DNA from: a virus
Virus record (IMG/VR): IMGVR_UViG_3300017605_001304
Coordinates: 1 to 64,000 of that record
DNA length: 64,000 bases
Reading direction: 5' to 3' (one strand)
The notes beneath the pieces were generated by a model, which saw only the letters and a program-made list of their open reading frames with translations, was not told the origin of the DNA and did no database searches. The translations under genes and the position numbers were made by a program. This document shows, piece after piece, positions 1 to 64,000 of this stretch. Positions within the stretch are counted from its first letter, which is position 1, and each line of letters begins with the position of its first letter.

Positions 1-6561: not shown

Positions 6562-6768
6562 CTAGATCCCCGCGAAGAGGTTGAGATTCAGCAGCCAGTA
6601 GCCCGCCGGAACCCCGTTCCGTAGCTCCCTGCGGTGCTCCTCCGAAAGGACGTCGCGGCAGGCGGTGTAGAACTCCCACCACAACCCCTCATCGAAGGGA
6701 CGGGGCCAGCCGTCGTGCCACTTCCGCTGCGCCGTGGCCAGCGGCTCCTCGTTCGAGCGGAGGCTCAT
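6562..6768 (-). CDS. mini-gene array 1 member (group 3)
   Basis: 68 residues: KWHDGWPRPFDEGLWWEFYTA, paralogous to both neighbours, with the C-terminus GYWLLNLNLFAGI. Tryptophan-rich. It starts one base after the upstream stop, with GGAG in the upstream gene's last codons. Function unknown. Confidence 0.75.
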   Translation of the reverse strand: MSLRSNEEPLATAQRKWHDGWPRPFDEGLWWEFYTACRDVLSEEHRRELRNGVPAGYWLLNLNLFAGI

Positions 6769-6769
6769 G

Positions 6770-6976
6770 TCACAGGCTCCGGAGGATCGTCTCAACGAGG
6801 CTCCAGGGGAAGTCGAGACGGTGCATCCAACTGCCCTGACGCGGCTGCTTCATGGCGTACCTAAAGTACGGGTCCCACATCTCGTCCAGGAACGGCGCTG
6901 GCCAACTGCTGAACCACGTGATCGGCAGACGCCGGCTGCGCAGGCCGCGCTTATTAGTGGAGTCCGGGAGCAGCAC
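6770..6976 (-). CDS. mini-gene array 1 member (group 3), GTG start
   Basis: 68 residues: TWFSSWPAPFLDEMWDPYFRYAM is the group-3 core and the terminus is VETILRSL. The GTG has GAGG six bases upstream and overlaps the previous gene by 23 bases. Function unknown. Confidence 0.7.
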   Translation of the reverse strand: MLLPDSTNKRGLRSRRLPITWFSSWPAPFLDEMWDPYFRYAMKQPRQGSWMHRLDFPWSLVETILRSL

Positions 6977-7148
6977 TCGGCACCTCTTCAGGCAGAGTGT
7001 TCAACCACGCGGCCGCGGTGTCGAGCTCCTCGCGCTCTTCCTTCGCGGCGAGTCGCTTGGTCGCCCACAGCGCCGACATCTCGATCGAGACGAGGCGCTG
7101 CTCTTCCTTGGCGATCAGGTCACGCAGGATCTCTTTAGGACTCTTCAT
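6954..7148 (-). CDS. small charged helical protein at the head of array 1
   Basis: 64 residues: MKSPKEILRDLIAKEEQRLVSIEMSALWATKRLAAKEEREEL, a charged helix. It is unlike the array families but coupled to them by overlap. The ATG has GGAG 8 bases upstream; the frame is open for 26 further upstream codons of implausible composition. Function unknown. Confidence 0.6.
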   Translation of the reverse strand: MKSPKEILRDLIAKEEQRLVSIEMSALWATKRLAAKEEREELDTAAAWLNTLPEEVPSAAPGLH

Positions 7149-7222
7149 CCGCGAACTCCGCCTGGGGCTTGGGGACGAACGACTCGTCCCGGAACACGTA
7201 GACGCACCTCGGATAGTACCGC

Positions 7223-7582
7223 TCATCGTCCCTTGAGGACCACGTCGTCCGGGTGGGCGTTCGAGAGATCCTTCTGCAGCGGATCGTCGTCGGTCGTGAA
7301 GTGATGCGCGGGCGACGATCCGCTCCGCTTCGGTTCTCCGTAGAAGGCCCCGTCACCGGTGAAGCGCGTCTCGTCACAAGAACGCGTCATCAGCAAGACG
7401 ACCATCGTGAACAGAGAGGCGACCACGCCAGTAACGCCGGCCGCCTGCGCGCTCCCGTCGCTCTGCCGCGCCTTGTAGATGGCACGCAGACTCAGCGGGA
7501 TTCCGATGAAGATACACGCGAGCGCCGCGAACAGCAGCAGCTCGTGCGGCGGGGTCGACATGATCTCGCGAAACGTGCTCAT
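7223..7582 (-). CDS. small two-helix membrane protein
   Basis: 119 residues. Two hydrophobic segments (about 14-33 and 47-65) with a short basic loop suggest two transmembrane helices; the charged C-terminal half would be soluble. AGGAGGAGAAGGAG precedes the ATG. Size and topology are compatible with a holin, but no endolysin gene is next to it, so that is only a possibility. Confidence 0.75.
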   Translation of the reverse strand: MSTFREIMSTPPHELLLFAALACIFIGIPLSLRAIYKARQSDGSAQAAGVTGVVASLFTMVVLLMTRSCDETRFTGDGAFYGEPKRSGSSPAHHFTTDDDPLQKDLSNAHPDDVVLKGR

Positions 7583-7600
7583 GCTCCTTCTCCTCCTGAC

Positions 7601-7879
7601 CTAAATGGAATCCTCGATCTCGATCGAACGCAGCGAGCGGGCAGGCCCGAGTCCGAGGCTCTCGCGAACACGAAGGGAGCTGATCTTCTCCCGTTCGCCG
7701 TCGAACTCTTCGAGCCAGCCGCGCTCGCGGCCGTATTGGTCCCGCTCCAGGACGAGCCACGACTGGCGCTCGCTCCGCTTGCCGGTGCTGCGCGAGATGC
7801 TCTGGACGAAGATCGACTTGCAGCCGACCTCTTCCCACCGAGGCCGGAAGTGGATCGCGCGTAGGAGTTTCCTCAGCAT
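7601..7879 (-). CDS. hypothetical 92-residue protein
   Basis: Basic N-terminus, then SWLVLERDQYGRERGWLEEFDGE, probably beta-strand rich. The ATG lies in the last codons of the phosphoesterase gene (7-base overlap) with AAGGCGG upstream, which indicates translational coupling. No family recognised. Confidence 0.7.
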   Translation of the reverse strand: MLRKLLRAIHFRPRWEEVGCKSIFVQSISRSTGKRSERQSWLVLERDQYGRERGWLEEFDGEREKISSLRVRESLGLGPARSLRSIEIEDSI

Positions 7880-8373
7880 GGTTCCGCCTTCAGCGCCGCG
7901 CGGCGCTCCTTGAGCAGGTCCCGTAGGAGCTGGGGTCGCCACTCCTGGCACTGCTCGGCTGATACGCAGATGAACCGCCGATCCTCCAGCGCATGCGTGT
8001 GCATGTGCCCGTGCACGTTCAGCTCGAAGCGGTGAAACTGATTCGGGTTGACCGGGATGTGCGTCAGCAGGCAACCGTCGAACTCGAAGCAGGCGCGGAC
8101 CTTCGAGAACAGCTTGTCGTAGGTCGCGACGGGCCGCTGGTCGTGGTTGCCGAGCGCGAGCTTCTTCGTGCCCTTCAGCTCCGCGACGCGGTCCACCTGG
8201 AACACGTCGCCCAGCACGTAGACCACGTCACGCTTCGTCACGGTCGCGTTCCAGGCTGCGACCAGGGCGTCGTCGTGCTCCTGCGTCGACGCGAAGCCGC
8301 GCACCCCGGCCACCTTGACGTGTCCGAAGTGCAGGTCTGCGATCACGAAGACGCGTCCACCGGACTCGGCCAA
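7873..8373 (-). CDS. calcineurin-like metallophosphoesterase
   Basis: About 166 residues. All blocks of the family are visible: DLHFGH near the N-terminus, GDVF, GNHDQ, LLTHIPV and GHMHTH. Such phage enzymes cleave phosphomono- or diesters with a two-metal site. The compact size matches the small YfcE/YjbB-like members. I prefer a TTG start with AAAGGG six bases upstream, since an ATG 21 codons further back has no good ribosome site. It lies downstream of an intrinsic terminator, so it probably begins a new transcript that continues into the mini-gene array. Confidence 0.85.
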   Translation of the reverse strand: MAESGGRVFVIADLHFGHVKVAGVRGFASTQEHDDALVAAWNATVTKRDVVYVLGDVFQVDRVAELKGTKKLALGNHDQRPVATYDKLFSKVRACFEFDGCLLTHIPVNPNQFHRFELNVHGHMHTHALEDRRFICVSAEQCQEWRPQLLRDLLKERRAALKAEPC

Positions 8374-8540
8374 CGGAATCCCTTTCAGTTGGGGCCTGCT
8401 GCATCCACGCCGGGCCCCGGCGACGCTCGCACCCATGTCCTAGGTACACGGTCAGTTCCGGGCGGTGCCCGTTACGCAGTCGGCCCGTCCCGCTGCAGCT
8501 TCAGGAGGCGTAGCTCAGGTGGCATCGGCTTGGAATGAAA

Positions 8541-8577
8541 CAGGGGCCGATACCCATGTGCTGGATACCGGCCCCCT
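8541..8577 (-). terminator. intrinsic terminator
   Basis: On the minus strand AGGGGGCCGGTATCC pairs with GGTATCGGCCCCT around an 8-9 nt loop, followed by GTTTC. It closes the transcript of the DUF6745 module before the phosphoesterase gene. Confidence 0.75.
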
Positions 8578-8610
8578 GGAGTCACGTAGGCTCCGTGGTG
8601 TCGCCTTCGA

Positions 8611-9030
8611 TCAGTCGGCGACCGCGCGCTTCGTGGAGAGGTCCTCCTGGAAGCGCACCTCGTAGCAGCCCGTCGGCAGGTCGATGTGCGCGTGCTCCGG
8701 GTGCGTCAGCGTCGCCGACTTCCCGAGCACCTCGAACACCGGGCCCGTCAGCGAGTCGCCGTTGTCCCGCGCCCACACCTTGACCTGACCCGCCAGCACG
8801 TGGCGGGAGCCCTGGGTGTTGCCGGGCGCGAGCTGGCGCTCCTGCGTCTCCTTGAGGCCGCTCGGGATCGCCTTGATCCGGACGGCGTAGACGTCGCCCT
8901 GGCGCACGAACTGCCCCGCCTCGATCTTGCGGACCACACGCGTGGTCTGCTTCGCCTTCGCGGCGATCTTCTCGATCCCCGCGACCGCAGCCGCCGCATC
9001 GGCGGGCTGCGCCTTGGTCTTCGTCGCCAT
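8611..9030 (-). CDS. small partner-type protein of DUF6745 genes
   Basis: 139 residues. An alanine/lysine-rich N-terminus leads to a compact domain with RQGDVYAVRI, GSRHVLAG and LTHPEHAHIDLPTGCYEVRFQ. The pattern EH-x-x-I-x-LP-x-G-x-Y-x-V-x-x-Q is one I associate with small proteins encoded next to DUF6745 genes in bacteria. Here it lies immediately downstream of such a gene. GGGAGGACAC precedes the ATG. Biochemical role unknown. Confidence 0.8.
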   Translation of the reverse strand: MATKTKAQPADAAAAVAGIEKIAAKAKQTTRVVRKIEAGQFVRQGDVYAVRIKAIPSGLKETQERQLAPGNTQGSRHVLAGQVKVWARDNGDSLTGPVFEVLGKSATLTHPEHAHIDLPTGCYEVRFQEDLSTKRAVAD

Positions 9031-9061
9031 GTGTCCTCCCACGGAATGTCCACTTTCTGAA

Positions 9062-9085
9062 GGAGGCCGAGACACCTCGGCCTCC
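9062..9085 (-). terminator. hairpin just upstream of a ribosome-binding site
   Basis: A perfect 10-bp stem GGAGGCCGAG/CTCGGCCTCC with loop ACAC. The minus-strand tail is weak (CTTCAG). The next start codon is about 30 bases downstream, which leaves no room for a full promoter. Confidence 0.6.
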
Positions 9086-9138
9086 GGACTCGATACAGCC
9101 TACCAGTCGTGTTCGTTCAGTGCAAGTCCCGACTTGCG

Positions 9139-10302
9139 TCAGGACTGCGCGACCATGTCCTTCTCCTTCAGGCGGGAGATCGCCTCGTGCGCCTGCGCGC
9201 ACGTCTTCACGTCGTTCGGCGCGAGCATGTAGTACACGCGCGACGTCGAGCTGTCGGAGCCGACCAACCAGCGCTGGTTCTCGTCGTCCTCCAGGAGGAC
9301 CCGGCTGCAGCCGCCGAGGAGCGGGTCGTCCACGTGAGCGGCCGACTCGTCCCAGTCGATGAGCTTCGCCTTGATCTCCAGGAGGTAGCGGCCCTCGCCG
9401 AACTTCTCGCGGGCGATGCGGCGGACCTCCGCGTTGGTCTGGCCCTTGATGTACTCGACCGTGATCTTCTCGGGGTTGTCGATGATCAGGCGCGGGATCG
9501 CGACACCGTTCCACTGGTAGAGCTTGAAGCCGTCCCGGAACTCCACGGCCGGGTGGTCGTGGTCGTTCAGGCGCTTCTGCTCGTCCATCTCGAACCGGAG
9601 GGGCCGGTCGCAGACGATCACGAAGTCCTCGCCCATCATGCGCGGGCCGCTGTGGATGGCCGCCTTCTCGTAGGGGGCCCACTCGTCGTACAGCTTGCCC
9701 AGGTCGAAGGCGCAGACGTCCCGGAAGAACGAGAGGCAGGCCGGGTAGCCCGACCAGAGGTTCCCGCCGTTCCAGATGTCGTAGTAGCCCTTGATCGCCT
9801 GGGAGAGCTCCTTGACGAGCGCCTTGTCCTCCTTGCCCTCCGGACCCTTCACGGTCGTCGCGAGCGCAGCGAAGATCGCTTCGAGCGTCTCCGTACGGAA
9901 CGTCTTGAAGTTGACGCGGTAGGGGTAGGTGTCGTCGTCCTTCTGGGAGAGCAGCTTCTCGACCGCCTCCACGGCGCCGAGGATGCTCGCCCGCAGGTCC
10001 GGATCGATCTCCTGCGTCGTGCCCGGCTTGATCTTGCGCTTCTTCATCTGCTCCCACGCCTTGGCGGCGATCGCGCCGGCCACGGCCAGCACGAGGTGCG
10101 AGCGGACGAACACGATGGCCTTCGGCGGAGCCGCCGGCACGTTCGCGTACATCACGTTGATCGCGTCGGCTGTCTTCTCCCGGTCCTCGGCGCTCATCGT
10201 CTCGCACGACATCGTGATCTTCTGCCACTTGAGAGCATGAGGCCGGATCTGGGCCTTGTGCTCCTCGGTGAGCTCGTACTTCTTCTGGTCCTTCGTTGCC
10301 AT
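9139..10302 (-). CDS. DUF6745-family protein, full length
   Basis: 387 residues. Typical DUF6745 landmarks follow in order: WNGGNLWSGY, FFRDVC, GPRMMGEDF, EFRDGFKLYQWNGV, PRLIIDNPEKIT, EVRRIAREKFGEGRYL and a C-terminal region ending KTCAQAHEAI. The family is widespread in bacteria, often in multigene neighbourhoods, and has no established biochemical role. The next gene upstream is a shortened paralogue, and its usual small partner lies downstream, so the module arrived or expanded as a unit. Confidence 0.85.
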   Translation of the reverse strand: MATKDQKKYELTEEHKAQIRPHALKWQKITMSCETMSAEDREKTADAINVMYANVPAAPPKAIVFVRSHLVLAVAGAIAAKAWEQMKKRKIKPGTTQEIDPDLRASILGAVEAVEKLLSQKDDDTYPYRVNFKTFRTETLEAIFAALATTVKGPEGKEDKALVKELSQAIKGYYDIWNGGNLWSGYPACLSFFRDVCAFDLGKLYDEWAPYEKAAIHSGPRMMGEDFVIVCDRPLRFEMDEQKRLNDHDHPAVEFRDGFKLYQWNGVAIPRLIIDNPEKITVEYIKGQTNAEVRRIAREKFGEGRYLLEIKAKLIDWDESAAHVDDPLLGGCSRVLLEDDENQRWLVGSDSSTSRVYYMLAPNDVKTCAQAHEAISRLKEKDMVAQS

Positions 10303-10351
10303 GGTCTCTCGTGTCCTCCGATGGTTAGCGGGTTAGCACTGAACTCCGTAC

Positions 10352-11233
10352 TCAAGACGCCGCGGCGTCGTGGTCTTCCTTCTCCGAACCGGCCACGCTC
10401 AAGTCAGGCATGACGTCAAGGTTCTGGAACGCCGTCGTAGCGTCCTTGCCGGACGGGTCAACGACCGGCTTGAACTTCAAGCTGAGGCCGTCCCGGAACT
10501 CGACGTAGCCCGCCGCGGGTGAGAACAGGAGCGGACGGTCGCAGACGATGGCGAAGTCCTCGCCCATCATGCGCGGTCCCGAGATGAGCGCGAGCTTCTC
10601 GTAAGGCTCCCACTCCGCGTAGAGCTTCCGCATGTGTTCGTCATCGAACTTGCAGACGTCTCGGAAGAACGAGAGGGTCGCAGGGTAACCCGACCAGAGG
10701 TTCCCGCCGTTCCAGATGTCGTAGTAGCCCTTGGGGGCAGCGCGCAGTTCCACCTGGATGGCCTTGTCCACCTCGCCGACTTTGCCTTCCAGGCTCGTGG
10801 CGAGCGCGCCGAAGACCGCGGCGCGCGTCTCCTGCTCGAAGGTCTCCCGCTGCACGCTGTACGTCTCGGGGCGAGCACGCGCCTCCACGCCCTTGCCGAA
10901 GAGCGAAATCACCGACTCGATGGTGGCCCGAAGATCCGCGTCGATCTCTCGCCTCTCGCCCATCTTGAGGTCCGGCGCCGGGGCGTGCTCCCACGCCTTG
11001 GCGGCGATGGATCCGGCGACGGCGAGTACGAGGTGCGAACGAACGAACACCATGGCCTTGGGCGGCGCCGCCTGCGCGTTGACGTACATGGCGGCGAGCA
11101 GCGGCTTCGCCTGCGCCCGATCCTCGTCACTCATCGGCTCGCACGACTCCGCGTTCCGTCGCCACTTCCCGGCGTGAACCGGGATCTGCGCCTTGTGCTC
11201 TTCCGTGAGCTGATACGTCGGCTTCTCGCTCAT
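10352..11233 (-). CDS. truncated DUF6745 paralogue
   Basis: 293 residues from an ATG with GAGGAGGAG upstream. The first ~240 residues align closely with the downstream gene (YxLTEEHKAQI, AAPPKA, FVRSHLVLAVAG, GYYDIWNGGNLWSGYPA, FFRDVC, SGPRMMGEDF). After EFRDG the C-terminal third of the family is replaced by about 45 unrelated residues ending EKEDHDAAAS. It may regulate or pair with the full-length copy; this is inference from the duplication. Confidence 0.85.
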   Translation of the reverse strand: MSEKPTYQLTEEHKAQIPVHAGKWRRNAESCEPMSDEDRAQAKPLLAAMYVNAQAAPPKAMVFVRSHLVLAVAGSIAAKAWEHAPAPDLKMGERREIDADLRATIESVISLFGKGVEARARPETYSVQRETFEQETRAAVFGALATSLEGKVGEVDKAIQVELRAAPKGYYDIWNGGNLWSGYPATLSFFRDVCKFDDEHMRKLYAEWEPYEKLALISGPRMMGEDFAIVCDRPLLFSPAAGYVEFRDGLSLKFKPVVDPSGKDATTAFQNLDVMPDLSVAGSEKEDHDAAAS

Positions 11234-11255
11234 GGGCTCCTCCTCTTCCTTTGCG

Positions 11256-11474
11256 TTAGAAGGTTCGATCCACCGGCCAGTTGACCGCGCGACGCAACGC
11301 ACGGATCACGAAGGCCGTCAAGGTTCGGTTCTTCTCCAGCTTCGCGTGCTCCGCTGCTTTCTCGATCGCTTCCCGAAGGTCCGGAGGGATACGCACCACG
11401 AGATGCCGGTTCCCGTACACGCGCCTACCGTCTCTGTCGACTCGCGGCTCGACGTCTCCGCTCGGAGCGGCCAT
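11256..11474 (-). CDS. ribbon-helix-helix DNA-binding protein
   Basis: 72 residues. RHLVVRIPPDLREAIEKAA followed by a second helix (LTAFVIRALRRAV) fits the Arc/CopG ribbon-helix-helix fold: one strand, two helices, acting as a dimer. It begins immediately upstream of the DUF6745 pair, so local autoregulation is likely. The ATG is the only suitable start. Confidence 0.75.
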   Translation of the reverse strand: MAAPSGDVEPRVDRDGRRVYGNRHLVVRIPPDLREAIEKAAEHAKLEKNRTLTAFVIRALRRAVNWPVDRTF

Positions 11475-11524
11475 AGCGATCCCTCTCGTTCCCCGAGCGT
11501 ACCGTAATCCACATAGGCGTCAAG

Positions 11525-12346
11525 CTACTCGATCGTGATCTTGCGCCGCTTGACCCAGCCGTTCGTCACCGCCTCCTGGATCAGCTTCGGGAGCTGGGTC
11601 AGGCTCCGGCAAACGATCTCTCCGAAGAACTTCCCACCCGGGACTGCGATCTCCCAGTCTCCCTCCGGGTCGGCCACTCCGTTCTGGATGAGGGCCGGCT
11701 TCGTGGCCACCGCCGCCCGGACCGTGAAGCCGACCGTGGCGCGAGGCGGCTCCGTGGGCACGGAGACAGCGGCGATGCTGGGTGGAGCTGGACGAGCCGG
11801 CAGGCGCAGCACCGCCACCCGAGACGGCCGCTTGCGCTTCGGGTCGATGTAGTGCAGCACCGCCTCATCGCTCGGCGTCGCCTTGAGCTCCGCGTAGAGC
11901 CCACGGACGAAGGACGTGCCCGGCTCCTCGGTCGAGTACAACGCGTTCGCGACGCGCGTCAGCAGGAAGTCGATCGCCGTCGGCGTTGTCTCGAACTTCG
12001 TGATGATGTCCAGCGCGGCTGCGGTGCGCTCTGTCTCGTCCGGCTCGCACAGCAAGAGCAGACAAGAGAGTTGCGCCGAGATCGGCATGCGCCGGTGCGC
12101 GAGCGGCGTGTCGTACGCCATCGAGAGCTGCTTGCCGCAACTCCGGCAGCGCCATCGGTTGACCTCGTCGAGACCACCCGTCGTGGTCTCGCGCATCGTC
12201 ATCTGGTAGGGCCCCGTCGTGTTGCTTGACGCGACGGACTTGCACTCGAAGCAGCGCTTGGGATTCCCGAGACGCACCAGCAGAAGCAGATCGTGCGCGG
12301 CCTGCTCATCGCTCAGTGCAGGATGCACCGCAAAGTCGATCACCAT
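11525..12346 (-). CDS. zinc-ribbon protein, transposase-like N-terminus
   Basis: 273 residues. Residues about 31-80 contain CFEC and WRCRSCGKQLSMAYDTPL, spaced like the zinc ribbon and adjacent segment of IS1595/ISXO2-type transposases. The catalytic DDE domain is absent; instead a helical region is followed by a C-terminal domain ending in a basic KRRKITIE. It may be a DNA-binding protein built from a transposase zinc ribbon. GGAGGATCTC precedes the ATG. Confidence 0.75.
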   Translation of the reverse strand: MVIDFAVHPALSDEQAAHDLLLLVRLGNPKRCFECKSVASSNTTGPYQMTMRETTTGGLDEVNRWRCRSCGKQLSMAYDTPLAHRRMPISAQLSCLLLLCEPDETERTAAALDIITKFETTPTAIDFLLTRVANALYSTEEPGTSFVRGLYAELKATPSDEAVLHYIDPKRKRPSRVAVLRLPARPAPPSIAAVSVPTEPPRATVGFTVRAAVATKPALIQNGVADPEGDWEIAVPGGKFFGEIVCRSLTQLPKLIQEAVTNGWVKRRKITIE

Positions 12347-12370
12347 GAGATCCTCCGTGCCATGAAACTG

Positions 12371-12404
12371 GCGGGGGCCTCCGGCGTGAACCGGAAGCCC
12401 CCGC
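12371..12404 (-). terminator. intrinsic terminator-like hairpin
   Basis: GCGGGGGC...CCGG pairs with CCGG..GCCCCCGC around CGTGAA. On the minus strand it is followed by CAGTTTCATGG and then, within 25 bases, by the next start codon. Confidence 0.7.
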
Positions 12405-12410
12405 TGAAGG

Positions 12411-12839
12411 TCACTTCTTCAGCGCGTAGAGCCCGCGCGAGACCTTCTCGACGTCCTTCATCTCGGTCAGCCGCTGACCGACGATCACCGCGAAGCTCTT
12501 CGACTTCGTCTCGTAGCCTGCGGTCAGCACCGCGGCCGCGAGGTCCGCGAGCTTCATCGGCTCCTTCGCGTCCTTCAGCACGTCGCGGATCTTGTTGTGC
12601 AGCGCACCCGTCCCTGCACTCTTCGCCGTGGTCGTGGTGCTCGTGGTCTTGGTCTTGCGACCCGTCGCACGACGGATGATCCGCTGGCCACCATCCGCAC
12701 CGAGCTCCTGATTGAGCTTTTCCAGCGAAGTCTGCAGCGCGTCGCGCCGCTTCACGAGGACCTCGATCTTGCGCTTGCGCGCAACGAGGTGACGCTCGAT
12801 CTGCGCGATCGGCATGCTCTCCAGAACCGAACTGTCCAC
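12411..12839 (-). CDS. coiled-coil protein with C-terminal winged helix
   Basis: 142 residues from a GTG with AGGAGGG 8 bases upstream. Residues about 15-48 form a charged coiled coil, 60-75 a basic threonine-rich linker, and 78-142 a winged-helix domain (LHNKIRDVLKDAKEPMKLAD, then KSFAVIVGQRL and KVSRGLYAL). The wing resembles HARE-HTH-type domains. A dimeric DNA-binding protein, possibly nucleoid-like, is inferred. Confidence 0.75.
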   Translation of the reverse strand: MDSSVLESMPIAQIERHLVARKRKIEVLVKRRDALQTSLEKLNQELGADGGQRIIRRATGRKTKTTSTTTTAKSAGTGALHNKIRDVLKDAKEPMKLADLAAAVLTAGYETKSKSFAVIVGQRLTEMKDVEKVSRGLYALKK

Positions 12840-12886
12840 TTGGCTTACCCTCCTGAATCAGAACAGCACCCAACGACCATCGCCGG

Positions 12887-12915
12887 ATGCTGCATATCCT
12901 CACACCGTTTGTCAA
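12887..12915 (-). promoter_or_regulatory. candidate promoter of the winged-helix gene
   Basis: On the minus strand TTGACA is followed after 17 bases by CAGCAT. The -35 is perfect; the -10 is poor, so confidence is low. Confidence 0.3.
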
Positions 12916-12934
12916 GACCTACACCGTTAGATGC

Positions 12935-15625
12935 TCACGAGACGATGATCGTACCGAGCTCCGCGGGCGGGTTGATCGACCGCGCCTCCGAGGCCGCGAA
13001 CGGATACAGGTAGCTCCAACAGAGCGTCCCTGCAGCCGCCCCGACGGCGTCCCCACGGAGCTGGTGGAACGTCGCCATACACGGCACCGGGAAGTGGAAG
13101 TTGTACGAGCCGGCGCTCTGCTCGCCCTGCTTGTTGCGGTCGTGGAAGTTCGCGCCTAGGCCGTCCCCGCCGTCATACGACCATCCGCAGACTCGCCATG
13201 CTTCCGGCGGCCAGGGCGGCGTCTTGCCGTTGTTGTTCCAGTCGACCTGCGGCAACGCGCAGAAGTGCGAGCTGATCGGGCAGGTCCCGTTGATCGGCGG
13301 GCCGCTGTTGAACTTCATGTCGACGTTCACCGCGAGGTACCACGCGAGCTCGCCCAGGTTCGTCACCGTGCGGAAGTTCGAGCTGCGCTTGCCGCAGCCG
13401 CCGTGGTAGCCAGCGTTCGGTGTCGTGTCGAAGACGGCGATCGGCAAGCTGTACGTCGAGAGCCAGAGCAGGCGGCGATCGAAGTTCGGCGAGAAGCCGA
13501 CGGTCTGGCTCGCCCAGTCGATCGTGTTCACGCGATCCGGGGCGTTGAAGCTCCAATCGATGAGGCGGTACGTCATCGAGTAGTCGACGAGCTGCGTGCC
13601 GTCCCAGAAGCACGCGTAGCCCGAGCGCTGGTGGTACTGCGGGTAGACGCGCGGGTCGAGATAGGCGTAGGCGTACTGCTGGCTATACCAGTCGAAGTTC
13701 CGCTCCGCGTTCAGCGCGACCGAGTCACCCTTCGAGCGGAAGTACCCCCAGATCTGGAACATGCTCCAGACGAAGTAGGCGTTCGCCCAGCCCGAGCTCT
13801 GCGTGCCGCACTGGAAGTCGTCGCGCGCGGCCGCGGTCTGATCGCCGTAGTACACGATCGCGCTGCCGGTGACGGTCGCCGTCAAGTGCAGCGGCTCGAC
13901 GCCCTCATCGCGAAACTGCCGGATGAGGTCCATCGTGTTCTTGACGGACTGGTAGGCGTAGTCACGGATCGTGTCGCCCGGCGTCGCGTTGCAGTAGGCG
14001 CCGGCCGAGTAGAAGTAGTTGTCCGGCAAGAGGAACGCCGCGTTCGAGGCGTCGCGCATCGGCCAGCCGCCGTAGCGGTCGCCGAAGAGGACGCACGGCG
14101 CGACGACGTTATGCAGGCCGTTGATCAGTCCGTGGCTGAACTGCCCGTCGTTGTACGCACCGGACAAGCTGCGGTAGGACGCGCGGATGCCCCAGAAGCA
14201 GAGCTCCTCCGCGAACCAGGACTCCGCCGTCAGCAGCCACATCACGTAACCGACCTGCGGCGAGTGCCCGAAGTCGATCCCCGTCGTCGTGTAGTTGTCG
14301 ACCTGCGCGTTGCTGTTCGTCCAGCCGTTGTTCGCCCAGACCTGATCGCGACAGCCGCCCGGGCCCACGATGGCGCCCGGAACGCCGGGAGCTCCAGTCA
14401 CAGGATCGCGAGCGTGGATCGTGAACTGGTTCTTGCCGCCGTAGGTGCCGGCTCCGTTGCACGAGGCGGCATACGAGATCTTCCAAGCATTGGCACGGTT
14501 CGCCGAGCCGGCCGAGTTGAGCGTGTAGATGTCCCAGGTCGTGAGCGGGCCGCGGTCGTCGGAGCCGCCAGAATGGGCCATGTCCGCGCGGAACGGGTCG
14601 ACGAGGTACGGCGTGCCGTTCGGGTTCGCCGTCAGGTCCTGCGGGACGCTGAAGGCTTGCTCGCCCGTCGTCGCGGTGCTGAAGCCCGCAAGGACCGACG
14701 ACGAGATCGGGTGCGTGTAGTCGTAGCGCGGCACGATCAGATTCGTCGCGAGGTACTGGTGGTCCTGAATCGTGTAGAGGAGCGGAGGCGGGCCGCCGTT
14801 GCCGTTGCCCGTGTTGTCCTTCGTCCAGCCGGTCACGCGGCAGCGCGTGTCCGTCATGATCTTGCAGTTGTTGCCCACCGTCGGGAAGCCCGTGTAGGCG
14901 TAGCGCGTGATCGTGTTCGAGAGCCCGACGAAGAGCTTGATGTGCGTGAAGGCCAGCGAGCCGTAGTGCGTCCCGAAGACCCACGCCTGACCGACCGAGC
15001 TCGGCGTCGGGCTGTTCTCGATCGACCATTCGATCGATGCGCCCGGCCAGCCGGACCAGATGCGCACGCGCAGGAGCGTCTTGATCCACGGATGCTGGAC
15101 GTTGCTCGGATCGAGCAGCGGGACGTACGCCTCGTACTCGCACATGAGCTTGCCGAAGGCATTGCGCTTGAAGCCGGGCGGCAAGCTGGCGCCGCTGTTC
15201 TGGTTCACGGCGTCCGCGAGCAGAGCGCCCGCCGTCGTCGTGTCGAGCGTCGCCTTGAAGGCGGTCCCGTCCGTGCGCAGGATCTCCAGGTAGTTCCACA
15301 GGTCCGCGGCCACCACATTGGCCGTGAAGGTCTGCGGGATCGTCGGCGAGCCCGCCGAAAGCGTCACCGGCGTCGTCGAGTTCGCGGTGATCTGCGGCGC
15401 CAGGAACGAGATGCGGGCGTGCTTCGCCGTGCCCGAAGGCCACGTCGACAGCACTTCCACCTGGGCGGGCTGCGCGACACCGCCCCAGCTTGGGACCACG
15501 CTCGGGCCGGCGATGTCGCCGTCCTTGAACACGGCGCCGAAGCTCACGGGCGTCGGCACGCTCGTGCTTCGCCCGGAATACTCGCCGACTTCCACCGCGG
15601 TCTCAGGCACGATTCCACAGGCCAC
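12935..15625 (-). CDS. PcRGLX/YetA-like glycan lyase-type protein, candidate depolymerase
   Basis: 896 residues from a GTG with AGGAG 7 bases upstream. The N-terminal part (PVSFGAVFKDGDIAG, then VEVLSTWPSGTAKHARISFL) matches the beta-domain of exo-rhamnogalacturonan-lyase-like PcRGLX/YetA proteins. The long middle and C-terminal region, rich in W, Y and G with repeated helices, fits their alpha/alpha-barrel. In a phage it would most likely be a virion-borne polysaccharide depolymerase. No signal peptide is seen. Family placement is from motif memory. Confidence 0.75.
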   Translation of the reverse strand: MACGIVPETAVEVGEYSGRSTSVPTPVSFGAVFKDGDIAGPSVVPSWGGVAQPAQVEVLSTWPSGTAKHARISFLAPQITANSTTPVTLSAGSPTIPQTFTANVVAADLWNYLEILRTDGTAFKATLDTTTAGALLADAVNQNSGASLPPGFKRNAFGKLMCEYEAYVPLLDPSNVQHPWIKTLLRVRIWSGWPGASIEWSIENSPTPSSVGQAWVFGTHYGSLAFTHIKLFVGLSNTITRYAYTGFPTVGNNCKIMTDTRCRVTGWTKDNTGNGNGGPPPLLYTIQDHQYLATNLIVPRYDYTHPISSSVLAGFSTATTGEQAFSVPQDLTANPNGTPYLVDPFRADMAHSGGSDDRGPLTTWDIYTLNSAGSANRANAWKISYAASCNGAGTYGGKNQFTIHARDPVTGAPGVPGAIVGPGGCRDQVWANNGWTNSNAQVDNYTTTGIDFGHSPQVGYVMWLLTAESWFAEELCFWGIRASYRSLSGAYNDGQFSHGLINGLHNVVAPCVLFGDRYGGWPMRDASNAAFLLPDNYFYSAGAYCNATPGDTIRDYAYQSVKNTMDLIRQFRDEGVEPLHLTATVTGSAIVYYGDQTAAARDDFQCGTQSSGWANAYFVWSMFQIWGYFRSKGDSVALNAERNFDWYSQQYAYAYLDPRVYPQYHQRSGYACFWDGTQLVDYSMTYRLIDWSFNAPDRVNTIDWASQTVGFSPNFDRRLLWLSTYSLPIAVFDTTPNAGYHGGCGKRSSNFRTVTNLGELAWYLAVNVDMKFNSGPPINGTCPISSHFCALPQVDWNNNGKTPPWPPEAWRVCGWSYDGGDGLGANFHDRNKQGEQSAGSYNFHFPVPCMATFHQLRGDAVGAAAGTLCWSYLYPFAASEARSINPPAELGTIIVS

Positions 15626-15670
15626 GGAAGACTCCTGCTTGGGCTCCGACCGGAGCGGTCAACAGACGGG

Positions 15671-15913
15671 TCAGGGTTTCGGCAAGACGCCGAGCTCTTC
15701 GAGCAGCCGCTCCTTCGTCTTCTGTCCATCGTCCAGCAGCACGTGCTGGCCGTTCATCTGCGCGACGCGCGAGACGATGCGCGTCGTCTTCACCACGAGG
15801 ATCGCTTCGCTGAACGCGGCGATCCAAGCGTGGCGTGCAACGTCATAGAGTTCGGGGCGGCCGCCGACCGCGGCCCAATATGCCTTGAAGCGCTCCTCGA
15901 CCGTGGGCGCCAT
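15671..15913 (-). CDS. hypothetical 80-residue helical protein
   Basis: MAPTVEERFKAYWAAVGGRPELYDVARHAWIAAF then a long helix. GAGG stands 8 bases before the chosen ATG; an ATG 18 codons upstream falls within a hairpin and lacks a ribosome site. It lies between a virion-type protein and the depolymerase candidate. Function unknown. Confidence 0.65.
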   Translation of the reverse strand: MAPTVEERFKAYWAAVGGRPELYDVARHAWIAAFSEAILVVKTTRIVSRVAQMNGQHVLLDDGQKTKERLLEELGVLPKP

Positions 15914-15932
15914 ATACGAGACCTCAAGAAAG

Positions 15933-16018
15933 GGCCCCGCGCCGGGCTGCAACCCACGAAGGGCCACGCGCTCGGAAGGGGATTCTTAACGCGTGCCGCC
16001 GTGACCCGGCGCGGAGCC
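15933..16018 (-). terminator. terminator-like long-loop hairpin
   Basis: On the minus strand GGCTCCGCGCCGGG pairs with CCCGGCGCGGGGCC at 13 of 14 positions, with a 58-nt loop and the tail CTTTCTT. The long loop makes termination less certain. Confidence 0.5.
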
Positions 16019-16020
16019 TC

Positions 16021-16431
16021 TTAGATCAACTCGAAGGAGATCTCGCCTGAGTTGCGGTCGGAGACTACCCGAAGTCCAGTCCCGTCCGAAAAGCGGATAT
16101 CCACGGACGTGACGGACGACACCGGCGCGGGCGACAGCTTCTGCTCGAAGTCGGCGATGTCGTCGGTGTACGCCACGCTGGTGATCGTCAGCGCCGAGCC
16201 TTCGTAGTACGCGCGCACCGGGCCGAGCTCGCCGTCGTCGAAGTCGATCTCGCTCGGGGAGACGAAGCGCGTGACGGTCGAGCCGTCGTGCAGCGTGAAC
16301 GTCACGTTGTACGTGCGCACGGCCGGCACGCCGAACGTCTGCACGATCTGTCCCGCCGTGCCTTTGGGGACGACGACCAGTCCCGTCGAGACGTCGACGA
16401 CGTCGTGCGATGCAGTAACCCGGACCGCCAT
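16021..16431 (-). CDS. hypothetical beta-rich protein
   Basis: 136 residues with repeated short strands (RTYNVTFTLHDGSTVTRFV, SVDIRFSDGTGLRVVS). No enzyme motif. GGAGAACCC precedes the ATG. Position among virion or tail-appendage genes suggests a structural role; that is inference. Confidence 0.7.
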   Translation of the reverse strand: MAVRVTASHDVVDVSTGLVVVPKGTAGQIVQTFGVPAVRTYNVTFTLHDGSTVTRFVSPSEIDFDDGELGPVRAYYEGSALTITSVAYTDDIADFEQKLSPAPVSSVTSVDIRFSDGTGLRVVSDRNSGEISFELI

Positions 16432-16440
16432 GGGTTCTCC

Positions 16441-16656
16441 TTACGCGAGAAGCGCCGCGAGCTGCAGGATCGTCACGCTGTTCCGCACGATCGCGTTCGC
16501 GAGGTCGTGGTCGTCCGCCATCTGGCGGAGCTTCGCACGCAGCGCGTCGATCTGGGCCTGCGGGAGCGTGCCGAGCTTGGCCGTGATCTGCTTCACCTGT
16601 TCCGGCGTGAGCGTCAGGTCCGGCAGGTTGCCGAGCCCGCTGACATCGATGGTCAC
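16441..16656 (-). CDS. small helical protein
   Basis: 71 residues from a GTG that overlaps the upstream stop (GTGA). TLTPEQVKQITAKLGTLPQAQ followed by a helix rich in alanine and leucine. No family recognised; coupled to the lipoprotein gene. Confidence 0.65.
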   Translation of the reverse strand: MTIDVSGLGNLPDLTLTPEQVKQITAKLGTLPQAQIDALRAKLRQMADDHDLANAIVRNSVTILQLAALLA

Positions 16657-16997
16657 GGCTTAGCTCCAGGCAGGAAGCCGGCGATCGTGGTGATCAACTG
16701 CTGCGCGAGCGCCGGGTCGAGCGACGAGGACTTGATCAAGCGGACGAGGTCCTGCTCCACGTGCTGGGCATTCGTCCGGTTCACCTCAAGCTGGACGCGG
16801 ACCTTGGTGATCTCCGCGTTGCCGGGGTTCTTGGCCTCCAGCAGGTTGAGCGTGGCGGTCATGGCCGAATAGAGCTCGGCGTGCAACTGCGCCAGCGTCG
16901 CCGAGGCTTCCACCATCGCCTGCGTCTGCTCCGACGGGTGGAACAGCGTGCAGCTCGGCAGGAGCATCAGCAGCGCGCAACTCCTGAGACTTCTCAT
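16653..16997 (-). CDS. small lipoprotein
   Basis: 114 residues. MRSLRSCALLMLLPSCTLF is a short lipoprotein signal with the lipobox L-P-S-C; the mature part is mostly helix. An outer-membrane lipoprotein of a lysis cassette (o-spanin-like) is possible but no partner is evident. GGAG lies 10 bases before the ATG. The upstream frame overlaps its first 212 bases. Confidence 0.7.
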   Translation of the reverse strand: MRSLRSCALLMLLPSCTLFHPSEQTQAMVEASATLAQLHAELYSAMTATLNLLEAKNPGNAEITKVRVQLEVNRTNAQHVEQDLVRLIKSSSLDPALAQQLITTIAGFLPGAKP

Positions 16998-17274
16998 GGA
17001 CAAGGACTCCTTGACGAGCACGAGTGAGGTGCTCCTCCACCTGTTGCCGAACCATCTCGCCGCCGAGCGCTCGCTCACTCAGAGCGGTCCAAGCTGCGAC
17101 GACCTTGAGGGCCGTCTCGATGTCGAGCACGAGATGAGAATAGATGGCGCCGTCCCCGGCGTAGCGGGTCGCCAAGAGCTGATTCCCTTGGATCCCCAAT
17201 CCAACCCAACCCGCCCTGCGGTCGAGCAGCGGGTCGACGTACGCCACCGGAATCGGGCTGTTCATTCGGGTCAC
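16786..17274 (-). CDS. hypothetical protein with run-on 3' end
   Basis: Convincing protein sequence (NSPIPVAYVDPLLDRRAGW to EEHLTRARQGVLVHEKSQE) covers about 100 residues. After that the frame continues out of register through the lipoprotein gene for some 60 low-plausibility residues. An ATGA stop/start overlap expected at the lipoprotein start lies one frame away. A single-base indel or a genuine long overlap are both possible. Function unknown. Confidence 0.55.
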   Translation of the reverse strand: MTRMNSPIPVAYVDPLLDRRAGWVGLGIQGNQLLATRYAGDGAIYSHLVLDIETALKVVAAWTALSERALGGEMVRQQVEEHLTRARQGVLVHEKSQELRAADAPAELHAVPPVGADAGDGGSLGDAGAVARRALFGHDRHAQPAGGQEPRQRGDHQGPRPA

Positions 17275-17653
17275 CCATGAACTGCTTCACGAGGCCGTCA
17301 AGGTCTCGATGCGTCAACGAGAAGAACGTCTCGACGCTGCAGCGATCCCACGACAGGATCGAGTTACGCCAGCGGCGACGCACGTCGCGGACGAACTCGA
17401 CGAAGAGATTGCGGCGCTTGTAGTCGAGGATGCTCGACTCACGCATCGCACCGTGCAAGACAAGGTAAGCCGACGCCATGCGAGAGATCTTGGGATAGAG
17501 CTCTCGCCACCAGTGTCTCTCCCAGACGGGGTCTGGACGAAGTTGACGGATCTGAGTCGCGGTCACATCCACTGCATACAAGGCATGCAGTTCTCCATAG
17601 AGCCGAAGCGCACGTGGATCCTCACGGAGGATCTCCTGCAACGCGTCGATCAT
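17075..17653 (-). CDS. hypothetical protein with run-on 3' end
   Basis: Residues 1-130 (MIDALQEILREDPRALRLYGEL to LDGLVKQFMGD) look real and helical. The rest is arginine/glycine-rich and overlaps the next gene out of frame. TGA codons just after ATGGG, one frame away, would give the usual GTGA junction. It directly follows the portal gene. Function unknown. Confidence 0.6.
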   Translation of the reverse strand: MIDALQEILREDPRALRLYGELHALYAVDVTATQIRQLRPDPVWERHWWRELYPKISRMASAYLVLHGAMRESSILDYKRRNLFVEFVRDVRRRWRNSILSWDRCSVETFFSLTHRDLDGLVKQFMGDPNEQPDSGGVRRPAARPQGGLGWIGDPRESALGDPLRRGRRHLFSSRARHRDGPQGRRSLDRSE

Positions 17654-17668
17654 GGGAGGTCTCCGGAA

Positions 17669-19666
17669 TCATGGCTCCAGTTCGGCCACGAACGGACAGG
17701 CATGACAGAGCATCGTCTTGGTTCCGCGATCCTCCCGAAGGACCACCACGACATCCTTCGACTTGCACGCGGGGCAAGTGCTCATGCGTTCCTCCAACTT
17801 CTGCTGCTGCGCGTACAACACCTTCTCGGCGTCGAGGTCGAACACCCGCTCCTGCTGAAACGTCGGCAGCTTGCCGTCCGCCTCGGTCAGGATCACGCGG
17901 TCCGACTGCGGCGGGGTAAGCCCAGTCGTGATCGTCTGCTCCGCCGCGTTGGGCTCGGCCTCCATGCCGGGCTCCATGCTGCCGCCGGCCGGCTCGCGGT
18001 CGAGGGCCACGTTGCGCGGAACGGTCGGTCCGCCGCCCAGGTCATCAGGACCCCCCAGCCCCGCTCCGGGGCCTTCTCCCGGCGGGCCTCCGACGTCCGC
18101 TGGCATACCGGGCATGCCCGGTTCACCGGGCGGCATGCCGGCACGGGACAGGTTCATGTACGGGACGTAGTCCGCGACCTGTGCGTCGCTGAGCTTCACG
18201 AAGTCACGCAGGACGAAGCGCGCCCATGCCTGCTTATCGAAGTCGTCCGTCGCGATGCTCAGCATGTTCTGCGCGAGCTGCACACGGTTGCTGTAGGTCT
18301 CGATCCGCTGCAACTCGTCGAGCTGCGAGATCGGCGCCATGTGCACCTCGAACATGTTCTTCTGGTCGAGCGGGTTCTTGCCCAGAAGCGCGAGGTGGAT
18401 GCGGCAAAGCTGCGTGAGGCCGTAGATCAGAGCGCGCTGCAGGCGCTTCACGCGCCGGGCATAGCGGACGTCGAGAGCGACGAGCGTCGCACGCGCGTTC
18501 AGGTCCGTCGTGTCGCCCGTCAGGAACGCCTTCGGCACGCCGAGATCGCCCGCGAGCATCGTGACGAAGTGCTCCAGGTCTCCGATGTCGTTCGCGTTCG
18601 GCGAGCCATCGAGCTTCGTGATGTCGGTCGCCTTGTCCTTGGCCACCGACATGAAGATGTCTTCGTCGACGCCGAGCGGGTTGTACTCCTGCCGGAAGAT
18701 GCCCGTGCTCGTGCTGAGGAAGGTTCGCTTGCGGTAATACTGCCGCCACGTGTTCAGCGTGCGGCGCTGCTCCTCGGTGTTCTGCGACCCCGTGTCGATC
18801 TTGAACACGAGCCGCGTCGGCGCACGATTGAGGCGATAGAGGACGATGGCATCCTGCAGCATCTTGACGATGCGCCACGTCCGGCGAGCGTCCAAGATGA
18901 GCGACATGCCGTGCGATCCCGTCCGACGACCGCCCATCAGGCGGAAGTGGATGAAGTCCCACGGCTCTGCGAACCGTCCCTCGAAGCGCTTGCGGAGCTC
19001 GTCCATCTTCAGGCGCCGAACCTCCTCGTCTTCGAGAAGTTCCGGCACGAAGCCGAGCAGCACGCCGCGCGGGTCCTCGATGCGGGTGACGTTGGCCGGG
19101 TGCGTGTAGCGCAGCCCCAGCACGCCCTCGTTCCGCGAGTAGATCACGTTCTCGAAGTTGTCGCCGAAGATCGCCGACGAGTACGCGAACGCGTAGATGC
19201 GGTCCTCGATCTGGCAGCGGTCGAGCATGGACGTCAGCATGCGCTTGACGTCGGCGCTCGGGGACTCGATCCAGACCGAGCGGCCGTGCTCGACGTCGTA
19301 CTGCGTCGCGTCTTCCGCGAAGAGACTCAGGGCCGTGGCGCACAGCCCGAACTGCGAGATCTCCTGCACGAGACGGTAGGAGGCAAGGCGAGAGTTCTCA
19401 AAGGAGAGCTGCTGCTCGTACCACGAGAGTGTCCGCCCATTCTTGAGCTGGTCGACCTCGAACGGACTAGGTTCCGCCGTTTCCGTTCGGTCGAGTCCGA
19501 ACAGACTGCGCAGTAGTTTCCGGTTCGCGAGGAAGTCCGATCCCTCCACGAACCGCCGCAGCAGGCCCGGAGGCGGTGCTGGTACGCCAAGCACTTCGCG
19601 CTGCTCCGGGCTCAGGCGCTTGAAGTCATCCGGAGTCAGGCTGGAGAACAGGGTCGGGTGGGCCAT
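17669..19666 (-). CDS. portal protein, T4 gp20-like, with C-terminal zinc ribbon
   Basis: 665 residues. The sequence follows the gp20-type portal plan: an N-terminal clip/wing region, an SRNEGVLGLRYTHP segment, and DLEHFVTMLAGDLGVPKAFL, the typical helix leading to L-x-VP-K. A Gly/Pro-rich linker (about 530-565) and a C-terminal C-x2-C...C-x2-C ribbon (631-657) follow; the ribbon is not part of the classic portal. It sits directly after TerL, two bases past its stop. It forms the dodecameric DNA entry channel. Confidence 0.85.
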   Translation of the reverse strand: MAHPTLFSSLTPDDFKRLSPEQREVLGVPAPPPGLLRRFVEGSDFLANRKLLRSLFGLDRTETAEPSPFEVDQLKNGRTLSWYEQQLSFENSRLASYRLVQEISQFGLCATALSLFAEDATQYDVEHGRSVWIESPSADVKRMLTSMLDRCQIEDRIYAFAYSSAIFGDNFENVIYSRNEGVLGLRYTHPANVTRIEDPRGVLLGFVPELLEDEEVRRLKMDELRKRFEGRFAEPWDFIHFRLMGGRRTGSHGMSLILDARRTWRIVKMLQDAIVLYRLNRAPTRLVFKIDTGSQNTEEQRRTLNTWRQYYRKRTFLSTSTGIFRQEYNPLGVDEDIFMSVAKDKATDITKLDGSPNANDIGDLEHFVTMLAGDLGVPKAFLTGDTTDLNARATLVALDVRYARRVKRLQRALIYGLTQLCRIHLALLGKNPLDQKNMFEVHMAPISQLDELQRIETYSNRVQLAQNMLSIATDDFDKQAWARFVLRDFVKLSDAQVADYVPYMNLSRAGMPPGEPGMPGMPADVGGPPGEGPGAGLGGPDDLGGGPTVPRNVALDREPAGGSMEPGMEAEPNAAEQTITTGLTPPQSDRVILTEADGKLPTFQQERVFDLDAEKVLYAQQQKLEERMSTCPACKSKDVVVVLREDRGTKTMLCHACPFVAELEP

Positions 19667-19668
19667 GT

Positions 19669-21600
19669 TCAGCGAATCCCCACAATGCGATGGTCGCCGC
19701 TCTTCTTGTCGATAATCCAACTGTGGTCCTGCGGATCGACCGGCCGCCAATCCGGCGCGGGCGCCTTGGGCGGCTCGCCCATCGGGGCGTGCAGCAGACC
19801 TTCATCGGACATGACGTGGTGACAACAGGCGGCCACGGCATCTGCAACGTCCTTGCTGCCGTGGACGGGATGGTCGATCTTGTGCGTCGAGGGGTCCTCT
19901 AGCAGGGCGAGGACCTCCTGGATGAAAGGCTCGTAACGGTAGAACTTGAAGCGGCTCTCCTGCAAAGCCTGCCGCAGGTTGTAGTAGGGGTTCGGCGTCT
20001 TATCGACCGATAGGAGTTCGACGTTGAAGCCCTGCTTCGTCAGGATCTGCGACGCGTCGATCGACTGCCAGCCGTCGAAGCTCACCAGCTTGATCGGGAA
20101 GCCATACTCCGAGAGCATCGAGATCAACTGCCGGACCTTCGAGAAGTCCACCTGACTTCCACGCGGCGGTTTGATGCGCAGCATCAGGTCGACGACGATG
20201 GTCGGCGCGAGCGCCTCGTAGCCGCTGCCGTCCTTGTTGAAGCGCTGGACGTTGAGCGCCGGGCCTGCGTGCACCATCGCGACGCCGGTCGCGTCGCGGA
20301 CGGCGCCAAGGTCAACGTGGAGGTACCGAGGCTCAGCCGGGTCGTAGCGCGGCGAGTACCGACCGCCCTGAATGGTGAGCAGGTCGGAGTGGACCAGGAA
20401 GTCCTCGACCGCGTCGTTCGTCTTGTAGTCGATGATGACGTGCTCACCCTCGAACGGGTGCTTGCGGGCCGGGTCCACAGCACGGCGGACCAGCTCCGAG
20501 TTCATGATGAACCGGTACGAGCGCTCCGACGAGATGCCTGCGAGGTCGCGGGCCGCGGCGATCGGGTCTTCCTCGAAGGCGCGGCGGACGTTCGGAGCGT
20601 CGGGCGCGTAGATGACCTGTCCCGTGAGCGGGATCTCCTCCTGCGGAAGGAGAATGCGCCCTTCCTGCATCTGGTCGCCGAGCCAGACCCGGAAGCGCTC
20701 CTTCGGGTACTTGTCGGGCTTGGCATCCCAGATCGCGTAGTCCGCGACGCGGACCGACTTGTCGTTGCGGTGCGACTTCACGTACCGCTCGATGTAGCTG
20801 TCCGTCGTCTTCTTCGAGCTGACCAGGATGATGATGCCCGGCGGCAGCGTGTACTTCTTCCCGAAGCGGGACTCAACGCGGCGGCGCACCGCCTGATGCA
20901 GGGCCTCGGCCTGTCCACGTTCCGTGGCCGTGCCGGCTTCCTTCATGAAGTCAGCCTCGTCGATCAGCACCGAGAAGAGGTTCTCGCCGATCGCCTGGAG
21001 CTCGTTGGCTCCCGTCGCGACGTAGACGTTGTGCGGGAAGATCAGGTCCTTCGTACGCTTCGGATCGGCGGGGAAGTTCTTCTTGAAGTACGCCGAGTCG
21101 CGCACCATCTCGTTCAGACCGTGGAACGAAGTCGTCGCGACCTTGTACTTGAAGAGTGAGAACATCCCGAAGGCGATCATCGAGCCTTCGGCGAGGTCAT
21201 AGAACTGCTGCGGGTTACGCAGACACGAGAGGCAGTAGAGCTTGTAGGCGATCGCGCAGTCCGCGGCGTAGGTCTTTCCGGAGCCGATCGAGCCGGTGAG
21301 GGCGAACTCGTAGACGCCCGGGGTGGTCAAGACGTAGCGCAGCTCGTCCCGCCAGACCTTGTAGAGGCTCTTGCCCTGCTTGCCGATGAAGTATTCGTTC
21401 GTGAAGAACTCGTCGGGGCTGACCGGAATGCGGAGGTAGTCCAGCAGGTACAGATCATTCAGCGTTTTCGACGGTCCGCCCTTCGCCATCTCGCTCAGGG
21501 AGGCCATTACGAGCGCTCGCTCGTCCGGACTCAAGTTCCCGAACGTCCGCTGGTGATGCGGACTCAGCTTCCCCAGTAGGGCTGTTACTTTGCTGTCCAT
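19669..21600 (-). CDS. terL: terminase large subunit
   Basis: 643 residues, normal for the family. ATPase: Walker A GSIGSGKT (103-110), Walker B VLIDEADF (211-218), coupling motif VSSKK (260-264). RNase H-like nuclease: HVDLG (428-432), VSFDGW near 495 and KDVADAVA near 590 supply the acidic metal ligands. It translocates and cuts concatemeric DNA into proheads with the portal encoded next. The start overlaps the upstream gene by 146 bases. Confidence 0.95.
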   Translation of the reverse strand: MDSKVTALLGKLSPHHQRTFGNLSPDERALVMASLSEMAKGGPSKTLNDLYLLDYLRIPVSPDEFFTNEYFIGKQGKSLYKVWRDELRYVLTTPGVYEFALTGSIGSGKTYAADCAIAYKLYCLSCLRNPQQFYDLAEGSMIAFGMFSLFKYKVATTSFHGLNEMVRDSAYFKKNFPADPKRTKDLIFPHNVYVATGANELQAIGENLFSVLIDEADFMKEAGTATERGQAEALHQAVRRRVESRFGKKYTLPPGIIILVSSKKTTDSYIERYVKSHRNDKSVRVADYAIWDAKPDKYPKERFRVWLGDQMQEGRILLPQEEIPLTGQVIYAPDAPNVRRAFEEDPIAAARDLAGISSERSYRFIMNSELVRRAVDPARKHPFEGEHVIIDYKTNDAVEDFLVHSDLLTIQGGRYSPRYDPAEPRYLHVDLGAVRDATGVAMVHAGPALNVQRFNKDGSGYEALAPTIVVDLMLRIKPPRGSQVDFSKVRQLISMLSEYGFPIKLVSFDGWQSIDASQILTKQGFNVELLSVDKTPNPYYNLRQALQESRFKFYRYEPFIQEVLALLEDPSTHKIDHPVHGSKDVADAVAACCHHVMSDEGLLHAPMGEPPKAPAPDWRPVDPQDHSWIIDKKSGDHRIVGIR

Positions 21601-22117
21601 TGGTCTGCCCCACGAACTGTGCGAGCTCCAGCATCATCGAGCGGAGCTCTTCTCGGCGCTCCGGCGTCTCGGACGAGATCGTCCGCATGCCGACGGTCAT
21701 GTCCCGGAGCTGGACTTCCACCTCCTGTACGAACTTGGTGGCGTCGTGCTCGACCATGCCCTTGATGAAGTTGAGGGCGGTCTCCATGTGCTTCTGCAAC
21801 GCGTCCCAGATCCGGATCAGCTCGTCGGTCGTCGCGCGCTTGATCCGGCCCGGCGAGAAGAGCTCGGCCTGGACGTTGTTCGCGTTCTGGAACATCGCCT
21901 GCACGGCGCGCGTGCGCTGGATCGCCATCACGTTGAGAAAGACGTCGAGCCGCTGGCTGCTGCCCTTCATCACGTCCTTCACCCGCTCCGCGAGCTCGGG
22001 TGGGAACTGGCTGTGCCACGCGACCCAGTGCGCGACGTCGGACAGGAGCTGGTCGGGGTCGGTCCCATCCGCAGCGGGGTGAACGAAAGCCAAACCAGAC
22101 GGGGACGGCTTCTTCAT
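21455..22117 (-). CDS. candidate terminase small subunit
   Basis: 220 residues, largely helical (LSDVAHWVAWHSQFPPELAERV; LIRIWDALQKHMETALNFIKGM). No helix-turn-helix signature is obvious. Position immediately upstream of TerL suggests TerS. The C-terminal 45 residues overlap TerL and are low-complexity, so the true stop may be nearer the TerL start. Confidence 0.6.
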   Translation of the reverse strand: MKKPSPSGLAFVHPAADGTDPDQLLSDVAHWVAWHSQFPPELAERVKDVMKGSSQRLDVFLNVMAIQRTRAVQAMFQNANNVQAELFSPGRIKRATTDELIRIWDALQKHMETALNFIKGMVEHDATKFVQEVEVQLRDMTVGMRTISSETPERREELRSMMLELAQFVGQTNGQQSNSPTGEAESASPADVRELESGRASARNGLPERDGEGRTVENAE

Positions 22118-22527
22118 GTCTTCCTCCGGTGCATGCGTGCGACCTTCTCGATCGACGCGTGCAGTCGCCGAAAGGTCTCCATCGCGCCGGGGCCCTTCAG
22201 CCCGTACGACTCCGCCACGCGGTTCACGGCCGACGGGTCTGTGCGGTCGATGCGGCTGAGCTCGTGGTAGAGCTTCGTGTCACGCACGGCGCGCTCCAGC
22301 ACGTGGCGCGTCGGAACCTTGATGGTCAGGCCGGCGAACTGGTCGAGGAACTTGTACGCGGCCTCGTTGCCGAACGTCGAGGCGATCTCCGGAATGAGCG
22401 TGTCGGAGACGGCGTCGATCAGGATGAGCATGAACAGATCAACGTGCTTCAGGGCCCGCCGATCCAACAGGGTCGGCAAGCCTTGCGATTCATGGCGCGA
22501 AGAGACTGCCCTGCTCATCAGTCCCAT
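22114..22527 (-). CDS. Mor-like transcription regulator
   Basis: 137 residues. TFGNEAAYKFLDQFAGLTIKVP, then a spacer, then AVNRVAESYGLKGPGAMETFRRLH, follows the layout of Mor/C-type activators of Mu-like phages: dimerisation segment with strand I-x-V-P, then HTH. Location ahead of the packaging genes would suit a late-gene activator. It overlaps both neighbours slightly. Family call is tentative. Confidence 0.6.
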   Translation of the reverse strand: MGLMSRAVSSRHESQGLPTLLDRRALKHVDLFMLILIDAVSDTLIPEIASTFGNEAAYKFLDQFAGLTIKVPTRHVLERAVRDTKLYHELSRIDRTDPSAVNRVAESYGLKGPGAMETFRRLHASIEKVARMHRRKT

Positions 22528-23239
22528 CGTCGGCGTCCTCGTCCTCTTGAAGAAGAAACACCACCGGATGGCGCAGGAGGACCTCGGGGAAGTCCTCGTA
22601 CATCTCGTTCAACTGACGACGGATCGCCAGCACCGCGTAGTCGAGCAGGAAGTTGCCGCGCGGGTATTCCAGCTTGAAGCGCAGGTGAAGACGTTCCTGC
22701 GTCGGCCGTTCCCCATGGAACATGCGCTCGATGATGTAGCGGAACGCAGGTGCCTCGGCTTCCGAGATCCGTGCGCCGCAGCGCACCTCGGCCTTCCAGA
22801 TCGCCTCGGGCAGCTCCTCGACGAAGATCTTGTTCTCCGTCGCGATCGCTCCGCCGTCGCGCGGACAGGACATGTTGCGCTCGGCCATCACCCGGTCGGT
22901 GCTACCGTCCGGTAGAAACTTCTTGCTGAGATGGATGCGCCGAAAGGCGTAGGCGAAGTTGCGCAGCACGGTTCGCCAGTATCCCATCGCAAGGTTGGCG
23001 TTCTCCGTCAACGCATACCGTCGTTTCTTCAGCTTGAACCACAAGCTCGACGCCATATATGCGTCGACGTCTTCCTGATCGACCGACCACAACTGAATGT
23101 TCGTGCGACACAATCGGATCAGCGGGACAGTCGCATTGAATGCGGCTTCGAGGGTCCCAGATCCTTTCAGTAGGCGAGACTGCGCCTTCCAGGCGGCATC
23201 GCGATCGAAGCGTTGCCGGATCAGCTCGGACAGTGACAC
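22490..23239 (-). CDS. hypothetical protein, 249 residues
   Basis: Starts at a GTG two bases after the upstream stop, with CGGAG 9 bases before. Mixed alpha/beta with many aromatic residues (LWSVDQEDVDAYMASSLWF, MGYWRTVLRNFAYAFRR), ending acidic (LLQEDEDADDGTDEQ). No family recognised. It is coupled to the methyltransferase-like gene. Confidence 0.75.
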   Translation of the reverse strand: MSLSELIRQRFDRDAAWKAQSRLLKGSGTLEAAFNATVPLIRLCRTNIQLWSVDQEDVDAYMASSLWFKLKKRRYALTENANLAMGYWRTVLRNFAYAFRRIHLSKKFLPDGSTDRVMAERNMSCPRDGGAIATENKIFVEELPEAIWKAEVRCGARISEAEAPAFRYIIERMFHGERPTQERLHLRFKLEYPRGNFLLDYAVLAIRRQLNEMYEDFPEVLLRHPVVFLLQEDEDADDGTDEQGSLFAP

Positions 23240-23241
23240 CG

Positions 23242-24081
23242 TCAGGGTCTCCGCAAGAGGATCGTTCGGTCCTCCCAACTCCCCTCCACCGGTTCGTATC
23301 CAGCCAACGCGACCTTCGCCTTCTCGCGCGGGTCCTCGCCCTGGCACCAGGGGCGATAGATGTGCAGGTCCGACCAGGGCGCCTGGGTCGTATGGCCGAA
23401 GAGGAGGAGCGGCGCACGCGACGCCACCTCCTGGATGAACTTCGGGCCTGCCGCTCCGCGCTCGACGAAGTCGAGCATCACGACAAGGTCGTAGGACGGC
23501 GCCAGCGCCGGCACGGCGTTGAAGTTCGCGACGGGACACCAGCGCACGTCGAGGTAGTCCTGTCGAGCACGGTAGCGGAGCGTCTTCAGCAGGCCGGAGC
23601 TCTCCTGCTCCACCGCGGTGATCTCGTGCTCCTGCTCCGCGAACGGGTAGAGATAGGTGCCCACGCCCGCGCCGACGAGCAGGACCTTCTTGTGCAGCCC
23701 GAGACTAGCTGCAAGGCGGCGGGCGATAGTCGTTCGCGCCAGCGTCTGCGGGCGGCTCTCCTCGAAGAGGAGATGGTACATCCACGCCCGATCCTTCAGG
23801 AACTCCGGCAGAGGGGGGACGGTCCCCGCCTCGGACTTCCTCCGCCACGCATCCCACAGGTGGAGGGGGTCCTGCAGCTTCGGCTGCACGAACTCGACGG
23901 GGCGGCTTCGGTAGTGGCAGACCCACGCGATCCGATGATTGCGCATCCGCTGCGTGAAGCGCGCCAGCTCCTCCTTGTCCGTCAGGTTCGCTGCGGCGTT
24001 GGCGTCTTCGACGGGGTCGATCCGGATGGTCGAGAAGTCCTCCGCCGGCCTCTCGAACGGGATCGGCTTCGACCCGGTCAT
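23242..24081 (-). CDS. class I SAM-dependent methyltransferase-like protein
   Basis: 280 residues. VLLVGAGVGTYLYPFA is a glycine-rich SAM-binding loop, followed by an acidic strand end (EITAVEQESS), DYLDVRWC and SYDLVVMLDFVERG as motif IV-like strand. No NPPY- or PC-type catalytic motif is seen, so the substrate is open; DNA or a small molecule. GGGAGGGG precedes the ATG. Confidence 0.75.
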   Translation of the reverse strand: MTGSKPIPFERPAEDFSTIRIDPVEDANAAANLTDKEELARFTQRMRNHRIAWVCHYRSRPVEFVQPKLQDPLHLWDAWRRKSEAGTVPPLPEFLKDRAWMYHLLFEESRPQTLARTTIARRLAASLGLHKKVLLVGAGVGTYLYPFAEQEHEITAVEQESSGLLKTLRYRARQDYLDVRWCPVANFNAVPALAPSYDLVVMLDFVERGAAGPKFIQEVASRAPLLLFGHTTQAPWSDLHIYRPWCQGEDPREKAKVALAGYEPVEGSWEDRTILLRRP

Positions 24082-24424
24082 GCTCACCCCTCCCTGTGAT
24101 CGTGATCTCGCGCAAGCTCCACAGCTTCCTTTTACCGCGCTCACCAGTCTTCCGCCACGCATGCACGACGATCTTCCAGCCGGCGGCGAGGATCGTATCG
24201 AGATGCGGCGAGAGCTGGATCTTCTCGCAGCGCGCCGAGGCGCTCGATCCTGCACACGCCTGCACGCCGATCGTCTCGCCGTCGCGGATGCCGAGGATGT
24301 CGATGATTCCGAAGAGGTCTTGCCGGATCCGAGCCCACTGATTCCAGTGCTCGACGACCTGGACGAGATAGCCGCGGTCGCGCATCTCCTTCAACGACCG
24401 CGACGTCGGGCTGTTGCCCTTCAT
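23705..24424 (-). CDS. putative nuclease-fold protein with run-on 3' end
   Basis: The first ~113 residues are plausible: SLKEMRDRGYLVQVVEHWNQWARIRQDLFG, IIDILGIRDGETIGVQ, and KLWSLREITI. The order resembles small phage PD-(D/E)XK-like nucleases (D in DLFGIIDIL, then GVQ). After the methyltransferase start the frame runs on for about 125 low-plausibility residues. One extra base in GGGAGGGG would give a stop two bases before the next ATG. AGGAGGACGC precedes the start. Confidence 0.6.
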   Translation of the reverse strand: MKGNSPTSRSLKEMRDRGYLVQVVEHWNQWARIRQDLFGIIDILGIRDGETIGVQACAGSSASARCEKIQLSPHLDTILAAGWKIVVHAWRKTGERGKRKLWSLREITITGRGEHDRVEADPVREAGGGLLDHPDRPRRRRQRRSEPDGQGGAGALHAADAQSSDRVGLPLPKPPRRVRAAEAAGPPPPVGCVAEEVRGGDRPPSAGVPEGSGVDVPSPLRGEPPADAGANDYRPPPCS

Positions 24425-24443
24425 GCGTCCTCCTAAAACAGAA

Positions 24444-24476
24444 CACCCCGCAGAACCCATCAGGCTCTGCGGGGTG
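24444..24476 (-). terminator. intrinsic terminator
   Basis: A perfect 11-bp stem CACCCCGCAGA/TCTGCGGGGTG; on the minus strand the tail is TTCTGTTTT, which runs directly into the AGGAGG of the next gene. Confidence 0.85.
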
Positions 24477-24503
24477 CTCAGTCTCGATTGAACGGTCGGG
24501 GCG

Positions 24504-25097
24504 TCAGCAGCTACACGAGAAGAAGTTCTCGCGCTGGTCCTCGTCGACCTTCCGGCCAGTGACGGTCTCGAAGTGCTGCCAGAACTCGGAGGAGGTGCTG
24601 ATGCCTTCCAGCAGTCCGCCTCGAACGAGGTACTCGCCGTGGTCGAGGAATTCCTGCGCACCTTGCAGGAGGTCGACATAGCCGACGTTGAGGCCCTCGG
24701 CGTAGTCGCGGATCCACCGCTCTGCCTTCGAGCGCTCGGACAGGACGGGCGTCGGAGCAGCGGCAACCATCGGCTCGTCGGGGAAGGCGGGGTGTGTCCA
24801 AACGTGGCGCAGGCTCTTGACCTTGCGCGGGTACATCACGAACCAGAAATACTGGTTCTTCAGCACGGGTGCTTCAAGGAACGGGTCGACGATACCGAGT
24901 CCTGCACCCGGATTGGTCGAAGTCGCGATCCCGTCCTTCACCGTGATGTGATCGCCGGGGAGCAGCCGCTCGCCTGCCTTGACCGGCTCGACGGCGAGGT
25001 GAATCGCATCGCGCTTCTGCGTCTTGTCGATGATCGTACCCAGCGTCTCCAGCGCGTCCGTCGACACGGACCGCTTGTCACTGCCCTGCTCACTCAT
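24504..25097 (-). CDS. hypothetical protein ending in Cys-Ser-Cys
   Basis: 197 residues. Middle segment NQYFWFVMYPRKVKSLRHVWTHP and the C-terminus ENFFSCSC. No catalytic motif recognised. It closes a transcript, followed by a strong terminator. Similar small acidic proteins occur in phage genomes without known role; this is unverified. Confidence 0.75.
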   Translation of the reverse strand: MSEQGSDKRSVSTDALETLGTIIDKTQKRDAIHLAVEPVKAGERLLPGDHITVKDGIATSTNPGAGLGIVDPFLEAPVLKNQYFWFVMYPRKVKSLRHVWTHPAFPDEPMVAAAPTPVLSERSKAERWIRDYAEGLNVGYVDLLQGAQEFLDHGEYLVRGGLLEGISTSSEFWQHFETVTGRKVDEDQRENFFSCSC

Positions 25098-25300
25098 GTT
25101 GCGTCATCTCCTCGGTCTACTCTTGCGGCCTTCTCCAGGTTCCGGATCCAGGTCCCGAGGCTCAGGATAGCGAACACGCCGATGAAGTATGCACATACTA
25201 CTGGCACGCCGCCCGTCGCCGCGAGGGCGGTGAACAGGATGATCTGCACCACGGGGACGATAGACCACCTCACCCAGCTCAGCAATTCTCGCTTCGTCAT
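25094..25300 (-). CDS. small two-helix membrane protein
   Basis: 68 residues: hydrophobic stretches at about 13-32 and 36-50 with short charged ends. Coupled to the gene upstream (TM + LysM protein) and downstream by 4-base overlaps. Size and topology fit a holin or small lysis protein; no proof. Confidence 0.7.
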   Translation of the reverse strand: MTKRELLSWVRWSIVPVVQIILFTALAATGGVPVVCAYFIGVFAILSLGTWIRNLEKAARVDRGDDAT

Positions 25301-25629
25301 CGGGGTGGGAGCCTCAGCTTCTGGCCGACCGCCAAGCGGCCGGGGTCCGGGATCTCGTTGATCGCGGCGATCTCACGCCAACGTCCACCGCTGCCCAAGG
25401 TCCGCGCCGCGATCGAGTACAACGTGTCGCCCGGCGCAACGCAGTAGGCAGACGTCGCTTCTGTCTCCGTCATGCCCGGCGGCGTCGACGGGATCCTCGG
25501 CACGTAGGAGTGGTACCCCCACGCATAGCCAAGCGCAGACGCGATCGAGACGCACATGAAGAACGCCCATGCGTCCTTCAACAGGAACGCGAACAGATTC
25601 TCGCGCCGGGCCTGGGTCGTCATCTCCAT
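25297..25629 (-). CDS. membrane-anchored LysM protein
   Basis: 110 residues. One transmembrane helix (about 18-38, AWAFFMCVSIASALGYAWG), a proline-rich linker, then a LysM domain (YCVAPGDTLYSIAARTLGSG to VGQKLRLPP). LysM binds peptidoglycan or similar glycans, so the protein probably spans the inner membrane and contacts the wall. With the adjacent two-helix protein it may form a lysis or superinfection-exclusion pair. Confidence 0.8.
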   Translation of the reverse strand: MEMTTQARRENLFAFLLKDAWAFFMCVSIASALGYAWGYHSYVPRIPSTPPGMTETEATSAYCVAPGDTLYSIAARTLGSGGRWREIAAINEIPDPGRLAVGQKLRLPPR

Positions 25630-25641
25630 CGCGATCCCCCA

Positions 25642-27435
25642 TCACTTGTGACGAACGAGCTCAGAGATACCGCCCTGCTTGCGAACGGTCCAGGTATCTT
25701 CGATCAGATTCTTCCATACCGGGCTCTGGCTCATCACGAAGACGGTCCCGATCTGCTCGGCCTTCTTGCGAAGCACGTCGACGACCCGGGCCACCCCGTC
25801 CTCGTCGACGAACGTACACACCTCGTCCGCGAGCAGGATGTTCGACCGAAAGCCCGTGCTGGCCGTGACCAGATCATGCAGGGCGAACGCCATCGCCAGA
25901 TCGATCCGGTTCTTCTCGCCACCCGAGGCTGACTTGTAGGTGCCGCCCGGCGTCGCGACCCGGATCTCGATCCTCGTACCCGCGCCGGCTCCGGTGTTCT
26001 TGTCGACCAAGGCGACGCTCGCCTCGATCGGCTTCCCGAAGAGCTGCTGGACGTAGCCCGAGAAGGCGGTGGAGAGGGCGGTGATCCCTCGCTCCAGCGC
26101 GATCCGCCGCAGGGTCTGGAATCCGTCGATCCAGAAGGTCCACAGGCGCTGCTTCCGGCGGGCGGCCACGCCCTGGGCCACCTCGGCCTGGAGCTTCTCC
26201 CGGGTCACCTGCAGGCGCTTCTCGATCGCCGCCACCTGGGCCTGCGCGAGCTGACCCGCGTCCGCAGCCGGCGGTGCCGTCCGGGCCACCTCGCGGTTCA
26301 GGGCCGCGAGGCGCTGCTGGGAGGCCGCCAGACGCGTCCCGACGACTCGGAGCGCTTCCTGGGCGTCCTCAGCGCGGCTGGCGATGGCCTTGGCCTGCAG
26401 GTCGAACTTCGATGCCTCGGCCAGGGCGGTATCCGCCTCTTCCTGGGCCCGGCGGGCCTTGTCCATCTGGTTCGTCGTGACCCGCATCTGCTCGACCTTG
26501 TCCATGCCCTGGCCGCAGCGGTCGCAGCGGCCGAGGCTCAAGGTCGCGATCACCTCCCGGGCCTCTCTCGCCGTGGTCGAACGGGCCTTCGCCGTCGCAT
26601 GCTGCTTGGCAGCCGCCACCGAGGCCGTGCGCAGCTCCGCGGCCAACGCCTCGCGCTCCGCCTGAAGCTGCGCCTGCGTGCCCTGGTCCGCAGTGACCTG
26701 GGCAAGCGTCGACGCGACGTCGCGTCGTGCCGCCTCATGCAGTGCGAGCGTCGCGGGGTCCATGCCCGGCAGGGACGCGAGCACGCGGCGCGCTTGCGGG
26801 AGCTCGGTCTCCTCCATCTGCGCGACCTTCTGACGCAGGTTCTCCTCGTTGGTCTGCGCGACCGTGACGTCCAGCACGGAGACCTGCTGTTCGGTCCGAG
26901 CGTACGCACGCGCCGGCTCGAACACCTGGAGCCGCAACACATCTTCGAGCAGGCGAACCCGCTCCGCGTCGCTCAAGTCGGAAAAGCGGTACGCGAGCCC
27001 TTGCCCCAAGCACGTCGTGTACTGCCAGATCTCGAAGGACACGCCGAGGAGCTTCGCCACCATGGCGTCGACTCCCGTCGTTGGGGTGATGTCGTTCTGC
27101 CCCTCGAAAATCGTGCAGCCGTTCTTGTGCTCGGGGTGGGCTCGGTACCGTGTGATCGTCAGTGAACGGCCGAAGCTCGTGACCTCCGTCACGACCGAGG
27201 TGCCGCCCTTCGCCCCGATGCGGACCACCGCGTCGTGCGACGTGTCCCGCAGCGTCTTGCCGAACAAGCACCACGAGATCGCGTCCCACAGCGTGCTCTT
27301 CCCCGCGCCGTTACTCGATGCTCCAGGTGCGTCGTGATTCTCACCTTCGATCAGCACAAGCCCGAGGTTCTTCGCCTCGAACTCGGCCGACTCGAATGCT
27401 CCGAAGTTACGGAGCCTTCCCCTCTGAATCTCCAT
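25642..27435 (-). CDS. Rad50/SbcC-like recombination ATPase (T4 gp46-type)
   Basis: 597 residues. Walker A NGAGKST (42-48), coiled coils on both sides of a zinc hook CDRC (304-307), ABC signature SGGEKNR near 500 and Walker B LLADE near 535. The arms are short, as in phage gp46 proteins. It works with the Mre11-like nuclease at 28.4-29.4 kb in DNA end processing. GGGAAGGC-type sites are weak; the start is set by overlap with the vWA gene. Confidence 0.92.
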   Translation of the reverse strand: MEIQRGRLRNFGAFESAEFEAKNLGLVLIEGENHDAPGASSNGAGKSTLWDAISWCLFGKTLRDTSHDAVVRIGAKGGTSVVTEVTSFGRSLTITRYRAHPEHKNGCTIFEGQNDITPTTGVDAMVAKLLGVSFEIWQYTTCLGQGLAYRFSDLSDAERVRLLEDVLRLQVFEPARAYARTEQQVSVLDVTVAQTNEENLRQKVAQMEETELPQARRVLASLPGMDPATLALHEAARRDVASTLAQVTADQGTQAQLQAEREALAAELRTASVAAAKQHATAKARSTTAREAREVIATLSLGRCDRCGQGMDKVEQMRVTTNQMDKARRAQEEADTALAEASKFDLQAKAIASRAEDAQEALRVVGTRLAASQQRLAALNREVARTAPPAADAGQLAQAQVAAIEKRLQVTREKLQAEVAQGVAARRKQRLWTFWIDGFQTLRRIALERGITALSTAFSGYVQQLFGKPIEASVALVDKNTGAGAGTRIEIRVATPGGTYKSASGGEKNRIDLAMAFALHDLVTASTGFRSNILLADEVCTFVDEDGVARVVDVLRKKAEQIGTVFVMSQSPVWKNLIEDTWTVRKQGGISELVRHK

Positions 27436-28174
27436 CCTTCGCCTCCCCCGCGGTCGTCGTCTTGGTCAGCACCCGGAACTGGGTCAGCTCCGGAACAGGC
27501 AGGACCACACCCGTCAGGTCGACCGGCTGCTCGGTCGGGGACGCGTAGTTGGACGAGATGATCGCACCATCGACGCCAGCGTTCGCCAGCGACATGTACT
27601 GCGCCGTCGAGCTGCGGGTGAAGTTCGCCATCGCGCCGACACCTTCCGGGGTCGGTGAGTAGATGATCTGGTTCGACTTGCGGACGCCCATGTTCGTCGC
27701 GAAGGCTTCGAGGCCCGGCGTGCCGATGAACACGACCGTCCAGCGCTGGCTCGCCTCGCACTCCTGCAGCAACGCTCGGATGCGCGTGAAGCCGACCTCG
27801 CCCTTGAAGTTCTGCGAGGCGTTCTCTTCGCCGTCGGTCAGGATGATGAGCAGGTAGAGCGAGTCCGTCTCCTCCACCGTGTCCTTGCGCATCTGATCGA
27901 CGGTGAAGCCAATCGCGTCCTGCAGCGCCGTCGTGCCCTTCGGGACATAACTCTCGTTGTTCAGGCGAGCGATCGCACCAGGGTGCGCGGCCGTGGCGAG
28001 CGAGACGACGTCATGGTTGAACAGCGTGAACCAGACCCTGGTGTCGTGGCCCTGCTTCACGTCGCTCTGCGCGAGGTCGAGCTGTTCGTTGAAGCCCGAG
28101 ATGGTCTGGCGCGCGATCCTTGCCATCGAGTCGGACCGATCCACAACGAAGCCGATGTTCTTCTTGCGTGTCAT
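27407..28174 (-). CDS. von Willebrand factor A domain protein
   Basis: 255 residues. GFVVDRSDSM gives the MIDAS D-x-S-x-S, with a conserved T in GTTALQDAI and D in LTDGEEN; the Rossmann-like strands (WFTLFN, LLIILTDG, WTVVFIG) follow. It acts as a metal-dependent protein-binding module. It is placed between the two halves of a Rad50/Mre11 pair, which suggests a role in assembling or regulating that complex. Confidence 0.85.
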   Translation of the reverse strand: MTRKKNIGFVVDRSDSMARIARQTISGFNEQLDLAQSDVKQGHDTRVWFTLFNHDVVSLATAAHPGAIARLNNESYVPKGTTALQDAIGFTVDQMRKDTVEETDSLYLLIILTDGEENASQNFKGEVGFTRIRALLQECEASQRWTVVFIGTPGLEAFATNMGVRKSNQIIYSPTPEGVGAMANFTRSSTAQYMSLANAGVDGAIISSNYASPTEQPVDLTGVVLPVPELTQFRVLTKTTTAGEAKDGDSEGKAP

Positions 28175-28377
28175 GCTTCTTCCTTGATGGTGAGGTAGTC
28201 GTCCGCGGCGAGTGTCGTCGCGCGGCCGACTGCGAGTGAGGTGAAGTGCGCCGCCAGTTTCGAGAACGCGTCGTACAGTCCGCGTGCCTCGAAGCGGGTC
28301 TTGCCCTCCACGACATAGTGCTTGAGCGGGAGCTCCCGAATCGGTTGACCGTCAAACAGGCTGAGCTGCTGTCCCAC
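28171..28377 (-). CDS. hypothetical 68-residue protein
   Basis: Starts at a GTG with GGAGGG five bases upstream, inside the last codons of the Mre11-like gene. QLSLFDGQPIREL near the N-terminus resembles a short QLSLF clamp-binding-type peptide (QLxLF), which could mediate contact with a sliding clamp; this is inference. The rest is a single helical domain. Confidence 0.65.
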   Translation of the reverse strand: MGQQLSLFDGQPIRELPLKHYVVEGKTRFEARGLYDAFSKLAAHFTSLAVGRATTLAADDYLTIKEEA

Positions 28378-29446
28378 GAAGTCCCTCCAACCCCAGGTCC
28401 ACCAGTTCCTGGAACGACACGAGTTTAGCGAGCTCGGCGCTCGCTGCGATCGCCTGTCGTGCAAAGTCCTCGACCGCCTTCTCCGGAAGGTCCATCGCGG
28501 TCGGTGCCGAGATCGCGATCTCCGGCAGGTCCTCGCACCGCGCGAGCACCTTCAAGAGGCCCATCTCGGCGAGCTTGCGCTCCACGTTGCGCGCACCCTT
28601 CTCCGTCTTCGTCAAGACGCGCAGCATCAGGCGGCCGCGCGATGCCACCGGAAACTCCTCGACCCACTCAACGGCCTCCTCGGACTTGCCGACGCGCAGC
28701 GTGTGGCGGATCGGGGTGAGCTGGTTCTCGACCCAGCTCGGTCCTTCCTCCGAGTCGAACCACAGGTAGCCGCGGGGGCGCGCCACGATCGAGTCCGACC
28801 AGCTCGCGTAGAACGGCGAGCCGACGATCGCGAGCCGCTTCTCCTCGAAGAGCTGGGGGTGATGGTAGTGGCCGCCGATGGTCCACCCGCGCCGTGCTAA
28901 ACACGAGAGATCAACTCCCGTCGGCGAGGGTCGCCCCGGCGACCACAACACATCCTTAACGTCCTGATGAATCAGGGTCAAGTCAGCCGAGGCGTGCTCG
29001 GCCAGCCAGCCGTCGAGCTTCTTCGTGTCCGTCGTGTGCGGAAGGACGGCCATGGTGCCGCCGGCCGGGGTCGTGAAGCGGCGCCACTCGTGCGCGACGA
29101 TCCAGGCGTCCTTCGCCATGAGGCCGTTCAGGAACGTCACGCTGCCGTCGACGGTCGCCTGATCGTGGTTCCCCGCCACGATGATGAACGGGACATCGCC
29201 CGCCACCTTGCACGCCTCCGCGATCTCGTTCATCGACTGGCCGAACGCCTGCAGCGCGTCCATCGTGATCGACGCATGGCGGTGCGCGCTGTCACCCAGG
29301 TTCACCACGAGGTCCGGCTCGCGCGCCGCGATCTCACCGGCAAGCCACGAGCAGGTCGCACGCTGGTAGTCGAGCCGGTTCTTGTACTGCGGCAGCTCCG
29401 ACGGCGCCGAGAAGAAGTGCAGGTCGCTGAAGATCAAACACCTCAT
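28352..29446 (-). CDS. Mre11/SbcD-like nuclease (T4 gp47-type)
   Basis: 364 residues. Phosphoesterase motifs in order: FSDLHFF (1-12), NLGDSAHRH, AGNHDQ, and WTIGGHYHHPQ. A C-terminal cap region follows. It pairs with the Rad50-like ATPase to process DNA ends during recombination-dependent replication. The start overlaps the small upstream gene (ATGA). The order Rad50, vWA, small protein, Mre11 differs from the compact gp47-gp46 pair of T4. Confidence 0.92.
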   Translation of the reverse strand: MRCLIFSDLHFFSAPSELPQYKNRLDYQRATCSWLAGEIAAREPDLVVNLGDSAHRHASITMDALQAFGQSMNEIAEACKVAGDVPFIIVAGNHDQATVDGSVTFLNGLMAKDAWIVAHEWRRFTTPAGGTMAVLPHTTDTKKLDGWLAEHASADLTLIHQDVKDVLWSPGRPSPTGVDLSCLARRGWTIGGHYHHPQLFEEKRLAIVGSPFYASWSDSIVARPRGYLWFDSEEGPSWVENQLTPIRHTLRVGKSEEAVEWVEEFPVASRGRLMLRVLTKTEKGARNVERKLAEMGLLKVLARCEDLPEIAISAPTAMDLPEKAVEDFARQAIAASAELAKLVSFQELVDLGLEGLRGTAAQPV

Positions 29447-29709
29447 CCGTGCAGGGCTCCCCCGCCCCCGAGTGGACGGTTCGACATCACGTTGCCCTGG
29501 AAGAGTCCCGCGCGCTGCGCGAGGTCCTGGCTGATCCGCAAGGTCAGCATCGCGCCAAGCCCGGCGTGCTTCCATGTGCCTGTCGCCTCCTCGATGACCG
29601 GGATCCTGATTCGCTTCGCCTGCGGCATCACCAGGACTTCGATGCCGGTCTCTTCAATGAGCAAGAGCTTGCACTCGATCTCGATCAGGGAGCCGCGCAC
29701 CGTACTCAT
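29443..29709 (-). CDS. hypothetical 88-residue protein
   Basis: Beta-rich N-terminal half (GSLIEIECKLLLIEETGIEVLVM), glycine-rich end. Lies between the flap exonuclease and Mre11-like genes and is coupled to the latter. GGAGGGTGTC precedes the ATG. No family recognised. Confidence 0.7.
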   Translation of the reverse strand: MSTVRGSLIEIECKLLLIEETGIEVLVMPQAKRIRIPVIEEATGTWKHAGLGAMLTLRISQDLAQRAGLFQGNVMSNRPLGGGGALHG

Positions 29710-29718
29710 GACACCCTC

Positions 29719-30630
29719 CTAGAGAAGTCGGCGAAACGGGTCGAGCCAATCCGGCTTCGACAACAGGGAACGCAGCGACGCCTCGGTCAACAGGTCTGTG
29801 ATCTGCCGGAGATCGCGCATACGGCACGGGGCACGCAACGACGCCCGGATCTGTTGCTTGTCAGAACCTCGCATCGGCTCCGCGCGCAGGTCCATCAGAC
29901 GGTAGTTGCGCTCGACCGTCTTCCACCCGTCGACGATGCTCTTCGCCCAGGTCTCTTTCATCTCCGCCGCGGTCTTCGCGGCCGCGTCGAACACCGACAA
30001 GCCCGCCGACTCCGTCAAGGAACGAGACTGCTGCACCAAGGTCAGCGCTCGCTTGTCTCCGACCCCGCCTACGCCCGGGATCGCGTCGGACGAATCGCCC
30101 ATCAGGCTCTTCATCAGCAGGAACTCTTCTCGATTCACGCAGCCCGACTTCTCCGCACGGTTCTCGTGCGTGATCCACTCCTTGTGGATCGGGCGATAGA
30201 CCGCCGTGCGAGGCGTGACCAACTGCCAGAGATCTCGATCCTCGCTGACGATCACGGCGGACTCGTACGGATGGAGCTTCCGAAATGCTCGGCGGGCCCG
30301 GTACATGACGTCGTCACCTTCACATCGCCCCAGGATCAACGAGCGGACGCCCAAGGCCGGCAGCAGTCGGTGCACCAGCGCGCGACACTCGTCGAAGCGG
30401 ACCGGATAGTTCGGATCACTCGTATCCTTGCGCGGTCCATGCTGCTTGTAGCCCGGGAAGATCTCCCGGCGGTGCTTCGATCGAACTCCGTCCCATGCGC
30501 AGAACGCCTGCGTCGGGCTCACCTTGTGCAACGCGACACTGAGCTGCTGCATGAAGACCAGCGCTTCGGGCCCGGTATGAACATGCAGCGCGCGGTGCAG
30601 CAGGAACGAGCCGTCCAAGATCGCCAGCAA
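29719..30630 (-). CDS. 5'-3' flap exonuclease (FEN/RNase H type)
   Basis: 303 residues from a TTG with ACGGAG six bases upstream. LAILDGSFLLHRA at the N-terminus, then GRCEGDDVMY, VSEDRDLWQLV and GDSSDAIPGVGGVGDKRAL, the acidic clusters and helix-hairpin-helix of the family. It would remove RNA primers and flaps, a task that PolA's missing 5' nuclease domain leaves to a separate protein here. Confidence 0.9.
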   Translation of the reverse strand: MLAILDGSFLLHRALHVHTGPEALVFMQQLSVALHKVSPTQAFCAWDGVRSKHRREIFPGYKQHGPRKDTSDPNYPVRFDECRALVHRLLPALGVRSLILGRCEGDDVMYRARRAFRKLHPYESAVIVSEDRDLWQLVTPRTAVYRPIHKEWITHENRAEKSGCVNREEFLLMKSLMGDSSDAIPGVGGVGDKRALTLVQQSRSLTESAGLSVFDAAAKTAAEMKETWAKSIVDGWKTVERNYRLMDLRAEPMRGSDKQQIRASLRAPCRMRDLRQITDLLTEASLRSLLSKPDWLDPFRRLL

Positions 30631-30641
30631 TGGCTTCTCCG

Positions 30642-31814
30642 TTACACCACCATGGCCGAGGTGCTCAATGCCAACGTGAGCGGCACACTGATCACCGTGT
30701 TCACGTTGACCCAGCACGACCGCGGGATCGGCACAACGTACGTCGTCAGGTCCAACTGCCCCCGCTCGAAGATGAGCGTGTCCAAGCCCAGAGACGCGGC
30801 CTCGTTGAAGATCTGCTCCGACTCAACCACCGAGCAATCGCAGCCAAGCTCCACCGTCAAGTCCGGCGCTTGAATCGCAGAATCGAACAGGACCGAGATC
30901 ATGCGATCGACCTCGGGCTGCAGGACCACGGTGTCGAGGCCCAGCTCCGCGTCCAGGAGATTCGCGATCGCCACGTTCGTTCCGAGGTCCGTGCTCTCCG
31001 TCGCCTGGATCAGCGTCGACAAGCCGAGCCCAAGGGCCCGGTCCAGACACTGGACCGCCTCCGCGAGCGAGAGGTTCAGCGTCGAGGTCGTCGCCACCGC
31101 GGCCTCAAGCGAAAGCGAGAGCGTGCGCGTCTGCATCACGACCGTCGCCGCCGCCAAGGTGAGGGCGACGGGCACTTGGACCGCCGAGCTCAGGCTCAGA
31201 TTCAACGTCTTCGGCTGAGAGACCACGACGCTCAGGGCGAGGTTCTTCGTCCGTCCCGCCGTCTGCACCGCAACTCGATTCAAGAGGCCCGAGCTGCGGC
31301 CGAACGGCGACGCCGCCGGCTTGAGGATGTACGTACTGAGCGACAGCGACTTCGTCTTGGTCGCCGCAAGGCCCACACTCAGGGAAAGGTTGAGCATCAC
31401 CGGCGTCGAGACGTAGAGGTCCATCCTCAGCGGGAGCGGACGTCCAAGTTCCCGCACGACACACCGCGTACGGAGCCACGCATTGGCGCTGATGTGCTTC
31501 GCGGCGCTCCGCCGCACGAGCTCCTCGATGTCCGCCGGCAGGGTGACGCGGTCTCCGATGGCCGTGGTCATCGCCGTCCCAATGATCGTGTCGAGCCGAC
31601 CGAGAAGCTCGTAGCCCGAGCTGCGCAGGCGCGGCGTCCCGATCATCGACAACGCCGCCATGCGCAACGTCGAGAGCCACCCCATCGAGATGACGTACTG
31701 CTGCTGTGTGTCCGGCGTCGAGCCATTCGATGCAGAGACAATGCCGGGCAGCCCGTTCACCGAGCCCGACGGCACATAAGGATCGTTCGTTTGAGGCGGG
31801 TTGGAAGACGGCAT
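30642..31814 (-). CDS. repeat-containing beta protein
   Basis: 390 residues. Residues about 135-300 contain at least six imperfect units of the type T-L-N-L-S-L-S-x-A-V-x-x-x (for example LNLSLSVGLAATKTKSLSLS, TLSLSLEAAVATTSTLNLSL), spaced roughly 18-24 residues. This suggests a stacked beta structure. N-terminal 35 residues are polar and flexible. It lies in the recombination block between RecA and the exonuclease, an odd place for a virion-type protein. No family recognised. Confidence 0.75.
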   Translation of the reverse strand: MPSSNPPQTNDPYVPSGSVNGLPGIVSASNGSTPDTQQQYVISMGWLSTLRMAALSMIGTPRLRSSGYELLGRLDTIIGTAMTTAIGDRVTLPADIEELVRRSAAKHISANAWLRTRCVVRELGRPLPLRMDLYVSTPVMLNLSLSVGLAATKTKSLSLSTYILKPAASPFGRSSGLLNRVAVQTAGRTKNLALSVVVSQPKTLNLSLSSAVQVPVALTLAAATVVMQTRTLSLSLEAAVATTSTLNLSLAEAVQCLDRALGLGLSTLIQATESTDLGTNVAIANLLDAELGLDTVVLQPEVDRMISVLFDSAIQAPDLTVELGCDCSVVESEQIFNEAASLGLDTLIFERGQLDLTTYVVPIPRSCWVNVNTVISVPLTLALSTSAMVV

Positions 31815-31826
31815 GACCTTCCTCGG

Positions 31827-32978
31827 TCAGTTCGCCTGCAAAGCCGCGATGGCGCTCCGCAGTCGAACACGCAGACCCTTCTGCTCGCGCATGAGAGCGG
31901 TGAATCCACCCCCACGTAGCGGCGCAGAGATCTCCTTACCCTCCTCCACCTTGATGTGAACCTTGCCCTTGTCGATCGAGACGACCGGTGACTTGTTCTC
32001 GATCAGGTACAGCACCATGCCGAGGTCGTCGTCGATTCCAAGCGCACCGTGGATCGGCATCGGGAAGTTCTCGGTCTCCGGCCCGAACTTCGACCGGATC
32101 ACCTTCACCCACGAGTCCTTGCCAACGATGCTGTCGCCTTCTTTCAGAGAACCCTGGTGCGAGACCCGCAGCCGGACGGTCGAGCGGAACTTGAGAGCGC
32201 GGCCGCCCGGCACGACCTCCATCGGGCCCATGTGCGGCATGCCGCCGATCTTGTCCTGCACCTGATTCACGCAGATCAGCGTGCCGCCCGCCTGCGCCAG
32301 CGGGAACGGGATCCGCCGCATCGCCTGCTGCAGCAACCGCGCTCGCGCGGCAACCTTGCCCTCGCCGAATGCGGCTTCCTTCAAGTCCTTCGGCTGCGAG
32401 GCCGCCACCGAATCCCACACAACGACGACCGGTCCGCGGTCCTTCGTCTTCTGCGCCGCGGCCTGCTCCAGCAGGTTCACGATCCAGTCGAGCTCCTGCT
32501 CCATGGTCGTCACTTCGTCTTCGTCCGGCATCAAGAGACGTTCGCAGTCGAGCCCCATCGCAGCCGCTCGGTACTTGTCGAACGCCGTCTCGCTATCGAT
32601 CAGCGCCGCGACGCCAGGGGCGGTCTGATCCGCCGTGACCTTCGGCACGTAGCTGCCGTCCTTCTGCTTCTCCCAGTTCACCAGCGTGGCTTCGCCCCGC
32701 TGCGCCGCGAGCAGCGCGTGCGTGGCAAGCGTCGACTTGCCCGCGCCTTCCGGTCCGAATACCTCGATCACTCGACCCAGCGGGTAGCCGCCGCGGAACT
32801 GACCACGTCCCAGACTGGGTGTCAGGTAGTAGTCGAGCGCCGTGCAGCCCGTATGCAGGAAGCCAGCGATGTCGCTGACCGACTGCTCCGTCCCGCGCCG
32901 GGTCACGGCGGCGCGCTGGCCCTTGTTCATGGCATCCAGCAACGCCGCCGCGAAGTCGGTCGCGACCTTCATGCTCAA
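31827..32978 (-). CDS. recA: RecA/UvsX-type recombinase
   Basis: 383 residues. Walker A GPEGAGKST (75-83), catalytic-type E in the following strand, Walker B VVVVWDSVA, L1/L2 region and MRRIPFPLAQAGGTLICVNQ, then KFRSTVRLRV. It forms the presynaptic filament for strand exchange. The start overlaps the stop of the candidate SSB gene by four bases, so the two are coupled. Confidence 0.93.
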   Translation of the reverse strand: MSMKVATDFAAALLDAMNKGQRAAVTRRGTEQSVSDIAGFLHTGCTALDYYLTPSLGRGQFRGGYPLGRVIEVFGPEGAGKSTLATHALLAAQRGEATLVNWEKQKDGSYVPKVTADQTAPGVAALIDSETAFDKYRAAAMGLDCERLLMPDEDEVTTMEQELDWIVNLLEQAAAQKTKDRGPVVVVWDSVAASQPKDLKEAAFGEGKVAARARLLQQAMRRIPFPLAQAGGTLICVNQVQDKIGGMPHMGPMEVVPGGRALKFRSTVRLRVSHQGSLKEGDSIVGKDSWVKVIRSKFGPETENFPMPIHGALGIDDDLGMVLYLIENKSPVVSIDKGKVHIKVEEGKEISAPLRGGGFTALMREQKGLRVRLRSAIAALQAN

Positions 32979-34072
32979 TCCTCATCCACCGGCGCCGCCT
33001 TCGCGGCGCGCTTCTCGGCCCGCGTCCGGCAGGCGAGGTCGCTCGGACAGATCTTGCACTGCTCGTTCGTGGCGCGCTGTTGCGCCGGGTCGTTGCCACG
33101 CGCAGGCACGAGCCAGTCGCCGTAGCAGATCGGCTTGCCGGTGTCGTCACTGACCTTCGGCGGCCGGACGGCGCCGTCCTTCGTCCGCCAGCCACGGATC
33201 GCCGGGGTCTCCGGCGCGAGGGCCTGTGCCACCGTCATCGAGGCCGTCGCAACCGGCGGCGGAAGCGTCGTCACCTGCGCCAACTGCTGCGCGGGCGCGG
33301 TCATCATCGTGGGGGCCGGAGGAAGCGGGGTCACCTCGGCTTCCTTCTTCTCCTGCCGCTGCGCCTTGAACAGCTTCTCCAGTCGGTCCGCGGCTTCGCG
33401 TGCCCGGCCACGATCCTCGTCGCTCAGCCGATGCTCGCGGAAGAGATCGTAGATCTCCGCCGGAGGATTGCCGGCCGGGAAGGCCGGCGTCGGCGCGGTC
33501 GCGACGAAGATGCGGTTCTTCTGGGTGCTGTTGCCCTTCTGGCTGATATCGGCCGTGATATCGCAGCCGCTGTCGGAGTCCAGGATGTCGAAGTCACTGA
33601 CCCGCATCAGCGTGTAGAGGTACTTCACGAAGTCGAGGCCCGTCTGCAGCACGCAGACCTTGTCGCCTTCCGCCGTGGCGCGCTTGATGGCGTTGAAGTA
33701 ATAGGTGTCCGCGGCGCGGAAGTTCCACGGAGCCGCGCGGCTGTTGTCCCGCTCCTTGCGAGCCGGGTCGAACGGCGGCGTGTACTTCTCGACGACGTCG
33801 CACAGCGGGCACGCCGACGCGTCATCCTGCTGGATCAGGCACTTCGCCACCTTGATCGGGCCGATCATGCCCCGGAAGAAGTGCTTCCGTACGCGAACAC
33901 AAACCTGTCCAGCCTCAGCGGCCGCGGCCGACCATGCCGGAAAGATGCGCCAGCGCGACTGGCCATCCGGGAAGTTCTCGTAGCTGCGATAGCCACGCTT
34001 GGTGCCCTCCTCCTGGAGGTTCTTCGCAACCTTCTGGATCTCTTCACGCGTGACCTTGAAACCAAAAGACAT
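32975..34072 (-). CDS. candidate gp32-like single-strand DNA-binding protein
   Basis: 365 residues. SRWRIFPAWS and RVRKHFFRGMIGPIKVAKC are OB-fold-like strands, followed by C-L-I-Q...C-P-L-C, resembling the zinc insertion of T4 gp32. An acidic/proline linker (about 245-310) leads to a second cysteine cluster (NEQCKICPSDLACRTR) and the acidic terminus PVDED typical of SSBs. Position directly upstream of RecA supports the call. The extra C-terminal cluster is unusual. Confidence 0.65.
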   Translation of the reverse strand: MSFGFKVTREEIQKVAKNLQEEGTKRGYRSYENFPDGQSRWRIFPAWSAAAAEAGQVCVRVRKHFFRGMIGPIKVAKCLIQQDDASACPLCDVVEKYTPPFDPARKERDNSRAAPWNFRAADTYYFNAIKRATAEGDKVCVLQTGLDFVKYLYTLMRVSDFDILDSDSGCDITADISQKGNSTQKNRIFVATAPTPAFPAGNPPAEIYDLFREHRLSDEDRGRAREAADRLEKLFKAQRQEKKEAEVTPLPPAPTMMTAPAQQLAQVTTLPPPVATASMTVAQALAPETPAIRGWRTKDGAVRPPKVSDDTGKPICYGDWLVPARGNDPAQQRATNEQCKICPSDLACRTRAEKRAAKAAPVDED

Positions 34073-34073
34073 T

Positions 34074-34571
34074 TCAGCTCTCCACCTTCATCTGAGCACG
34101 ACGATTGTTCGACATGTGCTCGACCGCAGTGAACCGCATGCGCAACGCTTCACGCAGTCCGTAAAAAATGTCCGCGAGTTCTTGGACCCGGATCGCGCGC
34201 TTCTTGGCGTTCTGGACACCAGGGTCCAGCTTCACCTGCTGCGCGATCTTGGCCTCGGTCAACTTGTCCTGGGTTGGGATTCCACGGATCGCAACGTCCG
34301 CGCGAGCCTCCACCACGTCGGCGTCTACCTCGGCCGCCTCGGCTGCGCCCTTGTAGAGGGCATGCAGTCCGTTGGAGGCAACGTATTGCCGCGTGAGCAG
34401 GATCAGGTGACCTTCAAGGTCACTGGCCGGGTCGATCGACAGACGAGTCAGTAGTGCGGTGGCTTCCGCAAGATCCGGCGCCGAGAGAATATCGTCGTAG
34501 CGACTCAGTTCACTGATTACATACTGCAGGTGACGCGTCGACTTCGACGCGACCGGTGCTTCTTGCTCCAA
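34074..34571 (-). CDS. helical protein, possible UvsY-like mediator
   Basis: 165 residues, almost wholly helical, with EARADVAIRGI and a C-terminal helix LREALRMRFTAVEHMSNNRRAQ. Size, charge and placement between polymerase and candidate SSB resemble T4 UvsY, which loads the recombinase. Sequence similarity is too weak for certainty. It overlaps the polymerase 3' end by 62 bases. Confidence 0.65.
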   Translation of the reverse strand: MEQEAPVASKSTRHLQYVISELSRYDDILSAPDLAEATALLTRLSIDPASDLEGHLILLTRQYVASNGLHALYKGAAEAAEVDADVVEARADVAIRGIPTQDKLTEAKIAQQVKLDPGVQNAKKRAIRVQELADIFYGLREALRMRFTAVEHMSNNRRAQMKVES

Positions 34572-37386
34572 GTGTTTTCTCCTTCAACTTCAACGTCACG
34601 GAGATCTTCTCGTAAGGCTGAACATCCTCGATGTCTTCCGTCTTGAGTGCCGGTCCCTCCTTCGTCCGGTCGTCCCGGATGCCTTCACTGACGATGTCTT
34701 CGCGCTCGATGTCGAACCAGTGTTCGATGCACGGGCGCAGGCGTACGTAGTGATCGCGATTGCCCGACAACGTGACTTCGTTGCCCGCGAGTTCGCAGGC
34801 CATGGTCGCCTGCCAGTCCCGGCCCCACTCGAACTCGACCTTGAGGCTCGCGGTCAGCCACTCGAAGCCCTTGCCGCGATCGCCCAACATCGACGTCTGG
34901 AGCAGGTCGTAGACCTGGAACAGCTCGGGCGTGTTCAGGTCGCACTCGATCGAGTCGTGGATGAACGCGAACGGCCGACTCTTGAGGCTCATCTCCACGA
35001 GCTCGCGGCGGAAGTCGACCAGGGCCGCGAGTCCAATGTCGGATGCAGGGCCCTGGATCGGGTAGTTGACCGCCGCGCGCTCCGCTTCACCCAGGCGGCG
35101 CTTCTCGTCCTGGCTCCGGTCGTGATAGCGGATCGAGTGCAGCTTCCCGTCGGGGAGCGGGTAGTAGCGCCCCGTCGGGCCGATCAAGTAGCCGTGCCTG
35201 TGCACCTGCGTGTGGCAGGCGTCGATGAACGCCTTCACCTTCGGGAAGGTCCGGAAGTACGCGTCGACCAGCGCCTGCGCGTCCTCCTTCGAGATGCCGT
35301 ACTCCAACGCGATCGCGCGGGCACCGCGGCCGTAGATGATCCCGAAGCTCACCGCCTTCGCCCGGTGCCGCTCCTCCTTCGTTACCTGCTCCCGCGGCTT
35401 ACGCAGGATCACGGAGGCCGTGTACAGGTGCACGTCCCCGCCGAACTCCTTGAAGCGCGGGTCGGTACCCGAGAGCACGGCGAGCAGGTTCTCGTCGCCC
35501 GCCAAGGCCGCCAGCACACGCAGCTCATTCTGGCTGAAGTCGGCCTTGAGGAACGAGCCGAACGTGAAGCGCGAGATGCCGGCCGACCGGATCACGGAGC
35601 CACGCGGGAAGTTCTGCAGGTTCGGATCGTTGCTGGAGAGCCGTCCCGTGACGGTCTTCGTCAAGCCGAAGTTGCTGTGAATCAGCCAGGGCAACTGCGG
35701 CGGCTCGAAGCACCTCGTCGCCCATCGCGACTCCTCCCCGCGATTCTGAATCTCTTCCAGGAGCTTCTTCACGTATCGCGTGAGCCGGGTCTTCGCGTGC
35801 CGGTGCCGGATCACGTTGATCACCGTCGTGTAGACGTCGCCACGGTCGTGGCGGTACGCCCAGCGGCCGAGCTCGATCAGCCGCTTCTCCTTGCTGCTCA
35901 CCGACTCCTCGCCCGCCTCGTTCACGGTGGGGCAGCCCAACGTCCGATAGAGGAACGACGAGACGTGGCGAGCCGACACCGGGTTCAGCGTCGGGGCCAA
36001 GCCCTTCTTGTTCTTGGGCGCGACCTCTGCCATCCAGGAGGTGTGCTGCGGCAGGGCGCGAATCGTCTTCGCCGTCGCCGCCATCACATCCAGGTACAGC
36101 GGCTCCAGCTCGGCGAGGCGCTTGGGGTCGAGCAAGATCCCGTCGCTCTCCATCGCCGCGAGCGTCCGCCACGTCCCCATGTAGAAGCGCTTGAAGGTCG
36201 ACAGCCGGTCCGCCTGCTTCAGCTTCTCTTTCAGCATCGGGTAGAGGCGCAGCGTGGCGTCTGCGTCTCGACAGCCGTATTCCACGAGCTCGTCCATGGC
36301 GGTGCTCGCCATGGTCTGCCCCTTCAGCGCACCTTTCATCTGCCGCTTGTACGGCGGGAATCCAAGGTAGGCCGAGGACAGATAACCCAGGCTGGCCGGG
36401 CGCGAGCCCCCTGTGAGGCAGTGCTGCGCATACATCGTGTCGAAACGGACGTTCCTCGTTTCGATGCCCAGCTTGGAATACAGCCACTTGTGATCGAACG
36501 AGTAGTTATGTCCAACGACCGGAATGCCGGATTCCAGAAGGAACTTGATGTTGCGTTGGAACGAGGCCGCGCCGTCCACGGTGGTGAATGCCCGACCCAT
36601 CAGGTCATTATGGAACAGCGGGATCAGGGCCGCCTGCCCTGTGCCCCAGGCGATCTGGATCGAGACAATCGCCGCCTTCGGGTCGAAGGCGTGGAGTCCG
36701 GTCGTCTCCAGGTCGACGGCGATCGCGCCATGTTGCAGGCGCTTGTCACGGCAGTCCGCGATCAAGCGATCGACCAGCTCATGCAGGTCGCGCTTCTTCG
36801 TGATCAAGCGGTAGTCGACGGGCGCGTTGACCGTGCGGTGGTACTGCATGCGGGCGATCTGGAGGTCGCCCACAATCGCCGCACGGGCTTCGAGATTGCC
36901 CCGCAAGACGAAGGCGGGGTGATACGTCGGGATGACCGGAATGCCCTTGTACTGCGTGATCTGCCCGTGCAGCGTCCCCATCGCCGCACGCAGCCCGAGC
37001 AGGGACTTCGTCGCGACCGCGCCGAGACAGACGATCGCCTTGGGGCGGACGTGCTCGATCTCTTCGTCCAAATACGGTCGGCACTTCGTGAGAGCGTTAT
37101 CGGACGGACGAATCGTCTTGCCGTGGTCGTCGCTCGGCCAGCAGCGGACCGCGTTGGTCCACCGAACGTCCGCCTCGGGTATGCCCGCTTCCTTCAGCAT
37201 CTCGTCGAGGAGCTGGCCGGAGGGGCCGATGAACGGCGTCTTCGCTTCGTTCTCTTGAGGACCCGGCGCTTCGCCGACGATCAGGAGCTGGGGCCGGTCC
37301 GAGCCCCGTGGGTGTATCAGTGCATTGGCTTTGACGCAGAGCTCACACCGCTCGCAGTCGCGAGCGAGGTAGGCCGGAAGTGACAT
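34510..37386 (-). CDS. uracil-DNA glycosylase / DNA polymerase I fusion
   Basis: 958 residues. Residues 1-180 are a family-4-type UDG: Fe-S cysteines CERCELC (11-17), C82 and C102, motif GEAPGPQE (39-46), and HPAF (156-159). Then a 3'-5' exonuclease (DLETTG 225-230, NYSFDHK near 297, CRDAD near 373) and a family A polymerase: motif A KADFSQNE (614-621), motif B RHRAKAVSFGIIYG (673-686), motif C HDS (810-812). The 5' nuclease domain is absent and encoded separately. SPO1-type phages are known to carry UDG-polymerase fusions. Confidence 0.95.
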   Translation of the reverse strand: MSLPAYLARDCERCELCVKANALIHPRGSDRPQLLIVGEAPGPQENEAKTPFIGPSGQLLDEMLKEAGIPEADVRWTNAVRCWPSDDHGKTIRPSDNALTKCRPYLDEEIEHVRPKAIVCLGAVATKSLLGLRAAMGTLHGQITQYKGIPVIPTYHPAFVLRGNLEARAAIVGDLQIARMQYHRTVNAPVDYRLITKKRDLHELVDRLIADCRDKRLQHGAIAVDLETTGLHAFDPKAAIVSIQIAWGTGQAALIPLFHNDLMGRAFTTVDGAASFQRNIKFLLESGIPVVGHNYSFDHKWLYSKLGIETRNVRFDTMYAQHCLTGGSRPASLGYLSSAYLGFPPYKRQMKGALKGQTMASTAMDELVEYGCRDADATLRLYPMLKEKLKQADRLSTFKRFYMGTWRTLAAMESDGILLDPKRLAELEPLYLDVMAATAKTIRALPQHTSWMAEVAPKNKKGLAPTLNPVSARHVSSFLYRTLGCPTVNEAGEESVSSKEKRLIELGRWAYRHDRGDVYTTVINVIRHRHAKTRLTRYVKKLLEEIQNRGEESRWATRCFEPPQLPWLIHSNFGLTKTVTGRLSSNDPNLQNFPRGSVIRSAGISRFTFGSFLKADFSQNELRVLAALAGDENLLAVLSGTDPRFKEFGGDVHLYTASVILRKPREQVTKEERHRAKAVSFGIIYGRGARAIALEYGISKEDAQALVDAYFRTFPKVKAFIDACHTQVHRHGYLIGPTGRYYPLPDGKLHSIRYHDRSQDEKRRLGEAERAAVNYPIQGPASDIGLAALVDFRRELVEMSLKSRPFAFIHDSIECDLNTPELFQVYDLLQTSMLGDRGKGFEWLTASLKVEFEWGRDWQATMACELAGNEVTLSGNRDHYVRLRPCIEHWFDIEREDIVSEGIRDDRTKEGPALKTEDIEDVQPYEKISVTLKLKEKTLGARSTGRVEVDASPAVCNQ

Positions 37387-37414
37387 GAGTGGTTCCAGAC
37401 TGGGTGAGGCACGG

Positions 37415-37798
37415 TCAGACCCACTCGCCGAGTGGACCGAGGCTCTCGCGAGCGAGCACGACGTCGAGCGTGCTCGGGTAGTAGTGCGTGCTGTCGTAGA
37501 CGCACGTGAGACAGATACAGTCGGCCTCGTGGAGATCCTCCGCCGTCGCCTGCGGCAGCCCCTCCTCACGGCGCAGGTCGCGCCGCTGCTGGTAGAGCGA
37601 CCGTACGGTGTCGAGGATACGGCGACGGCCGACGGCGACGGCCAGGGCGGGTGGAGGGGGACCGGCCTTCACGGCCCGTTTCACGATCCCGAGATACGCT
37701 TCCTGGAGCAGGTCTTCGATATCCAGCGGGTGTCCGCGAACGCGGCCCGCGGCGAACTTGCGCAGTGACGTGCAGACCTGTACCGAGAACGCATCCAT
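37415..37798 (-). CDS. incomplete ECF-like sigma factor (region 2 only)
   Basis: 127 residues. FAAGRVRGHPLDIEDLLQEAYLGIV is region 2.1-2.2 with the core-binding D-x-x-Q-E motif, followed by VGRRRILDTVRSLYQQRRD as 2.3-2.4. Region 4, which reads the -35 element, is missing; the remaining 50 residues contain a CxxC but no HTH. It could bind RNA polymerase core and use only a -10, or act as an anti- or co-sigma. The ATG has GGGGAGGTGAGCG upstream. Confidence 0.8.
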   Translation of the reverse strand: MDAFSVQVCTSLRKFAAGRVRGHPLDIEDLLQEAYLGIVKRAVKAGPPPPALAVAVGRRRILDTVRSLYQQRRDLRREEGLPQATAEDLHEADCICLTCVYDSTHYYPSTLDVVLARESLGPLGEWV

Positions 37799-37826
37799 CG
37801 CTCACCTCCCCTTGGTAGCTCAGCCC

Positions 37827-38324
37827 TCAGTCGTCGTCGCTGTTCGAGGGTCCGTCGTCTTCCTCTTCGTCCTCGTCCTCTTCCTCGTCGTCGTCCGCGA
37901 TCACGGGCGACTGTGCGAGGCGAGGCGGGTCGTCGTCATCGTCGTCGGGCGTGCTGGTGCCCGGCGGAGTCGCGACCACGACCGACGTCCCCATGCTGGC
38001 GCCGTGCGCCGGGGACGTTTCGTCCGGCTCGTCCTCATCGACATCGAGCGGGACGTCGTTCTTGCTGTAGTGCGTCTGGATGCACCGGTAGCCGTTGATC
38101 CGCGAGTAGAACTCGACGATCTTCCGATGTCGACTCTCGCGCTCGATACAGAGCTCGTTCTCTGTCACCGAGAGGACGGTTCCCTGGATCTTGACGTCCG
38201 CCTGACTCGTTCCGTGGGGCACCAGGGTGATCCCGGTTCCCACCAGCTCTTCGAGCTTCGTAGGCTTCTTGGCTGGTACTGCTGCCGTCGCCGCCTTCGG
38301 ACTCGCCCCCCTCGGACGTGCCAT
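37827..38324 (-). CDS. hypothetical protein with acidic tail
   Basis: 165 residues. Basic N-terminus, a central beta domain (QGTVLSVTENELCIERES), and a highly acidic C-terminus made largely of D and E over the last 30 residues. Such tails occur in DNA mimics and in proteins that bind histone-like or SSB partners. GGAGGAGGGG precedes the chosen ATG; a longer frame would overlap the terminator. Confidence 0.75.
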   Translation of the reverse strand: MARPRGASPKAATAAVPAKKPTKLEELVGTGITLVPHGTSQADVKIQGTVLSVTENELCIERESRHRKIVEFYSRINGYRCIQTHYSKNDVPLDVDEDEPDETSPAHGASMGTSVVVATPPGTSTPDDDDDDPPRLAQSPVIADDDEEEDEDEEEDDGPSNSDDD

Positions 38325-38363
38325 ACCCCCCTCCTCCACCGCGCCGGTTGGCGCATGAAAAAG

Positions 38364-38390
38364 GGCTGGGAGGGTCATCCCCTCCCAGCC
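38364..38390 (-). terminator. intrinsic terminator
   Basis: A perfect 11-bp stem GGCTGGGAGGG/CCCTCCCAGCC with a 5-nt loop; minus-strand tail CTTTTTC. It ends the DUF932-like transcript about 40 bases before the next start codon. Confidence 0.88.
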
Positions 38391-38444
38391 GCGTACGACT
38401 CCAGAATTGTGCCACACGCGCGAGCGTGTGGCTAGTGATTTCTG

Positions 38445-39701
38445 TCAGGCTCCGGCGGCGACCAGCTCCTTGCTCTGCTTGCCGCTCATGAGCGAGCCCG
38501 CGAGCCACTCCAGGCCCGCGACCTTCTCGACGTCCTGCGTCTCCTGGCTGTAGCGCGCGACCGCCTGGGCGAGGCCCATCACCGTCGGGTTCTGCTCCGC
38601 GACGAAGAAGTTGAGCAGGTCGTCGACGTTCTCCTCGGTGAGGACGTCGGGGTTGCGCTGGACCAGGAGGTTCACCGCGCCGGTCGGCTTGACGATCTTG
38701 TCCTGCTGCGTGCCCTTGATCGACGCGACGAGCCCCTCGAAGTGCTCCTTCGTGAAGAAGGCCGTGACGATCTCGCGGATCTGCGCGTGGATCAGCTCGG
38801 CCTCCTTGTCGTTCGTCTGCTGCGAGAAGATCTGGTTCGCGGCCTGCCGCGCGCCGAGGTGGATCTTGGCGAAGAGCTCCTCGACCGTCGCGAGGTTGAA
38901 GCAGATGCCCTTCATGATCCCACCGTCGAGCTCGAAGCCGCCGTGGCCCGTCTCGCTGTTCCGGAAGCTGAGGCTCGGGTGGATCGTGCCGGGGCCGCCG
39001 GGGAGGTCGCCCATCGTCCGGGCCGCGACCTTGCTCAGCCACTCCTGGTTGCCGAGGCCACCGGCGTACCAGCCGCCCTTGCCGCCGTCCTGCGTGCGCT
39101 TCTCTTCGATCACGTCCCAGAGCTCCTTGGAGATCAGCTTGATGCGGACGTTCGAGTCCGAGAGCGTGCCCTCGATGGGCATGAGGTTCAGGCGCTTGGC
39201 CTCGGAGAGCAGCGTCTTCGTGCTGTCGTAGCTGTCGATCATGCGGAAGCTGTTCGAGAGGAACGCGCGCAGGTTGCCGTCGAGGGCCCGGAAGGTCCGG
39301 ACGGCCGGGCCGTCGTGCAGGAGGCCCGTCAGGAGGTCCGCGGCGCGGGCGGGCCGCATGCTGGTCAGGAGGCGCAGGAAGTCGCCAGGGACGGTCGGGG
39401 TCGACTTGGCGCCGATCTGCAGCAGGGCCTGATCCAGGATGCCGTAGCCGCCTTCCGGGACCCAGCCGCTGTCGTGGAGGTTCTGGTTCGCCGGGACGAG
39501 GCGGATGCCTCCCTTGTCGGCGACCGTGAACTTGACGTCGCGCGTGTCGGCCGTGAAGTCGACGCGGGCGGCGAGCTGGCGCTCCAGCTCCCGGACGATC
39601 TGGGTCAGGGAGCCGCGCCCCTTGAAGGCGCTCTGGCTGTACTCGGAGCGGATCGCGTTGCCGTCGCGGACGATCTCGGACTTCTTGCTGGGCTTGCTCA
39701 C
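38445..39701 (-). CDS. DUF932-like protein
   Basis: 418 residues from a GTG with GAGGAGAG upstream. RAFLSNSFRMIDSYD matches the core R-x-x-x-S-x-x-F/Y-x-x-x-D-x-x of DUF932 proteins, which are common on plasmids and phages. It stands alone between a TTGACC promoter with operator and an intrinsic terminator, so it is a single-gene, independently regulated unit. Function unknown. Confidence 0.8.
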   Translation of the reverse strand: MSKPSKKSEIVRDGNAIRSEYSQSAFKGRGSLTQIVRELERQLAARVDFTADTRDVKFTVADKGGIRLVPANQNLHDSGWVPEGGYGILDQALLQIGAKSTPTVPGDFLRLLTSMRPARAADLLTGLLHDGPAVRTFRALDGNLRAFLSNSFRMIDSYDSTKTLLSEAKRLNLMPIEGTLSDSNVRIKLISKELWDVIEEKRTQDGGKGGWYAGGLGNQEWLSKVAARTMGDLPGGPGTIHPSLSFRNSETGHGGFELDGGIMKGICFNLATVEELFAKIHLGARQAANQIFSQQTNDKEAELIHAQIREIVTAFFTKEHFEGLVASIKGTQQDKIVKPTGAVNLLVQRNPDVLTEENVDDLLNFFVAEQNPTVMGLAQAVARYSQETQDVEKVAGLEWLAGSLMSGKQSKELVAAGA

Positions 39702-39757
39702 AGGTCTCTCCTCGGGTTCGGCTCCGGACTATCCCGGGGCCGTGCTCAACGAGGAGG

Positions 39758-39785
39758 AAGCTACCAGACCTGTATTACAGGTCAA
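39758..39785 (-). promoter_or_regulatory. promoter overlapped by palindromic operator
   Basis: Minus-strand -35 TTGACC, 16-base spacer, -10 TAGCTT. The spacer contains the palindrome GACCTGTAATACAGGTC (39767-39783), perfect except the central base. It would drive the DUF932-like gene from about 50 bases upstream. Confidence 0.8.
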
Positions 39786-39836
39786 GAGGTATTCCTGAAA
39801 AATCTCTCTAGGCGGTATCCGCCCCATGAAAAAGAA

Positions 39837-39875
39837 CCGCCCGGGGCCGTACAGCATGGCGGTGACCCCGGGCGG
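39837..39875 (-). terminator. intrinsic terminator
   Basis: A 10-bp GC stem CCGCCCGGGG/CCCCGGGCGG around a 19-nt loop; minus-strand tail GGTTCTTTTTC. It ends the operon that begins at the 41.6 kb promoter. Confidence 0.85.
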
Positions 39876-39899
39876 CCTCGCAAAGGGAGAGGGCCTTCG

Positions 39900-40661
39900 T
39901 CAGGCCGTCTTGTTTTCCACGATCTTGTCCAGCTCGGCCATGGCCGACGCGTCGAAGAGGCCGTTGACGGCCGCCGCGGCGTGGTTCGCACCCGGGCCGG
40001 CGCCTTGGCGCCGCTGCTCATCCTCCGTGCCGACGAGGAGCCCGAGCTCGCTGGTTCGAGCGAGCTCCTCCAGCGCCTGCGCGTCGAGGTCCCGACTCTG
40101 CATCAGCGCGGCACGAAGGAGCCCCAGGAAGCCCGCCGCGCGCTCGACCGGGTCGATCGACGTGCGATAGTGGACCTCCAAGACCCCATCCTGCACCTCC
40201 AGGCGGAGCTCGGGCGCCACCTGCAGCGGACCGTTGAAGAGGGAACGCGGCGGGAGTCCGACCAGCTCTTCGAGCTTCAGGCACAGCTCGGCTTCGCGCG
40301 CCGCCTTGGCCTTCTTCTCCGCGAGGTGGTCCTTGCGGGTCTTGACCGCGGCGCGGACCTTCTCGCTGAACTCGCCGAGCTTCGCGACGATGCCGTCGAA
40401 GTTCGCCTTTCCGGCCCGCACCGGAAACCACTGGCTGTGGTGGCAGTAGCCGTGGTTCGTCTTGACGATCACCTGCTGCGTGTCCGCCCTGGTCGTTTCT
40501 CGGAGCTCGACGAGGACCTGGGGGGTCGGGTCCTCGCTCTCGGGATCGCGCTCGACCGGCTCGAACACGAGCGTGCCCACGAGCGACAGCGACTCGTAGC
40601 AGCCGAGGTCGGGGCGCCGCTTCCCGATCTCCTCCTTCAGGATGCGCATGTTCAGCTTCAC
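39900..40661 (-). CDS. hypothetical protein
   Basis: 253 residues. Beta-rich N-terminal domain (SLVGTLVFEPVE, PQVLVELRETT, NHGYCHHSQWFPV), then a long charged helix (KVRAAVKTRKDHLAEKKAKA) and an acidic C-terminal region. Last gene of the three-gene operon controlled by the second palindrome promoter. GGAGGAGAG precedes the ATG. No family recognised. Confidence 0.75.
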   Translation of the reverse strand: MKLNMRILKEEIGKRRPDLGCYESLSLVGTLVFEPVERDPESEDPTPQVLVELRETTRADTQQVIVKTNHGYCHHSQWFPVRAGKANFDGIVAKLGEFSEKVRAAVKTRKDHLAEKKAKAAREAELCLKLEELVGLPPRSLFNGPLQVAPELRLEVQDGVLEVHYRTSIDPVERAAGFLGLLRAALMQSRDLDAQALEELARTSELGLLVGTEDEQRRQGAGPGANHAAAAVNGLFDASAMAELDKIVENKTA

Positions 40662-40686
40662 GGTTCTCTCCTCCTTGACGAAGTCC

Positions 40687-41106
40687 TCAGTTCCTCTTGT
40701 CCAAGTCGTGGGCGATGTACGACTTCACCCGGTTCTTCGGTCCGTAGCCGGCGGGCTGGTTGCCGTCCCCGCCCGGCGGTCCGCCGGACGAGCCGCCCTG
40801 CGCGCCACCGGCGGTGCCGGGCCCGTTCTTGTCGTCGGCGCAGTGAGCCGCGAGCTCGGTGTAGCCGCAGTTGCGGCACTGGAGCTGCAGCCAGTCCGCG
40901 CTGCCGGACTTCTCGTCCTGCACGAACGGCGGCTGCTCGAACTCGGCCGCGAGCGCCTTCTGGTAGGTGGGCTTGAACCAGTTGCCGACGAGCGAGGTCG
41001 GCGACACACCCGGCATCGGGCCCTGCGTGCACTTCGGACACTCAGGCGGGAACTCGAACTTGGGCTTCTCGGGTTCCGGCTTCTCAGGCTTCGACTTCTC
41101 GGACAT
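40687..41106 (-). CDS. zinc-ribbon protein
   Basis: 139 residues. A basic/acidic PEKPEPEK lead is followed by C-P-K-C near residue 22 and C-R-N-C near residue 78, forming a split zinc ribbon, then a glycine-rich segment. GGGG lies six bases before the ATG; a GTG two codons further up is possible. Middle gene of the operon at 41.6 kb. Role unknown. Confidence 0.75.
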   Translation of the reverse strand: MSEKSKPEKPEPEKPKFEFPPECPKCTQGPMPGVSPTSLVGNWFKPTYQKALAAEFEQPPFVQDEKSGSADWLQLQCRNCGYTELAAHCADDKNGPGTAGGAQGGSSGGPPGGDGNQPAGYGPKNRVKSYIAHDLDKRN

Positions 41107-41137
41107 GGTCATCCCCTTTGCGAGAGAGGTTGAACGG

Positions 41138-41557
41138 TCACTCCTGCGGATCGATCTGCAGGATCAGTTGCGGGTCGGACGGCTTCTGCAGCTTCGCGAG
41201 CATCGTGGACGGCACGCGGCCGTTCTTCACGGCGTCGTTCCACTTCTCCGGCACGATCTTGCGGGCCGTGACCTCCGCCAAGAGGTCCGGCTTGAACCGC
41301 GCGAGGTAGCGCAGCGTCTTCTCGGCGTCGAGCGACGGCTTGAGGCCCTTCCAGAAGGTCATCGCGCGTCCGAGCCGACGCGCGGTCGACCCCTTCTGCG
41401 GGACGCCGTTCTTCTGCAGGAAGTCCGTGAGCCACTTCCGCCGCGCGTCGATCTCTTCCGCGTACGCGTCGATCTGCGCGCACACCTCGTCGACCAGCTC
41501 GCACGGCGTCTGCTGCTCGGCACTCTGCACGAACTTCGGTGGCTCCAACTTCGGCAT
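41138..41557 (-). CDS. hypothetical protein, first gene of palindrome-controlled operon
   Basis: 139 residues, mostly helical (LVDEVCAQIDAYAEEIDARRKWL; AEKTLRYLARFKPDLLAEV). GGGAG lies six bases before the chosen ATG; a TTG six codons upstream is less likely. About 30 bases of leader separate it from the promoter. No family recognised. Confidence 0.75.
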   Translation of the reverse strand: MPKLEPPKFVQSAEQQTPCELVDEVCAQIDAYAEEIDARRKWLTDFLQKNGVPQKGSTARRLGRAMTFWKGLKPSLDAEKTLRYLARFKPDLLAEVTARKIVPEKWNDAVKNGRVPSTMLAKLQKPSDPQLILQIDPQE

Positions 41558-41594
41558 CGCTCGCTCCCTGCTCAAGGTCCTCAGTACGGCGGAG

Positions 41595-41622
41595 AAGGTA
41601 TCAGACCTGGATTACAGGTCAA
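41595..41622 (-). promoter_or_regulatory. promoter overlapped by palindromic operator
   Basis: Minus-strand -35 TTGACC, 16-base spacer, -10 TACCTT. The palindrome GACCTGTAATCCAGGTC (41604-41620) fills the spacer exactly as at 39.77 kb. It would drive the three genes down to the terminator at 39.84 kb. Confidence 0.8.
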
Positions 41623-41631
41623 GCGGAAATC

Positions 41632-42681
41632 TTACTCCATCGGTGCGTGGGGAACCTTTACACGCGCGAGCCCCAGCGCCGCCTCGGTCAGCGCCCCTTG
41701 ATATGGAAGGGCCGCCTCCCGGAGCGCTACCCACTCCTCGGGAGGCAGGGACGCCGGGTCGTGCTCCTGCGGCAGGTTCACGAACGAGACGTCGAACCCT
41801 CGTGCGTGGAGCTGGCGGCACAGGCGAAACGCGTAGGGCTGCGCGTCTCCGTCGAGCGCCACGAAGAAGCGGAGATCGCGGCCCGCCAACCGCGGCATCG
41901 CGGCCAGCATCTCGACCTGCTCCGGCGACACGAACTTGCCGAAGCTCGCGAGCGCATCCGGCCCCGCACGAACGGCCGAGATCACGCCCTCCGTGATCGT
42001 CACGGAATCGATCTCGCGTCGACGCAGTGCACGCAGCACGTCGTGGTAGCGGTAGAGCCGGAGCTTGCGCGGACAGCCCGGCGACGAGAGGTACTTCGGT
42101 CCCGTCTCGTCCTTCGCGAAGGAACGCGCCGACCAGAAGTCGAGCTCACCGCTCGCGTTGTAGTTCGGGAAGAAGATCCGCTGCATGTAGCGGCGCGACC
42201 CGACCTGCAGCTCGTGCGACTCGATCACGTCCGGCGTGATGCCGCGCTCCTCGACCAAGTAGCGGTGGCTCTCCATGCCCTCGATGATCTTGAAGACGGG
42301 ACACGGGAACTCGGCGAGGACGTCTTCTGCTTGCGCGGGAGCACTCTCGGTTCCGAGCTCGACCAGCGCCGTCAGCATCTCATCCCACGACGTCGCGTGC
42401 GTCTCGACGCCAATGCCGAGCTTGCGCAGCAGCGTCGCGACCGTGCCCTTCGCTTCGCAGTTGTAGCAGATGAACCAGCCGGTGCGGCTGAACTTGCCCC
42501 GGCTCTCGCGCTTGAACGGATTGACCATCAGGCGGTAGCGCGTGTCATCACGTGCATGGCCACGCTGCACGCAGAAGGGGCAGCACCACGCGAGTTCTTG
42601 GTCCCCCATGCGACGCGGTTCGCCGAGCACGTCGACGACCTGTCCGAGCACCGACGGCAGCGGCATCCGGTCGGGCCGCAT
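41632..42681 (-). CDS. DnaG-type primase
   Basis: 349 residues. N-terminal zinc ribbon with cysteines 33/34, 37, 72 and 75 (CCPFC, ICYNC), then the primase core with a TOPRIM fold: TEG (230-232) and ALDGD (275-279). It is shorter than bacterial DnaG and lacks its helicase-binding domain, as expected for phage primases. It lies just downstream of the helicase gene, giving a replisome gene pair. Confidence 0.92.
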   Translation of the reverse strand: MRPDRMPLPSVLGQVVDVLGEPRRMGDQELAWCCPFCVQRGHARDDTRYRLMVNPFKRESRGKFSRTGWFICYNCEAKGTVATLLRKLGIGVETHATSWDEMLTALVELGTESAPAQAEDVLAEFPCPVFKIIEGMESHRYLVEERGITPDVIESHELQVGSRRYMQRIFFPNYNASGELDFWSARSFAKDETGPKYLSSPGCPRKLRLYRYHDVLRALRRREIDSVTITEGVISAVRAGPDALASFGKFVSPEQVEMLAAMPRLAGRDLRFFVALDGDAQPYAFRLCRQLHARGFDVSFVNLPQEHDPASLPPEEWVALREAALPYQGALTEAALGLARVKVPHAPME

Positions 42682-42682
42682 G

Positions 42683-42850
42683 TCAGCTCTCCAGCAACTT
42701 GAACTCGTGGCTGCAGTGCGTGCAGAACTGCTTGCTGGTGCCCTCGGTCACGTTGTGGATCGAGAGCGACGGGCGGTTGCATTTCGGGCAGGCGATCTGG
42801 GACTCAGCCTTGACCACCACCGGCGGCTGCGGGACTTGGGGCTGCTCCAC
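42683..42850 (-). CDS. small zinc-ribbon protein, GTG start
   Basis: 55 residues. PPVVVKAESQIACPKCNRPS and KQFCTHCSHEFKL give a C-x2-C...C-x2-C ribbon. The GTG has GAGGAGGAA six bases upstream and lies within the 3' end of the helicase gene (47-base overlap); the stop is two bases before the primase start. It could be a transcription- or replication-associated adaptor. Confidence 0.8.
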   Translation of the reverse strand: MEQPQVPQPPVVVKAESQIACPKCNRPSLSIHNVTEGTSKQFCTHCSHEFKLLES

Positions 42851-44282
42851 TGCGTTCCTCCTCGGGTCCGCGTTGGCGGATGAGACACCGACTCAGGTCA
42901 ACTTGCAGCGGGATCTTGAAGCGGTCAGGACCCGAGCGCACCTTCTCGACGAAGAGCGTCATGCGTCCCTGCTCGCGTTCGATGTCCGTCTGCGACAGCG
43001 ACATCACGATGTGCGCCTTCTGGATCTTCTTCACTGAGTCCGAGACGGCGTCCATCCCCACCGAATCCTGGCGGTCGTAGCGCGAGCGCTGGATCTGACT
43101 CGCCGTCCAGACCGGGCAGGACCAGTCATGCGCGAGGGAGATCAGCTCGGCGTAGACGTCGCCGAATACCATGTAGGTCGTGTCGTTCTTCTGCGAGGTT
43201 CCGTGTTGGCGCGTCGGCGAGAGCTCGTCGGCGTAGTCCACGAACAAGACGTCGGGACCGCGGCCATCATCCAGCGCCGAGCGAGCCACGACGGCTCGGA
43301 CGGAAGAGACGGGAGCTCCGGGGTTCACGTACCAGATGTGAATCGTGCCGCCGCCAAGGCTGCGCAGGTGGCGGGCGCCGGCCTTGTAGTCGTCGGTCTC
43401 CGTCTCGACGTCCGAGATTGCTTGCCCAGTCAGGCGTGCGAGACAACGCACGAAGACGTCGTAGGCCGGCAGCTCGTTCGTGATGTAGACGACGCGCTGG
43501 CCCTGCATCGAGGACGCCGCCGCCATGTTCACCAGGAAGCTCGACTTGCCGAGCCCGGTGCGACCGAGCACCAGTCCGAGCTGGCCGCCGCCCAATCCGC
43601 CGCGGAGCGCGCTGTCGATCTTGCTGAAGGTCGTCGCCACTCTCCGTTTCGGATCCGCGATCGTGGAGCGGCAGCGGGACGGGTTGTCCGCGTTCGTGAA
43701 CACCTCGATGCCGGTCCCAACTCCGGAGCCCTTGAGCAGGGCCCGCTGGATCAGCGGGAGGATCTCGAAGTGCTTCTCCGAGTCGTCCGCGTGGTCGCGC
43801 AGGATCTCGATCGACTCCTGCAAGCCTTGGGTGAGTGCCCGCATCCGGCCGAAGTCCGCGACCTTCTCCTGGACGTACTTGCGGTCCGACGGCAGGTCGT
43901 ACTTGTAGATCTCGGCGACGTACTGTCGCACCTGATCCGCAAGGCCGGGGTCGAGTCCGTGCCGCTCGATGAAGCGGTTGCACTTCTCCGTGACGGTCGC
44001 CTGCGACGGGATCTCGTGGTGCTTCTTCGCATGCCGCAGGGCGATGCCTGCGACCAAGGCGATGTATTCGTACTCGAAGTACGACGCGTCCAGGACGTCG
44101 GTCAGCTCGAACAGGAACGTCGGGTCACGCAGCATCAGAGAGACGACGCTGCGCTGGAAACCTTGTGCAAATGGATAGTGATACTTCGCGACACCGTTCG
44201 TCGTTGCATGGCCATTCGTGTGGCCGTTACCGTTCAGGCTCGGCAAGCGGTTGACCGCAACGCCGTTACCAGAATCAGTCAT
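42804..44282 (-). CDS. DnaB-type replicative helicase
   Basis: 492 residues. A polar, repeat-like N-terminus (NGNGHTNGHATTNG) precedes a helical N-domain and a RecA-fold ATPase: Walker A GRTGLGKSS (240-248), Walker B VLFVDYADE (345-353), and an arginine-finger region near TLFVEKVRSGPD. It unwinds the fork as a hexamer with the adjacent primase. The C-terminal 25 residues overlap the small zinc-ribbon gene. Confidence 0.93.
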   Translation of the reverse strand: MTDSGNGVAVNRLPSLNGNGHTNGHATTNGVAKYHYPFAQGFQRSVVSLMLRDPTFLFELTDVLDASYFEYEYIALVAGIALRHAKKHHEIPSQATVTEKCNRFIERHGLDPGLADQVRQYVAEIYKYDLPSDRKYVQEKVADFGRMRALTQGLQESIEILRDHADDSEKHFEILPLIQRALLKGSGVGTGIEVFTNADNPSRCRSTIADPKRRVATTFSKIDSALRGGLGGGQLGLVLGRTGLGKSSFLVNMAAASSMQGQRVVYITNELPAYDVFVRCLARLTGQAISDVETETDDYKAGARHLRSLGGGTIHIWYVNPGAPVSSVRAVVARSALDDGRGPDVLFVDYADELSPTRQHGTSQKNDTTYMVFGDVYAELISLAHDWSCPVWTASQIQRSRYDRQDSVGMDAVSDSVKKIQKAHIVMSLSQTDIEREQGRMTLFVEKVRSGPDRFKIPLQVDLSRCLIRQRGPEEERSGAAPSPAAAGGGQG

Positions 44283-44682
44283 CGTCGCCCTCCTCGGGCG
44301 GAGCGACCGGCTCCGCTCCGGACAACTTCTGCAGCGCGCTCTTCACGATCTTCTTCAGACGCACGCGGAGCGGTGGAGCTTCGGGGTAACGGCGGAAGAA
44401 ACTCGCCAACCAGCCACTGATGTTTTCCTTCAGGCCGGTGTGGTCCTTCAACTGCCGCAGAACCAACCAATGGAAGTTCCAGCGCGTCCAGCGATCGCAG
44501 GCGCGGATGAACTTGGTGAAGTTCACGCCTTCGGGGACAGGAAAGCCGACGGAGAATTCCGGGCGCATGGACCCGAAGTCGCCGGTCGGAATGGTCATCC
44601 CTACCGTGATCTGGATGTGATCCGGACGGATCACGATCTTCGACGGTTCAGCTTCGGCATCAGGTACATCGATCGTTTCCAC
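44275..44682 (-). CDS. hypothetical protein upstream of helicase
   Basis: 135 residues. Strand-rich N-half (SKIVIRPDHIQITVGMTIP), aromatic middle (CDRWTRWNFHWLVLRQL), basic helix and acidic tail (PPEEGDDD). It overlaps the helicase start by eight bases and follows the UvsW-like gene, suggesting a replication accessory role. No family recognised. Confidence 0.75.
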   Translation of the reverse strand: METIDVPDAEAEPSKIVIRPDHIQITVGMTIPTGDFGSMRPEFSVGFPVPEGVNFTKFIRACDRWTRWNFHWLVLRQLKDHTGLKENISGWLASFFRRYPEAPPLRVRLKKIVKSALQKLSGAEPVAPPEEGDDD

Positions 44683-44690
44683 AATTCCTC

Positions 44691-46142
44691 CTAGGCGACG
44701 TAGCGAGCCGGCAGGTCCATCTCGACGTCGATTTCCTCTTCCAGGTAACTCTGGATGCGCTCACGCGAGTGGTTGCGCAGGTAGTGATGCGTCAAGTCAT
44801 CGAAGTCGATGATGATCGTGTCCGTCTTTCCCTCGTGTGAAGTCATGCCACGGAACGCGCGCTGTATGGTTTTGATCGGACTCTTCAATCCTCCCGCTAA
44901 GATCACGGCATCAAGATGGGGAATATCAATCCCTTCGTCCAGCACTTGCGACGCGATCAACACTTCGATCTTGCCGGTGCGGAGAGACTCCACTACACCA
45001 TCATGATCCATGTTAGATCGGCGTAGTTTGCCGAGCGGGCTGATCGTCGAGAGCGTATCCGCCGACCACGTGAATGCCGCCGAGGCACCGGCCGTGTGGA
45101 TGCTCTTCAGCAGGCTCTCGCCGTGCTCGATCCGCGAGACCAGCAAGAGCACGTGCCGCCCCTCTTTGGCCAATCGACAAGCTGCATCGACGATGATCTT
45201 GTTGCGGGCCCGATTGACCACGATCCCGAGGCGGTACACCGTAGGAAAGTGATCGCCCGAGAACTTGGGCTGCGTGATCTTCGCCATGTAGAGCTTCGGG
45301 TTGGCGAGGAAGCCCTTGTCCCGCAAGTAGCTCGACGAGATGTCGTAGATCAGCGGGCCGGTGGCGCCGACCATGTAAAGGTCGATCGGCTTCATGCGCG
45401 TGCCACGGTCGTGGAACGGCGTGCCGGAGAGGCCGAAGCGCCAAGGAGCCGCGCACGCTCGTGCGGTCGCGAGCCAGCTATCCGAGCTGAGGTGATGCAC
45501 CTCGTCGAAGATCAGCAGCTCCCGCGATCCGACCAGCTCGCACGCCCACTCCTCGCGCCGGCCGAGCGCCCCGTAGAGCGTCTGGACGGTCGCGATCACG
45601 TGACGGCCCTTCACCTCGCGCACGCCATCTCCAATCGTGCAGAGGTCCGGGACGCCCCAGGCCGAGAACGTCTTGAAGTGCTGGTTCAGGAGACGCAGGC
45701 GGTCGACGACCAGCAGCGACGGAACGTCCAGCAGCTTGATCAGCGCGGCGGCGTAAGCGCTCTTGCCCGACCGCGGCGGCGAGCGAACCACACCGCGGCC
45801 GCGAGCCAGCATGCGCTCGATGGCGGCGAGCTGGTAATCACGCAGCGTGATGCCGTGCAGGAGGTCCGGCGGGATCGGCCGCGTCAGCGTCGGGATGTCG
45901 TGGCTCGACGTGTAGGGGTAGTGCAGGTCGTCGAGCCGCTCCTCGATCAGCGGCAACAGGCCGGACGGGAAGCTGCGGTTGCCGGCGTCGTAGTAGCGGT
46001 GGACGCCGTCCCAGCGCCCCTCCTGATACGCGCGGGACTTGAACTTGTCGGGGTCGTCGATCGTCAGGATGCGGCAGAGTGCTTCCCATTCAATCGGCGT
46101 CGCCTGCACGCGAACGTCGGTCGCACCCTGAATGAAATGCAC
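44691..46142 (-). CDS. UvsW-like superfamily 2 helicase
   Basis: 483 residues from a GTG with GGAGG upstream. Motif I SPPRSGKSA (121-129), motif II FDEVHH (212-217), a T-x-x motif QTLYGAL, motif III FGLSGTPFHDRG, and motifs V/VI ASQVLDEGIDIP and QRAFRG. The N-terminal 95 residues match the substrate-recognition segment of UvsW. It remodels branched DNA in recombination-dependent replication. Confidence 0.92.
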   Translation of the reverse strand: MHFIQGATDVRVQATPIEWEALCRILTIDDPDKFKSRAYQEGRWDGVHRYYDAGNRSFPSGLLPLIEERLDDLHYPYTSSHDIPTLTRPIPPDLLHGITLRDYQLAAIERMLARGRGVVRSPPRSGKSAYAAALIKLLDVPSLLVVDRLRLLNQHFKTFSAWGVPDLCTIGDGVREVKGRHVIATVQTLYGALGRREEWACELVGSRELLIFDEVHHLSSDSWLATARACAAPWRFGLSGTPFHDRGTRMKPIDLYMVGATGPLIYDISSSYLRDKGFLANPKLYMAKITQPKFSGDHFPTVYRLGIVVNRARNKIIVDAACRLAKEGRHVLLLVSRIEHGESLLKSIHTAGASAAFTWSADTLSTISPLGKLRRSNMDHDGVVESLRTGKIEVLIASQVLDEGIDIPHLDAVILAGGLKSPIKTIQRAFRGMTSHEGKTDTIIIDFDDLTHHYLRNHSRERIQSYLEEEIDVEMDLPARYVA

Positions 46143-46280
46143 TCAGCGCCTCCAGAGTCTCCGTTTCGGAGTTACTCGTTTGAGCTCAGCACGAAGCAAC
46201 TGCAGCTCGGCCTCACGCTTCACGATTTCGAGCTTGAGCATCAGCCGTTGCTCATCCGGCGTCAGGTAGTCCGTTGTCAT
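46143..46280 (-). CDS. small charged helical protein
   Basis: 45 residues: TTDYLTPDEQRLMLKLEIVKREAEL, then LRAELKRVTPKRRLWRR, a single charged helix with a basic end. Its stop overlaps the UvsW-like GTG leader and the GGAGG that serves that gene lies in its last codons. It is short but well placed; function unknown. Confidence 0.65.
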   Translation of the reverse strand: MTTDYLTPDEQRLMLKLEIVKREAELQLLRAELKRVTPKRRLWRR

Positions 46281-46500
46281 CGTGACTCTCCCCCGGTTCG
46301 TCGAGCTGGGCCTCGCAGTACCGCGCGAGCTGCATCGACAGGCCGTAGCAGGTGAACACGTTGCCGTAGATGAACGGCCAGCTCGCGTCGGACTCGGCGT
46401 CGTGGTTCAGCGTCAGGTGCAGCACGATCGCCTCGGAACGTCGCGCCAACGCCTTCGCGAGATCCTCCGTCGATACGAGATCGAGCTCGTCGTCGGTCAT
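46252..46500 (-). CDS. hypothetical acidic protein
   Basis: 82 residues; DELDLVSTEDLAKALARRSEAIVLHLTL, then an aromatic middle (WPFIYGNVFTCYGLSM) and an acidic end. The ATG lies 15 bases after a terminator hairpin with GGGAGGG between. It overlaps the next small gene by 29 bases. Function unknown. Confidence 0.75.
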   Translation of the reverse strand: MTDDELDLVSTEDLAKALARRSEAIVLHLTLNHDAESDASWPFIYGNVFTCYGLSMQLARYCEAQLDEPGESHDDNGLPDAG

Positions 46501-46517
46501 AGTCCCTCCCAAAGAAC

Positions 46518-46553
46518 ATGGGCCCGCAGAGTCTTTCGACCCTACGGGCCCAT
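46518..46553 (-). terminator. intrinsic terminator-like hairpin
   Basis: ATGGGCCCG pairs with CGGGCCCAT; an inner GTC/GAC pairing extends the stem. The minus-strand tail GTTCTTT runs into the ribosome site of the next gene. Confidence 0.75.
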
Positions 46554-46589
46554 TCCGGGCCTCCACCAACCGTCTCAGACTCGGCTGGT

Positions 46590-47330
46590 TTAGTTCATCA
46601 CGACCTGCTTGTCGTACTCGCGGTCGACCCACCGGATCTCGCCGCGTTCCAGGCGCTCTTTCTCGCCCTGGTTCCACGCCGGCCGGTTCGCCCGCTTCAA
46701 GACGTCGTCCTCGTCGTGCATGAGAGCCAGCGCCAGCGCGCCGACCCGGTCCTCGACCGGGTACTGGAAGCTCGCGTGCATGCAGAACTTGTCCTTCGGC
46801 TTGCCGTCGTGGTCGAGCAGGTAGAGCTCGCCGCCGAAGCCGGGGTTGATCTCGAAGATCCCCGCCTTGCCGCGGTAGCGGACGATCTTCTTCGTCCGCC
46901 AGTCGCGCATCTGCTCCTCGGAGAGGATGAGCGACAGCATCTGCTCGGCGGTCTGCCGCTGCTTGCGGCGCTTCCACCGACGCTGGACCTTCGCCCGGCG
47001 CTGCTCCTCCGCCGTCGGCGGGACGTACACCTGCTGGTTGACCTGCTGATGGTTCCAGTGCTGCGTGTACCGGATCTGCCCGGTCCAGTTCGACCAGATG
47101 ATCCCGGCGTTCGTGACGGTGACCGTGGACGCCCCGCTCTCCCCGTACGTAGCGTTCGTCCAGGTCTTCCAGACGATGGGCGCGCTGATCGTCGTCGCGC
47201 TGCCGGTCACGTAGTTCCAGTTGTTCCAGACCGCGTTGGTGTACGTGATGCCGCCCGTGACGGACGTGACGGACGTGTCGGAGTCCGTGTTGTATCCCGT
47301 GCCCCCGCTGGTTGCCGCGTAGTACGGCAT
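46590..47330 (-). CDS. hypothetical two-part protein
   Basis: 246 residues. Residues 1-85 are rich in T, S, N, G and W (GGTGYNTDSDTSVTS, AVWNNWNYVTG), like a small beta or fibre segment. A highly basic linker (RRAKVQRRWKRRKQRQ, about 108-123) leads to a C-terminal alpha/beta domain (GIFEINPGFGGELYLLDHDG). The mix suggests a virion-associated or injected protein. No family recognised. Confidence 0.75.
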   Translation of the reverse strand: MPYYAATSGGTGYNTDSDTSVTSVTGGITYTNAVWNNWNYVTGSATTISAPIVWKTWTNATYGESGASTVTVTNAGIIWSNWTGQIRYTQHWNHQQVNQQVYVPPTAEEQRRAKVQRRWKRRKQRQTAEQMLSLILSEEQMRDWRTKKIVRYRGKAGIFEINPGFGGELYLLDHDGKPKDKFCMHASFQYPVEDRVGALALALMHDEDDVLKRANRPAWNQGEKERLERGEIRWVDREYDKQVVMN

Positions 47331-47333
47331 CGC

Positions 47334-47609
47334 TCAGCCGCCAACGACCGCCGCGGCCATGATGACCGCCTTCGCCTCGGGGTCGAACTTGCGCATGACC
47401 TCGGCCTTCTCGCCGCTCTTCTTCACGGCGTAGCCGACCATGCCGCGCTTCACGCAGTCGTCGAACGTGCGGCGCGCCGTCTCGGTCTCGTCCTGGTTCT
47501 CCGGATCCCAGATGACCTTCACGTCACCGGCGCTCGGATCCATGTAGCGGAGTACGTGCGGCTCCTTCGAAGCCGCGCTCTCCTCCAACATCTGCAACGT
47601 CCCAGGCAT
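47334..47609 (-). CDS. hypothetical small protein
   Basis: 91 residues. HVLRYMDPSAGDVKVIWDPENQDE and a C-terminus GEKAEVMRKFDPEAKAVIMAAAVVGG, in the style of small phage DUFs that modulate or cap larger proteins. AGAAGGAG precedes the ATG. Located directly downstream of the 48 kb gene. No family recognised. Confidence 0.75.
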   Translation of the reverse strand: MPGTLQMLEESAASKEPHVLRYMDPSAGDVKVIWDPENQDETETARRTFDDCVKRGMVGYAVKKSGEKAEVMRKFDPEAKAVIMAAAVVGG

Positions 47610-47653
47610 CGCTCGTGCTCCTTCTGGTAAGTCCGCTCCTCCGAGCGGAGTGC

Positions 47654-48172
47654 TCAACTCACAGGACTCTTCGGCCCCTCCTCGGTCGGCGGCTTCTTCC
47701 GCCGTGGCCGCTTCGGAACGCTCGGCGAGTCCTGCCGGGTCATGTTCGGTACTTCCATCTTCTGGATCTCGACCTTGCCCTGGCCGGCTGCCATCTCGAA
47801 CAGCGAGTGGAGGAAGCCGCCGGGGGCGACGGGGTCGGCCTGCCGCGGCGCCGGCTGCGCGGCCAGCATGTCCTGCGCGAACTCCTCGGAGATCTTGCGC
47901 AGCTTGACGTAGCGCGTGTCGAACACGACGCGCTTCGGCTGCTTCGCGAGGTCGCCGCTGGCGGTCGCGAGCCACTCCAGGAGCAGCATCGGGTGCTCGT
48001 AGCGGATGATCTTGAACAGGTGGTTGCGCAGGTCGGGATCGGGACCGATCCACGCCTGCCCCCAGCCGCGCTGGATGAACGCCTTCGACTCGAAGTCCAT
48101 GAACCACGCCTGCTCGATCGTCACGAACACGCCAGGAAGGTAGTCGTCAGCGGGAAGGGTTTTCACGATCAC
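47654..48172 (-). CDS. hypothetical protein
   Basis: 172 residues. N-terminal half is compact and aromatic (LPGVFVTIEQAWFMDFESKAFI); the C-terminal third is a proline/lysine/arginine tail (RPRRKKPPTEEGPKSPVS). The start overlaps the stop of the KOW-like gene (ATGA). No family recognised. Confidence 0.75.
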   Translation of the reverse strand: MIVKTLPADDYLPGVFVTIEQAWFMDFESKAFIQRGWGQAWIGPDPDLRNHLFKIIRYEHPMLLLEWLATASGDLAKQPKRVVFDTRYVKLRKISEEFAQDMLAAQPAPRQADPVAPGGFLHSLFEMAAGQGKVEIQKMEVPNMTRQDSPSVPKRPRRKKPPTEEGPKSPVS

Positions 48173-49119
48173 TCTCCTCCCGACAGCGAAGAGACCTGCT
48201 CCGTCACGTCGGGACTGATGTCGAACGGGGTATCGATGCGTCGACCTGACGTCGGCGTCGCCGTGCTGAAGATCCCCCAGCGCGTGAGACGGACCAGCTT
48301 CAGGATCGAGACCGGCAGCAGCGGGAGCGCGTAGCAGACCGGCCTCATCACAAGCTGCAGGCCCTTCCGCTTCGCCAGCCGATGCTCCACCGTCACACCG
48401 AGCTCCGGCACCGCCACGAACTGGACGTTGCCGGGCATGAGTCTACCACGCGCGAAGCGATAGTAGTTCATGCCGCGGCGAGGGTTCCGGGCCGGCTGCC
48501 AGATGTCCGACGGCCTGTAGACGTATCCGCGGTAGCAAGTCTGCGGCTTGCTGACCTGCTTCTTGATGCGCTTGGGCAAGCCCTCCAGCCAGCCCTCGGC
48601 GTACGCGATGTTCGGGTTCTTCGAGGGCACGAGGATGCGGCCGAAGAGCGTCGCGCGGTGCACCAGCAAGACCGGCGTCTTGATCGCGAAGACGTTCGCG
48701 GCGAAGTGCACCGAGCTGCCGGCCTGCTCGATCCGGTCCTGCTCCGCCTGCCCCGAGAACCAGATCCAGTTCTTCGCGATCTGCACGTCCCACTCGTAGG
48801 GGTCGCGGCAGCGGAAGTAGTCGACGCCCTCGTTCCTGAGCTTCTGGATCTGGCGCGTCAGGTACGCGTACGGGTCACCGGGGTCGGGCTTCTTCGCGAG
48901 CTCCGCCTTGAGCCAGTCCTCGCCCACCTCGGCGCAGAACGGGATCGGGACCTCGACCACGACGTCGCGTCGCTGGAGCGCCGTGAGGCGGATCAGGAGC
49001 GTCCGCTCGCGGATTTCGTGCAGCAGGCCCACCCGCGGCGCGAGCGGCCCGTGGACGATCTCAACGCGTTCCCCGACGTGCAGGTCCCGGACGAGAGGCT
49101 TCCCCACCCGAACCCCCAT
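48169..49119 (-). CDS. KOW-like domain protein
   Basis: 316 residues. VGERVEIVHGPLAPRVGLLHEIRERTLLIRL resembles the KOW segment of NusG-type factors (G-E-x-V-x-I-x-x-G-P-x-x...G). The rest is a large unassigned region with many aromatic residues. An antitermination or transcription-associated role is possible. An upstream TTG five codons earlier is an alternative start. It is the first gene of the minus-strand unit leaving the 49 kb intergenic region. Confidence 0.65.
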   Translation of the reverse strand: MGVRVGKPLVRDLHVGERVEIVHGPLAPRVGLLHEIRERTLLIRLTALQRRDVVVEVPIPFCAEVGEDWLKAELAKKPDPGDPYAYLTRQIQKLRNEGVDYFRCRDPYEWDVQIAKNWIWFSGQAEQDRIEQAGSSVHFAANVFAIKTPVLLVHRATLFGRILVPSKNPNIAYAEGWLEGLPKRIKKQVSKPQTCYRGYVYRPSDIWQPARNPRRGMNYYRFARGRLMPGNVQFVAVPELGVTVEHRLAKRKGLQLVMRPVCYALPLLPVSILKLVRLTRWGIFSTATPTSGRRIDTPFDISPDVTEQVSSLSGGE

Positions 49120-49260
49120 TTCAGCCGACAGCAAGCCCTACCTGTCAGTATCGAAAACGGAGATTCGAAAATCTTCGCTCGCTACAAGTCGCTGGTAGGG
49201 AAGGTCTTATGGCCGTTCAGGCGCGCTGCACCCAGGTTCAGTCGTTCGGACGAGTGAACC

Positions 49261-49300
49261 TTGAACCTCCTGGAAACCCACGTTAACCTAGGTTCGACAA
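49261..49300 (-). repeat. copy F of hairpin repeat
   Basis: TTGAACCTCCTGGAAACCCACG with the partner arm AGGTTCGACAA; the loop is diverged. It lies 45 kb from the other copies, in the leader of the minus-strand block, in the same orientation as copies B to E. Confidence 0.65.
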
Positions 49301-49391
49301 GTGCGAGGGGTTCGCTCGGCTGTCCGTGCTCATCTCCTCCTGCGGAAGTCCTCCGCACCGCCGCTGCGAGCTCCTCTACTTCGCTGTTCGA

Positions 49392-49421
49392 GCCCCGGGT
49401 GCCCGCTCAGGCGCCCGGGGC
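49392..49421 (+). terminator. intrinsic terminator, plus strand
   Basis: GCCCCGGGTGCC pairs with GGCGCCCGGGGC at 11 of 12 positions around CGCTCA, followed by GTTTTC. No plus-strand gene precedes it, so it would end an unassigned short transcript. Confidence 0.8.
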
Positions 49422-49474
49422 GTTTTCATGCTGCGGGCCTGCCCGGTCGTCCGCCCCCGGGCCTGGAAACAACG

Positions 49475-49504
49475 CGACCCCTGCAGGAGGACCTGCAGGG
49501 GTCG
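49475..49504 (+). terminator. second strong hairpin, plus strand
   Basis: A perfect 13-bp stem CGACCCCTGCAGG/CCTGCAGGGGTCG with loop AGGA and tail TTGTCC. It follows the first terminator by 50 bases and could act in both directions. Confidence 0.7.
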
Positions 49505-49917
49505 TTGTCCGTCTACCTTGGGGAGGTGGTTGACTCGCGGTCCGCGCGACGGCATGCTGACCGGTGCGTAAGAGTCGGGCTCAGAGAGTACCCGCCAACT
49601 ACGCCGGGTCAAGGGCGTCGTCCCGTGAACGATGAGCCTGGGGTCCCACCTGTACCCCGCCAAACGGCGAACTCTACGGGGATCGGCCTCGGGTGTCCCG
49701 GCGCACAGCTCCGGGGCGATTCCCTCGGGGGCCTTAAAAGCCGAGGGAGGCGTGCCCAATCCTCTGAGCTCCCGCTGATCGCGCGGGGGCCGCCCTCTTC
49801 AGCCGTAAGGCGGGAGGGGGAAGGGGGTGGGCGTTTGACCCCTCTTGCCTTCGGACTTCTCCTAGTATCACCCCCAGGAATGGACACTTCTGTCACGGCT
49901 TACGAGGGGGATCGAGG

Positions 49918-50118
49918 ATGTTCAAGGACCGCTACCGCATGCGGTGGACCCGGGTCGGTGCTGCCGGGTACGTCGGACTCGCGATGCGGGCCTCCAGGAA
50001 CACGACGACGCTGCCGGTCACCGGCGGCAACGGGCAGGTCCTCTTCCTGATGCTGTGGAACCAGGGCACCACGCGCGTCGCGCAAGAGGTCGACCGGCTG
50101 CTCGGGGCACGTAGATGA
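49918..50118 (+). CDS. mini-gene array 2, first member
   Basis: 66 residues, MFKDRYRMRWTRVG to VDRLLGARR. The opening F-K-x-R-x-x-x-R-W recurs in the next two genes; the terminus LLGARR is identical to an array 1 protein and encodes a GGGGCACGTAG ribosome site for the next gene. GGGGG stands seven bases before the ATG. Function unknown. Confidence 0.75.
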   Translation: MFKDRYRMRWTRVGAAGYVGLAMRASRNTTTLPVTGGNGQVLFLMLWNQGTTRVAQEVDRLLGARR

Positions 50119-50330
50119 ACTTCAAGCACCGCTTCGATCTTCGGTGGCGCAACGCGCCGTGGCCGAGCTCCATCATGCCCACCTGGACGTTGCGGGTCGG
50201 TCCGGAAGACGAGCTGACCTTCTCGATGCTGGACGTCAACCGCATCGAGGACATGATGTTCGAGGCGAACCACGGCGCCGAGAACGTGTTCGCGATGAAC
50301 CTCAGCGGCTTGTTCAGGGACCGTTCATGA
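50115..50330 (+). CDS. mini-gene array 2 member
   Basis: 71 residues: MNFKHRFDLRWRN, then LRVGPEDELTFSMLDVNRIEDMMFEANHG and SGLFRDRS. It is the closest paralogue of the next gene, which shares the layout and the LFRDRS ending. Start and stop overlap neighbours by four bases. Function unknown. Confidence 0.8.
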   Translation: MNFKHRFDLRWRNAPWPSSIMPTWTLRVGPEDELTFSMLDVNRIEDMMFEANHGAENVFAMNLSGLFRDRS

Positions 50331-50557
50331 ACTTCAAGAAGCGCTACGAGTTCTGGTGGCAGCCGCAGCGAGAGTGGTTCGGTCGCGTGCCGGGAGAGGT
50401 CGAGTGCGCGCTGTCGATCGGCCCCGGCATCGGGACGATGGTCTTCACGGAGCAGGACGCCGGCAGCATCGGGGACCTCATCTTCAGCGTGAACCACAAC
50501 CCCCGCGGCGAGGGTTTCACCGCGCACCTGCAAGAACTCTTCCGGGATCGGTCATGA
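50327..50557 (+). CDS. mini-gene array 2 member
   Basis: 76 residues: MNFKKRYEFWWQP, SIGPGIGTMVFTEQDAGSIG and LQELFRDRS. The LFRDRS codons (TTCCGGGATCGG) hold the GGGA ribosome site of the next gene, and the same codons do this in the preceding gene. Coupled by ATGA. Function unknown. Confidence 0.8.
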   Translation: MNFKKRYEFWWQPQREWFGRVPGEVECALSIGPGIGTMVFTEQDAGSIGDLIFSVNHNPRGEGFTAHLQELFRDRS

Positions 50558-50775
50558 ACCCGCACGGCCGCTACTACGCGCAGTGGCACACGCAGCGAGG
50601 GTGGCGAGGCGGCAAGTCGCCGAAAGTTCACTACGTCCTGACGCTCGGCCCATGCAGCGACGAGATGGTATTCTCGTGGCAAGACGCTACGTCTGTCTCG
50701 GACCTGCTCGCGATGGACAGCCTCGGCGAGCGCAGCGTCGCCGTGAGCCTGGACCTCTTGCTCGGTGCATCATGA
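50554..50775 (+). CDS. mini-gene array 2 member
   Basis: 73 residues: MNPHGRYYAQWHTQRGW, LTLGPCSDEMVFSWQDATSV and LDLLLGAS. It aligns with the two genes upstream through the GPxxxxMVFxxQDAxS block. Coupled by ATGA on both sides. Function unknown. Confidence 0.8.
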   Translation: MNPHGRYYAQWHTQRGWRGGKSPKVHYVLTLGPCSDEMVFSWQDATSVSDLLAMDSLGERSVAVSLDLLLGAS

Positions 50776-50996
50776 ACATGGCCCGCGCCACGCTGTGTAC
50801 GCTCTACGTGAACGTCAGCGAAGGGGGTGACACACGCCTTTACTTCGATGGCTGGGGCCGTACGCCGACCACGTGGTATATGGCGACCCACGACTGGGTG
50901 CAGCTCACGTTCATGCGGCACCGCGTCGACCTCTGCTCGCACTGGCTCAACGTATTCAAGGACGACGCGCTGAGGACCCTGTTCAAGGCGGCATGA
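50772..50996 (+). CDS. mini-gene array 2 member
   Basis: 74 residues: LCTLYVNVSEGGDTRLYFDGWG, a middle rich in W and H, and the terminus LRTLFKAA. It keeps the strand-turn-strand start and terminal LF of the family. Coupled by ATGA. Function unknown. Confidence 0.75.
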   Translation: MNMARATLCTLYVNVSEGGDTRLYFDGWGRTPTTWYMATHDWVQLTFMRHRVDLCSHWLNVFKDDALRTLFKAA

Positions 50997-51256
50997 ACAT
51001 GAGCATGCGTACCCGTGCCGCGACCGAGTGCCACTGGAACTTGGACAGCCTGAGTGCGGGTGACCTCGCGGTGTATTTCTACCGCGGCGGCATGCAGGTC
51101 TGCGCCATCGCGGTCACCGCCGCCCTCGCTGACGCGATGCTCCAGCTTCGCGACCGTCGAGGGTCCTGCTGCGGCGACCTCGGGCACTGCTCGGTCGAGC
51201 ACAGCGGCGAGGCGGGCTGCAACGAGCTGAGCGACCTGCTCCGGAGCCTCTGGTGA
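50993..51256 (+). CDS. mini-gene array 2 member, cysteine-rich
   Basis: 87 residues. GDLAVYFYRGGMQVCAIAV resembles the next gene (AALYFYCGGRRIEGIAL). The insertion RRGSCCGDLGHCSVEHSGEAGC adds five cysteines and two histidines, a possible metal site. Terminus LLRSLW. Coupled by ATGA and GTGA. Function unknown. Confidence 0.75.
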   Translation: MNMSMRTRAATECHWNLDSLSAGDLAVYFYRGGMQVCAIAVTAALADAMLQLRDRRGSCCGDLGHCSVEHSGEAGCNELSDLLRSLW

Positions 51257-51480
51257 CCTTCCCGCAACTCACGCAGGTCCGCTGGGAGGCCGTCTGGCCG
51301 ACGAACGGCCCGGCTGCCGCGCTCTACTTCTACTGCGGGGGTCGTCGGATCGAGGGGATCGCACTCGACAAGAAGAGCTGGTTCGCGTTCATCGACCTGC
51401 GCGACGAGCTGGAGGGAGTCACCCTCTCCTTCCGGCTCGCCCTCTCCGACGCGGCGGGTGCTCTGTTCGGGGAACCGTGA
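51253..51480 (+). CDS. mini-gene array 2 member, GTG start
   Basis: 75 residues: ALYFYCGGRRIEGIALDKKSWFAFIDLRDELEG, ending AGALFGEP. It is paralogous to the gene before it. The GTG overlaps the upstream stop. Function unknown. Confidence 0.75.
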   Translation: MTFPQLTQVRWEAVWPTNGPAAALYFYCGGRRIEGIALDKKSWFAFIDLRDELEGVTLSFRLALSDAAGALFGEP

Positions 51481-51713
51481 TGTGGATCACGGATGAGGTC
51501 TTCGGCGAAGCAAAGCCGCTGCGCCTGACGGCGGCGCGCAGCAACGAGCTGTCCCGAGTCACGGTTGGCGTGGCCGGAGTGATATGGTCGACGTGCATCT
51601 GCTGGGTCTGCCGCGAGCAGATCGCGACGATTACGGAGTTGCGTCCCCTCTACGATCTCTTCGCTCCCGAAGGGAGCGTTCCTTACACCCTCGTGGACCT
51701 GTTCAAGCCATGA
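51480..51713 (+). CDS. mini-gene array 2 member
   Basis: 77 residues: MWITDEVFGEAKPLRL, VIWSTCICWVCREQIA, and the terminus LVDLFKP. The C-I-C-x-x-C cluster is distinctive. The ATG overlaps the previous stop by one base (TGATG); a GTG one codon earlier is possible. Function unknown. Confidence 0.7.
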   Translation: MWITDEVFGEAKPLRLTAARSNELSRVTVGVAGVIWSTCICWVCREQIATITELRPLYDLFAPEGSVPYTLVDLFKP

Positions 51714-51934
51714 CCACGCTCTCGATTCACGCGAGCTCGCCCATGTACAACCACGGGCTGCGGGTCGACCTCATCGTGGAGATGGAGTCGAAGTCGCTGT
51801 GCTTCTGCGGCAACTGGTCGCGGTGGGACGTGATGACGCCGCTGCTGGAGCTCAACCTGCCGCGCGTTGACGTCGACCTGCGGGAGTGCATGGGGACGGT
51901 GCTGGGGGTTGAGAGCGATACGTCGCCTGAGTGA
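51710..51934 (+). CDS. mini-gene array 2, last member
   Basis: 74 residues: LRVDLIVEMESKSLCFCGNWSRWDVMTPLLELNLPRVDVDL. Coupled by ATGA to the previous gene. Its 3' end overlaps the convergent HTH gene tail-to-tail by 83 bases. Function unknown. Confidence 0.65.
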   Translation: MTTLSIHASSPMYNHGLRVDLIVEMESKSLCFCGNWSRWDVMTPLLELNLPRVDVDLRECMGTVLGVESDTSPE

Positions 51935-52271
51935 CCACGCGGGCGATCGTGTCGATCGAGACGCGGTACGCCTCCGCCAGGGCCCGGTAGGGCAGGCGCT
52001 GCGTCTCGCGCAGGCGGCGGATCTCCTCGACCGAGTCCGGGCTCAGGGCCCGTCCGTGAGCGCCGCGCTCGCTCGGCCGCGACCAGGAGAGGCGCGCCCC
52101 TCGCATCGAGGGCAGGATCGGTCCGCCCCACCCCCGGCGCGTGATCCCGCGGCAGAGCTTGTGGACGGCGGACGGCGTCACGCGAAAGCGTAAGGCGAGC
52201 AGCTTGGCGGCGTGGCCACGAGCTCGCAGCTCGCGCAGCTCTCTGACCTCGGACTCTTCGAGCGTCCTCAT
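51852..52271 (-). CDS. two-HTH regulator, probably leaderless
   Basis: 139 residues. Residues 7-38 (RELRELRARGHAAKLLALRF, VTPSAVHKLC) and 77-112 (VEEIRRLRETQRLPYRALAE, VSIDTIARVV) are two helix-turn-helix units like those found with HNH endonucleases. No nuclease domain is present. The ATG has no ribosome site and lies about 8 bases downstream of a -10 hexamer, so the mRNA is probably leaderless. It is divergent from the operon at 52.38 kb and is the best candidate for the protein that binds the shared palindromes. Confidence 0.75.
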   Translation of the reverse strand: MRTLEESEVRELRELRARGHAAKLLALRFRVTPSAVHKLCRGITRRGWGGPILPSMRGARLSWSRPSERGAHGRALSPDSVEEIRRLRETQRLPYRALAEAYRVSIDTIARVVTQATYRSQPPAPSPCTPAGRRQRAAG

Positions 52272-52279
52272 GGAACGGG

Positions 52280-52307
52280 ATCGTACGGGGCGGGACCTGT
52301 AATACAA
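52280..52307 (-). promoter_or_regulatory. promoter of the two-HTH regulator
   Basis: Minus-strand -35 TTGTAT, 16-base spacer, -10 TACGAT, with the -10 only eight bases from the ATG. A palindrome-like site, GACCTGTAATACAAG (52294-52308 on the plus strand), overlaps the -35, allowing autoregulation. Confidence 0.7.
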
Positions 52308-52312
52308 GAGGC

Positions 52313-52340
52313 TTGACCTGTAATCCAGATATGGTATGAT
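52313..52340 (+). promoter_or_regulatory. promoter with operator for the four-gene operon
   Basis: Plus-strand -35 TTGACC, 16-base spacer, -10 TATGAT. The spacer holds GACCTGTAATCCAGAT, the same position and near-same sequence as at 39.77 and 41.60 kb. This site and the one over the divergent promoter are 21 bp apart, two helical turns. Confidence 0.85.
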
Positions 52341-52379
52341 GATGCCGTGTTGCATCTCTTCTCGCAAAGGAGGATGAGC

Positions 52380-52988
52380 ATGGGAACGCGTGCACGGCAT
52401 CAGGCGTTGAACGCGGAGTGGCCGGCGGTCGTCCCGCCGCTCTCGTACGAGGAGGCGGTGCGGGCCACGAAGAAGCTGCTCCGCGCCGAGCTCAAGATCA
52501 AGCCGCAGGAGTTCAAGCGCACGTCGGGACGACGGTACACGTGGCGGCGGCACGGCGTCTGGTACATCAACCCGAGCCGAGGCTGGCTCGACCTCGTCCA
52601 TGTCCTCTCGCACTACGTGTTCATGCGGACGCACACCCGGCTCCGGCCGCATCACTGGAAGCACGCGAACGTCGAGGCTCGGATGATCCGTACGGTCTTG
52701 CAACGCGGCTGGCTCGACGGCAAGCTGAAGCCGTCGGTGAAGCCCGAGAAGACGCCGGTGGATCGGCTGGAGCGTCTGAAGGGGAGGCTCGTGCGGTGGG
52801 AGGCGAAGAAGCGGCGGGCCGAGAACGCGATCCGGAAGCTCACGAGGAGCATCCGCGCGATCGAGCGCTGCAGAGCCGTCGCCTCGCTCGACCCGACTAC
52901 CGCTTCGTCCACGAACTCATCGAGTATTTCCCCTCTCAACCGATGCGGGGAGACACCTGGATCCTCCTGCACCAGTTCTCCCGCCTGA
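52380..52988 (+). CDS. hypothetical basic protein, first gene of operon
   Basis: 202 residues. Middle region with clustered histidines (WLDLVHVLSHYVFMRTHTRL, then HHWKH) that could bind metal, followed by a basic coiled coil (LERLKGRLVRWEAKKRRAEN). The ATG has AAAGGAGG six bases upstream. Its early promoter and divergent regulator suggest early expression. No family recognised. Confidence 0.8.
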   Translation: MGTRARHQALNAEWPAVVPPLSYEEAVRATKKLLRAELKIKPQEFKRTSGRRYTWRRHGVWYINPSRGWLDLVHVLSHYVFMRTHTRLRPHHWKHANVEARMIRTVLQRGWLDGKLKPSVKPEKTPVDRLERLKGRLVRWEAKKRRAENAIRKLTRSIRAIERCRAVASLDPTTASSTNSSSISPLNRCGETPGSSCTSSPA

Positions 52989-53040
52989 ACACGGTGGTTA
53001 CCGCATCTGCACTAGCTTCGATCCTGGGAAGGAGATGAGC

Positions 53041-53652
53041 ATGTCTGATCCGTGCGGTCCGGAGTGGGACGCGGTCGTGCCGTTCCTCGTGAACCTCGCG
53101 ACGCAGAGCAAGGTGCCCAAGATCGCCTGCACCCGCTGCGGCGCGATGATGTTCCAGAAGACGGAGAAGCTCGTCACGCACTACGGCGTCGCCTTCTCCG
53201 CGGACGGGACGACGCACACGATCGAGCGCTGCGAGCCGCGCGGGGTCCAGCGGCGGGTCTGGGGAGAGCGCCCGAGCCGGTCGCCCAAGGACGCCATGTC
53301 TTCCTTGCTGGAAGACATGACCCACCAGCTCCCCTGTAAGAAGTGTCACAACGACGTCCGTGCGCTCAGTTCGAAGCTGAGCGGATTCTTCTGGTTCTTC
53401 TACCAGCCCGACAGCCCGAGTCGGGTCTCTCCGAAGATCGCCTTCGAGCACGACGGCACCCCGCACGAGAAGGTCTGCATCGGGCTGAAGCGCAAGCCGA
53501 GCGTGCTGCCGAAGCTGGTTCACGCGACGCCGATGGTCCTGACGCTGCTGGCCGTCGTCGGCCTGTTCCGCGAAGCCGTGCTCCACGTCGACGCGATCCG
53601 TGCCACCGCCGTGCACGCCCTGCAGGCCCTGCTCGACTTCATCAAGAACTGA
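53041..53652 (+). CDS. zinc-knuckle protein with C-terminal membrane segment
   Basis: 203 residues. C-T-R-C near residue 37 and C-K-K-C near 101 suggest two zinc-binding loops; VLTLLAVVGLFREAVL near the C-terminus could be a membrane anchor. GGAG with ATGAGC before the ATG copies the leader of the previous gene. Function unknown. Confidence 0.75.
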   Translation: MSDPCGPEWDAVVPFLVNLATQSKVPKIACTRCGAMMFQKTEKLVTHYGVAFSADGTTHTIERCEPRGVQRRVWGERPSRSPKDAMSSLLEDMTHQLPCKKCHNDVRALSSKLSGFFWFFYQPDSPSRVSPKIAFEHDGTPHEKVCIGLKRKPSVLPKLVHATPMVLTLLAVVGLFREAVLHVDAIRATAVHALQALLDFIKN

Positions 53653-53654
53653 CC

Positions 53655-53987
53655 ATGACCAAGCGCGCACTCATCCACTACCGCTACGGCCGGTACGGCA
53701 ACGACCTCCTCTGGGCCCACCTCCGCCGCCGCGTCGGGCGGAGACGGAAGCTAGGGGCGGGCTGCGCCTGCGGCGACTGCACGCGCGAACGACGCCGCAG
53801 GCGAGAGCTCCCCGCCGGCCTGGGCACGATGCGGGCCGAGCTCGATCGCATCGGCTTCGCGCTCATGACTCAGCGGCGCCTCGCCCGCATCCTGACGAAG
53901 GAGCGCCCGCCTCGATCGGACCTAGAGGCGACGCCAGCGCGCGGCTTCTTCCTTCCCAACAACTTCTCCTTCAGCATGAACTGGTGA
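53655..53987 (+). CDS. hypothetical arginine-rich protein
   Basis: 110 residues. IHYRYGRYGNDLLWAHLRRRVGRRRKLGAGC, then C-A-C-G-D-C and a run of arginines. Strongly basic, so likely nucleic-acid binding. It follows the previous gene after two bases. Function unknown. Confidence 0.7.
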   Translation: MTKRALIHYRYGRYGNDLLWAHLRRRVGRRRKLGAGCACGDCTRERRRRRELPAGLGTMRAELDRIGFALMTQRRLARILTKERPPRSDLEATPARGFFLPNNFSFSMNW

Positions 53988-53990
53988 CCC

Positions 53991-54335
53991 ATGAGCCCTA
54001 CGTACTGGAACCTGCAGCGCTACAGCAGCAAGGGCGACAAGATGCTCGGCGAGTTGATCCGCACGCACTTCTGCAAGCGGGGACGCGTCGAGAATTCCTG
54101 GGGCCCCGCTAAGCCGTACACGGCGCACTACCTGCCGGCCGGCGTCAAGAAGATGTACGGAGACCTGAAGCGGCGGGGCAGCAGCCTGCCCAAGGAGACG
54201 TGGTACGTACTGAACCCTAATCATGACATGATCTTCAAGCTCGCTCGCGCAGAGGCTCGCTATGCGGAGGAAGAGGCGAAAGAGAAGGAGTGGCGGCTGA
54301 CACTCCGCGCTGGCTACAACGCGCGGTGGCGGTAA
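53991..54335 (+). CDS. hypothetical basic protein
   Basis: 114 residues with a long C-terminal charged helix (ARAEARYAEEEAKEKEWRL). Last gene of the plus-strand operon; it ends three bases from the convergent virion gene. No clear terminator is visible in the 3-base gap. Function unknown. Confidence 0.75.
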   Translation: MSPTYWNLQRYSSKGDKMLGELIRTHFCKRGRVENSWGPAKPYTAHYLPAGVKKMYGDLKRRGSSLPKETWYVLNPNHDMIFKLARAEARYAEEEAKEKEWRLTLRAGYNARWR

Positions 54336-54338
54336 ACC

Positions 54339-54911
54339 TCACGAACCAACGTACGTCGCTTGGATCTCCCACTGCAGCGTGGCAGAGAAGCTCCCGTCCA
54401 AAGTAAGGTCCGTGAACTTCTTGTAGGTCACGAGGCTCGGGCTCGCGCTCGACGCAAGTAGGCCCGCTTCGTTGATCGTCTGCGAGCCGGAGCCCGGCCA
54501 GCCGCCCGGCCCCGCCGCCAGCAGCAGGTCGAGCTGCAGCTTGCCGGTCGGCGAGAAGGTGACCGACGGCGGCGCCGAGTAGATCTGGTTGCCGAGCGCC
54601 GTGAGCCCCGGGTCCTCGGTGACCGACGCGTTGCCGATCGCGAACGTGTCGATCTGATACGAAGACGAGCTGGGGTACTGTGCGCAGAGCGTGCGGACGA
54701 TGTTGTCGAGGCCCGAGTTGACCACGATGTTGCGTCCGAGCACGCGCGTGATGATCGTGCCGTTGGGATAGACCAGCTTCGCGGACAGGTGTCCCTTGAA
54801 GCCAAGCCGATCATTCGAGCCCGACAGGATCAGCAGATCCTGGTAGCGCTTGCCGAAGACGTGGAAGTCGTCGCCTTCGAACTCGCGACGAAGTTCATGC
54901 GTGTCTGCCAT
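54339..54911 (-). CDS. virion-associated beta protein
   Basis: 190 residues. LSAKLVYPNGTIITRVLGRNIVVNSGLDNIVRTL and IDTFAIGNASV are the kind of segments seen in small phage structural proteins encoded next to tail fibres; the C-terminus FSATLQWEIQATY is a beta strand. AAAGGAAATCCC precedes the ATG. It directly follows the giant fibre gene and may be a fibre chaperone or tip component. Confidence 0.75.
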   Translation of the reverse strand: MADTHELRREFEGDDFHVFGKRYQDLLILSGSNDRLGFKGHLSAKLVYPNGTIITRVLGRNIVVNSGLDNIVRTLCAQYPSSSSYQIDTFAIGNASVTEDPGLTALGNQIYSAPPSVTFSPTGKLQLDLLLAAGPGGWPGSGSQTINEAGLLASSASPSLVTYKKFTDLTLDGSFSATLQWEIQATYVGS

Positions 54912-54921
54912 GGGATTTCCT

Positions 54922-57900
54922 TTACGGCTGCGCCTGGAACTTCATCGTGATGGTGCCGCCTCGAATCGTTGCAGCGGATCCGTCGTTCGAGACGCTCACC
55001 GCCAGCTTGGCCGTCGGTGAAGAGAAGAGCAGGTTCAACGCCGCCGTCGAGAAGGTCACCGGAGATCCGGCCCCCACCAACGTCAGCGTCGCGGTCGTGA
55101 GCGCGGTCAAGTTGCGGAACGTCACGGTCACTGCCTGACCCGACGTGAGCCCCGCCATCAGGGTGAGCGTCGCCTCCACGAGGCGGACCGGCTTGCCCCC
55201 GGACGGGATGTTGGTGCCGTTCGTCGGAGAGCCGAGAACGTAGAGCGCCGTGTCGCTCGTCGACAGCGACACCGGCATCGAGCAGGTCACGTACGAGTAG
55301 CTCTGGCCGACAAGCTGGTTCGAGACGCCGGTGAGCTGGCCGGTCATCGTCGCCGCGGTGGCCGTGTAGCCGCCCGGCGTCAGCGTCACGGCGAGGCTCT
55401 CGCCGTTGATCTGGTCGGAGCCACCGGAGAGGTGGCTCGCAGCGTGGGGATCCGGGTTGAACGAGGGCGGCTTGTTCGAGAGGTCCGCGTAGCTGATCTG
55501 CCCGCCCGTGCCGACGCCGGCATGCGTGTGCGAGAAGATCCTTGACGCCGACTCGTTGCAGAGCGGGCCGGAAGCGTTGCGTCCGATGAAGATCACCGGC
55601 CCGCCGCCCGTCGCGGTACCGAGCGAATACTGCGTGGCCGAGTCGAACGAAGACGTCACGAGGACGTGCTTCGCCGGCAGGTTGCCGGTGTGGATGCCAG
55701 CGGCCGGGTCGAGCGCGTGGGACTTGTTCGTCACGTCCGTCGCGAAGTCGACGGCCGTGTACCCGCCCGTGTTGTGCTTGTGGCTGCCCGCCGCCACCTG
55801 CCCGCTGGTCGAGCCGACGTCGGCGACGAGCTGGTTCGCAGCGAACGTGAGGCCCGTGCCCGCGTCGACGTTGACCGTCGCCTTGCCGGCCAGCGGGTTC
55901 GAGACGTTGAGACCCTGCGTCCCGAATTCGAGCGTCGTGATGTTCGAGAAGGAGCCGCCGCCCGTTTCCTGGACGGCCAGAGTGCCCCCACCGCCACCAC
56001 TGGCCGCAACGCTCACGTCGACTCGGAACGAGTTCGTCCCGATGTTGACCGGCGTCACCGTCCAGGTGGCCGAAGTCGTGTTGATGAAGTTGATCTGGTC
56101 GAGCGTCTTCCCGTCCTGGAGGACCGTGCCGCCAAGCGAGACGTGCGGGTTGACGTTCGCGCAGTCCTCGACCGTCGCGAGCTTGGTGCGCTCAGTCGAG
56201 AGCATCAGGACCTTGTTCGTACCGTCCGCAATCGCGTCCGCGTTGTTCGTGGTCGTGTCGAAGAGGCCCGAGATGGTCCGGGTGACCGTCCCGTTGCCAA
56301 TCGTATTGCCGGTCGCGACGAGCTGCGTGCCCTGCACGAACGAGCCCGACGCCACGGCGGATGCGAACACGCCGCCTCCGCTGAAGACGGCGCTGCCCTT
56401 GAAGGGACTCGTCGAGTCCTTGGGGAAGAGCTGGATCAGCGGGCTGGCGTTGTTCTGGACATCCGTGATCTCGAAGGTGCTCTGCCGCCCTGTCGAGAGT
56501 TCGTTGTAGACGTTGATCTGCCAACGCTCTTTCAGAGAGTTGGCCGAGTCTCGGTTCAGGAAGTTGATCGTCGTCGGATCGGTGTTGTTGATGGCGGCGA
56601 TGGCCACAGCAGCCTGCTGCGTCGAGTGGGTCGAGCGCAGCCAGGGCTCGATGTAGACCCGCGCGTATCCAGGGACGATGCCTGCTGGGTTCGCGGCGTC
56701 CGACGAGCTCAGCACGAGGCGGCCGTTCTTGCCCAGCCACGTGGTCGGATTCGTGTCCGTCCCGAAGTAACGGGACGGGTTGAGCACGTGCGAGAACGAC
56801 GTCGACGCGTCGAAGGGTCCCGCGCCGCCCCAGGTCAGGTCTTTGGTCTTCGTGCGCTCGTAGAGGCTCGACCCCGAGCCCGAGCTCACCGTCTTCAGCG
56901 GGCCATCCACCAGGAGGACTCGGTCCCCGTCCGCGCTGTACGGGCCGCCGTCCGCGGTCGCGAAGGCCGAGTCGTTGAACACGAGCTGGCCGACGTTGTT
57001 GATCGCTGTGGAGCCCGAGACCGCCGTGCCGTTCTGCACCGCCGTGTCGAGGTACTTGCTGACGTCGAAGCCCGAGCCGCCTCCACCGGAGACGGCCATG
57101 TTGATGATGCCTGAGCCGCCCGACGAGAACGTCACGTTCGTCGTCGTGCCCTTGAGCGTGAACGAGCTGCCGGGGTTACCAGCGTTCAGCGTGAAGCTGT
57201 TGCCGTTCGCGTCCTGCAGCGAGAGCGAGCTGTACGCGTTCTGCGCGTTCACCGGCGTCCAAACGTTGGTCGCGGCGTCGTAGACGTAGACGCGCTTCTC
57301 ATTCAGGACGAGCGCGGTGACGCCCGACGGCGGATGCAGGCCGAACCAGCCCGAGCCAGGAGCCACGCGCGGCAGGTCGATCGCAGTCGCGACCGGCGTG
57401 ACCCAGTAAGGCGTCGGGCCGAGCGACTGCGCCGAGCCCGTTGTCGTGTAGGGGCGGACGGTGTCCAGACTGGTCCCAGTGACACCGTTCAGCCAGGACG
57501 GCTTAGTGCCGGTAACCGGGTCGATGCTGAGCGCGACGAGCTGCCGAATCATCGAGCTGATCGCGGTGGTGGCACCCCAGTCCGTGCCGCCGAACGTCGA
57601 GTGGGCCGGCGGCGCTGTCTTGCCGCTCTTGCCGTACTCCGCCGAGTTGTAAGTGGTGAGGTCGAGGATCTGGCTGCGCCGCGGCTGGGTCAACCAGTCC
57701 GTCGGCCGCAGGTTCAGGTTGTCGAGATAGTTCGTGTTCCACAGGAAGTCGATCGGGCTCATCGACAGGAAGGGATCGCGCTTGTTGATCGCGTCGCCCA
57801 GGTTCACGTTCCAGAGCGTCGTGAAGCTGCGGTCGCCCGTGCAGATCATCGTGCCCGGGTAAGAGACATAGTTGTAGGTCGGGCCCGAAGGATCGAACGG

Positions 57901-60525
57901 AGGAGGCGGAGGAGGCGGAGGAGGATCACCGCCACCCGCGCCGCCCGGGCCACCGCCTGTGCCGCCGCCACCCCCGCCACCGCCCGTGTCGGTCGTCGAC
58001 CAACGGAAGCGGCGGTTCGTGGTGTCCTGTTCGATCAGGATGCCCGGACCAGCGACGAACTCGCACGGGAACTCCGGCGTGCAGTCGTTGACGATGCCAC
58101 TGGAAGGCGCCGTCCAGGTCGTGCCAACCCGCAGGCTCGTGATCAGGTCGCGCAGACGCGCACCTGAGACTTCCGGCAGGCCGGGCATCGTGCCGCTGAC
58201 CTGCTCGCGGACGATGAACTTGTCGACGATCGACGTCACCGTCTGCGTGATGTGGTTGCCGAGGATCACGCCCGCGAGCGTGCCCCAGGTGCCTGCAATC
58301 GTGGTCGTGAGGATCGGCGTCTCGTCCTGCTCCCAGCGCGTGGGATCGGTCGAGGAGCGCCACCAGACCTTGAGCGTCGGCGTCGTGCTGCCGCTGAGGC
58401 TTGCACGCAGGACCTGCCCGCGCGCCGAGTTCAGCGCCTCCGTGTCCTGCGTGCCGAGCACGTTCAGCGCAAGGCCGCCCGAGCCGTTGGGACCCACCGT
58501 GCCCCAGATCAAACGGCCCGTCGGGACCACGTACGTCGGATCCGTCGGGACCTTGCCGTTTCCGTGCGTGACGAGGACGAAGATCGCGTGGTCGACCTCG
58601 GTGCCGTTCAGCACGCCGCCCAGCAAGACGCCGCAGCCCGTCTTGTAGAGCAGCGGCTGCGTGCCATTCGAGTCGTTGTCGCCGACCTGATTGTCGCCCG
58701 ACATACGGGCCGAGATCGCGACCATCATCGCGGCGGTCGGGAAGCCACCGACCGACGTGACGTTGTTCTGATAGAGGTACGCCGCGAACGCATCCGCCAC
58801 GCCGCTGATGCAGTCGCTCGGCGCGAGCTCGATCCGGTTGTTGTTGACGCGGGCACCGAAGGTGCCGCCCTGGCTGGAGCCCGTGGTCCACGCCACGCTG
58901 TCGGCCGAGCTGCCAAGCGACGGCTGCGTCGTCGACGCGCGGTTCTTGAAGTCGTCCTTCAGATCCGGCGCGCGGTAGAGATCGCGGACGCCCGTGCCGT
59001 GCACGCCGAAGGAGTTGAACGTGCCAGAGAACGTCCCGAAGAAGCGCGAGTCCTTGGCGTCGATCAGCTCGGGGATGTCGGAGATGTGCAGCGCGGCCGT
59101 GGTCGAGTTCGGGCCCGAGGTCGAGAAGTAGTGGTCGTAGCTCCCCGTCGTGCCCTTCACGAGGCCGGACGGGTTGTAGTCGAGCGTGGTGCGCAGGCGA
59201 TACGCCTCACGCTCCGGCACGTACTTGATGTGCCGGAAGCCGTCCGGGATGGCCCGCTTCCAAGCCGGCGTCGCAGCGATGCCGGTGCGGCGGACGTTCC
59301 ACGCCCACGGGATGCCGGTGTCGCGTGCGTAGCGAACCTCGCCGTCCGCAAGGCCCGTGGCCGGCAGGAGCTGCGAAGAGTCGACCGGCGGCCCGTAGAG
59401 GCCAATCCCGGCCCAGCGGTCGACGCCACGGAGCAGGGGGACCCACTCCGGGGCAGCCTGGGTCCAGGGGCGGAACGCCTGATGGTCCTCGATCATGATC
59501 GTGCCGGTGAGCGCGTGGTCGTATTCGTCGAGGTTGATCAGCCCCGTGTTGACGCCGAGCAGGACCGAGCTCGCGTCGTTCTGGACCATCGCGATCGAGA
59601 TGTACGCCGTGCCGCCGAAGGGGTCGGTCGACGGGCCCGGCACCTGGACCAGGAGCCGGTTGTCGGCGGTGAGCGAGGCGAACGTCGCCGTCTGGTACTG
59701 CGGGAAGCCTGAGACCGTGAACGCGGTGCGGCAGAAGGTGTTGATGGTCGACGGAATGGCGCTGCGCACCATCGAGCCGTTGACCAGCGCGATCGGGACG
59801 TCGACCTCCGTCGTGTCCTTCGCCTTGATCTTGAAGTGCAGGCCATTGCGGCCGGTCAGGTCGATCGTGGCGGCGAGCACCGGGCCCAGGATCTGAGCCG
59901 GACCGCGATTGCGGAACTTGATCTCTTGCTCGAAGGTCGCGGCGTCCGCCGCCACGTTCCAAAGCGCGCCGTCAAGAGGGTCCGAGCCCCGGTACGTGTA
60001 CGGCGGGCCAGATTCGCGCTTGCTCAGCGCGAGGATCTGCTCCAAGCCATCGAACTTGTTGGTCGGGGTGTCCAGGTTGTTCGTGTACGTATCGACCTTG
60101 ACGATCGAGTTCGCCCCGGCGTAGGGCGACTTCAGCAGGACGAATCCGTCGAGCTGATAGGCCAGAGTGCCGCTACCTCCCGCGCCCGTGTACGCGGTGT
60201 TGATCGTCGTAATGACGTCGGCCAGGGTGCGAGCGTTCGCAGGCGACGCTCCACCGGTCGAGCAGTCGACGTCAAACGTCAGGTTCGTCACCACCGACGA
60301 CGACGTGTTCGTCGTGATGCGGAGGAACTTCCCGGACGACAGATCTTGGGTCCCACCCGTGGTCCAGCGCCGGTCACCGGCGAGCTGGGCAGGAGTTCTG
60401 TTCTCGGTCGGGCTGCGCAGGTGCGTCGCCAGCATGCCGAGGTTTCGACGAAGTTCACTGCTCTTAACGCGCCCGCCGTAGACCGGCAGCGTCGGGTCAA
60501 AAGCGAAGAGATCGGTAGCAGCCAT
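54922..60525 (-). CDS. giant tail fibre protein
   Basis: 1867 residues. Beta-rich throughout, with a Gly-rich then Pro-rich hinge around residues 850-880 that separates two halves. The C-terminal part has H-x-H motifs (SHKHNTGG near 1585, SHTHAG near 1667) and HAASHLSGGSD, as in tail-fibre shafts that coordinate metal ions; the end VTVTFRNLTALTTATLTLVG suggests a receptor-binding tip. It probably mediates host attachment. Confidence 0.88.
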   Translation of the reverse strand: MAATDLFAFDPTLPVYGGRVKSSELRRNLGMLATHLRSPTENRTPAQLAGDRRWTTGGTQDLSSGKFLRITTNTSSSVVTNLTFDVDCSTGGASPANARTLADVITTINTAYTGAGGSGTLAYQLDGFVLLKSPYAGANSIVKVDTYTNNLDTPTNKFDGLEQILALSKRESGPPYTYRGSDPLDGALWNVAADAATFEQEIKFRNRGPAQILGPVLAATIDLTGRNGLHFKIKAKDTTEVDVPIALVNGSMVRSAIPSTINTFCRTAFTVSGFPQYQTATFASLTADNRLLVQVPGPSTDPFGGTAYISIAMVQNDASSVLLGVNTGLINLDEYDHALTGTIMIEDHQAFRPWTQAAPEWVPLLRGVDRWAGIGLYGPPVDSSQLLPATGLADGEVRYARDTGIPWAWNVRRTGIAATPAWKRAIPDGFRHIKYVPEREAYRLRTTLDYNPSGLVKGTTGSYDHYFSTSGPNSTTAALHISDIPELIDAKDSRFFGTFSGTFNSFGVHGTGVRDLYRAPDLKDDFKNRASTTQPSLGSSADSVAWTTGSSQGGTFGARVNNNRIELAPSDCISGVADAFAAYLYQNNVTSVGGFPTAAMMVAISARMSGDNQVGDNDSNGTQPLLYKTGCGVLLGGVLNGTEVDHAIFVLVTHGNGKVPTDPTYVVPTGRLIWGTVGPNGSGGLALNVLGTQDTEALNSARGQVLRASLSGSTTPTLKVWWRSSTDPTRWEQDETPILTTTIAGTWGTLAGVILGNHITQTVTSIVDKFIVREQVSGTMPGLPEVSGARLRDLITSLRVGTTWTAPSSGIVNDCTPEFPCEFVAGPGILIEQDTTNRRFRWSTTDTGGGGGGGGTGGGPGGAGGGDPPPPPPPPPFDPSGPTYNYVSYPGTMICTGDRSFTTLWNVNLGDAINKRDPFLSMSPIDFLWNTNYLDNLNLRPTDWLTQPRRSQILDLTTYNSAEYGKSGKTAPPAHSTFGGTDWGATTAISSMIRQLVALSIDPVTGTKPSWLNGVTGTSLDTVRPYTTTGSAQSLGPTPYWVTPVATAIDLPRVAPGSGWFGLHPPSGVTALVLNEKRVYVYDAATNVWTPVNAQNAYSSLSLQDANGNSFTLNAGNPGSSFTLKGTTTNVTFSSGGSGIINMAVSGGGGSGFDVSKYLDTAVQNGTAVSGSTAINNVGQLVFNDSAFATADGGPYSADGDRVLLVDGPLKTVSSGSGSSLYERTKTKDLTWGGAGPFDASTSFSHVLNPSRYFGTDTNPTTWLGKNGRLVLSSSDAANPAGIVPGYARVYIEPWLRSTHSTQQAAVAIAAINNTDPTTINFLNRDSANSLKERWQINVYNELSTGRQSTFEITDVQNNASPLIQLFPKDSTSPFKGSAVFSGGGVFASAVASGSFVQGTQLVATGNTIGNGTVTRTISGLFDTTTNNADAIADGTNKVLMLSTERTKLATVEDCANVNPHVSLGGTVLQDGKTLDQINFINTTSATWTVTPVNIGTNSFRVDVSVAASGGGGGTLAVQETGGGSFSNITTLEFGTQGLNVSNPLAGKATVNVDAGTGLTFAANQLVADVGSTSGQVAAGSHKHNTGGYTAVDFATDVTNKSHALDPAAGIHTGNLPAKHVLVTSSFDSATQYSLGTATGGGPVIFIGRNASGPLCNESASRIFSHTHAGVGTGGQISYADLSNKPPSFNPDPHAASHLSGGSDQINGESLAVTLTPGGYTATAATMTGQLTGVSNQLVGQSYSYVTCSMPVSLSTSDTALYVLGSPTNGTNIPSGGKPVRLVEATLTLMAGLTSGQAVTVTFRNLTALTTATLTLVGAGSPVTFSTAALNLLFSSPTAKLAVSVSNDGSAATIRGGTITMKFQAQP

Positions 60526-60534
60526 GAGGCCCTC

Positions 60535-62637
60535 TTAGGTGTCCCAGCGGACGTCGTCGGCATCGAACGCCGATGCAGAAACGTCCCAGCGAGGCTCCGC
60601 CACCAGGATGGTCAAGCGGTCGGTGATGCCGACCGTTTCAAGGAAGAGCAGGAGATCGGGGATCACGTCCAGCGTGTCCGCGATTCCAACGGTTTCGGTG
60701 AACCGGTAGAGCCGGTTCAGTTGGTCGACGAAGCCGACCACCGACAGTTCATCGACTGCCGCGGCCACGAGTGCAACTTCGACGTGGATCGGACGGATGT
60801 CCTTCAGGCGCTTTACAATTCGCTGAAAGACGTCCGCAGAGAACTGGACGTTGGGGTTGAGCTTGCGCAGCAAGACCGTGATGTCGGAATCCGGGATGCG
60901 CAGGTCCGGGTTGCGGAAGCCGATGTTGCCGTTGTTCCGGCGGAACGCGAGGTTGGTGACCGCGTCTTCGCCAGCCCCGGACTTGATCAGCACGTCGGTC
61001 AGCGTCGAGGACTTGAAGTTGTCGAACTTCACGGTCGTCGGAATCGTGCCGAAGATCGGCATCGCGCACAGGAACATGTGGCTCGACGTGCCATAGCCAC
61101 CGAGGAACGTCGACCCCGTCGGGAAGTTGTCGAAGACCGGCGTCCCGTCTTGCCAAACCTGGACCGACTGCGACGCCATGCGGACCTTGAAATGGGTCCA
61201 GGTATTCGGGAACAGGATGGCCGTGGTCGCCTGCGGCGGCGTCGCATCGACCTTGAGGGTCAAGGCAGCGTCGTTGACCGTGAGACGCATCTGTGGAGAG
61301 GTACGTGTGTCGTTCGCGATCTCGAAGATCGAGAGCTTGTTGCCGGGGGCGAGGGAGATCGCGCCCAAGTTCACGTCGAACTCGAAGACGAAGTCATGGA
61401 CGCCGCAGTGCTTGCCGATGTAGGCACCGCCCGACGCGGTCGACTTCAGGTTCAAGATGCCCGACGAGACGGTGATCGTGCCGGCGCCGGCCGTGCCCGT
61501 GACGTCCCAACGCGTCGTGTCGTTCGAGCTGAAGTCGTCGGAGAAGAGCTCTCGCAGCGCCACGTTGTCGATCGCGCGCGGCTCTCCGACTGCTGGCTGA
61601 CTGAAGCTGTCGTCATGGGGCGGGAGCTCTTCAACGCCCGGCTCGTCGACCGGGGCGTGGGTGTAGTTCGAGAAGCGTTCCTGGACACGGCTCTGGAAGC
61701 CGAAGGTCTTGAAGAGCAGGCGGAACGAGTCGATGGTGCCCTTCAGCTTGTACGCCGGCACGGCACTCAGGATCTGCTGCTTCTGCAGGTCTTCCGGGTC
61801 AGTTGCTTCCGGCTCGAAGCCCACCTGCTGTGCGATGTAGTTCAAGCTGGTGAACTGCGGCGTGATCCCGAAGAGCGACGTCGCCGTCGGCGGCTGCTCG
61901 AAGGGCGAGTCGACGCCCAGGATGTAGGAGATCGGGTTGCCGGCCGGATCCTTACGCACGAAGAAGGTCGTGATGCGCTTGGTCTGGATCGGCGTGCCGC
62001 CCGGACCCGCGTAGATGCGGACGAACCAGTCGCGGTAGTAGTCCGTGGTCGGGATGATCGAGCGGCCCTGCGCATCCGTGGCCGGCAAGTAGACGAAGCG
62101 CGGCTGCGAGATCTCGAAGGCGATGTTCATCCCGCCAGCCAGCAGCGTGACCATGTCCGGCGGGAACGGCGGGAAGACGAAGACCGTGCCGACTCCTGTG
62201 GTCGCGTCGTACTCGTAGTTGACGATCTTGGTGTAGAAGTTCTCGAAGCTCTTCGGGAAGCCTGCCGCCTGATCCTCCTCGAACACGCCGTCCCCGTTCG
62301 CGTCGTACTTCGAGCGCAGGACGCGCAGGCCATAGCCGAGGTAGAAGTCGTTGAGCGGCGCGATGTTCGTCACGAGCTGGAGCAGGGTATTCGGCTGGAT
62401 CTGGCCGATGAGGAGCTTCTCGGGGTTGTTCACATAGTCGAAGACCGGATTGCCCTGATACTCGTACGTGCTGTTGATGCCGTCGACGTCGATGAGCAGA
62501 CCGAGCCCACGGATCTCGGAGCGGCAACGCTCGTACTCTTGCTGGACCGCGTCGAACAGGGTCTTGAGAGCAAGATCGGGGTCGCCTTCTCGGATCGTGT
62601 AGGGCAGGAGATCGAAGATGCGAACGGTGGACGGCAT
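60535..62637 (-). CDS. P2 gpI-like tail protein with LamG-like domain
   Basis: 700 residues. LLPYTIREGDPDLALKTLFDAVQQEYERC at the N-terminus matches the tail protein I / baseplate wedge opening. Residues about 385-530 look like a concanavalin/LamG fold (FEFDVNLGAISLAPGNKLSIF, FKVRMASQSVQVWQDGTPVF), which may bind glycans. Its start overlaps the stop of the baseplate J-type gene (TGATG). Confidence 0.85.
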   Translation of the reverse strand: MPSTVRIFDLLPYTIREGDPDLALKTLFDAVQQEYERCRSEIRGLGLLIDVDGINSTYEYQGNPVFDYVNNPEKLLIGQIQPNTLLQLVTNIAPLNDFYLGYGLRVLRSKYDANGDGVFEEDQAAGFPKSFENFYTKIVNYEYDATTGVGTVFVFPPFPPDMVTLLAGGMNIAFEISQPRFVYLPATDAQGRSIIPTTDYYRDWFVRIYAGPGGTPIQTKRITTFFVRKDPAGNPISYILGVDSPFEQPPTATSLFGITPQFTSLNYIAQQVGFEPEATDPEDLQKQQILSAVPAYKLKGTIDSFRLLFKTFGFQSRVQERFSNYTHAPVDEPGVEELPPHDDSFSQPAVGEPRAIDNVALRELFSDDFSSNDTTRWDVTGTAGAGTITVSSGILNLKSTASGGAYIGKHCGVHDFVFEFDVNLGAISLAPGNKLSIFEIANDTRTSPQMRLTVNDAALTLKVDATPPQATTAILFPNTWTHFKVRMASQSVQVWQDGTPVFDNFPTGSTFLGGYGTSSHMFLCAMPIFGTIPTTVKFDNFKSSTLTDVLIKSGAGEDAVTNLAFRRNNGNIGFRNPDLRIPDSDITVLLRKLNPNVQFSADVFQRIVKRLKDIRPIHVEVALVAAAVDELSVVGFVDQLNRLYRFTETVGIADTLDVIPDLLLFLETVGITDRLTILVAEPRWDVSASAFDADDVRWDT

Positions 62638-64000
62638 CAGGATTCATCCAGCGAGGAGATGACCGTCAGCGACGTCGAGCCCAGGACCAGGGATTCGTTC
62701 TGTCCACACTTCAGGTCCGCGAACACGGTGTAGCTGGACGAAAGGGTCGGAGCCGTCGTCCAGTTCTTGTCAGTCGAGACCACCTTGGTCGTGCCGTCGT
62801 ACGAGCGCACGACGCGGTTCTGTCCGTTGCCGACGCCGTTCGTGATCCCGATCACGCGGTGCAGGAAGAAGTTGTTGACGCCGCTCTCGGTCGTAGCGAG
62901 GCCGACGCGGCGCGGATGCCAGAGGCGGAACGTGGCGCCAGCGACCGGCGCGGGGATGTCCCAGCTCGGGTCCACGGTGATCTCGTGCGCCGGCCCGTCG
63001 TAGCTCAGGATCTTGCGCGTTTGGCCAGCGGCGGGGCCCGTCAGGATCTCGATCCGGTAGTTCGCGTAGTAGCCGTCCGAGCTGACGATGGCGGTGCCCA
63101 GCGCGCTCCCTGGATCGAAGGTCAACGGCAGCTTGGTCTCGTTGATCAACACGCCGGTCTGGTCGGGCAGCGTGCCGCTGATGAGCTCACGCACGACCCC
63201 GACATTGATGTCGATCTGCGGCGACGTGACTTGGCACCAGCGCACGCCCGGCACCGACATGATCTCGTCGTAGATCCACGAGATGCGCAGTTCGTTGCCG
63301 TAGCGCACGCGGTCTTCCACGAAGATCGAGGCGACCTTCGCGTTGACGGCATCGAGCACGTCCTGGCGCACGTAGCGCGTGTCGATCTGCAGCAGGCAGT
63401 TGATATCGACGGGGATGTTCGTCCCGTTCATGACTTGGACGTAGACGGTGACGACCCGGCGCGCGTCGAGGTACTTCTGCAGGGCGTCCTTCAGCGCTTG
63501 CGGGACGCTGGCCGACAGCGTGTTGGCCGACGTCTTGGTCCAGACGTACACCGTGACGACGTTCGCGAGCCCATCCGTCGGATCGGCCAGCGCGGCCGCC
63601 TTGGCGATCGAGCCGGTGACGCCGTCCGAGAAGCCGTTCGAGAGCGTGAAGTAGTCGTTCTCCGTGATCGCGCGGTCGTTGGTCTTGACCCACAGCGGCG
63701 CGAAGAACTTGATGCTCGACGACGTCTCGCGGTCCTGCCCGCCAGTCGCGGGGCTCGGGTTCACGACGTTGAAGGTCACGGCCGTGAGCAGGTTCTTCAC
63801 GGCATTGAGCGAGCCGGAGAGCGTGTTCGCCGCGATGTTGCCGGCCGCGCCGCCTCCGACGCGATAGTCAAAGGAGACCGTCGTGTCGTTGGACGGGACC
63901 GCACCCGTGATGTTGTCGCCGAACTTGATCGTGGCCTTGTCGTTCTCGTCGATCTGGACCTGGAAGATGCTCTGGTTGTCGATGTCGGTCGGGTCCCCGA
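62637..64000 (-). CDS. baseplate J-like protein, 5' end outside the window
   Basis: The frame is open to the window edge. SFDYRVGGGAAGNIAANTL, NPSPATGGQDRETSSSIKFF and RAITENDYFTLSNGF are hallmarks of Baseplate_J/gp47 proteins. An apparent start at the GTG near 63800 is interior, because the conserved YRVGGG segment lies upstream of it. Baseplate J is found in contractile-tailed phages, supporting a myovirus. Confidence 0.9.
   Translation of the reverse strand, partial: GDPTDIDNQSIFQVQIDENDKATIKFGDNITGAVPSNDTTVSFDYRVGGGAAGNIAANTLSGSLNAVKNLLTAVTFNVVNPSPATGGQDRETSSSIKFFAPLWVKTNDRAITENDYFTLSNGFSDGVTGSIAKAAALADPTDGLANVVTVYVWTKTSANTLSASVPQALKDALQKYLDARRVVTVYVQVMNGTNIPVDINCLLQIDTRYVRQDVLDAVNAKVASIFVEDRVRYGNELRISWIYDEIMSVPGVRWCQVTSPQIDINVGVVRELISGTLPDQTGVLINETKLPLTFDPGSALGTAIVSSDGYYANYRIEILTGPAAGQTRKILSYDGPAHEITVDPSWDIPAPVAGATFRLWHPRRVGLATTESGVNNFFLHRVIGITNGVGNGQNRVVRSYDGTTKVVSTDKNWTTAPTLSSSYTVFADLKCGQNESLVLGSTSLTVISSLDES

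Follow-up and report, generated by a model that had tools for sequence, protein, structure and literature searches.

Palindromic sites and associated genes

The window analysed here comprises bases 1-64000 of the 149,155-bp record of an uncultured bacterial virus, which encodes a T4-like capsid protein and whose genome is 6.3% intergenic, gene starts and intergenic limits being the output of an ad hoc gene caller. A 17-base mirror-symmetric word of the type GACCTGTAATNCAGGTC occurs at eight genome positions, all of them intergenic and five within strong early-type promoters (Table 1). The consensus of the palindrome is ACCTGTA-W-TACAGGT, and a GTAATAC or GTATTAC core is found in six of the eight sites. 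The gene downstream of the 39767 site had been read from the sequence as DUF932-like; profile searches gave no match to PF06067, and the gene belongs to PHROG 1362 instead.

Table 1. Coordinates of promoters, palindromic sites, downstream genes and candidate regulators
Feature	Position	Strand	Remarks
Promoter TTGACC-16-TAGCTT	39758..39785	-	57 nt upstream of start codon 39701
Promoter TTGACC-16-TACCTT	41595..41622	-	38 nt upstream of start codon 41557
Promoter TTGACC-16-TATGAT	52313..52340	+	TG before -10; strongest sigma-70 match in 37-55 kb
Promoter TTGACG-16-TACGCT (sixth of the type)	11496..11523	-	degenerate half-operator only, 11499-11515
Upstream element GAGAGATTT	39800..39808	-	starts 23 bp before -35
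Putative operator GACCTGTAATACAGGTC	39767..39783	-	0 mismatches, perfect 8+1+8; matrix score 28.2; register A
Putative operator GACCTGTAATCCAGGTC	41604..41620	-	0 mismatches; register A
Putative operator GACCTGTAATCCAGATA	52315..52331	+	2 mismatches; left arm intact, right arm CAGATA degenerate; register A
Putative second operator GACCTGTAATACAAGAG	52294..52310	+	3 mismatches; left arm intact, right arm ACAAGAG
Putative operator ATCCTGTAATACAGATC	3521..3537	-	3 mismatches; intergenic, about 105 bp upstream of gene 1328-3424
Putative operator	66584-66600		1 mismatch; inside TTGACC-16-TATCTT promoter
Putative operator	75100-75116		4 mismatches over 17; core CTGTAATACAG exact
Putative operator	116089-116105		1 mismatch; inside TTGACA-16-TATGCT promoter
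Putatively controlled gene, 418 aa, PHROG 1362 (unknown function)	38445..39701	-	downstream of 39785- promoter
Three-gene operon (41138-41557, 40687-41106, 39900-40661)	39900..41557	-	no confident domain
Operon of four small function-unknown genes (52380, 53041, 53655, 53991)	52380..54335	+
Gene downstream of 3521 site, 698 aa	1328..3424	-	DUF3604 match
Tandem helix-turn-helix (HTH) protein, 139 aa, candidate regulator	51852..52271	-	adjoins 52294/52315
Ribbon-helix-helix protein, 54 aa (TacA1/Arc-like), candidate regulator	11256..11420	-
Winged-helix protein, other DNA-binding candidate	12411-12839
Mor-like protein, other DNA-binding candidate	22114-22467
Sigma-70 region 2 protein	37415-37798

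All five places in the window at which the sequence-only reading had noted the palindrome were recovered by direct reading and by scanning. With up to three mismatches allowed, the window contains seven strand-matches versus 0.24 expected, a number reached in none of 100 shuffles. The same reading had proposed a matrix scan of the complete genome. A scan of the 85 kb outside the window added three sites, at 66584, 75100 and 116089. Under a scoring matrix trained solely on the five window sites, values for the eight range from 19.0 to 28.2, and the runner-up position in 149 kb reaches 12.1; the top score in 40 third-order Markov genomes had a mean of 14.5 and a maximum of 18.8. All three held-out sites are intergenic and lie 28-58 bp from a start codon on the + strand. 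At 3521, the palindrome was present as claimed but a recognisable TTGAC promoter was absent, and a convincing promoter was likewise not found around 75100. A weak second site lies at 3480, near the one at 3521.

Promoter architecture and two registers

Five sites lie within promoters of the form TTGAC(C/A)-16-TANNNT, 36-57 nt upstream of a start codon, and the matching TTGACC promoters that had been predicted at 39767, 41604 and 52315 are all in place. Across the genome, TTGAC-N17-TANNNT has eight matches compared to 0.6 +/- 0.8 expected, and of the six intergenic promoter-like matches no more than 80 nt from a start codon, five contain the palindrome. Beyond the window, the remaining 85 kb contain only two intergenic promoters of the TTGAC type, and new sites fill the spacers of both.

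The palindrome had been described as sitting in the 16-base spacer. In register A (39767, 41604 and 52315), it is not wholly within it: the leading GACC of the palindrome also forms the last four bases of the -35 TTGACC, so that the palindrome overlaps the -35 together with 13 bp of spacer. In the second register (66584 and 116089), it extends over the spacer as far as the -10. The distance from the operator centre to the first -35 base is 10 bp in the three register A promoters and 15 bp in the other two, with a 16-bp spacer in all. The sole other copy of GAGAGATTT in 149 kb is likewise placed 23 bp before a -35, that of the 66577+ promoter. Since the two registers are 5 bp apart while the spacer and the GAGAGATTT distance are fixed, promoter and palindrome are separate overlaid elements rather than one copied block, and the palindrome is a putative operator, an element distinct from the promoter. 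Lying upstream of the expected transcription start, it is no RNA element.

The site at 52294 exists as reported, but the divergent promoter that it was said to cover, TTGTAT-16-TACGAT, is weak (3/6 and 4/6 to consensus). This operator lies 21 bp, or two helical turns, upstream of 52315, with 31 bp between its centre and the HTH gene start. The tandem spacing suits side-by-side dimers that would occupy the same face of the DNA.

A proposed repressor regulon and its candidate binders

It is likely that ACCTGTA-W-TACAGGT is bound by one dimeric protein, most likely phage-encoded, that would repress scattered early-type operons. The symmetry of the palindrome points to dimeric binding, its overlap with core promoter elements to repression, and the sigma-70 consensus together with the small-ORF operons to early timing; the sequence by itself would fit either repression or activation and does not tell the direction of the effect. 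Host RNA polymerase would transcribe these operons, and a dimer lying over the -35 and spacer (39767, 41604 and 52315), or covering the spacer as far as the -10 (66584 and 116089), would block it. In the proposal that preceded this analysis, one repressor, the two-HTH protein, could switch off the DUF932-like gene, the three-gene operon, the 52.4 kb operon and its own gene. The shared operator that appears to define a regulon is well supported, including by the three sites outside the window, but a single repressor for all sites, the two-HTH protein in that role and self-repression are each inferred.

The phage proteins are tied to the sites by nothing beyond proximity. The tandem-HTH protein next to 52294/52315 is tentatively placed first. 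It matches HTH_31 at 28.2 bits, above the Pfam cut-off, which supports the gene as real, and contains the only HTH_3-type match of the phage, which is sub-threshold; its gene has a low codon usage score and a weak divergent promoter, and no Shine-Dalgarno sequence was seen before its ATG. The 54-aa ribbon-helix-helix protein, ranked second, is a weaker possibility, matched by that of another phage protein. It is TacA1-like (22.3 bits versus a cut-off of 21), and its own promoter is of the same type, with a degenerate half-site only. A host protein is an unlikely binder; if it were one, the phage would be reading host metabolism. The predicted structures of the tandem-HTH and ribbon-helix-helix proteins are of low confidence (mean pLDDT 58 and 67 for the pair), and no solved natural relative was found for either, the weak matches of one search being designed proteins.

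As in phage repressor-operator regulons generally, one sequence recurs at several promoters and overlaps the -35 and -10 elements. The CI/Cro operators of lambda and 434 are imperfect palindromes on a 17-bp scale that lie over the -35 and spacer, several per genome, with the repressor gene adjoining divergent operators. The phage sites resemble them in length, symmetry and placement, and the gene with the sub-threshold HTH_3 match adjoins 52294. However, the sites are dispersed over 113 kb at separate operons rather than clustered in one switch, no CI-like protein was recognised, and PF00589 (tyrosine integrase) was unmatched across the 149-kb record, which may be incomplete. P22 Arc is a very small ribbon-helix-helix repressor whose operator lies between the -10 and -35. 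The 54-aa protein is a candidate binder of a similar kind, but its match to the Arc profile is weak (E 0.033, below the cut-off). In Cluster A (L5-like) mycobacteriophages, a repressor with two DNA-binding domains is reported to act at many dispersed sites and to down-regulate early promoters (PMC9283540). Stoperators of the L5 type are asymmetric, often away from promoters, and also terminate elongation genome-wide, whereas this phage has symmetric sites, each of them in intergenic DNA ahead of a gene.

The proposed regulon is a new example of a familiar viral gene switch, in which one DNA-binding protein probably turns a gene set off together. A regulon of eight sites and five promoters is thereby defined, from sequence alone, for an uncultured large phage; its operons of small function-unknown genes are probably co-expressed early in infection. 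With its two registers on promoters that are otherwise alike, the operator also offers a natural experiment on operator position versus repression.

Alternative explanations and occurrence in other genomes

Chance repetition, or a repeat without regulatory function, is hardly credible: palindromes with 8-bp arms are in themselves common in this genome, but the repetition and placement of this one are unusual, and the matrix gap, the all-intergenic placement and the three held-out sites already rule chance out as far as sequence statistics go. The palindrome could instead be a conserved piece of a phage promoter type, read by a phage-modified polymerase or sigma-like protein, as its presence in five of the six recognisable promoters and the phage-encoded sigma-70 region 2 protein might suggest. 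This is very unlikely, however, because the palindrome shifts by 5 bp relative to the -35 and -10 at constant spacer length, is found where no promoter is recognisable (3521 and 75100) and, at 52294, as an additional copy ahead of a promoter, and is symmetric, as is typical for dimeric regulators and not for sigma contacts. Only slightly less improbable is an activator or dual switch, such as phi29 p4 and T4 MotA at their own phage promoters, that would repress early + operons and activate divergent late - genes at 66.5, 75.1 and 116.1 kb. Each of these three sites is indeed flanked by an early-type + operon and a divergent - gene in the virion-gene region, and the divergent gene at 66.5 kb has a baseplate hub match. 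Yet all five promoters are already equipped with good -35 and -10 elements, which the site overlaps, the divergent start codon at 75100 is just 20 bp away, too close for an upstream-activated promoter, and no late promoter signature was recognised at the three divergent genes.

The alternative with the most in its favour, itself unlikely, is that the operator belongs to a host GntR/FadR (FCD) metabolic regulator and was placed in phage early promoters, with host metabolism as the switch; the narrower version, in which a host carbon-metabolism repressor of the GntR/FCD type binds over early promoters and host metabolic state gates five dispersed operons, is less probable again. With GT and AC three bases apart, the palindrome core GTA-N-TAC agrees with the GT-N3-AC palindromic core of the FadR-subfamily consensus (PMC4494728), but no GntR gene or domain was found in the phage. 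On two contigs of a Bryobacteraceae genome, ACCTGT-N3-ACAGGT occurs five times without mismatch; three of these sites are TTGACCTGT-N3-ACAGGT and one reads TTGACCTGTAATACAGGT then TGGTAGCAT, nearly the phage promoter. One site adjoins a GntR+FCD gene, and the encoded protein seems to act through the half-sites found in the phage, again within TTGACC promoters. Against this, among 297 Acidobacteriota genomes scanned, the motif, as the 18-mer TTGACCTGTAWNNCAGGT, was restricted to that one genome, and one-mismatch copies are rare elsewhere in the family. Neither an integrase nor tRNA genes that could point to the host were found in the phage record. Sequences that look regulatory but are unrelated also include the 17-mer, for instance ahead of an MFS-type gene in Curtobacterium and, in Streptomyces, close to Xre-NUDIX genes; half-site likeness therefore does not name the protein.

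No relatives emerged from protein searches that used the helicase or the PHROG 1362 gene as query, and the DNA of 39-42 kb had no match to isolated phages. The capsid protein retrieved one syntenic 63-kb relative with 48% capsid identity, in which the palindrome is absent and the spacers of its three TTGAC promoters have no palindrome in common. Exact-pattern scans of IMG/VR returned 36 contigs for TTGACCTGTAATNCAG and 49 for ACCTGTAWTACAGGTM, none resembling a relative. Among these matches, promoter-like context was seen only in AT-rich contigs that have one sequence in common.

Palindrome sites across the whole record

The palindrome of the ACCTGTA-W-TACAGGT type, which a sequence-only reading had placed at five positions in the window, was present at all five on direct reading and scanning. 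When a 17-bp matrix trained on these five sites only was slid along the whole genome, exactly eight positions scored at least 19.0 (39767, 66584, 116089, 41604, 3521, 52315, 52294 and 75100, by start coordinate), and the next-best score was 12.1. Three of these (66584, 75100 and 116089) lie outside the 64 kb first read, so that the shared palindrome in phage promoters was both confirmed and extended by held-out sites. All eight sites are intergenic, although intergenic DNA makes up 6.3% of the genome; the chance probability that the three held-out sites would all be intergenic is 2.5e-4. Because 40 Markov genomes reached a maximum score of 18.8, site 75100 (19.0) has the weakest claim by score; it is probably a true site, given its exact core of 11 bases and a start codon 28 bp downstream. 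Site 3480, a weak partner 41 bp from 3521, scored 7.8 in a matrix built from all eight sites.

On the strength of the sites and the held-out scan, the operator-based part of the proposed one-repressor regulon is likely, but a DUF932-like gene as one of its targets was not supported by profile search, which matched the product of 38445-39701 to PHROG 1362 instead. The regulon genes are probably early, since their promoters follow the sigma-70 consensus and many are small genes without assigned function.

Promoters (position, first base of the -35; sequence in promoter orientation), genes with sites, and candidate binding proteins. Palindrome centre 10 bp (register A) or 15 bp (register B) from the first base of the -35.
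Feature	Position	Strand	Site or register	Details
Promoter	39785	-	palindrome-bearing	TTGACC TGTAATACAGGTCTGG TAGCTT
Promoter	41622	-	palindrome-bearing	TTGACC TGTAATCCAGGTCTGA TACCTT
Promoter	52313	+	palindrome-bearing	TTGACC TGTAATCCAGATATGG TATGAT
Promoter	66577	+	held-out site, outside window	TTGACC AGACCTGTAATACAGG TATCTT
Promoter	116082	+	held-out site, outside window	TTGACA CGACCTGTATTACAGG TATGCT
Gene	38445-39701	-	A	418 aa, PHROG 1362
Three-gene operon	41557 to 39900	-	A	
Operon	52380-54335	+	A	
Small-gene operon	from 66650	+	B	
Small-gene operon	from 116145	+	B	
Gene	1328-3424	-	site 3521, no clear promoter	DUF3604 match
Gene	75136-75330	+	site 75100, no clear promoter	
Tandem-HTH protein, candidate (a)	51852-52271	-		139 aa; HTH_31 over cut-off
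Ribbon-helix-helix protein, candidate (b)	11256-11420	-		54 aa; TacA1-like, 22.3 bits over cut-off 21
Winged-helix protein, candidate (c)	12411-12839			
Mor-like protein, candidate (c)	22114-22467			

Register of the palindrome within the promoters

The promoters at 66577 and 116082 are the only intergenic promoters of their type in the unseen 85 kb, and the spacer is 16 bp in all five. The palindrome had been located in this spacer; it lies mostly there but extends beyond it, since its first four bases form the end of the -35 in the three strong window promoters. The registers of the three window promoters (A) and the two outside (B) differ by half a helical turn. The sequence GAGAGATTT has just two copies in the 149 kb (window 39800-39808, - strand; genome 66554-66562, + strand), each exactly 23 bp upstream of the -35; the promoters concerned, 39785 and 66577, differ in register. 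The sequence may be an UP element or the site of a second protein. Given two registers, a constant spacer and a constant GAGAGATTT distance, the palindrome has shifted, while promoter and upstream element kept their places. This speaks for promoter and palindrome being separate elements, the latter a putative binding site laid over the former. The same shift disfavours a copied promoter block as the origin of the palindrome, as well as a spacer sequence required by the polymerase. An RNA hairpin is excluded because the site precedes the expected transcription start.

Candidate binding proteins

The symmetry of the palindrome suggests a dimeric binder. The tandem-HTH protein is the sole HTH_3-type match in the genome, and the centre of site 52294 is 31 bp away from its start codon. 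Its ATG has no Shine-Dalgarno sequence before it and lies near a predicted transcription start, and the message may thus resemble that of a leaderless repressor. With a weak codon score, a weak divergent promoter and a structure model of low confidence against it, this protein is no more than a possible repressor, and its autoregulation is likewise only possible. The ribbon-helix-helix protein has an Arc-like match at E 0.033 only; the gene's promoter, TTGACG-16-TACGCT, completes the set of six promoter-like matches. A degenerate site lies in it at 11499; one of equal quality would occur in about 0.2% of random 30-bp stretches, a comparison made after the fact.

A host protein is a further candidate (d), possibly a GntR/FCD-type regulator reading the phage sites. 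Among about 85,000 bacterial and archaeal genomes scanned, GACCTGTAWTACAGGTM was found at 37 places, most within open frames. These places include TTGACCTGTAATACAGGTATTGGTAGCAT, from a Bryobacteraceae genome with five perfect ACCTGT-N3-ACAGGT sites confined to two contigs; three of the five read TTGACCTGT-N3-ACAGGT and one adjoins a GntR+FCD regulator gene. The published FadR-subfamily operator form has a GT-N3-AC core (PMC4494728), which the phage palindrome shares. In that genome a cellular regulator appears to use the phage-type site at an equal promoter position. However, this parallel is no proof that the phage meets such a regulator; the motif is not widespread in the phylum or family of that genome, and in Curtobacterium and Streptomyces the 17-mer also lies close to regulators of other types. 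Repression by a phage protein, which would act on the promoters through the putative operator, is the most likely mechanism. Dispersed phage operators are a known kind, of which these sites are a further example; they are not assigned to the lambda, L5 or Arc groups.

The local Bryobacteraceae regulon (loci L162, 8900-10023, and L163, 7700-9720) comprises the GntR+FCD gene and ACCTGT-N3-ACAGGT sites preceding secreted cupin-type, PQQ-dehydrogenase-like and sugar-related genes. Streptomyces genomes (loci L109, L117, L118, L125, L133 and L135) have in common a longer palindrome around CCTGTAWTACAGG with GATGC..GCATC-type flanking arms, near Xre-regulator and NUDIX genes of an apparent conjugative element. 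In a syntenic 63-kb relative (record G001, locus L050), within the region that matches 49-54 kb of the phage, CTCCCCCTATAGGGGGAG occurs twice (9165-9182 and 9349-9366), with 184 bp between the two positions, and forms perfect palindromes of 22-24 bp.

The phage record

The 149,155-bp IMG/VR record, of which the window is bases 1-64000, has a G+C content of 64.8%. Its matches to capsid (PHROG 138), portal, baseplate hub, DnaB-type helicase, primase and DNA polymerase mark it as a large phage that has a contractile tail and a major head protein of the T4-like kind; neither a tyrosine integrase nor tRNA genes were found in the 149 kb. The majority of genes lie on the - strand, and + strand small-gene operons begin at 49.9, 52.4, 66.6, 71.6 and 116.1 kb. 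Very small genes (40-90 aa) form long runs at 3560-7148 (-) and 49918-51934 (+) in the window and at 132.5-149 kb (-) in the genome, with domains almost absent; some at 49918-50775 are apparently paralogous (MNFKHRF..RW, MNFKKRY..WW, MNPHGRY..QW). Strong terminator-like hairpins stand at operon ends, at 49475-49504 (-), 49392-49421 (+) and 38364-38390 (-), the last directly after the PHROG 1362 gene. A 127-aa protein (window 37415-37798, -) matches sigma-70 region 2 (26.6 bits, over the cut-off) and may be a sigma factor of the phage that serves other classes of genes.

Follow-up and report, generated by a model that had tools for sequence, protein, structure and literature searches.

Do nine consecutive mini-genes in a viral genome form one protein family with a common task, or do they share little beyond the way in which they are packed? 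The question is raised by a run of small genes (array 2, positions 49918–51934) in a 64,000-nt stretch of viral DNA, here called the window, which comprises bases 1–64000 of a 149,155-bp virus record with a GC content of 65%. The window encodes a family A-like DNA polymerase (phrog_17), a DnaB-type helicase, a primase, a UvsX-like recombinase and a portal protein, and a contractile tail sheath is encoded outside the window in the same record. The GC-rich genome is that of a myovirus-type phage. Searches for a close relative found none, with top identities of 41% for the terminase and 48% for the sheath, and megablast of the array 2 region against phages returned no match. A sliding clamp was not found among the window proteins searched, the genes outside the window having been searched in part. 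The genome also encodes a small protein (37415–37798, minus strand) matching sigma-70 region 2 (Pfam, 5e-6), a possible phage sigma factor, and a 473-amino acid pectate-lyase-like protein (L005, positions 4754–6172, minus strand; phrog_27797, 8e-53) that is perhaps a tail depolymerase.

An earlier note on this DNA had described array 2 as nine coupled genes of 66–87 residues, and the coordinates that it gave were exact. All nine genes lie on the plus strand and carry a coding signal: gene 1 (49918–50118; 66 amino acids), gene 2 (50115–50330; 71), gene 3 (50327–50557; 76), gene 4 (50554–50775; 73), gene 5 (50772–50996; 74), gene 6 (50993–51256; 87), gene 7 (51253–51480; 75), gene 8 (51477–51713; 78) and gene 9 (51710–51934; 74), the last closing the chain. 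Genes 7 and 8 start with GTG. Every one of the eight junctions is a 4-nt NTGA overlap (−4 nt), and the co-directional genes carry the Shine-Dalgarno (SD) sequence of the next gene inside the preceding one, as in translationally coupled operons. The safest inference from this −4-nt architecture is that ribosomes would pass along the chain from gene to gene, the 3′ end of each gene holding the ribosome-binding site of the next, so that the proteins would be made together.

GC-rich DNA yields long open frames by chance, and under lax settings (38–110 residues, −4 or −1 overlaps) shuffled sequence produced chains of up to seven. When the search was matched to the array by admitting only ORFs of 60–90 residues joined through 4-nt overlaps, none of 300 order-2 shuffles of the window produced a chain of more than five genes, versus the nine observed. 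All nine frames have a GC3 of 0.81–0.93 (0.92 in gene 2 and 0.89 in gene 3) and a normal codon-position pattern. The approximately 93 mini-genes that our own gene calls place in this record have a mean GC3 of 0.88, versus 0.87 in other genes, and their GC1 is higher than GC2, as in other genes. The GC3 pattern and the matched shuffles, together with paralogy at the protein level, lead us to reject chance open frames for array 2, an explanation that retains a negligible probability.

The relatedness claimed for the nine genes held for part of the array. Comparisons with phmmer among the 93 mini-genes identified genes 2, 3 and 4 as paralogs (1e-9 for genes 3 and 4, 4e-8 for genes 2 and 3, and 7e-4 for genes 2 and 4) and genes 6 and 7 as related (5e-4). 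Gene 1 shares with genes 2–4 the FKxRYxxxW front and the C-terminal tail but not clearly the middle. No homology was detected for genes 5, 8 and 9, and profiles built from genes 1–4 or from genes 6 and 7 did not retrieve them above shuffled sequences. Array 2 is therefore a mixture of single genes and small paralog groups, of which there are at least two. The common beta-rich plan proposed for all nine was not borne out: the (F/Y)xxxW opening is limited to genes 1–4 and the LTF/MVF strand to genes 2–4. AlphaFold2 (AF2) models of two families reached a pLDDT of 44 and 47, too poor for a fold search, and were left out of the inference; the lower value belongs to the model of the beta-rich plan in array 2, whose predicted fold is too unreliable to read.

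Separate arrays of like style do exist, although the 149-kb record contains no fewer than five of them, not the two first proposed. Array 1 (3560–7148, minus strand) has about 20 called mini-genes of 40–72 residues, some of them weak calls, with the same coupling style, a tail motif in 11 of 20 and low lysine. The remaining mini-genes, which are the majority, lie outside the window in array 3 (A3; record positions 132575–133517), array 4 (A4; 135844–140976), array 5 (A5; 141109–147166) and a short cluster (126795–127851). The largest arrays (about 59 genes; record 132575–147166, L005/L006) lie toward the record's right end, where they surround a 701-amino acid protein without a PHROG match and adjoin an AAA ATPase of phrog_10440. 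Not every small-gene run in the record is packed in this way. A set of plus-strand small genes (record 67121–69359, L002) lacks the tail motif and shows few overlaps, most of the genes being 2 nt apart, which indicates two packing styles in one phage.

Paralogy within the arrays is strongly local. At a cut-off of E<1e-3, at which shuffled proteins yield no pairs, 26 of the 27 paralog pairs fell within the same array and 15 of the 27 were immediate neighbors, versus 0.6 expected and a maximum of 4 in 2000 permutations. Such a pattern is what local tandem duplication followed by rapid divergence leaves behind. We accordingly read array 2 as one member of a group of translationally coupled small-protein operons, which would have expanded by such duplications and then diverged very fast.

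Comparison of arrays 1 and 2 revealed no full-length relation above shuffled controls, which argues against a single paralogous family spanning both. One link noted earlier was the LLGARR ending of gene 1 (VDRLLGARR), which is identical to that of an array 1 gene (4061–4210). The identity stands at the protein level but the codons differ (CTGCTCGGGGCACGTAGATGA versus CTGCTGGGAGCGCGAAGATGA), and in gene 1 they overlie the SD sequence of the next gene. The match is therefore partly forced by the coupling and provides no evidence of recent copying. The coupling style is itself insufficient to argue for a common process, because coupled runs of 4–8 small genes are unremarkable in control phages and, among overlapping prokaryotic genes, the −4-nt spacing is the arrangement seen most often and has been described together with coupling (PMC12548453).

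What the arrays do share is a C-terminal tail. Array proteins tend to end in L-x-[DE]-[LI]-[LF], mostly 1–7 residues from the stop codon. The motif is loose, with hydrophobic residues at i, i+3 and i+4 ([LIVFM]xx[LIVFM][LF]), a fourfold enrichment of D/E in position 3 and a preference for L/I followed by L/F in the two positions after that. Of the array genes, 59% have the loose form and about 40% lack it; the rate among other genes is 9%. The terminal LF or LL that the earlier note assigned to all of array 2 is matched by the loose motif in eight of the nine genes, as in NLSGLFRDRS (gene 2), HLQELFRDRS (gene 3), SLDLLLGAS (gene 4), ALRTLFKAA (gene 5), ELSDLLRSLW (gene 6) and TLVDLFKP (gene 8). 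In gene 7 the ending is GALFGEP and the motif is shifted out of register; gene 9 has no more than a weak form (MGTVL), nine residues short of its stop codon.

The regular-expression rates are optimistic, since the pattern was picked after the tails had been viewed, and unseeded motif expectation-maximization was uninformative; we used seeded hold-outs in its place, which lessen but do not remove the bias. A matrix built from array 1 only told array 2 tails apart from non-array C-termini (AUC 0.91, p=2e-5); against shuffled versions of the same tails, its AUC was 0.87. The reverse hold-out, from array 2 to array 1, gave 0.77, and a matrix from arrays 3–5 gave 0.80–0.82 for array 1 and array 2 each. 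Coupled non-array genes of the same phage carry the motif in 8% of cases, which indicates that the tail is not a by-product of coupling. At the junctions, a G-rich, SD-like peak precedes the next start at −12 to −8 and lies downstream of the motif codons. Its position implies that the SD sequence shapes the last residues (GARR, RDRS), whereas an SD constraint as the source of the LF/LL tail is ruled out by the upstream location of the motif and by its scarcity in non-array coupled genes.

Array proteins are also poor in lysine. The amino acid makes up 1.6% of their residues, about one third of its share in the phage's remaining small genes (5.1%; p=2e-13). It is absent altogether from 40 of the 93 array proteins but from only 2 of the 54 non-array small genes. 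The depletion extends to high-scoring calls and to paralog-supported array genes (1.3%), and GC-matched coupled runs in control phages contain 3.75%. The codon AAG is the most depleted (0.34x). By comparison with large genes, the arrays are not short of the SD-like words GAGG, GGAG and GGGG, so that a general avoidance of SD sequences does not account for the lysine loss. The array proteins are enriched in Trp, Leu, Phe and Met, and only two of them exceed a simple transmembrane threshold. Lysine depletion and Trp/Leu/Phe enrichment are present in every array. Hence, the proposal that a like style in separate arrays reflects a common process, which lacks the support of full-length homology, draws some from the cross-array tail, the lysine depletion and their recurrence in three further arrays. 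These common features point to a shared constraint and perhaps a shared mechanism rather than demonstrable common descent.

The flanks of array 2 were also inspected. An 810-nt gap (49108–49917) separates it from a leftward operon. The neighboring protein (48169–49107) had no relatives in the viral contigs or records searched. The gap contains two terminator-like hairpins (49392–49421, plus strand; 49504–49475, minus strand), and neither an Rfam match nor a sigma-70-like promoter upstream of array 2 was found in it. Part of this intergenic region (49110–49420) folds strongly (z −4.4; none of 100 shuffles folded as well) and may be a structured leader or small RNA. On the other side, a convergent minus-strand gene (51852–52271) overlaps the tail of gene 9 by 83 nt. 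It encodes a 139-amino acid protein with two helix-turn-helix (HTH) regions, supported by a frame GC plot and Pfam matches (HTH_31, 2.4e-6; HTH_38, 5.6e-6), and is probably a regulator that neighbors array 2 without being a member of it. Two copies of a palindromic, operator-like sequence, CCTGTAWTACAGG, lie at 52296–52329 between the HTH gene and a divergent plus-strand gene at 52380, which have the twin sites in common. The HTH protein is a candidate regulator of this palindrome. Eight sites with no more than two mismatches, all intergenic, occur in the window (52296, 52317, 3523, 39769 and 41606) and in the rest of the record (66586, 75102 and 116091), with 0.6 expected per 64 kb; several are beside a TTGAC box. 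The sites are probably a phage regulon, and the palindrome is absent upstream of array 2.

In our best reading, the arrays encode small accessory proteins that are specific to this lineage and multiply quickly by duplication. More specifically, the arrays could be coupled operons of fast-diverging proteins with variable fronts and a common C-terminal docking helix that act early in host takeover or counter-defence, a reading to which we assign a probability of roughly 40%. The amphipathic tail would bring the varied fronts to one partner. Retention of the tail amid such divergence is best explained by a docking helix, and nearly as well by a conserved terminal helix of the protein core. The early role is suggested by the frequency with which small, variable, lineage-specific and coupled phage genes without homologs act in this way. 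A tentative alternative, and the one that we consider most seriously, is that these are ordinary runs of small accessory genes without a common function, the tail being a structural habit (a last core helix) extended by 3′ residues that the SD sequence dictates. Coupled runs of 4–8 small genes in many control phages and the prevalence of the −4-nt spacing fit this explanation, as do the position of the post-motif residues on the SD site and the lack of full-length homology across arrays; a motif so loose could also mark the helix that closes the core in small folds unrelated to one another. However, coupled runs in control phages have the tail in 10% of genes and 3.75% lysine versus 51–64% and 1.6% here, coupled genes elsewhere in the same phage seldom carry it, and the hydrophobic part of the tail is upstream of the SD sequence.

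The strict coupling would also suit a role as subunits that are produced in a fixed ratio and joined through the tail helix into a single hetero-oligomeric assembly or a small number of them; the shared hydrophobic character of the helix could promote self-association. The arrays are apart from the structural genes that we found (sheath and portal), and their roughly 93 members and degree of divergence are, to our knowledge, far above those of any known complex, making such assemblies unlikely. Still more doubtful is the possibility that lysine avoidance is itself the point, with proteins that are made or persist when lysine is a liability because of an anticodon nuclease acting on tRNA-Lys or lysine-directed tagging. 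The marked loss of AAG, the many lysine-free proteins and the failure of general SD avoidance as an explanation speak for it; the record contains no tRNA detectable with ARAGORN, and defences that cut tRNA-Lys exist, such as AriB of PARIS (PMC12409363). Yet 53 of the 93 proteins keep lysine, array 2 has one lysine-free member only, and the composition could follow from the fold type. A bolder version of the docking-helix reading, which we regard as a long shot, is an evolvable library of about ninety adaptors whose fronts bind different targets while the tail plugs into one hub (a protease, a polymerase or a phage machine), the proteins being lysine-poor so as to be made or survive under attack on lysine or tRNA-Lys.

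Phages are rich in tiny orphan genes whose roles are mostly unassigned. In this genome, three measurable properties connect about ninety of them: paralogs arranged in tandem, a common tail and a scarcity of lysine. This reduces a set of ORFans to one testable question, namely what the tail binds and why lysine is avoided. If the tail does bind one hub, the arrays would illustrate a phage route to many new effectors by front-end variation.

Searches of Pfam, PHROGs and PADLOC assigned no array member convincingly to a family, including the small proteins of defence and anti-defence systems. Scans of viral contigs with single proteins and array families and tblastn searches of phages retrieved no relatives, solved structures gave no meaningful match, and we found nothing on point in the literature on paralogous mini-gene arrays. 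When the same run-finder was applied to relatives identified by terminase, AAA-ATPase or sheath (including large parts of records of up to 198 kb), no comparable arrays emerged. The runs in these relatives are ordinary, with 4–8 small genes and almost no paralog pairs or tails. The arrays are known from one genome only, an absence elsewhere that is no proof of uniqueness, as many of the related records are fragments with unseen far ends and the nearest records may not have been included.

The −4-nt runs of small genes that are general in phages resemble the arrays in gene size and spacing, and several control contigs have runs of 4–8 genes. They differ in having almost no paralog pairs and the tail in about 10% of genes, whereas neighbors in the arrays are often paralogs and most carry the tail. 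Across 117 control loci, the motif was found in 248 of 2090 small genes; for coupled runs, the counts were 19 of 182 in control phages versus 52 of 101 in this phage (Fisher, 7e-14). Short docking helices are a second point of comparison. Such helices, which include LxxLL-type motifs, the C-terminal clamp-binding tails of T4 and RB69 proteins and the bacterial QL[SD]LF motif, are short, hydrophobic-acidic and often C-terminal, and bring different proteins to one hub. The array tails are likewise short, hydrophobic-acidic and close to the C-terminus. They depart from the clamp-binding QL[SD]LF consensus in having L instead of Q at the first position (position 0) and, at the next (position 1), a polar residue in place of the L of clamp motifs.

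The third comparison is with genes 37–60 of the Bacillus phage SPO1, which are mostly small and are thought to target many host processes, the products of an operon acting together (PMC6873191). Most of the SPO1 genes are separated by gaps and are distributed over several operons with their own promoters, whereas array 2 is a long coupled chain; neither SPO1-type organization nor homology was found in the array genes, which have no convincing PHROG match. Timing and toxicity are established for SPO1, and our comparison is one of layout, with the arrays read from sequence. Both genomes nonetheless cluster mostly small phage genes, and by analogy with the SPO1 host-takeover module, the arrays may constitute a toolkit for host takeover or counter-defence that acts early in infection.
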